Shown here: positions 1 to 64,000 of the stretch, in pieces | How the letters are laid out: every line of letters starts with the position of its first letter | Position numbering within the stretch: the first letter of the stretch is position 1 | DNA from: Plasmodium relictum | Lineage: Eukaryota; Apicomplexa; Aconoidasida; Haemosporida; Plasmodiidae | Length of the DNA stretch: 64,000 nucleotides | NCBI RefSeq assembly: GCF_900005765.1 | Contig: NC_041687.1 | Span: 1,426,001-1,490,000, forward strand | Direction: 5' to 3' | Notes under the pieces: model-generated | Told to the model about the DNA's origin: nothing | What the model saw: only the letters and a program-made list of their open reading frames with translations | Database searches by the model: none | Made by a program: the position numbers and the translations under genes

Positions 1-248
1 TCATAATTTTTCCATTTTATAAAAAATTCGAAATTATCTAAACTGTCCTCTTTACCATTCTTCTTTTTCTTTCTATTAAATTTATATCTTGCCATTACAA
101 TTTTCTCAACTTCAAAAACATCATTATAATCAGGTTCTCCAATATCTGTTAAGCTAACTTCTGAACTATAATCATCATCAATGATATTTTTTAATTTATT
201 TCTTTTTGGAGGTTTATTTGTATAACTTTTGTTTTTTTTTAATACCAT
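1..248 (-). CDS. Chromodomain protein, N-terminal part (runs off the window start)
   Basis: Reading the minus strand from the ATG at 246-248, 82 codons stay open to base 1, so only the N-terminus is present. After a basic stretch and an acidic/serine patch (IIDDDYSSEVSLTD), residues of about 43-82 read as the first half of a chromodomain: FEVEKIVMARY, then FEFFIKWKNYE. The second block matches the family core of the Y-x-V-K-W-K-x-Y type, so this should be a methyl-lysine reader acting on chromatin. A lysine-rich insert of about 15 residues separates the first two strands, which is longer than in HP1. It is therefore not the canonical Plasmodium HP1 and more likely another chromodomain protein of the parasite. 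It is transcribed away from the gene at 2728. Confidence 0.75.
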   Translation of the reverse strand, partial: MVLKKNKSYTNKPPKRNKLKNIIDDDYSSEVSLTDIGEPDYNDVFEVEKIVMARYKFNRKKKKNGKEDSLDNFEFFIKWKNY

Positions 249-344
249 TTTTTTAAATAATATTTTTTATTGATATTTTTATAAGATATAAAAACAAATA
301 TGTTATATATATATATTTATATATATACAATATGTGCATAAATG

Positions 345-375
<31 letters not shown>

Positions 376-551
376 TATGTGCATGTGCATATTTTTATAT
401 ATATAAAAAAAAATATATTCCTTTTTTCATTTTAAAACTTATATGAAAAAATATATATTTTTTATGTAAAGAAAAACAAGCTAATTAATAATATTGTAGA
501 ATAAGTAAAAATTAGTTTAAAAAGTGCATTATTTGATGTACATGTATTTTC

Positions 552-582
<31 letters not shown>

Positions 583-2024
583 CAAGTATCACTATTATGA
601 TAATATAAAATGAATCACAAAAAATACGTAAAATACCAGTAAATAAAAAAAAAATTATTGGTATACTTATCAATTAAATATTAAAAAAAAAATACATATA
701 TTTTTTTTTAACTATATAAATTTTGTACCCTTATTTTTCATATATTAATAATTAATTTTAAAAAATACACAAAGCTGTAGATATTAATCAAGGAAATTTT
801 TTTTTTTTTTTTTAAAAAGATAAATGATTATTTATTTTTTTTTTTTTTAAATATATACAATAGTATTCCAAGTTCAATTTTATAGCAATTTTTATAAATA
901 AATATAGATGCAAATATTTGATATACAATCCCTAAATACTTTTTAATACAACTTGTTCTGATTATTATTAAATCTTGCTAGAAATGAAAAATTAAGTTAT
1001 TGTATAAATTTCATCAATGTGTATATATATATATATAAATATTTATTAAAAAATATAATTCTTTATAAATAATTATTTTATAAAATTAAAGTTCTCTATT
1101 AAAAAATTATCATCTATAATGAATTATTTAAATATAAAACCATATTAATTTTTTTTAACAGTAAAAAATATATTTTAAATGATTTATAAATATTTTATAT
1201 TTCTAAATATTTCCTAAAGCACACAATAAGAAGTTTTTTAAAAGTATTCAAAAATTGTAAAATTAAAATAATAGAATAAAATTTTTTTTCTTAAAGTTTT
1301 CCTTTTCCTACTCGTATGAATAATTTTTTTAAATTAAGAAAAATTTTTAAATTTATATTTTCATAAAAATACACATAAATATATGAAATTTTATTTAAAA
1401 AAGAAGTGTCATAAAAAAAAAGTATTAAAAATATAATAAATAAAATAATACGTCATCTTTAAACCAATAAAGAAAAATAGAGATAAATGAAAATGATGCA
1501 CCATCTTTATTATTATCATGAAAAAAAAAAAAATTTATATTTTATATATTACAAAGATGTTCTTAGTTAAGCACACATAGATATGAACAAATCATTTTTC
1601 ATTTTAAAAAGGTAAATATTCATATTTAAATATAAACTTTTTTCTTTTAATGTTATTTTGTGATACATATATCTAAATAATTTTTTGTTATAAAATTTAA
1701 TAAATATATAAATAATCTCTATTTATTTTTCTGTTATCATTTTCCTAAATATATAATGCAGTAAAATATAATATGAAATACTAAAAAAAATATATATAAC
1801 AAACTGCAATAGTAAAAGTTTGTCCTCCTCTTAAATATAAGTATAGAAAATATTAAAAAAAAATTGTCCATTTAATTTTTAAGACTTTAAAAATGTAAAA
1901 TTTTTAAATACTAAAAATTTAAATTCGAAAGCATTACGTAAATATCATTTTTGTCTTAAACTTTAATTATAAATATATATATATATTTATGAAATTAATA
2001 TATTCATATATATAATATAGTATA

Positions 2025-2081
<57 letters not shown>

Positions 2082-2727
2082 TGAAAATATATGTATATAC
2101 ACAAAATTATATTAACAAATAAAAATTATTTTAAATGAAATATTTTTCTTTTTTTAAACAGTCTTAAACAATATTTCCTATAGCATATTTTGTATTTAAC
2201 TAAAAAACATTAAAAATTAAAAAATCCTTTATATGATATACGGTTTGCTATATTAAAATTTTCTTAATATACCATGATAATTTTAAATAAAGATAACATT
2301 TGTCATAAATCTGACAATGAATATATAAAAATAAAAAATAGAATATTTTTTATTGTTTTTTTATATTTGACTATTGAATCTTAATGGTTTTTAACCATTT
2401 TTTATATTGCATGTTAACTCATTGGATAGAGCAAAAAAAAAAAAAAATGGAAGTATAAAAAAAAATTATGTAAATAAATAACATATATCAAATAATGGTG
2501 CCTTCATAAAAAAAAAAAAAAATATATGCATATATATATATATATATAATATATATATATAATATATATATATAAATAAAAAAAAAAAAATCATCTTTTA
2601 AATAAATGAAATTTTACTTATTAATTTTAAGAAAATACTATTAAGTATTATAAATTTAAATAAATTTTATATTTGATTAATTTAATTTTTTTTTTTTTTT
2701 AATAACATACATAAAGGAAATTGTAAA
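249..2727. other. Divergent intergenic region, 2.5 kb
   Basis: This spacer lies between the minus-strand chromodomain gene and the plus-strand CID gene, so it must hold both promoters. It consists of homopolymeric A/T runs, (TA)n tracts (for example 306-385 and 2031-2073) and no open frame with coding character. A perfect short hairpin sits at 2383-2399 (AATGGTT, three-base loop, AACCATT) followed by a T run. No tRNA or rRNA was recognised. Confidence 0.6.
2031..2073. repeat. (TA)n microsatellite
   Basis: An uninterrupted TA dinucleotide tract of about 43 bp in the divergent spacer, typical of AT-rich Plasmodium intergenic DNA. Confidence 0.9.
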
Positions 2728-4938
2728 ATGAAATATGAGAAAAAATTTTGGAATGATAAGAGTAGAAAAAAAAATGAAAAAATATTGAAAGACGAGTATC
2801 ATAGAAATAAAAAATACAACAACGATGGATATAAATCACAAAATAATAAATTGAATTCAACGAAATCAAATTATACATCTTTTTCTCATAACTTGAAAAA
2901 AAAAAATTATGATGATGTGAAGAATAATTTGTCAGATAAACGAAATAATAAAAATGAATACTCAAAATCATTTAAAAAAACAATGAGGAATCAAAAATTA
3001 AATATGCCGTGTAATAACTTAAAAAATAATAATTCATTTCATAAAGAAAAATATATAAGAAGTTCAGGAGAAAAATCATCAAAATTTAATTTTTATAGTA
3101 ACTATAATAATAATAGTGATAATTATAATAACCATATCAATAATAATAATTATAATAATAATAGCAACGATAATAATAATAGTAGTAATTATTATAGTAA
3201 TAGTAGTGATAATAATAATAATGACACTAACATTAATTTAAATGAAAAGAGCATTAATTCTGAATTGAACAACTTAAATAAGGATTTGTACAATTTAATA
3301 TATTGCACATCAAAAAATGAAGAAAATAATTCAAATATGATTAATATGACTTCAATTAATAATAATGTAAACAATTATAATATTCAAGAAACAAATAATA
3401 TGAATATGATTATAAATGGAGGGGTAAGTAAATCTGATAATGATTTAAGTAATACATCTGTTACAAATAAAAACGACGAATTAATTTATCAAAATTATTT
3501 AAAGATGCAGCAATATAATAATGCAAATAATGATTATAAAACGAGTTTTAATAATTTTTACAATTCGCATAATATAAACATTAATAATAATATGAATACG
3601 AAAAATAAAAATTGCAATAACACATGGCCTCCAAATAATGAAAACAATAATGTGTTAAATAAACTAGCAGACATTAGAAATATTCCTTTTAATAATTTAG
3701 ATAATGGTAATAGTAATTTTTACGTAAATGATAAAACAACTATGATAATTAATGATTTAAAAAAATGTTTAATTAATAATGAATCAAATTCACATTCTAA
3801 AAGTAATCATATGCTAAATGAGCTAACCGTTGATTATGCTGAGAAAAGTTTTCCTAATGAAAATAGCAAAAATTATTTAAATAATATAGTTACTACAAGT
3901 AAAATAAATAATAACAAAACATTAGATGAATATAATAATAATAATAATAATAATGGTTTTTTTACTTTGAATAATGAAAATGTGCATAATTACTTACAAA
4001 ACAAGGAAGAAATGCAATATAATAGCACATACAATTTTATATCAAATGATAATAAATCTTTACAAGAATCTTCCATATCAAATGAAAGTAGTGTGGTAGA
4101 TATAAGTGAGTATGGCAATAGAGATAAGACAATTTGTAATGGTAAAATATTTCCTAAAAGTAAAATTGAAGAATCTCTAAGAGTTTTAAATACATTACAG
4201 TTTGACATTGAAAGAGTATGTTGCTATATAAAACATTTTATTGATCCCCCTGAACAACTATTTCAAATTATGACTAATGTATTTTTGGACAAAACAGTAA
4301 CAATAAATTCAAAAATTGCAATATTTTATGTATACAATCATTTAATTCAAGAATTAAGAAATAATTACAAAAATGATATAAATATATATAATTCAATAGC
4401 TGAAAAAGGCCTTCAAATATTTGTAATTCCTGTTTTAAGATATATATTAGATGAACAAGTAAATATTGAAATAATCAATAAATTTTACAGGTGTATTTCT
4501 ATTTGGAATGAAAGAAATGTTTATAGTAAAATTGTATGTGAGCAGTTAAAATCATTACAAAAAAATCTTCATAGGAATGTTGATATAAATTTAAAACATT
4601 CAAGTAATCAAGCTCACAGTTTATTATCTAATGAATTTTCAAAATTTCTTCCTATAAATTTTATTTTAAAAATGCCTAGTATCAACAACGAACATAAAAA
4701 AGCATTAGAAGATAAAATTTTAAATGCTTTATTTAATAATTTATCTAAGGAAACATTAAAAAGTTTTGACAATAATGATATTGAAGAAGCATCAAAAATA
4801 TCAGATAAAGTAATGAGAATATTTGGACAAGAATTAATATTGATTAATTCACAAATGCTTGAACTATCATCACTAATAAGTGATAATAATGAGAACCTAA
4901 TAAAACTACAAAATTCAATGGAAAAGTTAAAAGAATAA
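2728..4938 (+). CDS. CID-domain protein of RPRD1/Rtt103 type, Asn-rich N-terminus
   Basis: Single exon of 736 residues; the ATG at 2728 is the first in frame after stop-rich AT sequence. Residues 1-470 are low complexity, with N/S/D-rich runs near 125-165. Residues of about 474-612 form an all-helical domain fitting the RNA polymerase II CTD-interacting domain (CID/RPR). A hydrophobic 'KIAIFYVYNHLIQELRNNY' helix corresponds to the family's L-x-L-Y-L-x-N-D-I-x-Q segment. The following 'CISIWNERNVY' is close to the I-W-x-E-R-x-V-Y motif of RPRD1/CREPT and Rtt103. The last 80 residues form a coiled coil, as in that subfamily, where it mediates dimerisation. The family binds phosphorylated CTD repeats and acts in 3'-end formation and termination. 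The role here is inferred; the domain call is fairly strong, while the first 470 residues have no recognisable domain. Confidence 0.78.
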   Translation: MKYEKKFWNDKSRKKNEKILKDEYHRNKKYNNDGYKSQNNKLNSTKSNYTSFSHNLKKKNYDDVKNNLSDKRNNKNEYSKSFKKTMRNQKLNMPCNNLKNNNSFHKEKYIRSSGEKSSKFNFYSNYNNNSDNYNNHINNNNYNNNSNDNNNSSNYYSNSSDNNNNDTNINLNEKSINSELNNLNKDLYNLIYCTSKNEENNSNMINMTSINNNVNNYNIQETNNMNMIINGGVSKSDNDLSNTSVTNKNDELIYQNYLKMQQYNNANNDYKTSFNNFYNSHNININNNMNTKNKNCNNTWPPNNENNNVLNKLADIRNIPFNNLDNGNSNFYVNDKTTMIINDLKKCLINNESNSHSKSNHMLNELTVDYAEKSFPNENSKNYLNNIVTTSKINNNKTLDEYNNNNNNNGFFTLNNENVHNYLQNKEEMQYNSTYNFISNDNKSLQESSISNESSVVDISEYGNRDKTICNGKIFPKSKIEESLRVLNTLQFDIERVCCYIKHFIDPPEQLFQIMTNVFLDKTVTINSKIAIFYVYNHLIQELRNNYKNDINIYNSIAEKGLQIFVIPVLRYILDEQVNIEIINKFYRCISIWNERNVYSKIVCEQLKSLQKNLHRNVDINLKHSSNQAHSLLSNEFSKFLPINFILKMPSINNEHKKALEDKILNALFNNLSKETLKSFDNNDIEEASKISDKVMRIFGQELILINSQMLELSSLISDNNENLIKLQNSMEKLKE

Positions 4939-5352
4939 AATATATTTTTTTCCATAAATTTTCAATTAGAATTTACATAATTTATTTAAATTTTTTTTTT
5001 TTCTTACAAGTTCTATTATTTGTTTTTTTTTAATTGTGCATCTGCTTATTTACGTATTTATTTAATTATATATTTATTTATTTGTTTTTGTTTCTTTTTT
5101 TATATTTTTCTTTTTTTAAATTTTTTAAGTTAAATGGGTTTTTATGTAAATTTTAACGAGTTTTAAAAAATTTTTTTTTTTTTAACTCAAATTTAATGAT
5201 ATTTTATTTAAATAAAACCATGTTTCATTAAAAAATTTTCATTGAAAAACAAAAAAAAAAAAAAATTAAGAATAAATAAAGATAATACAATGAATATTTA
5301 AAGATATAATTTTTTGTTTTATTTTTTTTACAATTCTTATTTTATATTCCAT
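4939..5352. other. Convergent 3' intergenic region
   Basis: About 410 bp between two converging genes. It contains T-rich then A-rich runs consistent with 3' UTR and polyadenylation sequence. Nothing else is seen. Confidence 0.6.
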
Positions 5353-8300
5353 TTAGTTCCACTTTCTTCTCCATTCCCTATAAAAAAAAAATTAAATAAA
5401 GAAATGAATAAATAAATAAAGAAAAAAAGAAAGAGAGAAAGAAAATAAATTTTAATATTTAATATAAATTAAAATAAAAAATATGGAAATTTTAATAGTA
5501 TACGATGATGCCATAAGAATATTTAAAGAATGTGCTAATGAACGTTTCCATAGTTCTCTTGTGTAATCATCAAACAAAACCATTTTAATTTTTTTTTCTG
5601 TAGTTCTTTCATTTTGTTTTATTTTATAATTCAATGAAATTATACTTTCAAAATTATTTAAAAATTTAATTCTATTTAAATACTCATTATTATATTTATG
5701 AATAATTTTTAGTAAAAAGTTGTTTGCATATTCATATCTTCTTTTTTCTGCATATTCCTCTTCACTTCTTATAATTCTACCTTTGTTCTGTTCATTTGAC
5801 AAATTGGTTGTATTGGTTGTAGTATAGGATGTTAGCACAATTTGGTCATTTGTATAAGCTGTGTTGCTACTTTGATAAAAACGTTTTACAGTATTTCTAA
5901 TAGCACATTTTCTAACAAAAGAAACATCACCACTATGAGTTATATTAGCCGTTATTCCTAAGAAATTTTTTAAATATATTTTATCATTTGTAAATAGTTT
6001 TCTTTTTTTTTCTTCACTATCTAAACTTGATTCAACATAAAGAAGTATATCATCTTTTTCATCATCAAGGAATGGACTTAAAAATATCCAATGCTTAAAA
6101 TTAAATTTAAAAATATATAAATGATTCTTTGTTAAAACAAAAAATAATAATTTTCTTTTATTTTTATTTGTATTTCTTCTGAATATATTAAACTCGTCGT
6201 CTGATTGAGAATCAGATTTATCAGATATATCAGATTTTTTATTTTCATTGTCTTTACTTAATGAATCACTATATTCTGAATATGTGTTAGATTGATAAGA
6301 CTCTTCATAATCCTCTTCTTCTTTATTTTTTTCTTTTTCTTTCATTTTCTTTTTTATCTGATCACTTGGAGTAATTTCTTTGTAGGCAAAAGATGTCATA
6401 ATTATATTTTTTATATTCATATAATTTTTTAAATTATTTACAATTATATTATCTTGAAGTAAATCAACCTTTGTTTCATAGTCAGAACCAGATAAAAACT
6501 GAGAATATGATATAATTTCATCGCGAAAATATTTATTTAAGCTAATAAATATATCATATTCTTCATAACTTATATTACTTTCAAAATTGATGTATCCAAA
6601 AACAAAAAAATTATCATTTATTTTACTTAGGCATATTCTTGTTATATCAACATATTTTTTCTCTGAATGTATTATTAATTTTATATCTTTTTCTTCTGTT
6701 ATATTTTCTTCAAAGTTATCTGGTATATATACTAAATAATATTTATCTAAACCTAATGCTAAAAAGTACCATTCTACACCTAACAGTAGATGAATTAAAG
6801 CAAAGAAATGTAAATAAATAAAAAAAATGAAATAAATTAAAATGAATAATATGCAAAAATATAATATAAGCAACAAATATTATGAATGCCATTAGATCTA
6901 TTATAAACAAAATATGTACGATTTATAATCAAAAATTCATTTTTCATTAGTATTAATATATATACAATGTAATAACATTTACTATATAAAAAAAAAAAAA
7001 AAAAAACTAACAATAATACGCACATTCTTAAAATTTTTATCTTTTACTATTTTCCCGTATATATATAACAGGAGATATATGATATATTTGTGTAGGGGCC
7101 TTTCTTTCTAAAGATAACTGATTTTGAAAAGCTATTCGAAGAAATATCAATTTATAATAGAAAAAAAGAGCATGAATAATGGATTTCCTAAATAATACTT
7201 TATGTATATATCTCTTATAATTTATAAAGTATAATATAAAATATTTCAACTTTTTGGAGAAGCACATTAAATAAGATAAAGAAAATAAAGTATAAAAAAA
7301 CATTGTATGAATAAAATGAAAATTTCTTTTATGATAAATATATGAAGCATATACTGACCCATAGTGAACATTATGAATATAAATAAATAAATACAATAAT
7401 AATAAAATATTATTTTTATAAAAAAAATGAAATAAAGAACAGTCAACACACCATTTTTGTATTTCATTATATTGAGAAAATTGAATATATATAATTTTTT
7501 GTGTAAAATAATAGAAAAGTTGTGACAGCTCAGCAAAAAAATATTGTTCCTTATATGATAAAATATATTCACTGCTTATAATTTTTTTTATAAATTCCCT
7601 AGACATAATTTTAAAATAATAAAACAATATATTGTAGAAAATTAACATATTCATAGATTCTACAGCTGTTATATTATTTTTAAAAATTTCACTATATAAA
7701 CGAAGAAAATGTGCAAAAACATTACAATCATAAAAGCTGCACTGGTTTAAAAAGTTCAGTAGAGTTTTTATTACATTTATTCTTACTAAATATTCTTTTA
7801 ATTTAAAATAATTTTCATTATTTATGTTATTTATAATTAAAGTATAAAAAATTCTTAAAGCAGAATATAATATATATGCTTCGTTCACTTCTCCTCTACT
7901 ACTATTAATAAAGACTCCTCTTTTATTGAATAACAATATATTAAAATTATTAGACTTATGCTCATAGACAATTTCTCTATCAAAACTCAAAAGATGAGAT
8001 GAAATTTTATCTAATACAGTTTCATTAGGATTTTCTTCAGCTAATGAACTTGATGAAGAATCACCATAGGATGAATATGAATTATCTAATGAATTTTTTA
8101 CATTTTGTTTTATACATTTTTCTTCTTCAGGATTTAAATTATTTTTTGTACTATTTTCGTTATTTTCAAGTTCGTTATAATTATTCAAATAATCAGTTGT
8201 ATTAATATTGTTATTATTTTTTTTTTCATCTGCATCTAAGTTAACTTCAAAATTATCTACTTTTTTTTTTAGAGCAATCACGTCTTCATCTGTTTTGTTT

Positions 8301-10385
8301 CTATACTTGGTATTTAAATATTTAATTGTCTTTTTTTTTTTCACAACTTTAGGTATATCAAACATAAATTCTATATTATTATCTATTTCATTGTCAACAA
8401 ATAAATCAAATGTTTGCAAAAAGTTATTATTATCTAATTTTAAAAAAAGTCTCCTTTTTTTATCGTTGATATTTTGAAGTTCTTTATATGAGCGCTTATA
8501 TTGTGAAATATTTTTATTCATTTTAGCATTTTCAATTTTCTCTTTTATCTCCTTTTCTTTTAATTTTAATTTACTTATCTTTTTTTCATATATTAATTTG
8601 TTATATTTTAATATCCCAGGAAAATAGCCTTCTTGTAGATCTTTTTTTAATCCTTTAAAAATATCATTTTGAATAAATATATCTAATAGAGAAAATAGGT
8701 TTCCCATATAATGTTTTAAAAATATGTAAACTTGTTCTTTATAATCTAAACGGTCATCATCATTCATTAAAAAAAAATATTCTAATATTTTTTTTTTATT
8801 CCATTGTTTTTCCTCACGATTGCATAATCTAAATATATTTGTATTCACGCTGCTTTTAAATGAATAAAAGTAACCGCTAAATATATCAGCAATATTAATT
8901 AAAAGGCGTAAACAAACTTTTTTATTTTTTTTTATGTTTTGTTTCATTAAAGTTTTAAACATATTTTCAATACTACCACACCAAGTCTTTTCAATTAATA
9001 TATCATAATCAATGTTAAATTCACTAAATAAGTTATCTTCATTTGATAAAATTTCTAAAAAATAATATGTTACTGAATTATTTCTCATAAAAGGACGTAA
9101 GTCAGTATATCGTGAAGAAATATTTAAAAGTTCTACACTTATTTTATTCAAATCAACTTTCTCTTCCTGATCCAATTCATTATCATTTTCTTCTCCTATC
9201 TTTTTTTTTGAAATTAGATATTCATTTTTTTTTTGTAATATAATTATTCTTGATAAAAATTGATTCATAATACGTAAAATACTTATAATAGTATTTTTAA
9301 AATTATAATATTCTACAATTCTTTTAATTTCTTCATTTCTCAAAACTTTTATAAATATCTTTATACAGTAATAATAAATTTCCTTCCATTTATCATTTAC
9401 AATAATATTTTTTTCATGTAAAATAAAAAAAATTTTATGCAATTCTATGTGCTTGTAATCATTAAAAGGAATTAAATAAATGCATTTTAGCATTCTTATA
9501 ATTATTTCTTCATTTTTTTTTTCTAAAAAAAAAAAAAAAGAAATATATAAGAAATGAATAATTAATATATAAATCAATATAAATATATATATAAGCACAT
9601 ATATATATTTTTCCTATTATTAATTGTTAGAACAAAAAATATCATCAATATAAATATAGATATATTTTTTTTTTTTCTTATTGTAACATATATTATTATA
9701 TACCTAAACATACTAACAAAAAGTAATTAATATCGCTATTCCTGAACTCTTTTTTAACTTTAATTGAAAATTTGTCTACCTCTTTTAAAAAAAAAAAAGC
9801 AATAATATCTAAAGTATATTTTACAACATCAAGTAAGTATAATTCTATTTCATCATCAGATTTATAATAAAAATTAAATATATTATTATATTTATGTCCA
9901 AATAAAAAGGGTAATAATATTTTTAAATTATTTGTATTATTCAATATATATTCAATATTGCTTTTATATGTTTCTTGATTTTTTAAAACAACCAATAACC
10001 CATCTAAACTAGCACTTAATAAATAAGGGTTCCCCAGTTCCATTTTTATACAAATTAGCAACATATCAACAAAATGGTATGTATTGCACAATTCCAATAG
10101 AGATTTTTCATTAAATTTACAAATATTATTTAATATGTAAATTATTATATTACAAAAAAATGATTTTTTTTTAGAAATTTCCATTTTGTTCACATTTATT
10201 ATTTCTTTTATCTTTTTATAAAAAAAGTTCATATGTATTTTATCTTTTGTTAAAATTTCGCAATGCTTAAAATAATGACTACATAATTGTGAAACTATAA
10301 TATAAATATCCTTAAAATAATTAGGAATATCATCAAAATCGTAATCTTTATATTTTCTAATTTCCTCAGTTAATATCTAAGAGTT

Positions 10386-10422
<37 letters not shown>

Positions 10423-11374
10423 TTCATAAATATAAGATAAAATTTATAAAAAAAAAATGATGAATATATATATATATATTAATAAAATAAAAAAAAAAAC
10501 ATTATAATAAGATTAAAGCAAAAAAGAATATATGGAAATAAAAATAGGAATTTATATAAAATGTATTTATAAAATGTTTTTAACTTTTAGAAGCCCTTCG
10601 TCATATGCAATTAAACAGTTTTCCTTATCTAACGTTAAAACTGATAAAAATCCTAAAATGTTTTCATTAAATGAATTTCTTAAAATTTGAATAACTTTAT
10701 GTATACAGCTATTGAAACACCCAGCAATAAATTTATCCTTTGGTAAATAGCATAGCCCTTTAAAAATATTATCTAATGTTTCTTCCTAAAATTAACAAAA
10801 AAAAAAAAAAAAAATTAAAATAAATATTGATTCATGTATTTAATTAGATATAATGAACATATATATGATAAAATATATGTACTTAAATAAATGAAAAAAA
10901 AAGTAAAAAAATTACTTCAACTGAATTAAGTATAATTGATGCTATTATTTCTTCAAAGACAGAATAAATATAATATTTGTATTCTTCATTTAATTCTAAA
11001 TTACATAATACACGCAAAATACTTATATTTAAATTAAAATCATTAATCAATACTAGCTTTGTAATAGCATAAATAAAAGTATTTCTTGAATCTTCATATT
11101 TCTCTAAAACTATTAATATCCTGTCTATTATTTGATTTACCTTCTTTTTCTGATCATCCAACTTTTCGCTTTTAACGAATAATAATTTTCTGAAATTTAT
11201 TGGATCTTCATAGCATAATGTAGTTAATTCATTTAATATATTTACGTACTTCCTATAAGAATTTTCATGTATAATTATTGCTTCAATAAGATTTAATATA
11301 TTTTCAATGTGACTAAAATTATCATCTTTGTTTTCATTTAAAATACTTAAATTTTTTATTATTTTTTTAATCAT
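5353..11374 (-). CDS. Large six-exon helical-repeat protein, about 1,702 aa, function unknown
   Basis: Spliced by hand on the minus strand: exons 11374-10916, 10785-10585, 10376-9704, 9522-7048, 6779-5504 and 5377-5353. All junctions have GT/AG ends and matching phases, totalling 5,109 nt including the stop. The first 700 residues are leucine/isoleucine-rich amphipathic helices resembling an armadillo/HEAT-like solenoid, without signal peptide. A charged D/E/S/N stretch (about 860-970) leads to another helical block. The C-terminal 400 residues are beta-rich and end in 'FDDYTRELWKRSLAHSLN', the style of the last helix of a PH-like domain. The final 25-nt exon adds EWRRKWN; without it the frame would run into a hydrophobic tail ending at 5452. 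I do not recognise the family. A scaffold or trafficking role is possible but not shown. Confidence 0.65.
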
Positions 11375-11442
11375 TACTTCGATTACATTAAAATAAAAGT
11401 AATAATTGTTTTATTTTATTTCTATTACTGATAATTATATAT

Positions 11443-11496
<54 letters not shown>

Positions 11497-13292
11497 TTTT
11501 TTTTTTTTTCGTCAGAATATCTTATATAAGTATTATACATTTTTTTATAATTATAATATACATATTATTGTTAATTTTTATATAATTAAAGTAAAAAAAT
11601 TTCAGAAAATTTTTTTTTATTTGGAAACATTTAGATAGAATTTGTAAATATGGAAAAGTTGTGTATATATACAAGTAAAAGAAAAAGATACAAATATGTA
11701 TTTATGTTTTATGCATAATTACTAATGATATATTATATATTTACATATATATATATATAATTAGAAAACTTCAAAAAAATACACATATATATATTTGTGC
11801 TACAAACAGAAGATAATAAAAAAAAAAACCTTTATAAATATCATAAAAAATAAAAAAATAATGACAAAAAATAAATCTAAATGTAAAATTTATAACAAAT
11901 TAAAAAATATAAAAAATTAATAAAATAAAATATTAATAAAAAAAAAATTCAAATAATAAAATTTTTAAATATAAATTATTCAAGAAATTTTCTAATTTTA
12001 TTTTTGGGTATTATGAAAAGCTGTTTTTTTTTCCTTATTTTATAACAATAAAAAATTATTTTAAAGATACAACTAATAGCTTATTGGTTAAAATATTCAT
12101 TTTTAAATTTCTGCAACTCTTTTTTCTTTATAAAATTTTGTAACTTTTATAATAAATTATATGTATTTTCTATTAATTAAAGAAAATTATATTCATGTAT
12201 TCATTTTTTATATGTATCCTTTTCTTCTATTACCTAGCATTGAAGAGGTCTTCCTTATTTTTTTATTTTTTTATAAAAAAATGTTACAAATACTTCATTG
12301 TTTTAATATAAATATAACTAAATATTTCTTCCTACTACAATTAAAAAGAAACTTTTCAAAAAATAGTAACTTATATATAAAAATACTTCATATTTAAAAT
12401 GAATATGTAGGCACTAAAAAAATAAGAACAAAAAAAAAAAAAAAAAGAATAATACATAAGAATATTATAATAAATATGTTTTTATAACAAAAAAAAAATA
12501 TAAGGTATATTAAAAATAAAGTAAAATAGTATGAAACGAATTAGAAAATTGCCTAAATGAATATATTTTACAAAAATAGAAATATTAAAAAATTTTGATG
12601 AATCATTGGAATAAATTAGAAATATAATAAAGACAGAGAAAAAATTATATATGAATGAAAAAAAAAAAAATATTTAGATACATGAAAAAAAAAAAAAAAT
12701 ATGTATATATGCTTTAAGAAAAAAAAAAAATTAAAATGTTTTTAAATTTTAACATAAAATATACTAACAAAAATTTTTAATATATTTTCGAATATTTTTT
12801 GTTTTTTAATAAAAACTGTTTCATATAGAACAGCGTGAGTGTAATTAAAATTTAAAAAAATAGTAATTTGGCATAATTTTATACACTTTTTTGTATTTTT
12901 TTTTTTGTTGGTTGTTGTTTTTTTTTCTTTTTTAAATTTGTATTCTAAAAAAAAATAACAATAAGAGAAAGCTTAACAAAAATATTAAAACTTTTTTTTG
13001 TCATTAAAATTTTACGAATTAAATTTTTAAAATTTTTTTGTTGATTTTGCTTTTTATTTGAATTTTTTAGTATAAAGCTATTTAATAAAGCAAATATTTA
13101 GTTTTTTTTTGTTAAACATTAATTGTTTTTTTATCCCCATTTCTATTTTTTTAGAAATGGAAAAAAAAAAAAAATAATCTTAAAATGTGTATTTATGCTA
13201 AATAATTTTTTTTTTTTGTCTGTCTTAAAGCATAATAAAACTTTATGCATTAAGATTTCTTTTTAATTTAAAAAAAAAAAAAAAAATGAACT
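11375..13292. other. Divergent intergenic region, 1.9 kb
   Basis: Promoter-bearing spacer between the minus-strand helical-repeat gene and the plus-strand kinesin-like gene. It holds a (TA)n tract at about 11446-11491, many A and T runs, and a 78-codon open stretch at 12161-12397. That stretch has hydrophobic AT-driven composition and no support as a gene. Confidence 0.6.
11446..11491. repeat. (TA)n microsatellite
   Basis: About 46 bp of TA dinucleotides just upstream of the predicted start of the minus-strand gene. Confidence 0.9.
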
Positions 13293-16200
13293 ATGAAAAA
13301 AATAAAGTGCTATGGACGATTTTTACCAGAACAAGAATTTGATAAATATAGAAAAGAAGAGAAATATTATATAAAAAAAGAAAAAGTCTTAACAAAAGTT
13401 TATAACGAAAATAAATCAAATTTAAAAATTTATAATGACATATTTAAGGAAAGAATTAAAAATATATCTGATGGAATAAATAACTTACTTGTTGTATTAG
13501 ATAATAATGAAAAAGACTTAAAAATGTTAACATTAGGTAACTATACTTCTTTAGGGATTATACAATATATAATAAATGATTTAGTGTATAATAAGAAAAA
13601 TGATTATAAATATGTTATAAAATTTAGCTATTTTGAGATAATAAAAAATTCTGTGAAAGATCTCTTAAAAAAATATATTTTTATTGAAAATAATATGATT
13701 GATGCTGATAATTGTTCGAGTTATCTACCTAAAAAGTGTGACAAAATATATTCTACAGAAAATAACACATTGAATGTTAGAATTCCCATTCATTTTTTAA
13801 ATAATATCAAAAATGAAAACAAATATAACAAATGTTGGAGTAAAAATATAGTAGAAAACGTTATAAAAAAAGAAACTAATAATATTTTACTTTATGAAAA
13901 TGCTGATAATATCATAAAAGAAAAAAAAATGCAAAAATGCAAAAAACATAGTACCAAAATTAAAAATACACATATATGGGAAGATGATGAAATTAAAAAA
14001 ATATATTTAAATGATAAAAATATAAAGCATATATTTGAATTACTATGCAAAAATAAGAAGAAAAAAGACAGAAGAAGTGTAACTTTTAAAATTTTTGAAT
14101 TTAAAATACAATCAATGAAAAAATATAGCAATGATAATAAAGATATAAAAAATAGTTCTATAATCATAATTGGAGTTAATAACATTAAAAATGTAAATTG
14201 TTTTAAAAAGAATTTTTTATATTACTTTTTTGAATTTTTTTTAAGAATAAAAGAAAATTCTTATAATAAAGAAAAATCTTTTTTTGATACTAAGAAAAAA
14301 GCTATGATAATTAAATATTTAAATAGTCTAATAAAATTAAATAATTGTTCTGGATCTTTAAATATCTTAAATTCTTTTTCTTTTGAATTAAACTTCTTAT
14401 ATATATCGAATAATTTTTATAAATATAGAAATATAAATAAATTTATTTATGTCTATTTAAAAGATTTAAATGAATCGGAATACTTTTTAAAACCAAATAC
14501 AATAATGTATTTAGATAGTGAATTCTATAAAATAACGGAAACTATATATATGTTTAAATGTTTATTAAATTATTACGATGAGTTCAAATCATCAAATAAA
14601 GAAATTTATATAAAATATTTAAATCTTGTGAATTATTTAATAAATTTAGAGTCATCAATTATTAATATTCAAAATAAAGAAACATATTATTCTATAGAAA
14701 ATAATATCAATCACATTTTAAATATATACTATAATACCTCTGAAACAAATGAATGTGTTAATATAAAAAGAAGTTCTTCAATTAATATGAGAAACAGCAT
14801 TGTTCTTGATAAAGAAATAAGAAATATAAATATAAATAAAAAGAATGATGATAAAAAATCACATAATAATAAATTTAAAAAACAGAATACTAAATATTTA
14901 GGGAAAATCTACGAAGATGATCAAAAAATTGAAATCCCTAAAGCTTTAGATAATTCTATACCAAAAGAAAATTCTGAGAAATATAAAATACATATAAATT
15001 TAAAAAATAATAAATATGAAATATTTGATAATGATAACAATAAAAATAATAATCTAGAAAAAGAAAAAATTAATTTAAAAATGAAATTTTGTAAAAATAA
15101 TAGAGTTAATGAAACATTTTTCAATGATCTAACATGCGAAAATAATAAAATTAAAAAAAAAAAATTGATAAAAAAAAAAAATTTCTTAGAAAATGATATG
15201 AAAAATAATGATTCTTATATAAATAATCTCAAAAACATGAAAATGAATTTGTTAGAAACAACTCCTAATGGAGATAATATAAATGATATGATAAAATATA
15301 AAATGAAAGATGCCTATTCATTTATTAAAAATAATAATTTTATAGACAACAGAAATATGGATTCATTAAAATGTAAACTAAAAATATGTGTTCATAATGA
15401 TATAAATTTAAAAAATGATTTTTTCAATATTGAAGACTATAAAGTAAATTTATATTCTAATAAAAGAGAGTTAAAAGAAAAAAATAAGAAAATAAAAAAT
15501 GTGATATTAAAAAAGAACTTAAATTATAAAAGTATTGATTTAAAAACTAGGAATCTATTCAATAATACTATGAATAACGAAAATTATGATAAATCTATTG
15601 TTATTGGGAAACAAAAAAAGAAAAAATTTCTTTTTAACAATGATCTTGGCATAGTATATTTAGAGGAGTCTATTAGTTCATCAGAAGAAAAAAATAAAAA
15701 AATTATCTTATACAATATTAGGGAAAATAAAAAACTTCTAAAAAAAATATCTTCAGATATTGAAAAAAAAAAAAAAGTAGATAAAAGGGCGAACATTTTA
15801 TTTTCTGAAGTAAATAAATACTTAGGTGAAAGATACGATAAAAAAAATTTAAGTGATGAAAAGCATAAGATATTGTTAAAAGAAAAAGAAAGGAGGGATT
15901 ATCAAAATAAAATTATAAATGAAGAAAAACAAATCAAGAAAGAAGAGAAAAAAAAGAAAAAGAAAAAAAAGAAGGAAAAGAAAGAAAATGAGAAAATAAA
16001 AAAACATTGTAATATAGAAAAAAATATTATAGAAAATAAAAATGGATATAAAAAAGAAAATAGTAATTATCCTTTGAATTTACAAACAAATAATAATTAT
16101 GAAAATAATTTGTTAAGTAAAAAAAAACATAAAATGAATAAAATTTTAAATCCACATGAAAATAATAATAGTATATCACTAGATAAAAAAATTGCATATG

Positions 16201-17495
16201 AAGAAAGCACAAGTTCAAATAGTTATTCATCTAGTTTTATTGCGGATAAAAAAAAAAAAAAAGGAAATCATAATTCAGACAAACGTACACCAAACTTTTA
16301 TGTATTGCTTAATTCAATTGATAAAAATAAAAAATACTCCACGAAAGATTGTTTTAAAGACAAAATTAAATATAATTTTAATAATTCAAATTATAGTACT
16401 AATGACATATTAGAAAAAAAGAATAATGTTGAAGACAAAAAAAAGAAGGAATATTGCAATGAAACATTAAAAAACTTAGACGACAATTTTAAAAGTTCAA
16501 ATAAAGTTTCTACTAAAAGCAAACCCAATAAATCTAATTATAATAATTTTTTTTTTTCAAATTCAGAAATTATAAGTCCAGATGACGAATTTGAAGAAAC
16601 AAATAAAAACAAAGTGTATATAGAAAATGAAGACTTAGTTCATAGATATTATGATAAATACAAAACCATGAATATTACTGATAGATATATTTATAAAAAT
16701 AAAGAATTTCCTATTAATAATCAAGAATGTTTTCAAGTAATAAGCAGTTGTAATAAGGATATAAAAAAGAAAAAGAATTTAAGTAAAAATAACTTAAATG
16801 GGAATATTATAGAAGTGTGTGAAAAACAAATGCATTTGAATAATTCTAATGAAAGTGCATTCTCATTTTCATCAAAAAATATAAATGAATTTTGTATCAA
16901 AAATAATAATTCAAGGAATAATCAAAATATTAACAAAGAAATAGTGGGTAAATTAAATTTATTTAGTTTAAATAGTAAATCATCATCTGAGGAACTAAAA
17001 AAAGAAGACAATAATAATTATGTTGAAGAATTAGAAAAAGAAAAACAGGAAAACAAAAAAGAAAATAATGATATAGATAATGAAATAAATAATTCAAATA
17101 TATCATATCAATCTTCAACGAATTACAATAATAATAGCAATGAAGTTTATGTAAAAGCAATTAACAAAAATATAATACATTATCATAAAAGTATTAAAAA
17201 ATTAATAAAAAATCACATAAAATTACTGAAAAAAAAACATAAGGAAGATACTAAAGATTTAATGCTTTTAAAAAAGATAAAATTTGCAAAAGGTGTTTTA
17301 AATGAATATGCAAATTTATTGAATACTGATTGTAATGATAAAGATCATAAGTTTTTATTACGCCATATTATTATAGACAGTAATAAACAAGGAAAAATTG
17401 GAGAAAAAAACCTATCAAAAATGAATGAAAGTAATGTTAATAATAATAATAATGAAGATAATAATAATAATAATAATAATAGTAATAATGATAAT

Positions 17496-17586
<91 letters not shown>

Positions 17587-20500
17587 GTAGTAATAATAAT
17601 AATAATAGTAGTAATAATAATAATAGTAGTAATAATAATAATAATAGTAGTAATAATAATAGTAGTAATAATAATAATAATAGTAGTAATAATAGTAATA
17701 ATAACAATAATAATAATGTAAAAAATCAATTAAAGGAAGTGTCATTATATGAGTTATCGAATGATAACCATAGTTATTTAATGAAAAAGTTTAATATATT
17801 TAGATATTTAGTAAATGAAAACTCTGAAAAAGGTATAAATAAAAGAGAACATGAAATTAATAAAAAAGAAATAAATAGAAGCAGTAAAAATATAATGATT
17901 AAAAATACAGGAAGTTTAAATGGAGAAGTTAAAGATTATGAAAATAAAATAAAAAATGAAAAAGAAAATTTTATTTTAAATTCAGATAAAATGCACTCAA
18001 ATGGAGGCATGAAAGATAATGGTAATAATAGAAATTATAATAATCCATCCTTAAAAAAAATAAATAATTTTTTTGAAAATATAAAAGAAAATGAAAAATC
18101 TCCCTCAAAATATAATCATTATTCACATTTAGAAAACAAAAATAACAAAAAAATTATTTATGATCCAAATAAGAATTATCACAACGATCATTATAAAAAA
18201 AGTTGCTGTAGTTATATTAATAATCCCCAGAAAATGAACAGTATCTATGATAAAAATTATTACGATAATAAAAACGCAAAAAGCGAATATGAAAATAATT
18301 TATTAAATAAAATATTTTCAGAAAATGAAAATTACGAATCCTTTAAAAATTTAAGTAAAAAAAAAGCATCACTTACTAAAAATGAAAGTTCTAACACCCG
18401 TACTCATTGTTACAGTGAAACTCCTATAACTGATGAATCCTTGGAAATGGGTGAATATATTTCTTCTAAGGAGGCTACTAATTCTGATTTTGAAAATAAA
18501 ATTATTTTAAAAGATAAAGAAAATGTATTTCCTAATGATAACCTTGATAGAAAAAGAAAAGACCCTAAAAAATTAATACATAAAAATAAAAGGCGTAGTT
18601 CACATAACCATTTTTTGGATCCTTATAATAGGATGAATATTTTTTCATATTTTTCCGATGATAAAATAAAGGGCAAAAATAAACAAATTTTATTTGGTAA
18701 ATTCATAGATACTGTAGAAAAAAACAGTATATATAGTATCGAAAAAAAATTGAAAAGGCGTAATCTTATAAATAATATGAAATGTAGAGAATTAGAATTA
18801 AACGAAGATGAAAATAATAAGGATACATTTTATTTTAGAGACCTTGATAAAACTTTTGATTATGAAATTGAGAATTTGTCAAGACACAAAAAGAAAATAA
18901 TTGATGAAATAAAAAATAAGAAAGAGATGCTCAAAAAATCCATAAAAAAGGAGGAAGAAAAACTAATTGAAATTCAACGTAAAAAAGAAAAAATGAATTA
19001 TTTTTTAGTGAATGAATCAAAAAAATATAAAGAACAAAAAGACAAGGCCACAAGAGCTAACTGTATGCTTCTTAAGATACAGTATTTGGAAAAGCAAAAA
19101 AAAAAAAAATTAAAGGAAATTAAATTTGAACTTCAAAAACTAATATGCTTAAAAAAAAATGTGTACACATATTTAATGAAAGAAAATAATTTGAAAGTTA
19201 AAAATTACATAAAAAATAAACGAAACAAAAATTCATCTGACTCATCTTTATGTCATATAAATGAAAATAATAAGGAAAATAAAAATGATTATCATGAGAC
19301 ATACAGTTCCTATTTTAGTGAAATAAATAAAAATTACGAAAAAAAAAAAAGTAAAATTAATAAGACAAATATAGCAAATGAAAATAAACAAGATGATAGT
19401 ATAATAAAAATAAAAGATTATAAAATTGAAAAAGAAGAAAGAAAAAGCAATAAATCTCTTATGGAAGAAGAAAGTGAAGACAACATAGAAAAAAATTTTG
19501 AAAAAAAGTTACGAATGAACAAAAAAAAATATGTACAGTTGTTGCGCGAAAATAATAGAAAAGAAAAAAAAAAAAATGTTGCACAAGATACTACTAATTT
19601 TCCAATGAATATAAATTTAAAAAAAAAATATATTGATAATAATAATAATCTAAATAATGAAAATAATAAAATAAAAAATTCAAGTATTTTTTCAAAATTT
19701 CCTGAAAATATTCAGAAAAATAAAAGAAATAAAAATATTTTGGTTGGTATAGAAAATAAAAGAGATTTGTCATCTACATTTTCTGAAGAAAATTTGAATG
19801 AAGTTGATTTTCATGAAAAAAATTCAGAAAACTTAAGTGTATTTCTTAAAAAAAATTCAAGCAAAAATACATCAAAAGATAGTATCATTAAAAATAATCA
19901 TAAAATAAAAATAAATGACACTGACTTATGTGAAAACCATTTAAAAGAAAAAAATAAAATAAATAATACAAATAAAAAATTTATACGAGTTAATGTGCAA
20001 AAACAATCTTTGGATTCTCTTAAAAATTTTGATGATACAATAAACATTAAAAATAGCACTGAAAATTCTTGTAAATTAAATTCAAGTGAAATAAATAAGA
20101 AAAAAAAAGACAATATATGTAATTTTATATACCACAAAAATAACAACTTGGATGAAAATATTTTTAGATCATACAGTTATTCTAGTTGTGAAAACAACAT
20201 AAAAAATGAAAATAAAGAAAATATAAAATTAACTTACAAAAATAGAAATATATGTAACTTACCTATTAATTCGAATGATTTTATAAATAAATTGACTAAT
20301 TCACAAACTAGTATATATAGCAACAAAAACTTATCTTCTGATAATATATATGAAAAAAAAAAAAATCTGAATAATTTCTCAGATAAATTTTATCATAAAT
20401 CATCAAAAAACAAAAATAGAAAAATACGTAACACGAGTAATAAGAAGAAAAATAAATTAAACATAGATAATTCAAAACTAGAGGTATTATCTACTTCTAA

Positions 20501-22994
20501 TTATTCATATGATAAAAAATTAAATAAATTAGCATTTGAAGAAAATGCTAAAAATACAAAAAAATTTAAAGTAGGATTAGAGATTCGTAAAAAGAAAAAC
20601 AAAAGAAAAGAAAATTCTTTTCATAAAAACTCAATAAATAAAATTGGAAATATAAATATTAACATAAAAAAATTAATTAAAAACAAAAAGGAAGAAAATA
20701 ATTTTTCAGATTCCATAAGTTATATAGAAAATAAAGAGAGAGAAAAAAAAAAAAAAAATTTAGGAAAAAGGTTTTTGTCAGAAATACCACATAATGGACT
20801 TCTAAATATCAACATTTCAAATAAAAAAATGAATCCAATAAAAGATAATTATTTACATAGAAAGGATTCTTTTGTTAAAAATAATCAACAAATAAATGTA
20901 CCATTAGAATATTCTTTAAATAACAATCGTCAGAGTTATAATTTAAAACCTGGATATAGGAAAAGGAGCTTTTACCAACCTTCAAATATTTATAATGAAA
21001 ATGTACCAAATTCAAATAATGAATATATGATGTACATAAATAGAAATAATGGAATTATTTTTGATTATAAAAATATAAGTTCTAATGAAAATAAATACTA
21101 CAAAAATAATTATTTTAATCCTAACAATTTAGTACAACATGAAATACCATCTAGAAATAGGAAATGTATTCCTGCAAATAATGAAAATGCAAATATTAAA
21201 AAAATAACTAATAAAAAGAATGAAAATATTGATAAAATTTCAATTAAAACTACTATAAATAGGCCTAAAGGGGCAACCATCCCTTGCATTAATTACGATA
21301 CAAATAAATATAAATTTAAATTAGGATGGTGGAACTTTGGAGAAAAGTCTAAGCTGTTCTCTAAAATCGAAAATTATAAAGAAAATGTAAAAGAAAAATA
21401 CTATAAACATAGAAATGAATGTAAAAACAGATCATTAACCACTACAACAAATAAATATTTTACAAAATTTTTGCCAAACGAATATTTTTATATTCCTGTT
21501 ACAAATAAAAACTATTTTAAAAGTAAAAATTCATTACGCATAAAAAGTAACCCCGTTAGTGATTTTCATAAATTAAATTTAAAACCTATAACAGGATTTA
21601 TGCAATCATATAAAAAAGAAAAAGCAAAAAAAAGTGAACCACGGAAAGCAGTGATAAAATTATCAAAGATACCATATGCTATAAAAGATTATAAATATAT
21701 ATATGAAAACAAAAATAAAAGTAAACAAGGATTAAGCTTAGGAAAAGTAGATGTTATTATTTCAGATGATGAAGGATCTAACTTAAATGATACATCAGGT
21801 TTTTTTGCCACAATATCTAAAAGAAATGACGACGAAGATAAATCTAAAGGTATTTTATTTAAATATAGGAAAAAATTAAATGATAAAATCTCAAATAATG
21901 ATACAAATAAAAGCAAAAGCAGAAAAAAGGGAATTCAGGTGAGATTAAATAACGTCATATGTGATAGAAATAAAGAAAGATACACTATAAATAAATGTGT
22001 AGAATCATCTGAAGAATATGAAAATTCTAATGAAAAATCAGAAACGGAATGGGAGGATAATAATAATTTGAACAAAAAGAAAACTAGAAAAACTGTAGTC
22101 ACAGTAAAAAAATATAAAATATCTTCAGATGGATCAAATTTTTCAAATCAAATAAATAAAAATAATAAAAAAGGAAAATTAAACTATTTAAACAAGAACG
22201 TAAGCAATAAAAATACGGAAGAACCTATAAAAAAATACAAGATTAAACTTAAAACAAAAAAAAAAGAAAAATGTCACAATGAGGAAGCAAATAGTTTTAG
22301 TTCATCATCTTATAAAAAAATTTACAGCAAGAAATATGAAGAATCAAATTATAAATCTAATAATAGTTCATATAGTATATCATCAATAAGTAGTCAAAAT
22401 AAATTAAATGAAAATGAAATTTATGAAAAAGAGTATGCAAAAAAATATTCTAAAAACAATTTTAATGATAATAGCGGTGGAACAAATAATAAAAAAAATA
22501 GTAACGAACAAAGAAACTTTGTTGAACTAAATTATAAAAATGTAAATTTAAACAGAAAAAAAGGTTACTTTGATTATGATAGTGTATATGATGAAAATGA
22601 TTCAAATAGTTACGAAGAAAATAGTTTATATAATGAAAAAAAATACAATAATAATTTAAGGATAAATTATTCGAAAAAAAAATGTGAAAACAACATAAAT
22701 AAAAATTCAAAAAATTATTCAGACGAAGATATTTCAGGAGATTATATGGGTAAAAAATGCTCAAATGCAAGTAGTTCAAGCCAAAACAATTCAAGTGAAA
22801 ATGATAATTATCAAAAAAATGAAAAAGAAAAATGCGATTGTAAATATTCTCATTTTAATAGACATTATAATTTTAATAACAAAAATTATCAAGTACCAAA
22901 TAAAAACATGCAATATCATGATTCACCAGATAACAAGTATTACGGTGATTACATAGAAAAAGAATATGATGAAAACATTTATGAAAATTATTAA
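13293..22994 (+). CDS. Giant protein (3,233 aa) with a degenerate kinesin-motor-like N-terminus
   Basis: Single exon. The ATG at 13293 is preferred because the motor-like fold starts at once: residues 4-12 'IKCYGRFLP' match the opening I-K-V-x-x-R-x-R-P strand of kinesins. Residues 61-82 align without gaps to the G-Y-N-G-T ... G-Q-T-G-S-G-K-T ... G segment, yet the P-loop itself reads D-N-N-E-K-D-L-K (70-77). 'LGIIQYIINDLV' (87-98) and 'KFSYFEIIKNSVKDLL' (110-125) match the conserved G-I-I-P and S-Y-x-E-I-Y-x-x-x-x-D-L-L elements. Weaker counterparts of switch I (near 257-270) and switch II (near 286-298) follow, also without catalytic residues. The rest is low complexity: poly-Asn about 1382-1476, a coiled coil about 1850-1975, and a better-conserved island at about 2672-2815 shared with the next gene. 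ATP hydrolysis is unlikely; a microtubule-linked or scaffold role is inference. Confidence 0.68.
17435..17718 (+). repeat. AAT trinucleotide repeat encoding poly-Asn with Ser-Ser interruptions
   Basis: In-frame AAT repeats inside the giant kinesin-like gene. The first part is nearly pure AAT. From about 17584 the tract becomes a higher-order pattern in which AGTAGT (Ser-Ser) breaks runs of three to five AAT codons about every 15-21 bp, implying expansion by slippage or unequal exchange. Confidence 0.92.
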
Positions 22995-24280
22995 CTAAAA
23001 AATAAAATAGAAAATAGAAGAATAAAATTTAAATTTGTCTAATATTTAAATATGTTTCTTTAAAATATTATTTTTTTCATAGATATAAAAATTAAGTAAA
23101 ATATTAATATGTTGAGTAACATATTTTATATTTTAATAACATGACTTGTTATAATCCTTAATTTTTATCTAAATCTTGTTTAAATGCTAATTTTTAATAA
23201 AAATGATATAAAAAAGATTAAATTAAAAAAATAGTTAATATTTCTGAAAGTTTATAAAATAAAGTTTATATGTACAATATATAAAATGAAGATATTAACA
23301 ATCTATTTATTTAATATATATATATATATATATTTTTAGGTTTATTTGTATATTTGTATCATATCATTATTTTCTTTTTGTTTTCTAAGAGTTCTAATAT
23401 CATTTATTTATTATTATTTTTATTTATTTTATTATATATATATTATTGTGATTACCACAAAATTATTTGAATCAATTACAATTATTGTAAATAAAAGATT
23501 TTAATTTTTGTTTAGTAATATTTTATATATTTATCGTTTGAGTATAATACGAATATTGGATTTAATCTTTTAAAAACATAAAAATAAAGCAAATTATATT
23601 TTCATTAGTATTAAGATGAAATCCAAAAAATTAATGAAAAAATTTAAATATTTAAATTATATGAAATAAACAATATATAAAATTATCTTTAAAATATATT
23701 AATTTTTACCTTTACATTAAATTAATTTCTTAAAGTATACCTTTCACAAATAAAATGTTTACTGTTTTCTAAAATACTTAAAATCTATATGTTCTTAATA
23801 TTTTTAATAAAACAAGAACATTATTATATGATGTTTATTATTTATATAAGAAAAAAAAGTAATATTCTCCATTTTAAAATTAAAAAAAAAGGGTTCACTA
23901 AAATTTAGAATTTTTTTGTTTTTTACATAGTAAAAATATTCCGGTGTAAATTTTATTTATTTTATTTTTAATTTTATTATGTTTATTTTTAATATTTTAT
24001 TACAGCTGGTTAATTTTTATGTGCCTACAATATTATAAAAAAAAAAGTTGCATTATGACTTTAGTTATTCCATATATTTTATTCATAAAAATATTAAAAA
24101 TTTCATTTTTATTATATAATATTAAAAATACTTTAAATTTATTTATATAATATTTATTCTATTTATATTGAATATATAAATTTTTATCTATATTCAACCA
24201 ATTAAAATTAACATAGTGTTATTTTTGTAACAATTTTATTTTTTAAGTGTTTTTTGAAAGGAATAAAATACATATTTACA

Positions 24281-24311
<31 letters not shown>

Positions 24312-25685
24312 TTGTATTATAGTATTTTCTATCTTAATTAATTAAAATTTTTTTTAATTTAGTATTTCATTGTTTAGTAAAAAAATTTTGTATTAAAAAA
24401 AGTAAATATATAGAGAAAAATATTATATGATTAAAAATAATATTAAAAATTAAAAATAAATCATATTATTCAATTTTTTAATATAGAAAATATTATATTT
24501 TAATAAATTTACATCTGTATGTATATATATTTAAAAGGTGTTGTTAATACACAAGAATTAAACTAAAATTAAAGATAACAATAAATCTCTAAGAATCTCA
24601 GAAAAAAGGTAATTGCCTCAATAGAATCACATTCAATTTTATTATAACTACAACTATATGCAATTATTATTAAATAAACTTACTCATTTACACATAAATT
24701 ATACATGGAAATACAAAAAAATAGTAATTTTTTTTGGCTCTTAAAATTTTGTTCTACAACATCACTCTCCATGTAGAATAAATTATTATGCTTAAAGAAC
24801 ACAATAATAAAAAAAATTTTAAATAATTAGAATAAGATATATCCAAAAAAATAACTTAATATTTTATATTCTATAAAAATATATATTTGTTTTTTATTTT
24901 TTTTTTTTTTTAAATAAAAAATTTGTATCATAAAAAGAGCGTGTACTTAAAAAAAAAAAAAAAATTCTATAAATTATTATATTTAAAAAAAAAAGTAAAA
25001 TAAATACACTAATTAGTTATTTAATTCAATTTTAATTAAATATTCCCTACATATATTGATATAATTTTTTTTTAATATTTCCTTTTAATAACTTTTTTTT
25101 TTTTTTTTTTGTTTAAATATAAAGCAAATCCTTTTAATTTTTTTGTCATAATTGTTGTTTTCTTGATATTTATGATTAATTTATTGATAATATATAATAT
25201 TAAGATATAATATTATAAAAAAAAATATGAAAATAATATGTTTCGTTTTTCAAAAATGTTTTATGTTTATAAGTATTTTAAAATGTCTTAATTTGTTCTA
25301 AAAAAGATAGTTAAATTCATGTATTTTTTTTAATTATAAAACAAAATAAATATATTTATTTAATTTTTTTTTTTTTTTGTCTTTTTTTGTAGTTGTTAAA
25401 AATACTAATTATAGTATATGTTGTTTTTAATTTAAAAAAAGAAAAAAAAAATTCTATTGTCAAAAATACTTCATAAATATATATATCATATGTATCTATA
25501 GATACGTTTCGTATTTATGTCTTAAATTATGAAATATAATTTTTTTTTTTTTCTTAGCATAATTATATATTTTTTTTTATTAAATAAAAACCAACAATAA
25601 ATATAAAAAAAAAAAAAAATAGATAAAATATAAAATAATAATAATAAGATATAGAAAATAGATAAAACTAATTTGTTTATTAACA
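22995..25685. other. Intergenic region between two giant plus-strand genes, 2.7 kb
   Basis: Contains the 3' flank of the kinesin-like gene and the promoter of the next giant gene. It is stop-dense in all frames, with long A/T homopolymers. A slightly more complex stretch around 24530-24800 is not recognisable as an RNA gene. Confidence 0.6.
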
Positions 25686-28600
25686 ATGACACAACTAAAA
25701 AAAAAGTTTATTAATTGTGATACCAATGAAAATACATCTTCACTATGTGAAGGGACAACTAATATTTATAATGAGCCAAACAGTGATGAATACAGAAAAT
25801 GTGAACCCGAAAATATAATCACTGAATGCGTTACACCGAAATTTAAAAATATGAATACAAAAAGGGATAAAATACGTATAAAAATACAAAAAGATTGGAA
25901 TTTAGAAAGTCCAAGAAATTTAAGATCAGGAAAAAAAAATAAATCTTTTATTAAAAATATAGTAAAGAAAATGGAAGATATATATAAAAATGGGTTGCAT
26001 AATAAAAAAAAAAATAATAAATTATTATTTGATACTCATTCAATGATTTTTCCAAATGAATATTTAAATGCCGAACCAACTAATAATGTATTATATAGAC
26101 GTAGAACCCCACATGAAACATTACTTCGAAGTGATTTTAATGGTATAAATTTAAAACCGTTTGTTAGGTTTAAGAGTGTTGGAAACTTAGATAATAGAAT
26201 GAAAAATAAAGCAATTATAAAAATTTCTAATATAAATCCATATGGAATATATGAAAATAATAAGGGACTTAATTATTTTAATCCAACAAGTTTGAATACA
26301 TCAAAATATATAAGTAGTAGTAATATGGATACAAATGGAGGATATATGAATAATAGATGCATTTATAATCATATGAATTGTTTGAGTAATAGAATAAATA
26401 GAAAAACGTTGTCAACCAACAGACATGGAACATACATTAAAAGAAATACAATGTATGATCCTTTTTACAGTAATCATATAAAAAATATGAAATATAAGGA
26501 ACTTGGTTTAAATAGTTGCAATTCTTATAATTTCCATGACTTGAAAAAGCACAACAATAACAACAAAACAAATAATAAAATTAACCTAAAAATAAGAAGT
26601 AACGAAGGAAATAAAGAAGAATATTTAGATGATATTTCAGGTGAAATTAATAGTAATAAAATGCCATTGTGTGATCATAATATTAGTTGTTTTAATAAGG
26701 AAAACATAAGCAAAAATAATTTTCCTAATCAAGATAAAAAATTGAGAGCCAAAATATCTATACCTTTAAGTAACTATAGTAATCATATAGAGAAGAATGA
26801 AGAAAATATTTATAATTCAAATTTCAATAATGAAAATATTATAAAAAGGAAACAAGATGTAAATGAAATAAAATTTTGTTATGGAGACAATAGTACAGAT
26901 AACAGCTTCCAGAAAAATCATAACAATTATAGGAACATAAATTATTATAATTCTGATCATCAATACCATAATAAAAATTCTCGTTTAGGTTTAGATAAAA
27001 AAAATTCTCAAATTGCATATAACGAAAATAATATAAGAGTCTGTGATAATTCACTAAGAAATGATATTAATTTAAAATATGCATATAATGATAAAAGTTG
27101 TTTATATAATGAAAAGAATAAAAAAAATAGGAATTCTTCAATTAATCTTAAAAAGAAAGAAAAGAAAATATCAAAAGATAGTATAAAAGAAAATGAGAAC
27201 TTAAACAGTGACGAAGAAAAAAAATTATTAAAAATGTCAGCAACAAATGATAAAATTAACAATAACAGTTTTGATAAATGTGAAAAAGCTTTTAATGAAA
27301 GTCATACAAGGGAATTACATAAAACTTCTTCAAACTCTAGGAAGAATTTAGAAAATGACATTTTTCATATAAATAATAATATAGATAATTGTAAAATTAA
27401 CAAGTCATATGTACAAGTAGAAGATAAAAAAAGTAGCAGGATAAGTAATTTTGATAATAATGATAGTGATAAGAAGATAATTAAGAAAAGTTTTTCAAAT
27501 CAAATAAAATCATCTAATAAAAAAATAATTTTGTATGGCGATATTAATAACCATAGAAATATGAAAAGTGATATAGATTATAGAATAATAAAAGATAAAA
27601 ATTCAAAAGAAGATACTGAAAATTATATGGGAAATAGAAGACGTCTGTATAGTAAAAATTATATCCATAATAATTCTCAAGATTATCCTATTTGTGATCA
27701 TTCAGTAGATAGTAAAGAAAAATATGGAAACTTGAGAACAATGACTATAGTTTCAGATTGTAAAAGATTATGTAAAGAAGAAAAAAATAATAAAGAAAAT
27801 CCTGTAAAAAATAAAAATAATAATTCTAAGAAATATAGTTTTCATAAAAAATCCAAAATTTACGATTCAGAATATCATTTAAATTCAGATGAAACAAATT
27901 CAAATTTGGAAAATTGTAATATTTTAGAATATAATATGAATAATAAATACAAGTTATCTGATACAAATAATAAGATAAATTGTGAAAAAATGCATAAATC
28001 TTCCCAAATTTCGAAAAAAAATAAAAGAAATTATTGTGACTTAAAACAAGTAAAATCAAATAAAGTATATCATAATAGATTATTAGAAATAGAAGATAAA
28101 AAAAATAGAAGTGGAATAAATTCGTACAAGTATGAAAATGGATACAAGAACAGTAATGAAATAATTGACTATAATTCAAGAAAAAGTAGAACCAAAAGTT
28201 CATTAAAAAATAAATTAAATAAGGCAATAACTTTGAAAAATAAGGAAAGTAGCAGCAATGAAAGTGATTACAACAACGATTATAACAATCACCCAAATAG
28301 GGAGATAGACGAAAAAAACATATATGCAAAAAAAAATTTTAAAGATAATACTCACTCAATGAAAATAAAAAAAAAAAACAGTAAAAGATCAAAAAGTGAA
28401 AATTTTTATGACTATAAAGCAATTAAAGACAATAATGATTATTATTCAAGTGGTAGCATCAACAGCATTTTTGAAGAAAAAATTGATGGAAGTAGTAATT
28501 GCAGCCATAAGGCAATATCTAATTCATTTGAAAAAAAAAAATCCAATACAAAAAAAGTATCAAACGAATCTCCTTATGGATTCAGTATATATTCCTCAAA

Positions 28601-31600
28601 AAATAGAACAAACACTGTGCATAATTTTAAACATAAAGAAACAGAAAATAAAAGAAACGGTGAAATAATAGATGAAAATAAGAAAAATGGTTATTATTAT
28701 TTAAATAGTATCAAAAAAAGTAAAACTAAATGTTGTTCATGTGATGACTTTATAGAAAAAGAAAAAAATGACATATCATTAGGAAAAATTTCACGAAGAA
28801 AAATTAAAGGTATAAATAACTTAGATTATAGTAGTAGTTCGTCGAAAGGAGAAAGTTTACAATCTTCAGAACTTTCAAATATTTTAACAGATGAAGACTA
28901 CGAAGAAATTAAAAAATCAAAAACTAAAATTCCAAACAGTAAAAGTAATAAAATAAAGTTGTCTACACTCTCAAATAAATCACAAAGTATATCTAACATT
29001 AACAATATTGAAGTACAACATAGTCTCTGTCCTGAGAAAAATTCCAAAATAAATAAAAAAAAATCATCAGTTAATTCAAAAAGAAGCTATATAACAAACA
29101 ATAAAGATAGTAGTTCTCATTACTATTCAAAAATAGGTAAAATGAATTCTAAATATAGCCATTATTCAACAAATAAATGTTTAAGGAAGAATAATGAAAA
29201 AAATAATAGAGAATCAAGTTATAATTCTGAAATCAATACTAATTTTAATAATGATTTTGAAATAAAGTCACAAAATCGTAAAGTTTTTAAAAATTTATCC
29301 AAACATCATTATCTTAGAAATGAGAGCAAACAAAATATTGTGAAATCTTTAAATAATGAAAATATAATTGGAGAAAATTTAGATGATATGCATAACAATA
29401 TTTGTAAACACTCTATTTTAGGAAGCAAACATTCATCAGAAAAAATAATAGAGACTTATTCATTCAATGATAGAAATTCTAGTGCATATTCAAAAAATTC
29501 TAACAAGAACTCTAACAAAGATTATATAAATGATAATATTAGTAATAAATTAAATAGTAATTCTAATTATACCAATACAAATGATAATAAAAGAGCATAT
29601 AATAAGAATATTTATAATAATTCATATGCAAAAGAAAATATTATAAAAGAAAAAGAATTTAACAATAATAGCAGGGATAGTAAAGAGAACAATTACTTTA
29701 CATCTGAACTTGATAATGAAAACAATAGTAGTATAAAATCTAAAGAAAGTATAAATAATAATAACATGTATGTAAATACATATGAAATTTACAAATATAA
29801 CACATTGGATAAAGTAGACAGTTATATAAGCGAAAAATCAAGTTCGAAAGTACCTTATGCATGTAATGATGAAGAGCTTTATAACAGGAAAATTGATTCT
29901 CCAAAATTAAAAATAAAATCAAATGATAAGGATGAGTTTATCAGAAGTAAAAGAACAAACAGTAATGGTATTTATAAAGAAACTCCTTATTTAAAAGGAT
30001 CAAAGAAGTTTTGTGAATTTATGAATAATAGAAAAGAAGATAAAAATATACCCCATGAAAAAATGATTAACAATACAAAAAGGGAATATTCACAGTTAAA
30101 AAATATTGACCAATCATTAGTTTCATTTCCAGAAGACTGTAGTTCACTGAAAAATATTAAAAAGAATTATTTAAATAATGAAGATTATGACAATTGTAGC
30201 AATTATGACAATGACTCGAATGTAGTATTATACAGAGAAAAAAAGAAAATGCATGACTCATTATACAGTGCGCATAATAATAGTGTAAACAAAGATATTT
30301 CTTTTCAAAATAAAAGAAATGAATCTTCAATAAATTTACCATATGAAAAAAATACTATTGAATCGACATATGAAAATAAAAAAAAATACATGAATGTGGA
30401 TAATTTTCTAAAAAAAAGTAATTTTTCAACTGAAGATTTGAATTCCAGAAAATCAAAAAAAAATAGAAGTTACGAAAAAGACATTAATTTGGAATGTACG
30501 GAAAATTTTTCTAATTTCTCGAAGACTAATAGAAATATAATAGAACATAATAAAAGTTATGGGAATAGCTATTACAGTAGTACTAATCTACCACAAAAAA
30601 AAATAACTGGTGAATATAAAGAACAAAAAAGCATTAAATGTAATATATCACCTAATAATATGAATCATAAGAAAAAAAATAATGGAAGTAACTTTTTATA
30701 TAATAGTTCAGAGTATATGAAAACTAGTAATAATGTGTTAAATCTATGTAATCAAGATAATAAACAAAATAATGCAGAAATAACTGAAAACGGTTCTCTA
30801 CTAAATAAAGATAAGATATCAATGATGAACACAAAATCTTCTGAATTGCTTGAAAAGAAAAACAGAAAAAAGGGATATTATACAGTAAGTTCTGAATATT
30901 ATAATAAAAATAATTTAAGTAAAAATTATAAATTAAATTTGAGGGATGAAATAACTGAGTCATTATATGATTGTAATGGAACTAGTGATGATAGAAATTT
31001 GAAAAGAGAATCCAATTATATAAGTCCATCATGTACCTCAAGAAAACAATATGATGAAGAAACATTACAAAAAATAAAAAGAACAATGTCACAAAGGAGT
31101 ATAACAGGTTCAACCAAAAGAGAAAATAGAAAAAAGCAAAATTATTTTAGTACTGATTATAATAATATGGATAATTTAAATAATGATTATAATAATTTGC
31201 AAAAAAATTATAATTGTCATTACAATAATAATGTTAGCGTTAATACAAAAAATGAATCATTACCTGATAATTATTTAAATACATTTAAAAGAAGTAAATC
31301 ATGTAATCTTCGGGAAGACAAAAATAATTATATAAGAAATTATATAGATGAAAATAATAATTCTCTAAATTATTTTCATTCATCAGAAGATCATAGATCA
31401 AATAAAAACTGCGATATTCTTCCAAATAACAATAAAAAGGAAATATATGAATTAAATGATAGGTACAATAATAGCGGATTTTCAAAAAATAATAATGCAA
31501 ATGAAAGTACAAAAAATTATAAAGGCTCATTTAATAGGAGATTTTCTAGTGAAAATTCTAAAAAAAAAAGGAATGAAATTATTAATTGTAAAAGTGACGA

Positions 31601-34600
31601 ATCTCTATACTCAAAAAGTGAATCAGAAAATAATTTCAATTTATTTTATGTAGAAAGACTATCTTATAAAAAGGGTCTCAGTGCTCTATTACCAAAAATT
31701 GTTGATGCACAAAAAAGAAGAAAGCATCAGTGTAACAAAAAAAATCCAGAGAATGATAATGAAAGTAAAATTCAGTCACATAATAGAAATGATCATTCAA
31801 ACAGAAAATATAGAAGTATGGAAAATATTAAAAATGATGATATCAAAAAAAAAAAAATATACGAAGATAATAATGTGAGTATTTCCTCATATATAAGTAA
31901 TGAAAATAAACAAAAGCTAATAAATGCTCATAACATCTCAGATCAAAATGAAAATTCAACCTTTCATGAAAGTATGAAGATGAATAACTTGAGAGAAATA
32001 TATAGAACCAAAATGAATCAAACAATAAATCATTCTAATAATAATATTTCAAAAGATTCAAGAAGTTTACATTTAAAAAAAAATAATAATATTTCTGAAA
32101 GAAACAGTAATTATTCAAAGAATTATATTAATTCTAAGAACACATATAAAACTAGAAATTCAAAGGATAATAATACATTTGAAAATATAAATGAAAATAA
32201 GAATAATTCAAAATATAACATTAGTTTTAATATAGTTGAAGATGATACAAGATCGCAAGTGATATCAAATGAAAATGATAGTAAAATAAATAATAATTTC
32301 AATTCATCACAAATAGAGATTAACAACCAAATAAAAACAAGTATGAATGATTATTTTAATAACCCTATTGAGAGTAATTATAGCTTAAATTCCAAGAAAA
32401 GAGAAGTAAAAAATCCAAGAAGAAAAAATGAAGGATTAAATATTCATGCTTCTAATTCAAATATAAAAAGAATTTCTAATAATGGAGAGTATTTTAATAA
32501 AGAAAATGAAATTTTATCAAAAAGTTTTTATTCCTATATAAAAAAATCTGAAAATAATGATAGTATTAATTTAGATTTAGTAAATACAAATTCTCTAAAT
32601 AAGTCGACAAAAAATTTTAATTCAGAAAAAATTAATTCAAAACAAATAAGCGATAATCATACTGTATATTCTTATAAAAACATTAATAAAGAAGATAATT
32701 TTAAAGAAAGTATTTCATTGAATGATAATATGTTATATGAAATGAAAAGGACAAATAATGAAGAGTCTTTAAATAATAATTCAAGTTCTTATGAAATAGA
32801 AGAGAAAACAACACCTAGTAAAAACTATAGCATATTACCGAATGAAGAAGATAGAGGAATACCTTATATTAGCTCAGATAAAAAAAATTCATTAAAAAGT
32901 GATGTAATTCAAATAGTAGAAAAAGAAAATCCAACTCAAGTAATAAGCTATGAAGAAAATATAAATACAAAAAGCATTTATGAAAGTAATAGAAACAAAG
33001 AGAATAATCCTATAACTCAAACAAAGAGAAAGACAAATGAAAATTTAAATGTATCAGAATTTCCAGAATTATTTAATTTAAATGATTTAAAAATATTAAA
33101 TGATAAAAATTCCACAAAAAACAAAATAAATTCAACAAATCATCATTTATATAGTATGAATAATGATAATAATAAAAGCTCGCATGGAAATTCGCTTAAT
33201 GGTATTGTAGGTATAGTTAAGGCAAATGAATATATGAAAAATCAGTTAAATTATTATCTGGAAAACGATAATGAAATAAATAAAAATTCAAAAACAAATT
33301 CAAAAAAAATAGAGTCAAATATAAATATTAAAAAAAAAACTGACATTTATAATAGTAACATAGAAAATTCTGATATTCCTTCACCTCGTAAAGGCATAAA
33401 TGATTCTAAGGATAATATATTCGATAATATTAATAATGAAAAAAAAAATATAAGCTTTTTATATGAAGAAGGTTCTAAAATATCTACAACTAATTTAAAT
33501 AAGATTAAAAATGAAACTAATAATAGTAAAGTTGTGAATACACCATATTCTTCATTAAATAATAATGAAAGCATAAATTCATATGGTACTTTATATAATT
33601 TAAATAATAATAACACAATTCATTATCAAAATGAGAATAATAGCATTCATAATGAAATTTTTAGTAATATTAAAGTCCCCAGTAATAACGGAAATAGTAC
33701 CTGTAATATGGCCTTTACTCATAATAGTATTCCTATTACTAATAATATTCCTGTTAATAATGGCATTCCTATTACTAATAGTATTCCTGTTAATAATGGC
33801 ATTCCTATTACTAATAGTATTCCTGTTAATAATGGCATTCCTATTACTAATAGTGTTCCTGTTAATAATGGCATTCCTATTACTAGTAGTATTCCTGTTA
33901 ATAATGGCATTCCTATTACTAATAGTGTTCTTGTTAATAATGGCATTCCTATTACCAATAATATTCCTATTAATAATAGTATTCCTATTGCTAATAATAT
34001 TCCTGTTAACACACGTATAGATGTTAACAGCAATGCTCCTAACATTTCATTATGGAATAATGGAATAGATAATTCTTTTTGTTTGAATGGAGGAGGAAAT
34101 ATAATAAAATATGTTCATGCTAATGAAAAAAAAAAGAATAATTTGAATAATTCAGGTATAAACATTTTAAGAAATTATCAATTGAATAAAAATGACAACA
34201 TCACTATTTATGACAACTTAAATAAAAATGAAACCTCATATAATAATCATTTAACTAATAAAACTTATAACAACAATAATCTAATAAATAAAAATATTTT
34301 TAATGGAAATATGATTAATCAAAAGTCAATTATATCTACACCTGCAAGCCATAAAAATTTAAATGATCAACACATGGCTAATTATAATTTAATAAATAAT
34401 AATTGTTTAAGCAGAATGTGTTATGATAATAATGCATTTAGTACAATTAATATAAATAATCAAAATTTAAGTAATAATTTAGTTAATCATAATTTGAAAA
34501 ATAATGATATAAATAGTATTTTAGTGAATAGAAATATGAGTTACAACAGTAGTGCTTCTGCAGTTAAAAATAGTTCTAGTTGCAACAACGTACTTAGTGA

Positions 34601-34829
34601 AAATTTATATAAAAATTATTTAGTTCAAAATAATCCAAATAAAAAAAATTCAGTTAATTGTAGTTTCACTAATTTAAATAATAACCAACTACCTAATGGC
34701 AATGTTAATAATCAAAGTTTATGCTACATCAGTAATGGGAAACCAATCATGACTAATATAACTAATATGGATAATCATCATTTAAATAATAATAATTCAA
34801 TGAATAATATAGGTAATTACATTTTATAA
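25686..34829 (+). CDS. Giant low-complexity protein (3,047 aa) sharing a module with its upstream neighbour
   Basis: Single exon from the ATG at 25686. The protein is dominated by N, K, S, D, E and Y and has no membrane segments or known domain. Two islands look conserved. Residues of about 61-198 contain 'IFPNEY', 'SDFNGINLKPFVRF' and 'KAIIKISNINPY', matching a module in the C-terminal part of the preceding giant protein. A second island near 1984-2010 includes 'FYVERLSYKKGLSALLPKI'. Residues 2682-2777 are eight 12-residue repeats built on N-N-G-I-P-I-T-N-S-I-P-V. The frame stops at 34827, but sequence of the same style continues in the same frame to 34982. Function unknown. Confidence 0.75.
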   Translation: MTQLKKKFINCDTNENTSSLCEGTTNIYNEPNSDEYRKCEPENIITECVTPKFKNMNTKRDKIRIKIQKDWNLESPRNLRSGKKNKSFIKNIVKKMEDIYKNGLHNKKKNNKLLFDTHSMIFPNEYLNAEPTNNVLYRRRTPHETLLRSDFNGINLKPFVRFKSVGNLDNRMKNKAIIKISNINPYGIYENNKGLNYFNPTSLNTSKYISSSNMDTNGGYMNNRCIYNHMNCLSNRINRKTLSTNRHGTYIKRNTMYDPFYSNHIKNMKYKELGLNSCNSYNFHDLKKHNNNNKTNNKINLKIRSNEGNKEEYLDDISGEINSNKMPLCDHNISCFNKENISKNNFPNQDKKLRAKISIPLSNYSNHIEKNEENIYNSNFNNENIIKRKQDVNEIKFCYGDNSTDNSFQKNHNNYRNINYYNSDHQYHNKNSRLGLDKKNSQIAYNENNIRVCDNSLRNDINLKYAYNDKSCLYNEKNKKNRNSSINLKKKEKKISKDSIKENENLNSDEEKKLLKMSATNDKINNNSFDKCEKAFNESHTRELHKTSSNSRKNLENDIFHINNNIDNCKINKSYVQVEDKKSSRISNFDNNDSDKKIIKKSFSNQIKSSNKKIILYGDINNHRNMKSDIDYRIIKDKNSKEDTENYMGNRRRLYSKNYIHNNSQDYPICDHSVDSKEKYGNLRTMTIVSDCKRLCKEEKNNKENPVKNKNNNSKKYSFHKKSKIYDSEYHLNSDETNSNLENCNILEYNMNNKYKLSDTNNKINCEKMHKSSQISKKNKRNYCDLKQVKSNKVYHNRLLEIEDKKNRSGINSYKYENGYKNSNEIIDYNSRKSRTKSSLKNKLNKAITLKNKESSSNESDYNNDYNNHPNREIDEKNIYAKKNFKDNTHSMKIKKKNSKRSKSENFYDYKAIKDNNDYYSSGSINSIFEEKIDGSSNCSHKAISNSFEKKKSNTKKVSNESPYGFSIYSSKNRTNTVHNFKHKETENKRNGEIIDENKKNGYYYLNSIKKSKTKCCSCDDFIEKEKNDISLGKISRRKIKGINNLDYSSSSSKGESLQSSELSNILTDEDYEEIKKSKTKIPNSKSNKIKLSTLSNKSQSISNINNIEVQHSLCPEKNSKINKKKSSVNSKRSYITNNKDSSSHYYSKIGKMNSKYSHYSTNKCLRKNNEKNNRESSYNSEINTNFNNDFEIKSQNRKVFKNLSKHHYLRNESKQNIVKSLNNENIIGENLDDMHNNICKHSILGSKHSSEKIIETYSFNDRNSSAYSKNSNKNSNKDYINDNISNKLNSNSNYTNTNDNKRAYNKNIYNNSYAKENIIKEKEFNNNSRDSKENNYFTSELDNENNSSIKSKESINNNNMYVNTYEIYKYNTLDKVDSYISEKSSSKVPYACNDEELYNRKIDSPKLKIKSNDKDEFIRSKRTNSNGIYKETPYLKGSKKFCEFMNNRKEDKNIPHEKMINNTKREYSQLKNIDQSLVSFPEDCSSLKNIKKNYLNNEDYDNCSNYDNDSNVVLYREKKKMHDSLYSAHNNSVNKDISFQNKRNESSINLPYEKNTIESTYENKKKYMNVDNFLKKSNFSTEDLNSRKSKKNRSYEKDINLECTENFSNFSKTNRNIIEHNKSYGNSYYSSTNLPQKKITGEYKEQKSIKCNISPNNMNHKKKNNGSNFLYNSSEYMKTSNNVLNLCNQDNKQNNAEITENGSLLNKDKISMMNTKSSELLEKKNRKKGYYTVSSEYYNKNNLSKNYKLNLRDEITESLYDCNGTSDDRNLKRESNYISPSCTSRKQYDEETLQKIKRTMSQRSITGSTKRENRKKQNYFSTDYNNMDNLNNDYNNLQKNYNCHYNNNVSVNTKNESLPDNYLNTFKRSKSCNLREDKNNYIRNYIDENNNSLNYFHSSEDHRSNKNCDILPNNNKKEIYELNDRYNNSGFSKNNNANESTKNYKGSFNRRFSSENSKKKRNEIINCKSDESLYSKSESENNFNLFYVERLSYKKGLSALLPKIVDAQKRRKHQCNKKNPENDNESKIQSHNRNDHSNRKYRSMENIKNDDIKKKKIYEDNNVSISSYISNENKQKLINAHNISDQNENSTFHESMKMNNLREIYRTKMNQTINHSNNNISKDSRSLHLKKNNNISERNSNYSKNYINSKNTYKTRNSKDNNTFENINENKNNSKYNISFNIVEDDTRSQVISNENDSKINNNFNSSQIEINNQIKTSMNDYFNNPIESNYSLNSKKREVKNPRRKNEGLNIHASNSNIKRISNNGEYFNKENEILSKSFYSYIKKSENNDSINLDLVNTNSLNKSTKNFNSEKINSKQISDNHTVYSYKNINKEDNFKESISLNDNMLYEMKRTNNEESLNNNSSSYEIEEKTTPSKNYSILPNEEDRGIPYISSDKKNSLKSDVIQIVEKENPTQVISYEENINTKSIYESNRNKENNPITQTKRKTNENLNVSEFPELFNLNDLKILNDKNSTKNKINSTNHHLYSMNNDNNKSSHGNSLNGIVGIVKANEYMKNQLNYYLENDNEINKNSKTNSKKIESNINIKKKTDIYNSNIENSDIPSPRKGINDSKDNIFDNINNEKKNISFLYEEGSKISTTNLNKIKNETNNSKVVNTPYSSLNNNESINSYGTLYNLNNNNTIHYQNENNSIHNEIFSNIKVPSNNGNSTCNMAFTHNSIPITNNIPVNNGIPITNSIPVNNGIPITNSIPVNNGIPITNSVPVNNGIPITSSIPVNNGIPITNSVLVNNGIPITNNIPINNSIPIANNIPVNTRIDVNSNAPNISLWNNGIDNSFCLNGGGNIIKYVHANEKKKNNLNNSGINILRNYQLNKNDNITIYDNLNKNETSYNNHLTNKTYNNNNLINKNIFNGNMINQKSIISTPASHKNLNDQHMANYNLINNNCLSRMCYDNNAFSTININNQNLSNNLVNHNLKNNDINSILVNRNMSYNSSASAVKNSSSCNNVLSENLYKNYLVQNNPNKKNSVNCSFTNLNNNQLPNGNVNNQSLCYISNGKPIMTNITNMDNHHLNNNNSMNNIGNYIL
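33729..34016 (+). repeat. 36-bp tandem repeat, eight copies, coding
   Basis: Eight consecutive 36-bp units, each starting ATTCCTATTACTAATAGTAT or a close variant and ending in GTTAATAATGGC in the inner copies. They encode 12-residue units of the form I-P-I-T-N-S-I-P-V-N-N-G. The inner copies are nearly identical; the last two have drifted (ATT for GTT, CACACGT end), the usual gradient of a tandemly expanding array. Confidence 0.95.
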
Positions 34830-34982
34830 AATAAACGTTTAATTGACAAAATAAGCAATCAAAATTGAACTAATAGTAATTTAGTAAATAATATAAGTAA
34901 TAACAACTTCGTTGACAGTCATCTAATGAATAATATAGTCAATAAAGATTTAAAGTATGATATTATTAATTATAAAATGTAA
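34830..34982 (+). other. In-frame gene-like tail after the stop codon
   Basis: After the TAA at 34827-34829 the same frame continues with Asn/Ile/Leu-rich codons like the preceding C-terminus (for example 'LVNNISNNNFVDSHLMNN'). It is broken only by TGA at 34866-34868 and ends at TAA 34980-34982. It looks like a former C-terminal extension lost by nonsense mutation, or a readthrough tail. Confidence 0.5.
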
Positions 34983-36154
34983 ATTATTTATAATAATAAT
35001 AAAAAAACTAATGTCAGCATATATTAAATAATTAAAATTCTGTGAACTAGTAAAAAGGAAGTTTATAAAATATGTTTTAAGTAAATATATATTTATATCA
35101 CAAGAAAACTCTTCCATTACACCTTATCCTAAAATATACATTTGTAAAATAACAATATTAGGAATATTATTCAAAATATAATTTTATATAACTAAGTTTT
35201 TCATCATAAAAAAAAAAAAAGAGTAAACAAAATTTAAAGAATCTATGAAATATAAGCTTCTTAAAATCTTAAAATATTTAAATGAAAAATACACGATAAT
35301 TTTAATGACTGTATATAAGTATAAAAAATTAGACATAATATTAATAGCTCTATTTAATAACAATAATAAATCAATGATCATTAATGTAAAAGGAAAATTT
35401 AAGTTATAATTTCTAAAACTATTAAAAAAAGTGTAAAAAAATTGTATTTTTTTATTTAATCTCTTGTTTATTTAAATTATCTTAATGAATAATGCTTCTT
35501 AAAGATAAAAAAGAAGTTATTTAATTATTATTATTTTTTTTTTTTTTTAATGAAATTTTACTATTTTGTATAGTAAAATTAGATTTAATTGTATGTTTAA
35601 AAAAAAAGAAAATAAATAAGATAATATAATTAATAATTAAATGAATAATAATTATAAATGAATTTTTAAAAGGTTATTTATATATTTATGATTCAATTAT
35701 TTGTCTATTTCTTTTCTTTCTTTTATTGCATTAAGTTACAAATGAAGTGCTTGTGAAATTTAAGATTTTTTTTTTTTATTATTATTTTTGTTGGTTTTTA
35801 TATTTCTATTACAATTATTTTTAATTTTCATTTATAGAAATATTTTTTTTTTTTTTTTTGTTGTTGTATCAATATTTTGAGGAGTATTTAAATTAAAAAA
35901 ATTTTGGTTATAATTAATTTTCAAAAAATTTTTCAACTATCACTAAAAAATTTTGTTTTTTTAAAATAACATTTTTTTTAAAAAACAAATAAATACAAAA
36001 GAATCTCACATATTTATTTGTTCAAAAAATAAGAAAAATATAAAATTATAAACAAAAAAATGAACAGGTAAATAATAAAATACAAGAAAAAGTAGTATAA
36101 ATGAGTATGATATTATAAAAAACATAAAATAAAAAAATAGAAATATATTTTGTT
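34983..36154. other. Convergent 3' intergenic region
   Basis: About 1.2 kb between the giant plus-strand gene and the small minus-strand gene. It is A/T homopolymer-rich with no credible frame and no RNA gene recognised. Confidence 0.6.
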
Positions 36155-36580
36155 TTATTTAGGTACGGGATTAAGCCATTGACCTCCTTGCCCATATGCT
36201 GATGCAACAACTTGTGCAATTTTCCTTTGCTTATGATTCATATAAATCATATACCAAGCTTTATATCCTAAATAAAATATTAAACCCATACCAAAAGGAT
36301 TTGCCCACCACCAATATCTGTACTGATAACTATAGGAAAAAAAAAAAAAATTACAATTATATATTTTTTTATATTATGTATATGAGAAAAATATTGTAAA
36401 ATTTAATATTAAAACTTACACTCTAACAACTTGAGCTATTTGATTATTAGTAAATTCAGCTACATCATTATATAAATGTGTTATTTGTTTATTTTTGTAA
36501 TTTATCCATAACTTTCTCCAAGTTTTAGGATTTATACTTCTGCCCATCATGGCAATGTAATTTTGTATATGAAAACCCAT
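36155..36580 (-). CDS. Small two-exon membrane protein, 111 aa, probably mitochondrial
   Basis: Minus-strand exons 36580-36420 and 36329-36155, joined through GTAAGT and CTATAG with phase 2, give 111 residues. The N-terminal half is basic and helical ('INPKTWRKLWINYKNK'). It is followed by 'YQYRYWWWANPFGMGLIFYL', an aromatic-rich entry into a single membrane helix of about 20 residues (about 62-82), and a basic-polar tail ending NPVPK. No cleavable signal peptide is evident. The size, single helix, tryptophan cluster at the membrane edge and intolerance of low-complexity inserts resemble accessory subunits of mitochondrial respiratory or ATP-synthase complexes. That assignment is inference only. 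Both exons are too short to stand out in a simple frame scan. Confidence 0.72.
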
Positions 36581-37494
36581 TTTTTTTAAAATTAAAATAT
36601 ATATAAAATATATATATAAAAAATTCGTATTATTTTTGAATTTTATTTTTATTATGAAATAAATAAAAAATTTCTAAATTTTTCAAAAATAATTTATATT
36701 TTTATTTATTTTTAGTTTTTCTTTTTTCATATTTTAACAAAAAAAAAAAAAAAAAATAAAATTTACCTTTTAAAAATAAACAATTATTGAAGTGGAAATA
36801 TATAAAAATATAAATCATAAATTATAAATATTTATTGATATTAATAGAAGAATTAAATTTTATTGTAAAAAACATTGCAATTTCAATTTATCATTTTTTT
36901 TTTTTTTTAATTTAATAAAAATTACAAATGCATAAAAGTTTTTAAAATGTAAATATTAAAAATAACGAAGGAATACAAAAAAAAAAAAAAAGAAAAATAA
37001 TATTTTTAGAATCTACATTATTTTTTTTTTATAAATTATAAATGTAAACGAATGTTTGAATACACCTAATTTTTTGTTTATATCTAACTTATTATTTTTT
37101 GATATTTAAATATATATAATTTTAAACATTATCTAAATAAGAAATTCTAAAAAAAAAATATATATATATATATATTTAAAAAAATAACTAAACAATATTT
37201 TAATATATAATTGTTAAGCACTTATTTTTAACACCATTCATCTCAAAATGTTAAAGGATCATTTGAATGATTTTTGATAATCATGTATAGAAAAAACAAT
37301 TTTTAATATTTACAAAAAAAAAAATTTATTTTTCAAAAAAAAAAAAATGGGAATATTATAAATTATATATATATATATATTTATGTGATTATACTCTTTA
37401 TTTATTCTTATTTAAATACTGAAGGTATTTTTTTTTTTTTTTTTGTTTAAAATATACTTTTTTTATTTTATTAATTGAAATAAATAAAGGAGAA
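36581..37494. other. Intergenic region between two minus-strand genes
   Basis: About 0.9 kb of A/T runs holding the promoter of the small membrane-protein gene and the 3' flank of the coiled-coil gene. No other feature is seen. Confidence 0.6.
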
Positions 37495-40438
37495 TTATTT
37501 AGAAATTTGTTTTTGAGTTTTTTTGATAGCATCTTTCCACAATATAGTATAATTTATATTATTTTTAATACAATATAATTTTAATTTCAGTTGAGCTTTT
37601 TTAATGATAAATTCTGATCTTGACTGAATGTTAGGACTCTTAGTGTATTCATAACATAGTACACCAAGACCTATTACCCATGTAGCAATTACTTCTTCAT
37701 CATCTGAAAAAAAATCATAAGCTCTCTTCTTAGTATATAAAGTGAAACACTTATAAGGATCAATTTGGTATTCATTATCGTAAAATTGATTAGATTCTAT
37801 TTTTTTTTTTTCTAGTTTTTTTTTATTCTGTTTTTCTATGAGCCAATACACAGGTCTACTGTTTATACCGAAATCTATTGATATAACATCCTATATGGAA
37901 AATTTAAAAAAAAAATTTTAAATATATAAAAAAATAATATACATATAAAATGATGTATATATATATAATAGTAATTATGTAAAATTATAAAAATATTTAA
38001 GTTATATGTGTAATTTAAACCTTAATGTCTATTAATTTTTTCTTCTTAAATCCTTTTTCTCCTTTAGTATTTTTACTCCATGTAATAAATTTGTTATCAA
38101 CAATTTTCATGTATATTAAAACGGGTTTATGTTTAAAAGTGTAATACTTGCATTTATAAATTAAAGTTCCTGTATTCATTTTTTTTAATTCTCTGATTAC
38201 TGATTTATTATTTAAACGCCCTTGACCATGGGACAATAGTAAAGCTTTGTTCTTGGTATTATTTCTTTGAAGAATTGCTGATGCCAGTTTATTTTTAAAT
38301 TGATCAATTTGGTTTTTAGCTAATTCAATATTGTTGATATTATTTTCGTACATCTTTAGTAATTCATCATCAAATTTATTTTCCATGTCTCTTGTTTGTT
38401 GTTTATACTCACTTTCTCTTTCTTTAACTACATTTATAATTGGATCTATTAAATTACTATCTAATAAAAGAATTATATCTTCATATTTCTTATTATTATT
38501 TCTAAGTTTTTCTTCAATAATTCTAGCATTTTCTTTAAAAAAATTAGAATAATTTAAAATATTTTCGTCATTTAACTTGAAAATTTGTAGAATTTTATTA
38601 ATAATATACTGCAAATTATCTATTTTGGGTAAATAAAAATTATTTATATCACCATATTTATCTTCAGTTTCTTTATATTTAAGTTTTATATTTTCATTTT
38701 CTTCTTGTAGAGAATTATATTTTTCTGCCATTTCATTTAATTCTTTTGATTTTTTTTCTAATTTTTTTTTTAATTCTTCAATTTCACTATTAGCCTTGTC
38801 TAATGAATTTTTTAACATAATGTTTTCTTCCTTTTTTTTACTTAACGTAATTTCTTTTTCTTCAATATCTTTTGTGTATTCGTAAATGTGACCTTGTAAC
38901 TCTTCAACTTTTTTATTAATAATATTCATTTCTTGTATTAATTTTAGATTTTCTTCACTTTTAATTTGCATAATAGCACATAAATTTTCTATTTTGGTTT
39001 GTTTTTCTCTATAAGCTTCAACATAGGAAATACGATGTTCATCTAATTCTTGATACATATTAAATAATTTATTGTATTTAGTTTCTAAGTTTTTTATTAA
39101 CGTTTCATAATGCTGAATTGCTAAATTATCTCTTTGCTTAGAATCCACTAAGGTATATACATTATCATGTAAATCATTCATTTTATCATTTAAAATTTCT
39201 TTTTTCTTTTCCAATAGATTTACTTTTTCTTTTAATAAACTTGCCATTTTTTTTGCTTCTATATGTTTTATTTTATCATTATTAATTTTCTTATTTTCAT
39301 TAATTTCATTATTCGAAAATATTGTTGTGCATGAAGAATTTTCAGTTGAATTTATTAAAGATGTTATAGGTAAAAATGTTTGAATGCTGCCACTAGAAGA
39401 TTTATTGTTATTTTTTTCAATTTTTATATCATTGAGATAATTTATATTTTGGTTTTTTAAGTTAAAAGAATGAATATTATTGTTGTCATTTTTTTTTTTT
39501 CTTGTTAATTTTATTTTTTTTTTATTTTTCAAGTTATTATTTCCCAAATCATCAAACGTAATATCGCTATTTGGATATAATTCTTTCTTCATCTTTTCTT
39601 CGTTTCCCGTAATAAAATTATTTCCTGTTTTATTTTCATTTTTAGGAATTTTATAAAAAGGCTCCCTAATATGTATATCAGACACATTTTTAGTATAATT
39701 ATTTATCTTATTATTATTATTATAACAATTTATATCTTTTTTTAGAGTATTAAAAGAAAAAGTTTTCTGAGTAATATCAGCGGAGCTATCATTGCTAGAA
39801 ATATAATCAAATTCTTTACTAAGAATTTTTTTTTTATCAAAAATATTTTCAGTTAAATACTTTTCATTTTTTGGAATTTCACATTCATTTTCTTTATTTG
39901 AATTATTTATACCTTTTTTATTTTTTTCTAATTTACTATTTAACTTAACATCTCCTCCTTTGTAATTTGAAAGCATAAAATATTGGTCATCTTCTAATGA
40001 TTCATTTAGAGAATCTTTTTCTCTAAAATTTATGTGAACTCTATTTTTATTTTCCATATTTCCTTTTAATCTAATTTTAACTATATCATTACAATTCAAA
40101 TTATTTTCTTTTATTTCATCTTCTTTATCCTCATAATAATTTATTTCATTATCTATTTTTTTTTTTCTGTTATCGCTATTGTTATTCAGCTTGTTATTAT
40201 ATTTATTGTTGTTATAAGATTCATCACTAGAATAATATTTCTCACTTTTATCTTTATCTAATTTATCTGAGCTTAGAAATGAAGAACTATTATTTTTTAA
40301 TTTAATAGACCACTGGATTAATTTTTCTCTCTCTTCTTTTAGTTTTACTAGAGGATCCATTCTATCTTTTGATGTTCTATTAATTTCGCTAATCTCGTTA
40401 TCATCAGATATTTTATAATTTTTTTTCTTCTTCTCCAT
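37495..40438 (-). CDS. Coiled-coil protein with C-terminal PH-like domain, 937 aa
   Basis: Exons 40438-38021 and 37890-37495 on the minus strand, phase 0 (AAG|GTTTAA ... TATAG|GAT). Residues 1-380 are N/K/S-rich low complexity. About 390-760 is a long heptad-type coiled coil rich in K, E, L and I. Residues of about 780-930, spanning the splice, look like a PH-fold: short strands 'TGTLIYKCKYYTF', 'VLIYMKIVDNKFITW', 'CFTLYTKKRAYDFFS', then a helix with W ('DEEVIATWVIGLGVLCYEY') as in the closing PH helix. The exon 2 part alone (131 residues) would look meaningless, so the splice matters. Such an architecture suggests a membrane- or cytoskeleton-linked scaffold. Lipid binding cannot be judged by eye. 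Confidence 0.75.
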
Positions 40439-41375
40439 TTTAAAAAAAAAATTAATATAAATGAGAAGGAAAATATAACAGTTACTAAATTACTTTAACA
40501 AGACTAAAAATTTTAAAATATTATTTATTTTTTGACGATTATAATGAATATGTATGTTTTTTTATAAAAAAAAAAAATAATAATAATAATAATCTAAAGA
40601 GGAAAAAATAACTTGCGGATTTTATAAATTTAAAAATATATATAAAAAATAATATATTTATATATTATATATATTGTCTTAACAATGCTTTCAAAATTTT
40701 ATTACAAAAAAATAAAGTAGTTGATATTTAAGTATTGCATAAATTTACGAAAAAGTACAAAAAATTTAAAAAAAAGAATACTATGGAAATTTTAAATAGT
40801 TATAATTAAAAAAAAAAAAAAAAGCTAAAAAAACAAATTCAAAATATGTCTAATATGTCCTTTATTATTAGAATAGATTAATAATCAATTAATCTTAAAT
40901 ATTTTATTGTATTTCATTTTAAATTTAAAGAAAAAAAATATTTCATTTAAAAAAAAATTTTTTAGAATATTTCTTTTTTTTTAAATTATATTATGTTACA
41001 TATTATCCATATTATTTTTATATGAAATGTATTTTTTTAAAAATAAAAAAAAAAAAAAATAATTGATAAAGATTTTTTGTGAGTCTTCATTTTTTATTTT
41101 AATTTTTTTCTTCATATATTTACTGATTAAATCTTTTACGCACATCAATCAATAAAAAAAAAAAAAAGTATAACACTTAAAACAAGAATGTTAAGTTTTA
41201 AAATTTTTAAAACAAGAACAATATTTAAAATTTTTTTTTTAATATTTATAATTAATTAAAAAAATATTTAAACAATTAAAAAATGATATACAAGGTTAAT
41301 TAGAAAATTAAAGAGTAATTAATGAATGAGATTCTATGATATTTTTTTTATTGTAAGAGAAGAAAATGAAAAAAA
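40439..41375. other. Divergent intergenic region
   Basis: About 0.9 kb of A/T-rich spacer between the minus-strand PH-like protein gene and the plus-strand PIG-H gene, presumably with both promoters. No motif is singled out. Confidence 0.6.
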
Positions 41376-42188
41376 ATGAAAAATGAAATAAGGAAAATTG
41401 AATATGTGTGCGGGATTGAATATGTATCAGAAAAAAATGAAAACAGAAAATTTTTATTTTTTGTATTGTGTATTTTTTCTTTATATTATATGTATTACAT
41501 ATACGCGGTATGTATTTATAATAATATGTTTGTATATTATGAAACTATAGAGATAAAAAAGAAATAAAGAGAAAAGATAAAAAGAAAAGAAAATGAAAAT
41601 TATAAATAAATTTTAATAAAATTAAAAATAAGAAAATATATATATTATAAAATAGAATAAGATAAAAAAAAAAAATATAATTAGAAAACATTTAATAAAT
41701 ATATCAAAATTTTTTTTAAAAAGAAAAAAAGAAATAAAATGAGATAAATAAATAGATATGAAAAAACAAAGTAATTTTAAATAAACAATTAAAATAAAAT
41801 ATGGAATAATTAATAAATTGTATTTTTTTATTCTTATTTTTTTTTTTATCATATAACAGGCATATAGGCAAGGATATTTAACCATTGACGAATTTCAAAT
41901 ATTGCTATTTTTTGTATATATATCGCTTATTATTGTCTATTTCAATAATTATTCTATTGGTTAATTTTTTTGAACATAAATAATTAAATTACATATATAT
42001 ATATTATTTATAATTGTCTTTTATTTTTTAATTTTAAATGGTTAAACAGAAAAATTATTTTTAATAAATGACGTTGGAATACAAATTGAGAAAAAAAATT
42101 TATTTAAACATCAGTTGAAATTTATTTGTGCAAATGATATCAAGAGTGTTTTTATCAACGAAGTAAATTATTCTTAAAAATAAACAAA

Positions 42189-42231
<43 letters not shown>

Positions 42232-42798
42232 ATATATATATATATATATATATATATTCATAAAATAAAATGAGAAACACAATTTTTTGTTATATATATA
42301 CATGTTTTTTAGGTTATTTATATATTTGAAATTTCTCCATATTTATGTTTAACTTTAAAAAATAATAACTTGATTATTGTTTTTGAGGTATAGGAAAAAT
42401 ATTTATCTTTCTTTATTTATATGGATATGTTTATAATTATGAATTACTTCTTTTTTTTTTTTTATTAGGATTTTAATTTAGAGATGAAAAAATTAGTGGA
42501 TATATATAGAGATATTAAAAAGACATTCTTTTTTTCTGATTACAAAAAATTGGCAAATATAAAAGCGGTGCATATTGAAAATGAAGAGAATATAAATAGT
42601 AGCAAAGAAGAATGTGTATCACATAACGATACATATTCAGCAAAAAATAATTCTTCAAGTGAAGAAAATATTTTTAAAATGTTAAACTTTAGTCCTTATG
42701 AAAACAAAAAAAGTAATAAAACTATACCTCATCCAAAAAAAAAAACTTTTGATATATATATAAATAAAAAATTAGCATTAGAAATAATGAACGACTAA
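41376..42798 (+). CDS. PIGH: PIG-H-like subunit of GPI N-acetylglucosaminyltransferase, five exons, 249 aa
   Basis: Exons 41376-41507, 41860-41959, 42050-42162, 42313-42387 and 42469-42798; all ends are GT/AG and phases agree (750 nt with stop). Residues of about 25-44 and 55-72 form two membrane helices, as in the PIG-H hairpin. Next comes 'EKLFLINDVGIQIE' (family: E-S-L-L-I-I-x-x-L-G-I-Q). Then 'DIKSVFINE' matches the invariant V-I-N-E block, 'NNLIIVFE' the following V-x-V-F strand, and 'KLVDIYRDIKKTF' the closing I-Y-R helix. The C-terminal 90 residues are a polar extension not usual in PIG-H. The complex (with PIG-A, -C, -P and GPI1) transfers GlcNAc to phosphatidylinositol on the ER cytoplasmic face, the first step of GPI anchor synthesis. 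DPM1, acting later in the same pathway, lies 2.8 kb downstream. Confidence 0.8.
42185..42257. repeat. (AAAT)n and (TA)n tract in an intron
   Basis: About twelve AAAT units followed directly by about 24 bp of TA dinucleotides, inside the third intron of the PIG-H gene. Confidence 0.85.
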
Positions 42799-43094
42799 TT
42801 TCTTTTTATTTATTTTTTTTAATTATAAGAAAATTCAATCTTTTAATTTATCTTCCTTTTAATTATATTAGAATTCTTTTTTTTTTAATAATTTTTTTCA
42901 TTTTTTTTCTGTCTTTTTGAGGAATAAAAAAAATTTTAAATAAAAAAATAAAAAATTATTGTAATAAATTATTTTTATATACCTAATATATTTAGATATT
43001 GAAATATATATAAATAAAATAATATTGAAATGCATATAGATAAAATAATTTTGGAATATATAGTTAAAATAAAAAATAACATATAATAAAAGAA

Positions 43095-43951
43095 ATGGGG
43101 GAATACATAAGAAAAATACCTTTTTTTAATGATTACGAAAAAAAAGAGGATTTCTTGAAATTTCCGCATTTAAAAGAAAATGATAATGATGAAAAAAGAA
43201 ACTTAAATAAAAATATTATAAATCATGATGCTCATTATATAAGTATATATATATAAAATAAAGCATATCTCCTAAATAAATTTGAAAATATATAAAAAAT
43301 TATAAATATTGTTCTGTAAATTTTTTTTTTTTTATTATAGAAAAAAGGGAGAATATGAAGGATATTTTAACTTATATTCCTTATTTAAGTTAAATTTTAC
43401 GAAGCATTTAATTGTATATATATTTAAAATATTTTTATAATTTTATTTTAAGATAATAGAACACAAAGAGATATTTTAAGTGAAAGAAAAGTACAAAAAT
43501 TGAATACCACTTATATATGTATAATAAGATGATTATTATATAATAAATGTACAATGACATAAATGTTTTTTTTTAAAAGAATAAGTTAAAAGAAGATATT
43601 AGTGAAAGTTACTACTCATATGAGAAAAAATATCCATTTTTTATTGATACATATGTAAAAAAAATTGAAGAAACTAAATGTATGAGGGATGTATTAAATA
43701 ATATATATGGTTAATTATTTAATAAAAAATAAAAATTTGTCATCATTTATTAAGAAAAAAATATATTGATAACACAAAATATATAATTATAAAAATATTT
43801 ATGCTTAAAAGAAAAAAAATTTTGTTTTTCCTATTTTTGCTTAGAACCTGACGAAACAAGAAAAAGTCGAATTTCAGAAGACATTAAAACAAAGGCTATG
43901 CTATTTGAAACAAGAAAAAAATTACTATTGGATGAATTAAGTATTCTATTA

Positions 43952-44010
<59 letters not shown>

Positions 44011-45291
44011 ATAATCATGTATATATTAACTCCCATTTAAATAATTAAAATTATTTCTTTTAGGAAGCAGTTATAAAGAAGGTATTAAAATTAATGAGGA
44101 ATGAATTTTTAAATAGATATTGTAAATTATTTTATATTTTTCTTTTCATATAGATGATAATATAATGAGTAACCATAAAGAAGTGTATCTAGATCCAGCA
44201 AAGAATTATATGTATAATAGTATAAAAAAAAAATAAAAAAGAAGTATATATATTTAAAGGAAAAATAATAATAAATGAACATTTTTAGGGATATAGTAAA
44301 GGATAAGAATAAAATATTAACATTAAAAAATTATGGTTTAGGATTAACCCCTTCAAATTTCGTATTTTCATACCCTCATATTCAAGCTAGTAAATACCTT
44401 TCTATATTTAAAAAAAAAAAAAAAAATACAAGATATTAATATAAATATATATTTTATAATGTTTTGTTTCTATATATAATTATCACTTGTTATTTGAATT
44501 TTTAATGTTACTTATATTTATTATAATTATGACTATAATTATTTCTTTTTTTGTCTTTATTTTTTATTTATTTTTATTTTTAATAACCTTCAATTGTCTA
44601 AAAAAAAAGAAGGAAGAGGCGGCTTTGCAACAGAAATAATGAAATCAATTATGTTAAAAAATAAAAATGAAAAGATTAATAAAAAAGTACAAATAATGAA
44701 GAATAATAATTTACTATAAATTTTCTTATTTTATATATAATAAATTTTGTTAATAAATGCAGATTAATATAAAAGACATAAATGGTAATAATTTTCATTC
44801 TTTAAAAAATATATATATATATTAAAAAAAATCAAATAAAAGATTAATATTCACTAATATATTTTCTACATATAAAAAGATTTATATAAGGATAAGAACG
44901 ATGAAAAGAGGTTAATATAAAAAATAGAATAAGAGGCTACACTTAATAATATATTACATAATAAAATTAATAATTTGATATATTTTTTTTTTTTAAGGGA
45001 AGAGAAAGGTTGAAAGAGAAAAATTAGATAAAAATAAAAAATAAAAAGCATATATATAAATATTATTTTTATTTTTTTTTATTGAAGTCTTTTTAATGAA
45101 AAGTAGATTCAAATATCTAAATCACACTAAAAATAGTTATTTTGTTGATAATTATCTTAAGGTATTTTTTTTAAATGGAAATTGTATTTATGTTAATATT
45201 TCTTTTCTTAATATTTTCTTTTATATTACTTTTTTTACAGGAGAAACCATATATTATATTGAGATATAAAGGATTCCAAGAAAAGGCATAA
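43095..45291 (+). CDS. 14-exon gene with microexons, 300 aa, function unknown
   Basis: Hand-spliced exons: 43095-43242, 43341-43388, 43453-43490, 43580-43709, 43845-43940, 44064-44081, 44154-44211, 44289-44389, 44610-44686, 44763-44784, 44880-44910, 44998-45008, 45088-45161 and 45241-45291. They sum to 903 nt, and every junction is in phase with GT/AG ends. Exons 6, 10, 11 and 12 are only 18, 22, 31 and 11 nt. The product is basic, K/E/Y-rich and free of Asn runs and membrane helices. Recognisable stretches are 'MKDILTYIPYL', 'NYGLGLTPSNFVFSYPHIQ' and the C-terminal 'YIILRYKGFQEKA'. I do not recognise a domain. The absence of low-complexity inserts suggests a constrained fold. The exact acceptor of the 44610 exon could shift by three bases. 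Confidence 0.72.
43955..44006. repeat. (TA)n microsatellite in an intron
   Basis: About 50 bp of TA dinucleotides within the fifth intron of the 14-exon gene. Confidence 0.88.
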
Positions 45292-45598
45292 TGGAGGTAT
45301 AAAAGTTAAAAAAAAATAAAATATAAATTAATAAATGAAATAAAAAGTTAACACGAAAAAATTTAAAGAGCTATTCTGTAAAAAAGTTTTGTTAAGAACT
45401 ATTTGGAGAAAAAAAAACAAATGAAGGAATAAATAAATGAATAAAAGAAAAAAATGATATATTGTTTTTATAATTATGAAAAAGAGAAAAAAATATTTAT
45501 GTAAAATTATTTCTATATTATCGCAATTAGAACTATTTTTTTTTATGGAACAAAAAATATATCAAAGAAACAAAATTTAGGCATTCTTTTTTTTTTTT
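45292..45598. other. Convergent 3' intergenic region
   Basis: About 300 bp between the 14-exon gene and DPM1, which converge. A/T-rich with nothing else visible. Confidence 0.6.
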
Positions 45599-46321
45599 TT
45601 AAATTATCCAAAATAGTTTTAATAAACCAAAAAGATACTGAAAAATTTCTTTTGAATCTAATTTTGATTTCCCAAATAATCTATCAACAAATATATAGCC
45701 AACCTCTTCAATTTTTTTATTTAATTTTTTTGCTCTTACAATAACTTCCATCTGAAATATATATCCTTTTCCTTCAACTTGTTCAATAATTTCTTTTAGT
45801 GTTTCTGTTCTATATAGTCTGAATGAGCCAGTTAGATCACTGTAATTAATAAACAAAAGAAATTGAGACAAAAAATTTGCTACACGACTAATTATAACTC
45901 TTTTAAAACTCCACCCAGATATTCCTCCATCTTTATTATATCTAGATCCTGTAACAATGTCACAATTTGTTTCTTTTTGTTTTTTTATGAAATCTTTTAT
46001 ATATTTAGGATGATGAGATAAGTCAGCATCCATTATAATAACAAAATTTCCAGACACTATTTTTAAAGCATCTATATAGGCTGACCTTAGACCTAGTTTT
46101 TCTTTTCTTTCAACTAGTAATAATTTTTCTTCTTTAAAGATTGATTGAAGTTTTCTATAAACATTAGCTGTTTTATCTTCACTATTATCGTCTACTAATA
46201 TTATTTCAAAATTTATAGTTTTCTTTTTCATTTCATTTATAATCATATAAACTAAGTAAGGTAAATTTTCTTTCTCATTATATGTTGGTACAATTATAGA
46301 ATAAACATCTAAACAAGACAT
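45599..46321 (-). CDS. DPM1: Dolichol-phosphate mannosyltransferase (DPM synthase)
   Basis: Single exon of 240 residues. It transfers mannose from GDP-mannose to dolichyl phosphate on the ER membrane, supplying the donor for GPI mannosylation. It is a GT2-type fold: 'YSIIVPTYNEKENLP' near the start, 'IILVDDNSEDKT', the metal-binding D-x-D in 'IIMDADLSHHP', 'DIVTGSRYNKDGGISGW', and 'DLTGSFRLYR'. The start is set at the ATG at 46319-46321 (MSCLDVYS...), matching family N-termini. The frame extends 15 codons upstream, but that stretch has UTR-like composition. The protein ends shortly after 'FQYLFGLLKLFW' with no separate C-terminal membrane anchor, so it is the human/fission-yeast class rather than the budding-yeast class. 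That class normally relies on small membrane partners. Confidence 0.93.
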   Translation of the reverse strand: MSCLDVYSIIVPTYNEKENLPYLVYMIINEMKKKTINFEIILVDDNSEDKTANVYRKLQSIFKEEKLLLVERKEKLGLRSAYIDALKIVSGNFVIIMDADLSHHPKYIKDFIKKQKETNCDIVTGSRYNKDGGISGWSFKRVIISRVANFLSQFLLFINYSDLTGSFRLYRTETLKEIIEQVEGKGYIFQMEVIVRAKKLNKKIEEVGYIFVDRLFGKSKLDSKEIFQYLFGLLKLFWII

Positions 46322-46471
46322 TTTTATTTTTAAAAATAAGAATAATAAAAAAATATACTTAATCATATGAAAAAATAAAATTTAATTATATATATAAAAA
46401 GAAAAAAAAAAAAGGTGGAAAATATTTAATAAAAAAAATACAAACTATATTACCCTATTTATATTAAAAAT

Positions 46472-46533
<62 letters not shown>

Positions 46534-47140
46534 CAACAGTTCACTAATACAGCTTTTAGAAACTTCTATAGTATTGTTTTTTCATATTTATTTATTTTTT
46601 TATTTTTTGATGAAAGGATTAAAAATAAAATAAGCATTCATATCTTTAATATTCTTTAATAAAATAATATTAAACAAGTTAAAATTTATTCTTTAGATTA
46701 AAGTACTTTGAAAAAAAAACAAAAAAACGTAATTTCCTTATGTGCATATAAACCAAATTGAATATATTTTTCTTTTTTCCTATATTTCATTTTAATATTA
46801 CTATTTATTATTAAGAACTCTTTTTTTTTTTATATTTTATTTTTTAATCCATCACTTGTTTTTTCTTTTCCATTTTGTTCTTAGTATTTTTAATTTTTTT
46901 TTTTTTTATTGAAATTCACACTTAAAAAAAAATTAAATTTTTATATAAGTAATATATAATATACATATACACTTTATTTTCAAAAGTGTAATTTACATAT
47001 TCCGTATTGCTTAAATATAAAGAGGAACCATTTAATAAAAATTTTATTTTTTTAATAAAATAAATTTATATATTATGTGATTAAAAGAAATTTTAAAAGC
47101 CACATTTTTTGTTGAAAAATAATCTTTTGAAATTTTAAAA
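46322..47140. other. Divergent intergenic region with (TA)n tract
   Basis: About 0.8 kb holding promoters for DPM1 and the OTU gene. A (TA)n run occupies about 46474-46529; the rest is poly-A/T. No other feature is seen. Confidence 0.6.
46474..46529. repeat. (TA)n microsatellite
   Basis: About 55 bp of TA dinucleotides, roughly 150 bp upstream of the DPM1 start. Confidence 0.9.
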
Positions 47141-48523
47141 ATGAAGAATGATAATCATATAAGTTATCATGAATATAAAAGGAGGCTAAAAAAAATTACT
47201 GAAGAAATAAAAAAAGAAAAAAAAAAGACTAGTAACAAAATTAAAAAAAGTGAAAATTTATTGAAACTAGAAGAAGAGTTGAATAAATTGAATGCTTTAT
47301 ATAATAAGGAAAATAATAGTGATTGCCAAAATAAAAATGATGATGAAAATATAAATAATTTAATTACTGATAATTTATATTTATATAGTGAAGTTTCTAA
47401 AAAAACTTTAAAAAATAGGAATAAAGTGAAACAGAGAGAATTAGAAGAATTAAGAAATGAAAAATCAAAAAATAAATTTGGAGAAAAAGAGTATGAAGAA
47501 TTATTAGAAAATTTGAAGAAGTTAAATAAAACAATTTTTCCTATTCCTCCTGACGGAAATTGTTTATATGAATCAATTTTACATCAACTTAGAGAAAGAA
47601 ATAAAAATTATAAATATAGTATAACTGATTTTTTAAATATTATAAATAAAGAAAATTTCTCATTAAGTAATGTTGACTTAAACGATTATAAAGATAAAAA
47701 TAATTTTGATTTTAGTATTTTTCCTAGTATAAATCCATATGATTTAAGTAACGATATTTTAAGATTCGTTACATCAGTTTACTTATTGCAAAATAAATCT
47801 TTATTTATGGATTTTATTTATTGTAATCAAAATAATACAAACTGTAATTCAGATAATGGTATAAAAGCTTTTTCTAAATATTAAAAAATCAAAATGAAAA
47901 AAATTATTTTTCCTTCATTCTTTGTAGACCCCTATTTTGATTACTGTCAAGAAATTATTAATGGTATTTACGGGTAAAGAAATAAAAATAAAATTAATAA
48001 TATATATTAATTTAATAATATTTATATATTTTCGTTTCTCTTTTTTTATAATTTTTATTGTTATAAAAATATTCTCTTTGTATTTTTAAATTAATGAATA
48101 AAATTATATATTTTTTTTTGATTTAATTTTTGTATAGGAGTGAAATTGAAATAAAAGCCTTATCAAATATTTTAAAAAAAAAAATTACCGTTTATGATGT
48201 AAATATGCAAGTGTCATATGTATATATATATAAATAAATAAAAAAAAAATGTGTATAATCATAAATTTCATACATTTTTTTTTCTCTCCATTTTTAATAT
48301 TTTGAAACCTTTAATTATTCTTAATTAGGAAGAAAATTACGACGAAGAATTATATATATGCTTTCATCATAAATTATATGCATTAGGTAAAAAATATTTA
48401 TAAAGCATTATTTAAGAAATAATTTTGTATTAAAGGTTATTTTATTTTTAAATTATTAATTCATCATTTCTTATTCTTTTTATAGGCAAGCATTATAATT
48501 CTGTTGTAGATATAAAAACGTAA
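47141..48523 (+). CDS. OTU-family cysteine protease, OTUD6B-like, five exons, 313 aa
   Basis: Exons 47141-47858, 47928-47973, 48138-48219, 48329-48386 and 48486-48523, phase-consistent, 942 nt with stop. Exon 3 could instead end at 48210, also in frame. Residues 1-130 are a charged coiled-coil region. The OTU fold follows with 'IPPDGNCLYESI' (catalytic Asp138 and Cys141), 'GSEIEIKALSNIL' (the family's G-x-x-x-E-x-x-A-L-S), and in the last exon 'LGKHYNSVV' with catalytic His304. All triad elements are present, so an active deubiquitinase is expected. The usual G-E-H-Y-N-S reads G-K-H-Y-N-S. Reading exon 1 alone would give a truncated protein lacking the histidine. The coiled coil plus OTU order matches OTUD6/DUBA-5-type enzymes. 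Confidence 0.86.
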
Positions 48524-49096
48524 AAAAAAAAAAAAGAAAATTTATAAAGGTATTTCTAAATAATAAAAAATGATTTTCAATTTTATAACATAGTGTCTTT
48601 ATACAATTTAGATGAATAAGTAAATAAAAACAAAAGAACTGTTTCTGTATCTTTGTGTATTATAAAAATTGAAATTTTTTCTAATCAGAAAATAAAAATA
48701 TTTTATAAGAAATTATTATTAATAAAAGACGTTAGGTACCTTTTCTTTTTTTTAATTTTTTCTTTTTGCTTAAAAAAAAAAAAAAACACATAAGAAAAAA
48801 AAAGAAAGAACAAATAATATATAGTAATAATGTTAATTTAAAGTTTTTAATTAAAATACTGACAAATGTATATAAAATAACATATAATAGTTTTTTCAAC
48901 AAAAAAAAATTTTTTAATAATATATTTTTAAAAAAAATTATATATATATATGGACAAATTAAAAAAAAAAATATATACAAATGTAAATTCATATAATATT
49001 AATGCATACAAATAAATGTTAAACACATCTATCTATAACATATATGAAATTCTTTTAGAGATTATAATTTTACAACTATTAAGTGAATTTACATAA
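48524..49096. other. Convergent 3' intergenic region
   Basis: About 570 bp between the OTU and PHD genes. A/T-rich, with purine runs giving overlapping lysine-rich and phenylalanine-rich open stretches on both strands (48732-48996) that look like composition artefacts. Confidence 0.6.
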
Positions 49097-50866
49097 TTAC
49101 ATTATATCTATTTGCTTCTCTTCTTCTTCTTCCTCTTCATATTCCTCATCTTCATCCTCTTCATTGACTTCTTTTCTTAAAGCATTTCTTGTTCTTTCAT
49201 GTGGGTAATTTTGTTCTATTATATTATTTTTATTTATTTCACAATAATATTTATTTTTTTCATTAGTGTTATAATTATATTTCTTTTCGTCTAATGTAAT
49301 TTCAACTGAACGCTTAATATAACTTTGTAGGAGTTCAGATGAAGGATATGGTGAATCTAAAAGAAATAAAAATAAAAAAAAAGTTATATATATATATATA
49401 TATATATATTTCATTTTTTTTCTAATAAACTTTACCTGATATTTGACCTCGTTTATCTCTAGGTCTCCATTTGTTTTCATATTTACGTATAGGAGGATCA
49501 CAAATTTCTTTACATGAGGAATAAAAAAAAAGGATAATAAAAAAAAAAAAAAGGAATTATAACTATTGAACAAATTTATGTACTTATATTGATACAATAA
49601 TATGTCAACATAAGGATATATATATATATATATATTTATATTGGATAATAGAGTATTTCTAATATTTTTACCTAAAAAATTAAAATCTGAACTTTTCAAT
49701 AATTCTATAGCTTTTTTGGGATTATAATCAACTCTATGTAAAATTTTGAAGGCATATTCAGGGGTAAAAGGATGCCAACCTAACTGACATTTCCAATTTT
49801 TTGCTAATTCTTTTATAAAAATTGCTAGCTCGTAATCATTTTTGATAACTAATTCATATTGCCCTTCACTTAAAAATTTTTCTTTCATTCTTTCCAGTAA
49901 ATAAGGTGAATAAACTAACTCAGATTTATGTACTTCTAAAAAATAAAAAAGAATTATCGATATAATTTAAGAAAAATGGAAACTACATAAAATAAGAGAA
50001 TAAACTATATATATATATATATATATGAACATATGCAATACCATCATATTTTTCTGAATGATTATTTAAAAAAAATGTTGAGACATTTGAGACCTGATAA
50101 TTTTCTCCTACATTAATTTGGCTTGTATATTTGCTTCCTTCACTTTTTTGCTTAACTTTTTCTTTTTTCTTTTCATATGTACTATAAAAATAAAAAAGAA
50201 AAAATATATAATAAAATTATATATATATGTAAAGAAAAATTTATAATTTCTTTTTAATTTCTCATATGTTTTTACCTGATAGTTTTTATTTTTTTTCTTT
50301 TTTTCCATGAAATGTCAATAGATACACCTTTAAAAAAAAAAAAAATGATAAAAATTTTATTAAGATATATTTTGTAATAAGATAAAATAAAATTAAAAAT
50401 TCTAGTTCATTACCTCTTCTTTTACATAGTGGGCAATACCAATAATTGTAATTTGCCTGTGGTCTATCTGTTGCACTTAGACACTATTAATTAAAAAAAA
50501 AATAAGTAAAAACGCAGGTAAATATATAAAAAAAAAGATAGAATTTTTTTTTAATAAGAATTATTATATATGTTCAAAATGTGTATATATATAATATACA
50601 TATATATGATAAGATCTAATACAATGGTCACAACAAATTAAATTCCCTCCATGGTAACATTCATAACAGAAAGAATCATTTTCATTATTATCACTGCAAT
50701 TTCTTGATGTAGAATTTGTATTTTCAGATTTAAAATTTTTATTATTTATTTTCTTATCATTGTCTTCATATATTTCATTCTTATTATTAATTCCATAATT
50801 TTTTATTAAGGCTACGTCCTTTGCTTTTGTTTTATCTATTTCTCTTCTTTTTATTTTATCATGCAT
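49097..50866 (-). CDS. PHD-finger protein, seven exons, about 374 aa
   Basis: Minus-strand exons 50866-50600, 50483-50414, 50327-50276, 50181-50042, 49935-49672, 49507-49436 and 49356-49097; GT/AG ends and phases agree. Residues of about 66-112 form a PHD zinc finger split by the first intron: 'FCYECYHGGNLICCDHC', then H-I-Y-C across the splice, and 'YWYCPLC' in exon 2, giving the C4-H-C3 ligand set. Exon 5 encodes 'LGWHPFTPEYAFKILHRVDY' followed by N-P-K-K-A-I-E-L-L, resembling the C-terminal half of an ELM2 motif. The tail is very acidic. A histone-tail reader in a chromatin complex is expected. The start is the ATG at 50864-50866, but the frame stays open to a pyrimidine-rich acceptor at about 50896, so a further 5' exon is possible. 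Confidence 0.78.
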
Positions 50867-51584
50867 AATCACAATACTTTTTTCTATATGTTTTTCTAGA
50901 TAAAAAATACAATTAATAAAAATATACGAGAAATAAAAATTTAATACAAATTTTTTAATTTAATATGTATAAAACTTCATATTAAAATATTCTACAATTA
51001 TTTTGTTAATTCAAAATAAAAAAAAATAGTTACACTTTAGTTTATATATACATATATAATTTATGTGTTCTGTAATAAATTTGCATATAATATATATTTA
51101 AATGTTATATATTAATCTTTTTTTTTTTTATTAAATTTATGAAAATATACAAATACATTATGAAAAAGAAATATAATTTTAATATTTTACCTAAATTTTA
51201 TTCTTTTCTTAAATGAAAGAAATGTTATTTATTGTACACTTTAAATCTAAAAGCTTAATTTCTTGAGTTTTCATATATTTTTATTTTTATAAATGTAATA
51301 TTCTTTCTGATTTTCATTTGCTTTTACACTCTATTATACAACATTATGTAACATATTTGATTTACATAGTATTTTTATTCTAACTACTAATTATTATTAA
51401 TTGCACACAAAACATGCTAATTTTGTATATAAAATTTTTATATTTAACTATACATTTATATATATATTTGTGTATGATTTATGATATAATAATTAGATTG
51501 CACATAATATCAGTTGTATTTTTAAAATACTTTAAAATTACTCTTACGTGTCCAATTTATTTTTTTAATATAAGTACATAAATA

Positions 51585-51587
<3 letters not shown>

Positions 51588-51627
<40 letters not shown>
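51588..51627. repeat. (TA)n microsatellite
   Basis: About 40 bp of TA dinucleotides upstream of the PHD gene. Confidence 0.88.
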
Positions 51628-53238
51628 TGATACGTATATATATATTTTTTTTAATTTATACAATATTCTATTATTTCTTTAAAAATATAAAAATACAATC
51701 AATCAAACGAAAAAAATATAAAAAAAATGTTTTTATTAATGGCAATGAAATTTTATTAAAAAAATAAATAATATTATGATATCAAATTTTCCAAAGAAAA
51801 AAAATAAAATAAAATAAAAAAAAAAAAACAACAGCGACAAGAATTTTTTTTTTATGTAGTTGTATAAAGTTTTTGTATTTAATTAGCAATGTACATGTTA
51901 TATTTTACATAAAATTAAAAAAGAAAAAAAATATACAAAATTTTGCGATTAAAGCGATATATGAAATGAAAAAAAAAAAAATTTACATGGAGTAATATAT
52001 ATACACACAATTAAAAATTATTTTATTTTTTATTTCAATTGTAGTTCTATTTTTTTTATTTTATTTATGTTTTTTTTTCAATAAAACTGATAAATTTACA
52101 ATAAACATACACAAACATTTTTTATTTTACCAACAATTTTTATTATGATTAAATGATTGAATTATCCCAAAATTTTCACTTTAAACTTAAATTTTACAAT
52201 TATACAAGAATTATATAAATTATAAATTAAATTAAAAAAAGAAAATCAAAAAAAAAAAAAAAAAAAATCAAAAATTCATAATCTTAACAATTTAAAATTA
52301 TTTATATTTTACTCTTATTCTTATTTATTCTCTTTATAATATTTTTTTTGAATACAAATAAAAGATACTATTTTTTTTAAATAAATGCTGGTTTAAAAAT
52401 ACGCTATTCGGCCGAGTGCATATATATATTTATGTAAATTTTACGTATTTTTTTGATTTATTTCTGAAAAAATCAATTGAATTATTACAAAGGTTTTAAA
52501 ATAAAATGTTTACAATGAAATACAAAATGTGCAACATTGGTTTAAATTGCTTTTATCCTAATTGTATTTTACTATTATTTATTGATATATAATTTTTTTA
52601 ATAAATTAATTATTAATAATTAAATTAAAAAGTTAAGCATATATTTAATTATTTTAATAATATATTCTTTTATATTAAATTGTAATCGTATACTTCTCCT
52701 TTTTATGTAAAACGAGCAAAAATGAATGATTAAAAAAAGTAATTATGTTTGAGAAATATAATAATTATAAAGTAAATAAAAATTATAAATGTAACTTATA
52801 TAATTAATAAATATTAGTAAAATAATTAAAATGGAATGAAAATGTGAATAAAATTCCAAAAAAAGGCGCAAAGTGAGATAAAATTTCAAGTTACATGCTT
52901 ACAAAAATATTTGCATTGAAAATAATATTATATATATAAAATGCAGAAAATAATATTTTTCTTTTTAACATATATATAAAATTGTTATTTTAATTATATT
53001 TCTTTAGTAGTATATATTTTTTTTTTTATTTATTAAAAATTTTCTTTTTCTTTTTTTTTAATTTATAAATGAGAATAGTTCTAAAATAAAAAGAAAAAAT
53101 TATATAAATAATTTATTATCATAATCTTTTTTTTAATGATAAACATTAATTGATCCTAGTTTTAAATTAAGTTATTTAGTTACAATCTTAATAATTATTA
53201 TATAAATTATAATATATATATTGTAACATGTTAGGTCG

Positions 53239-53413
53239 AAACAAAAACAAAAACAAAAACAAAAACACAAACAAAAACAAAAACAAAAACAAAAACAAAA
53301 ACAAAAACAAAAACAAAAACAAAAACAAAAACAAAAACAAAAACAAAAACAAAAACAAAAACAAAAACAAAAACAAAAACAAAAACAAAAACAAAAACAA
53401 AAACAAAAACAAA
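53239..53413. repeat. (AAAAAC)n hexanucleotide array, about 29 copies
   Basis: A nearly perfect array of AAAAAC units; one early unit reads AACACA, otherwise I see no interruption. On the plus strand it reads as Asn-Lys dipeptides within a short frame (53228-53440), but the position in a 3' flank and lack of any flanking domain argue against coding. It is not the Plasmodium telomere repeat. Confidence 0.95.
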
Positions 53414-53696
53414 TATAATATAAAATTAGAAAAGGATTAGATTAAAAAAAAAATAGAATAAAAATGAAATAGTAAAATTAATAATAGACATAATTACAAA
53501 AATTTTCCTTTTTTATTTTAAGTTAAAATATTTTAAAAACTTTTTTTTTTAGTAATTTTCTTTAGTAAAACAAAAGACTATTTTTAAATGAGTTTTTATT
53601 TAATAATTTATAAATACTATATATTTTTAAGTTCAAGAGTATATAGATTTTTTAATTAGAATCTCAAAATTAGATATATATTTTCTCTTTATGCAA

Positions 53697-55205
53697 CTAA
53701 GATGATTCACTATGAGTGGTATTAAGTTCTCCCTTTCTCATTTGTTTTTGAAGTTCTGAAATTTGTTTTATTTCTATTTCTGCTTCACGAGGGATTTGGG
53801 TAGTTAAATTAAATATAGCATTTCTATGAGCATCCATAAATTTTTCATCATATAAATCTTGAGTCTTTGTAGTATCTTGTTTAATCCACTTATTTTGTAA
53901 ATGCACCATTTCCAAAGGATGTCCTGGGTGTAGTGGAAGAGTTTCAAAAATATTTTCGTTAGAAGATTTAATGGTAGTTGTATCTTCTTGTGATGAATTT
54001 AATTCAGTACTGGAAAATTGCTCATTACATTCAGAATCTGAGCATTCACATGTGCGTTCCGATAAATTTTCACTTTTTTTTAATTTGTCTTTCTCTTTTT
54101 TCAAATCTGCATTTACTCTCATCCATAGAGCCAAGTTGTCTACTTCATATAATTCTTCTGGATTTATTTTAGTTATTCCTTTTGGATATTCTCTAACATT
54201 TATTTTTGAATCCGTTGGTATAATTTTTATTATATTGTGATAGACTAAATAAGGCTTTTCAACAAGGCAATCTACTTTATAAACCTTATCACTCCATGTT
54301 ATTTTTGGTATTATTTTTCTACGAACAGGAACAGGGACATATTTATCATTAAATTTAAAAACAGGAACATCTACATCTATAATTTTCGGTTTTGGAACTA
54401 TATAAGGAACTGGTAGATTTATTGGTATATCAATTTTTTTTCTTATTTCAACTACTTTTTCAACTTTAGGTATAAAGACATTTTCCACTGTTTTATTTTC
54501 TGTCAATTTTACTTGTGGGCCAAATGGAGTTAATAAGGGTGGTAATATATTATTATCATCTATATACTGATACTTGGGATTTTCAAAGTTGATTTGCATA
54601 TCTCTATCTTTTGAACAGTTGTCATCTTCTATTGTATTTCCATCTTCGTTAAGAAATTTGTTCTTATCTTTATCAAAATAATGATAAACTTCTTCTACAA
54701 TTTCTTGGTCCTTAAAACTTATTTTTTCTTGAACTTGTAGAACATCCACTTTTTTTTCTGTTATAATGTTTTTGACTATAGGTTTCTTAATAATATTATA
54801 TTTTGTTATTTCTTTTGGAACATATTTAAGCTTTTCAACAACAAAAGGGTCATATTGAATTTTGTCCACAAATTTCACTTCTGGAACTTCTATTACCTTA
54901 TTTTTATTTTGAACAAAGTAAGTTGGAACTTCCTTTATTTTTTCAACTAGTTCAATCTTTGGTTTATGGATTATTTTTGTTTCTTTTATAGGAACATTTA
55001 TAACACGATTACATGTGTCTATTGGAATATTTCTGGTTAATGCAACCCACGACTTCTTTTCTTTTATATCGTATTTTAAAGGTTTATTTGGTTTAATCTC
55101 AAATTTTTTAAAATTTATATCTTCATAGTTCTTCGAAAAATTAGTTTCTTCATTATCTTTATTTAAACTTGACATATTATTTTTTATATGTATTGTTTCT
55201 TCCAT
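53697..55205 (-). CDS. IMC1b: Alveolin, inner membrane complex protein 1b
   Basis: Single exon of 502 residues. About 55-165 and 235-330 carry the alveolin pattern of short valine-proline-rich, charge-alternating units ('RVINVPIKETKII', 'KIKEVPTYFV', 'KVIEVPEVKFVDKI', 'IDVDVPVFKF', 'KYVPVPVRRKI'). The C-terminus is acidic, contains C-E-C-S-D-S-E-C and ends in a short helical region. Alveolins form the intermediate-filament-like network under the inner membrane complex, giving shape and strength; family members often act in motile insect stages. The paralogue name IMC1b rests on linkage to DPM1, as I recall it for P. falciparum chromosome 11. The family call is secure; the paralogue is less so. 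Confidence 0.82.
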   Translation of the reverse strand: MEETIHIKNNMSSLNKDNEETNFSKNYEDINFKKFEIKPNKPLKYDIKEKKSWVALTRNIPIDTCNRVINVPIKETKIIHKPKIELVEKIKEVPTYFVQNKNKVIEVPEVKFVDKIQYDPFVVEKLKYVPKEITKYNIIKKPIVKNIITEKKVDVLQVQEKISFKDQEIVEEVYHYFDKDKNKFLNEDGNTIEDDNCSKDRDMQINFENPKYQYIDDNNILPPLLTPFGPQVKLTENKTVENVFIPKVEKVVEIRKKIDIPINLPVPYIVPKPKIIDVDVPVFKFNDKYVPVPVRRKIIPKITWSDKVYKVDCLVEKPYLVYHNIIKIIPTDSKINVREYPKGITKINPEELYEVDNLALWMRVNADLKKEKDKLKKSENLSERTCECSDSECNEQFSSTELNSSQEDTTTIKSSNENIFETLPLHPGHPLEMVHLQNKWIKQDTTKTQDLYDEKFMDAHRNAIFNLTTQIPREAEIEIKQISELQKQMRKGELNTTHSESS

Positions 55206-56389
55206 TTATATAATATATAAATAATAGAGAATTTAATTTTATAGTTAAAAACAACTAAATAAATTAATATAAAATACTTTGATAATTACAAAAAACAATA
55301 TATATATATATATATATTTAAAACAAAAAATATATAATTTAAAAAATACAAATATATGGTTTCCACGTAAAATAGGAAATAAAGTAATAAGAAAAAAAAA
55401 AAAAAAAATAATTATAGAAGTAGAAATATATTTTAAATCATTAAAATTATTTTTGTACCAAAAAAAAAAAATAGAAACTTTTACAAAAAAAAAAAGTGTA
55501 AAATATTATTATTTAATTTTTTTTTTTTTTCAAATGAGTAATACAAAAATGTGATATACTTGTACATACGAAATATAGTATCACACACTTAAAAAAAAAA
55601 AAATTAATATATGTATACATGTGTAGATAAATAATACAAAAAGGGTTTAGAATAATTCAAACTTTTTTTTAATTTACTGAAACACATTATTTAATAATTA
55701 AAATTTTACATTAACAGAAACTTATAAAAATTAGTAATATTTAATATATTTTTAAAAAAAATTTTATATTAAAAAAAAATAAATAAGCATGAACACGTTC
55801 ATACGTATGTTGTTTTTTTTTTTTTTTAGTATAAAGTAGCTTTTTTTTTTTTTTTTTAGAATATAAAAGTTTAGCATTAAATTACTAATAATTTTTATTT
55901 AGTAAAAATGTGTACTAAATATATCAAAAACTGTATTCATTTTTTATGAAACAAGATGAAAACAAGAACTTTTAATAAATAAAACGCTTAAGGAATTAGT
56001 TATAGAGTTTATGTTATGATAAACATACCTTGTGATATCGATGTGGAATTATACGTAAAATGATTACCTACAATTTTAGAAACCCATTTTTATTTAAACA
56101 TAAGGAAAAAAAAGAAAACAAATATGTAAGCAAAATTCTTTAAATAATAATTTTTTTTTTTTTTTGAAATATTATAAAAAAGGAAAATTTATTCAATGAT
56201 GAAACAAATAAAAAAAAAAAAAAATAAGAAAATAAAATAAAATGAAATAAAAAAAGAAAAATATAGATGAAATTTATTAAAGTGAAAAACTTAACGAATT
56301 AATCATGATGGAAATAAATTATTTTAATGAGAATGCATATGTTTTTTAGTTCAATTGTGAAAAAATATATATTCATTTATTAAAAAAAG
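55206..56389. other. Divergent intergenic region, 1.2 kb
   Basis: Promoter spacer between IMC1b and the mitochondrial repeat-protein gene. A/T homopolymers predominate; a lysine-rich open stretch at 55279-55554 has no coding support. Confidence 0.6.
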
Positions 56390-58510
<2,121 letters not shown>

Positions 58511-59138
58511 AATTTTATAAAAAAATATTAAAAAAAAAAGAAAAAATAGGATATATTATAAAATAAAATGTAATAAAAAGGAAAAAAAATATATACTAAA
58601 TATTTTTTTTTTTAAATCATGATATATAAAAAAAAAAATATAAAATAAAATTTCAAAACTGTAAAAAAAAAAAAAAAAAACATAAAAATAAGAAAATAAA
58701 CAAAATAAATAATCTAATTATTGTAACAATTCAAATATGCTATATTTTTTTAACTTGTTAATGTTTTATATATTATACATTTTTAGAATAAAAAGTATTA
58801 TGAGAAAATGAAATTACGATACATATGACTTTTTATCCCATTTATTAAGGAAAAATTTATATTAAAAAAAAAAAAATTCTCTTTACATTTTCTTCAAAAA
58901 ATTATATAAAATCTAATTAAAAAAAAATAAAAAAATAAACAAACTATATATATATATATATATATAAACATACTAATTCTTTATATAAAATTCATTTTAA
59001 TGCTTTTTTTTTTTTAACTATTTTACTTTTTTAATAAAGTATTTGTTTATTTTTAATTTTAACTAAAGTTCAAATTAGTGATAATAATAACTAAAACATT
59101 GCATATACATAATTTGAAAAAAGTAGTTTATCTTATGT
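58511..59138. other. Convergent 3' intergenic region
   Basis: About 630 bp of A/T-rich 3' flanks for two converging genes. No further feature. Confidence 0.6.
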
Positions 59139-62100
59139 TTATTGCTTGTCTTTTGTTTTTAGTTTACTTTTTCTGCTGTGGTCAACATTTTTTTGTTTGT
59201 CATCGTTATAATTTTTTTTTGAATTTTTTTTAAGTAAACCATTTTCTTTTGACTCATTTTTTTTATTTCTTTCTAATTCTATTTTTGTATTCATTTTATC
59301 AAGACATGATTTTTTTAATTTAATTACTTCATTTTCGTCTTTTTTTACTTTTCCTTTAATATTCTTATATTTAAGTTTTTCTAAATTTTCAATAAATGGG
59401 AATTTATTTTTTTGATCAAATGTTTTGTTTAATGAAATTGAATTTAATTCACCAGAAAACATTTTCTTTATATTTTTATTTTCGCTTTCGTTTTCATTTT
59501 CATTTAAAAATATCATTGAATTCCTAAATTTTTTAGTTTCATAATTATATGATTTGTTTAAATTATAAAAATTTGAAGTATTATTTAGAAATTTGTTTTC
59601 ATCATAAATAAAACTATCAACATTATTATTTAATTTTTCATTTATTGTATCATTATCATTTTGATATAAATTATTTTCACTTTCATTTAAATTGATGTTG
59701 AAATTTTTTTCATCTTTAATATCATTACTATTATCTACTTTATAAATATTGTTTGCTTCTTTATTTTTATAGTTATCAAACTTATTATCATAATTTAAAA
59801 AGGATACGGCATTTTCATCTTTTTTTTTTGAAGTATTTTTTTCAAAATTACTTCTATTATTTGAGGAATCAGGAGATAGTAAGTTCTGATTAAAAAATGA
59901 GGATTCATACGTGTTCATTTTTTTCTTTTCATTGTATAAATTAAAAAACTTCTCATTATTTATTACTTCATTGTCGCTTGTGTATTTAATATTTGTATCT
60001 TTTACTTTATTTATTTTTTTTTCTTTATTAAAATTGTCATTTGAATAAATTAAATGTTTTTCTGTAAATTTTTCTGAATAAGAATCATTCAAATTACTAG
60101 AACTATTACTTATAATTCTATTAAATAAATTGTTTTTATCTATGTTCTTATTGGCAAAATTGTTACCACTAATTCTTGATGATGATAAACGTTCTTCTTT
60201 TTTCACAAAATTATCAAAATTTATTAAGTTATCCTCATTATTTATATTTTCTTCTTCTTTATCTTCATTCTGATAAAATTTTTTTTCATTTATTTTAAAA
60301 GGCTGTTTTTTATCAAAAAAATGTAAATTGCTAGAGTTCAAATTTATAAATGAATTATTTTCAAAATAATCTTCATTAATATTTTCATTGGGGAATCCTA
60401 TTTTAAAATTTTTGTCATTTTTTATAGTGTTATTATCTTGAAAATAATCATTTTTATTTGGAAACATAATAATATTCTCATTTATATTAAATTTTTTTTT
60501 GTAAAAAGAATCTTCATTTATTGAATTCATTTTATTTGAATTATCAGCATCTTCGGTTTCCATATTTTTTGTAAAATTTTCATAATTATATTCTTCACTT
60601 AAAGGTGATTGAGATGATTCCTCCTTTTTATTATTATTACTGCTATCTGTTTTATTATCATAATTAATATTATGTACAAAATTGTTTCCACCTTTTTTAT
60701 TTATTGCCTTTTCAAAAGTTTTGTTATTTGATATAATACATTCATTTTTTGTACCTTCTTTTTCATTTATATCTTCTTGGTAAAAATTTTCATTATTTAA
60801 ATTATAAAATAAATTATTATTACTATTACTACTTTCTTTTTTATTATTGTTATTTATAAAAATAAAATTGTCTTCTGATAAATTTTCATTACTATTTTTT
60901 TCGTTCTCGTTTAATTTCTTGTTTTTAATTAGAACGCTCACATACTTAAATGGTTGATTCAACTGCTTCGTTATGTTTGTAAAAAAATTATTATTTTTTT
61001 CAGTACCTTGGAAATCTTCATACATCTCTTTATTTTCATGATATATATTTTTTTCATCTATATACTTAAAATTTTCAGAATTTGTACTTCTTGATTCATC
61101 CATTTTAATTTTATTTAATTCATTCATTTTATCTTGATCTTCCATATTATTGTTCTTAAATTCTTTTATTTTTTTATTTTTTTTACTTTCTTTACTATTT
61201 CCGTAGTCATTAATTACTTTTTTTTTTTTTTGCTCATCATCAAATGTTTCTCTTTCTTTATTTCTTTTTTTTTTGTCTTCTTCATTATTGCTATCTTTTT
61301 CTTCTTGGTAATATGGAATATTACTATTATTATCCTTTTGTTCTGCTTCATCTGTTTCACCAAATTCTTCTTCGTATTCTTCATTTTCATTATCATAGTT
61401 ATCATCATCATCAACACATCCCTTTTTCTCACAATTGTTTTCTAATTCTTCATCTTCTTTTTTTTCCTCACAACTTTTTTCATCCTTATAATCTTCTCTA
61501 CTTTTCTTTTTTTCTTCTTGTTCTACTTCAATATTTTTATCTTCTTTTTTTTGTTGATCAATTTCTTCATTTTCAAATGTACTCCTTTTTATATTAAATC
61601 TGTCATCGATGTTACTATAGTTATTGTTTTGTTTTTTATCAGTATTATTACTCTCTTCGTATACTTCTTCTGTATCGTTTTTTTTTGAAAATGAGTTGGT
61701 TTTATTTATGTTAGCTGATCTTTCATCATTTCTATTTTTAAGAATATTCTCAATAACCTTTAATTTTCTTTCTTTATCCAATCGGACACATAAAGCTTTT
61801 TGTATTTCCTGTAATATACATAATCTTGCATTCATAATTACATTTGTTTTTTCTTTAATGCATAATTCTTGATATTCTCTTTTTGAATTAATTTCTGTTT
61901 GGATAAGGTTATTAATAGAATTTGATAATTTGGTTTTAAGATTATTTAATTCATCATCACTTAATCCTTCATATTCTTCTTTTAACTTTTTATAAAAATT
62001 TTCGTCAATTTTTTCATTATTCAAATTAGAAAATTTATTGTCAAATATATTAGGAAACGGGTTAAAAAATTTATTATTTTCATTATCATTGTTTCCTTTA

Positions 62101-64000
62101 TTTAAATTTTTTAGCTTTTCTTGAAATTTATCAATGTCATCCTTATAAGAATTATAAATATTACTTTTTGAATCATTCATGTTTGTATTATTATTATTTT
62201 TGTTGTAAAAGTTTTTATCAGTATTATTATTATTATTATTATTCTGATTTATCTTTGAAAAATTTGTTGTGTTTATATTTTTGTGACATGTGTTATAAGA
62301 TGTTTCATATGTATCATTTTTTTTTTCTTCTTTATTGTAATTGTTTTTATTTGATTCTTTATCATTCATATTATTTTTTTTATTATTATTGTTTGAGAAT
62401 TTTATATCTTCAATAATTTGTGGGTATATATAATTTGTTTCCTTTTTTTTCTTTTCTTTTTGCCTTTCAATATCATTTAATAACAACTGTTTTGCTTTAA
62501 ATAATCTTTTGAAATGGTTGTTATGTCTTTTCTTTATATCCGCACTAATGTTAATTCCTAATTTATCTGGATGCCACTTTTTTGACAAATTGGAAAATGC
62601 TTGTTTAATTTCTGCAACATTACAATTTTTATTTATATTTAAAATTTGAAAACATGTAGCATTAATTTGTGATTTTAGTTTTTCTTCTTTTTCATCTGGT
62701 TTAATGTTACATTTAATACACATATTTTTATATGTAAGAAGAGCATTTTCATACTCTAATAAGTTTTCATAAGCTTGAATTTGTGTATCAAAAGCATTAA
62801 CATACTTAGGTATGTATTTTAAACAATTATTGCAATTTTCAATTACATCTATCCATTTATTTAAATGCATTAATGTTCTTGCTCTATTATAATATAATTT
62901 TCCAATATTTTCATTCATTGATTTTCCCATTTTTACTGATTCTGACAATTTTATCTGTTTTTCTAATGCCTCTGTGTATAAATCATATGCTACTTCATAC
63001 TTGGAATTTTTATAATTTTCAGCTCCTTTTCCTGCTATATCTAATATATATCCTGATATTAAATCTATTTTTATATCTTCGTTATCAATATAATCTAATG
63101 GAGTTTTATTTTCTGAATTTTTATTAAATATATAATTGTAATTCTTTCCTGATAATTTTAATATCTTTAATACATCTAAGTTCCTTTGCTGTAATACATA
63201 ATGATATATATTATCATTATTTTGGGGATTAATAGGATCTTTAGAAAAATTTAAATACATAGTTGTTACAAAATTTTTCAAGGTATCATTTGCACAGTAA
63301 AACAATGGGTGCTTAATATTGTAATTTATATTTTCATTGGTATTTGAATCATTAACATTAATATTAATTAACTTTGCTTCTTTCTGATTTTGCATTTCAT
63401 TAATTTTCATGTTTGTATCAATCAAACATAAATCAAAAAATTTAAGAAAAAGAGCTTTTTTAATTATTCTTATCCATCGGAAATTATCATATTTTAATGA
63501 CGTTATAAAGATTTTGTATAAATTAAAAATATGCATATTTTTAAAAATTAATAATAAAATAATAGAATTTATCATACAAGCTCTGTCTTTATTTTTATCT
63601 AAATCAGAATCTTCTAATTGTTTTATAATTTCTTTTTCTAATTGTTTAATTGGTAAATCACTTCTTTCTTTTTTTAAACACATATGAATACTTAAAATTT
63701 TTGACTCTGAGATACAGAATTCTTGCAACTGTTTTAATACTTTTTTATGATTGCAAATATCTTTATTTTCTAATAAAAAATTAGATATATAACATCCATA
63801 TATTAGGGATTTTGTTTCTTCATCATATTTTTCTATATTTTTTTCAAAAGTCATTCTCATAGTTTTCATTTTAGAAATAAAATCATCTATTATATTTAAA
63901 TCAATCATTTCACTATTACCATTATAATAAGGAAATTCATATATTGTCACTTCTTTATTTTTTTCATTTATATCCTGACAATTACTTTTAGTATTTATTG
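59139..64000 (-). CDS. Ankyrin-TPR-DnaJ protein, 5' end beyond the window
   Basis: The minus-strand frame stays open from 59139 to the window end. Codon 63950 is GTG, not ATG, and no stop or ATG occurs between it and 64000, so the start lies outside. The N-terminal part is helical. An ankyrin-like repeat follows (about 63080-63240; 'NIYHYVLQQRNLDVLKILK' and 'NKTPLDYI'), then TPR-type helices (about 62680-63050; 'AYDLYTEALEKQIKL', 'KLYYNRARTLMHLNKW'). A J domain (about 62440-62650) carries the HPD motif in 'SNLSKKWHPDKLGIN'. TPR plus J domain is the DNAJC7-like arrangement, so it should present clients to Hsp70. The C-terminal 1,000 or more residues are acidic and then Asn/Lys-rich low complexity. 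The ankyrin part is the least certain. Confidence 0.82.
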   Translation of the reverse strand, partial: INTKSNCQDINEKNKEVTIYEFPYYNGNSEMIDLNIIDDFISKMKTMRMTFEKNIEKYDEETKSLIYGCYISNFLLENKDICNHKKVLKQLQEFCISESKILSIHMCLKKERSDLPIKQLEKEIIKQLEDSDLDKNKDRACMINSIILLLIFKNMHIFNLYKIFITSLKYDNFRWIRIIKKALFLKFFDLCLIDTNMKINEMQNQKEAKLININVNDSNTNENINYNIKHPLFYCANDTLKNFVTTMYLNFSKDPINPQNNDNIYHYVLQQRNLDVLKILKLSGKNYNYIFNKNSENKTPLDYIDNEDIKIDLISGYILDIAGKGAENYKNSKYEVAYDLYTEALEKQIKLSESVKMGKSMNENIGKLYYNRARTLMHLNKWIDVIENCNNCLKYIPKYVNAFDTQIQAYENLLEYENALLTYKNMCIKCNIKPDEKEEKLKSQINATCFQILNINKNCNVAEIKQAFSNLSKKWHPDKLGINISADIKKRHNNHFKRLFKAKQLLLNDIERQKEKKKKETNYIYPQIIEDIKFSNNNNKKNNMNDKESNKNNYNKEEKKNDTYETSYNTCHKNINTTNFSKINQNNNNNNNTDKNFYNKNNNNTNMNDSKSNIYNSYKDDIDKFQEKLKNLNKGNNDNENNKFFNPFPNIFDNKFSNLNNEKIDENFYKKLKEEYEGLSDDELNNLKTKLSNSINNLIQTEINSKREYQELCIKEKTNVIMNARLCILQEIQKALCVRLDKERKLKVIENILKNRNDERSANINKTNSFSKKNDTEEVYEESNNTDKKQNNNYSNIDDRFNIKRSTFENEEIDQQKKEDKNIEVEQEEKKKSREDYKDEKSCEEKKEDEELENNCEKKGCVDDDDNYDNENEEYEEEFGETDEAEQKDNNSNIPYYQEEKDSNNEEDKKKRNKERETFDDEQKKKKVINDYGNSKESKKNKKIKEFKNNNMEDQDKMNELNKIKMDESRSTNSENFKYIDEKNIYHENKEMYEDFQGTEKNNNFFTNITKQLNQPFKYVSVLIKNKKLNENEKNSNENLSEDNFIFINNNNKKESSNSNNNLFYNLNNENFYQEDINEKEGTKNECIISNNKTFEKAINKKGGNNFVHNINYDNKTDSSNNNKKEESSQSPLSEEYNYENFTKNMETEDADNSNKMNSINEDSFYKKKFNINENIIMFPNKNDYFQDNNTIKNDKNFKIGFPNENINEDYFENNSFINLNSSNLHFFDKKQPFKINEKKFYQNEDKEEENINNEDNLINFDNFVKKEERLSSSRISGNNFANKNIDKNNLFNRIISNSSSNLNDSYSEKFTEKHLIYSNDNFNKEKKINKVKDTNIKYTSDNEVINNEKFFNLYNEKKKMNTYESSFFNQNLLSPDSSNNRSNFEKNTSKKKDENAVSFLNYDNKFDNYKNKEANNIYKVDNSNDIKDEKNFNINLNESENNLYQNDNDTINEKLNNNVDSFIYDENKFLNNTSNFYNLNKSYNYETKKFRNSMIFLNENENESENKNIKKMFSGELNSISLNKTFDQKNKFPFIENLEKLKYKNIKGKVKKDENEVIKLKKSCLDKMNTKIELERNKKNESKENGLLKKNSKKNYNDDKQKNVDHSRKSKLKTKDKQ

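Follow-up and report, generated by a model that had tools for sequence, protein, structure and literature searches.

Two giant protein genes that adjoin each other on the same strand of a 64,000-nucleotide stretch of Plasmodium relictum DNA (the window) carry homologous copies of a short module of about 70-100 residues, as confirmed at the sequence level by profiles built from the orthologues of each. The first giant also matches the kinesin superfamily by sequence, over the first third of the motor domain only and below the curated cut-off. The reading preferred here is that the module docks on a common cytoskeletal partner, with the first giant adding a microtubule-binding, non-moving kinesin-like segment, and that the copies stem from an old duplication; a probability of roughly 45% is assigned to it.

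The first giant protein (P0001, family A; 3233 residues) is encoded by a single open frame at 13293..22994, and the second (P0002, family B; 3047 residues) at 25686..34829, both on the + strand. Both are long, of low complexity and without a domain label. Five orthologues of family A (P0003-P0007, 2871-3212 residues) have an N-to-C layout common to all, and family B has four (P0008-P0011). The neighbour arrangement outside the window was read from locus tags, which are consecutive for families A and B in P. coatneyi (PCOAH_00027450/60) and P. fragile (AK88_00146/147), the two other species in which both families turned up. Every match bearing a species name (815, 192 and 944 scored candidates) is from Plasmodium, P0021 and P0023 carrying no species name, and family B was seen in four other species only; since these searches required shared 5-residue words and covered limited length ranges, the absence outside Plasmodium is weak evidence. 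In records of the P. falciparum group and of rodent parasites, the module is found in separate predicted proteins of 761-836 residues that start inside the region homologous to giant residues about 2466-2655. Head and module may thus be separate in those clades.

A literature search by gene identifier returned no study devoted to either gene. The P. falciparum identifiers of the giant genes are presumptive, being taken from P. gaboni PGSY75_1141000 together with the gene order. Among the candidate counterparts, PF3D7_1141100 has a single table mention, for lysine methylation, in PMC5071865, and PF11_0424 and PF11_0420 have a single table mention each. Identifier look-ups brought up neither gene in passages of a P. 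falciparum microtubule-protein study (PMC12802302), and gave no match for either in a P. berghei apical-ring study (PMC9719560).

As delimited by the hhalign columns, module copy A spans residues 2691-2793 (21363..21671, + strand) and copy B residues 88-183 (25947..26234, + strand). The core of approximately 70 residues consists of NEY-x5-TN, SDF-x3-NLKP and IKxS; in copy A it begins at 21477 and is preceded by a predicted helix (residues 2687-2713; 21351..21431, + strand; block pLDDT 56-66 in the AF2 model). The AF2 model of the module as a whole is poor (pLDDT 44.3), and poorer outside the helix block than within it. All the motif pairs quoted in the initial annotation are present at their places, namely FLPNEY (2726), SDFHKLNLKPITGF (2756), KAVIKLSKIPY (2785) and IYENK (2803) in P0001, and IFPNEY (121), SDFNGINLKPFVRF (149), KAIIKISNINPY (175) and IYENN (188) in P0002. 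From this series the NEY, NLKP and IKxS core recurs in the orthologues, whereas IYEN is confined to P0001 and P0002 (0/21 other proteins). A further upstream pair, KYKFKLGWWNF/KIRIKIQKDWNL, proved to be conserved in the first family only: of the 18 A proteins 15 contain [KR][LI]GWWN, as against none of the 5 B proteins, so that the pair is not a feature common to both families, and the profile alignments stop short of it. The extent of about 140 residues originally proposed is likewise too generous, the profile alignments covering 68-99 columns only.

The best-conserved 60-residue stretch of P0001 (residues 2717-2776, 0.78 invariant) lies inside module A, and that of P0002 is residues 124-183 (0.60 invariant, the next best stretch reaching 0.20). 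The first joint alignment of 11 sequences contains 16 invariant columns, with mostly polar residues. The module is also basic, more so than about 95-98% of the equal-sized windows of its own protein (165/3088 windows of P0001 and 59/2900 of P0002 are equally basic). Over the module, neither Pfam nor NCBIfam yields a family match that attains its cut-off, in agreement with the suggestion that it is a new domain.

Whole-protein comparisons do not reveal the relationship. BLASTP of P0001 against P0002 returned nothing (best E 41), and the score of their full alignment (1101) is within the range of 30 shuffles (mean 1047.8, max 1157). Alignment of the single module segments gave a score of 101 (2000 shuffles: mean 45.9, sd 8.2, max 96), so that single-sequence support is modest, and profile support is strong. 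When the orthologue modules of families A and B were aligned separately and then compared as HMMs with hhalign, 6 A against 5 B modules gave Prob 85.5 and E 5.7e-6 over 68 columns, and 18 A against 5 B gave Prob 93.2 and E 2.9e-7 over 99 columns. Column shuffling yielded no score as good in either setting (6 versus 5: 0/999, 39.5 against a maximum of 33.2, 999 of the 1000 tried being usable; 18 versus 5: 0/1000, 47.3 against a maximum of 24.4). A first attempt with longer slices had given only Prob 12.6 (P 5.4e-4, 161 columns). Sliding profile scans (58 + 62 windows) picked windows that overlap the module. The core signature has two exact matches in the 22.6-Mb assembly, one in each giant gene, with none on the reverse strand, none with the reversed control pattern and none in 2000 shuffles of each giant protein. 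An apparent third copy on another contig (C1:344174-344386, E 2.7e-5) was rejected: the hit falls where an unrelated frame of 333 codons is rich in lysine, and the SDF/NLKP core is missing from that frame. Taken together, the interpretation in the initial annotation of an unlabelled homologous module in adjacent genes is supported by the sequence comparisons. The degenerate kinesin-like N-terminus, the restriction of species-named matches to Plasmodium and the separate shorter module protein of other Plasmodium clades are new with respect to it.

The kinesin-like segment of the first giant, corresponding to the first part of the motor domain, comprises residues 16-128 (13338..13676, + strand), which match positions 28-145 of Pfam PF00225 with E 7.6e-5 and 22.3 bits, below the curated cut-off of 29.3. 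In a genome-wide scan the value was E 1.0e-4, also below the cut-off, and two bacteria among the 14 control genomes likewise give sub-cut-off matches to this model. When single members were scored, one of the six family A giants was detected, below the cut-off. A profile of the family A N-terminus found kinesin-1 in the PDB (E 6.6e-4; kinesins make up 12 of the 14 rows listed), with a collinear alignment over about 100 residues; the whole-protein family A profile found no PDB kinesin. Comparison of the N-terminal segment with seven kinesins of this genome by hhalign gave Prob 65.8 and E 5.7e-5 (0/300 shuffles as good). For P. falciparum, eight kinesins and one highly divergent kinesin are cited in PMC8906236.

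The first giant differs from a kinesin motor domain in the elements of ATP binding, and the second half of that domain is not detectable in it. From the alignment with PDB kinesin-1, residues 70-77 (DNNEKDLK; 13500..13523, + strand) would occupy the position of the P-loop GxxxxGKT. GxxxxGK[ST] is absent over the whole protein in all six family A giants, as are the switch I SSRS and switch II DLAG motifs from their first 560 residues, whereas all three are present in the 7/7 kinesins of this genome examined. Residues 220-490, the expected place of that half, gave no kinesin signal when taken alone (score 12.4; 173/200 shuffles as high), and the AF2 model of the first 490 residues is unusable (pLDDT 32.8). 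No kinesin head was detected in the second giant. The kinesin-like head would place the first giant, by inference, on the microtubule cytoskeleton.

Vik1 is a published example of a kinesin fold that lacks an ATP site and binds tightly to microtubules (PMC3544905). The comparison with the Vik1/Cik1-type motor homology domain of yeast Kar3Vik1 is one of possible function only; the Vik1 domain is C-terminal and pairs with catalytic Kar3 via a coiled coil, whereas in the first giant the kinesin-like segment stands at the N-terminus of a long low-complexity chain. Another member of the kinesin family, Toxoplasma KinesinA, belongs to the apical cytoskeleton of apicomplexans and is located at the apical polar ring (PMC13387612; listed in PMC7951837); its likeness to the first giant is by description and a lead only. 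The alveolins (IMCp), one gene of which is located within this window (53697-55205), have the pellicle role that is proposed for the giants, but no IMCp match was found in P0001, P0002 or the scanned members (6 A, 5 B).

By analogy with Vik1, the kinesin-derived head of the first giant may still fold and touch microtubules, and the module may engage a common partner through a helix together with an extended strand; the likeliest such partner would be a scaffold of the subpellicular microtubules or of the pellicle. An ATP-dead head combined with module docking would make the first giant a fixed, non-motile tether, and the second, in which the module is present and no kinesin head was detected, a further long linker attached to that partner. 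A more elaborate version, in which an ATP-dead kinesin is a fixed anchor, a Plasmodium-lineage docking module was duplicated next door and the two disordered linkers share a pellicle or apical-microtubule site, is tentative and rather doubtful in its entirety.

Alternatively, the module might be a self-association or pairing domain through which the two giants bind each other as one complex. The occurrence of the only two exact core signatures of the genome in neighbouring genes, each in the best-conserved stretch of its protein, would fit such an arrangement; taking into account that the invariant residues are mostly polar and that no folded core is predicted, though the model is poor, it is considered unlikely. 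Binding of nucleic acid or chromatin, unrelated to microtubules and with the kinesin resemblance as a relic, would agree with the basic composition and with a weak resemblance, in 4 of 11 members, to the DNA-binding fragment of topoisomerase I (PF02919). However, the best of these matches (E 0.0041; 17.1 bits, in the first member) falls short of the 25 bits set as curated cut-off, and no PDB topoisomerase appears up to E 10 with the 11-sequence module profile, so that topoisomerase I kinship was rejected and this role appears distinctly improbable.

With regard to origin, the initial annotation had left the choice between tandem duplication and exchange. In the tree, A-type and B-type copies fall into separate clades (support 100/100) divided by long branches, which indicates, from the sequences, that the copies split before the species of the window and the simian parasites parted. 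An old duplication, likely tandem, is thus the probable source of the pair, and tandem duplication is the origin that fits best, also considering that the genes adjoin. Recent gene conversion or exchange, which adjoining genes in the same orientation might favour, is very improbable in view of the clustering of the copies by type and not by species. Chance similarity from a lysine- and asparagine-rich composition is hardly credible and, to the extent that profile controls allow, refuted: the empty BLASTP and the unremarkable whole-protein score would suit it, but the column shuffles of real orthologue profiles, the signature counts in shuffled proteins and the sliding scans all stand against it, so that low complexity alone is insufficient, as originally argued.

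Thus, with a first giant that is kinesin-like and has no ATP-binding motif, the pair of giants would likely be fixed, non-moving anchors on the cell skeleton. The docking reading predicts that module A and module B bind one common partner, and the best-conserved 70-100 residues, being the same in both giants, provide a concrete handle on two otherwise unlabelled proteins.

The first giant protein (P0001, family A) is encoded on the + strand at 13293-22994 by an ORF of 3233 codons, which runs uninterrupted from end to end (the remaining forward frames contain 290 and 727 stops), and the second (P0002, family B) by one of 3047 codons at 25686-34829 on the same strand; G+C content across the window, taken in 2-kb steps, is 15-23%. 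The initial annotation had proposed that they share a module, here module A (P0001 residues 2691-2793) and module B (P0002 residues 88-183), and the motifs that it quoted were all found where it placed them. Aligned as single sequences, segments A and B scored 101 (2000 shuffles: mean 45.9, s.d. 8.2, maximum 96), a match that is suggestive; BLASTP of the full P0001 against the full P0002 found nothing, and the whole-protein alignment scored inside the shuffle range. Therefore, orthologues were collected: 5 family A proteins out of 815 candidates when the first giant was the query of a region search, 12 more out of 944 when the query was its 1000-residue C-terminal slice, used so that shorter proteins could be reached, and for family B the second giant itself and 4 others among 192 candidates. 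All orthologues of both giants with a named source are from Plasmodium.

When 6 A-modules and 5 B-modules were separately aligned and their profiles compared, they matched over 68 columns (Prob 85.5, E 5.7e-6), with none of the 999 column shuffles that ran, of 1000 tried, reaching the real score. With 18 A-modules the match extended over 99 columns (Prob 93.2, E 2.9e-7; 0/1000 shuffles as good), thus bearing out the shared module; an earlier profile comparison on longer slices had been weaker (Prob 12.6, P 5.4e-4). Sliding module A over 58 family B windows gave 41 at the module versus 16.7 for the best window clear of it, and module B over 62 family A windows 41.8 versus 17.4.

Among orthologues, the module is the best-conserved 60-residue stretch in both families: 0.78 invariant in family A (6 rows) and 0.60 in family B (5 rows), where the runner-up reaches 0.20. 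In the first joint alignment of 11 sequences the invariant residues (slice numbering) are I35 and Y46 upstream, N72 E73 Y74, T80 N81, S99 D100 F101, N105, K107 P108, I131, S134 and P137. Across 23 sequences the positions kept throughout are the upstream Y, NEY, T, SDF, two residues of NLKP (N and P), one I and the final P; K of NLKP is replaced by R in rodent and some other parasites, and N after the T by D in some proteins. The written-out signature fits 21 of the 23, missing P0002, owing to a gap that falls short of the length the pattern permits, and P0023 (family A), owing to a single residue. Family A also conserves the GWWN stretch. Searched as an exact DNA signature, the DF-x3-NLKP core has 2 matches in the whole assembly (22.6 Mb, 514 contigs); the reverse strand has no match, and a reversed control pattern gave none either. 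The module is basic relative to its own protein (equalled by 165/3088 windows in P0001 and 59/2900 in P0002). Over the module all Pfam and NCBIfam models stay below their cut-offs, its profile finds nothing better than E 0.5 among PDB chains, and it is filed as a new family.

Other features of the two chains may be recorded here. Residues 361-420 and 1296-1355 of P0001 form further conserved islands (0.50 and 0.38 invariant) with no known domain, and residues 2682-2770 of P0002 (33729-33995) hold 8 copies of the type NNGIPITNSIPV at a step of 12 residues, overlapping a weak Drf_FH1 match.

A tree of 18 A and 5 B copies separates them into two clades by copy type (100/100). Besides the window's species, both families were found in P. 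coatneyi and P. fragile only, as pairs with consecutive tags (PCOAH_00027450/00027460 and AK88_00146/00147). Thus, the duplication is older than the divergence between the window's species and the simian parasites, and A and B have stayed neighbours. Module A also occurs in nine predicted proteins of 761-836 residues (P0013-P0020 and P0022) from P. falciparum NF54 and from related ape-parasite and rodent-parasite records. The N-termini of such short proteins align inside the giant (P0017 with residues 2466-2655, score 168; P0018 with residues 2519-2645, score 97), and they may reflect either genes that are truly split or effects of the gene models. A P. vivax protein of 687 aa, P0012, aligns with interior positions of the P. 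coatneyi giant (score 309) and resembles a fragment of a simian-type giant.

Outside the scope of the initial annotation, the N-terminus of the first giant (residues 16-128; 13338-13676) resembles a kinesin head without the P-loop (Pfam Kinesin, E 7.6e-5). A genome scan places it 17th among 19 matches; with E 1.0e-4 it leads the three that fall below the cut-off. In the PDB, kinesin-1 chains are the top matches to a profile built from residues 1-490 (E 6.6e-4), and hhalign against a profile of seven kinesins from the same genome gives Prob 65.8 and E 5.7e-5 (0/300 shuffles as good). The P-loop position reads DNNEKDLK, and the P-loop motif, as well as the switch I and switch II motifs within the first 560 residues, is absent from 6/6 family A giants, all three being present in the 7/7 kinesins examined. 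Against a kinesin reading count the lack of kinesin signal in residues 220-490 by themselves and in the whole-protein family A profile, the single family A member of six that scores against Kinesin in a member-by-member Pfam scan, the below-cut-off matches of the same model in 2/14 control genomes, both bacterial, and a failed AF2 model of the head. The head is filed as kinesin-derived and not as a kinesin motor. Pfam Kinesin matches above the cut-off in this assembly correspond by position to about ten gene loci; a P. berghei survey reports nine kinesins, the portion of its text found giving no kinesin gene identifiers (PMC9333250), and the first giant may or may not correspond to the highly divergent P. 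falciparum kinesin mentioned in PMC8906236.

Searched by gene identifier, the open-licence literature, with most subscription papers outside its scope, yielded no publication devoted to either giant gene. Neighbouring genes in eukaryotes need not have a common function. Downstream, all on the - strand, lie an 807-aa protein (38015-40438) with a weak Rab11-FIP3 match below the cut-off, which may, judging from gene order, be PF3D7_1141300, an apical polar ring protein, an Alveolin (IMCp) gene (53697-55205, E 6.6e-26) and a DnaJ-domain protein (59139-63998), by gene order perhaps PF3D7_1142100. PF3D7_1142100 is named in Kelch13-compartment and SPM3-proximity studies. The P. berghei entry of PMC10718435 is presumably PBANKA_0907700 of PMC7951837.

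A kinesin fold that lacks an ATP site can still bind microtubules, as is reported for Vik1 (PMC3544905). With such a head at one end of its long chain and, towards the opposite end, a basic module that is highly conserved, the first giant would best be read as a fixed tether. The second giant also has the module, but no head was detected in it, so the module's likely role is docking on a partner that the two giants share.
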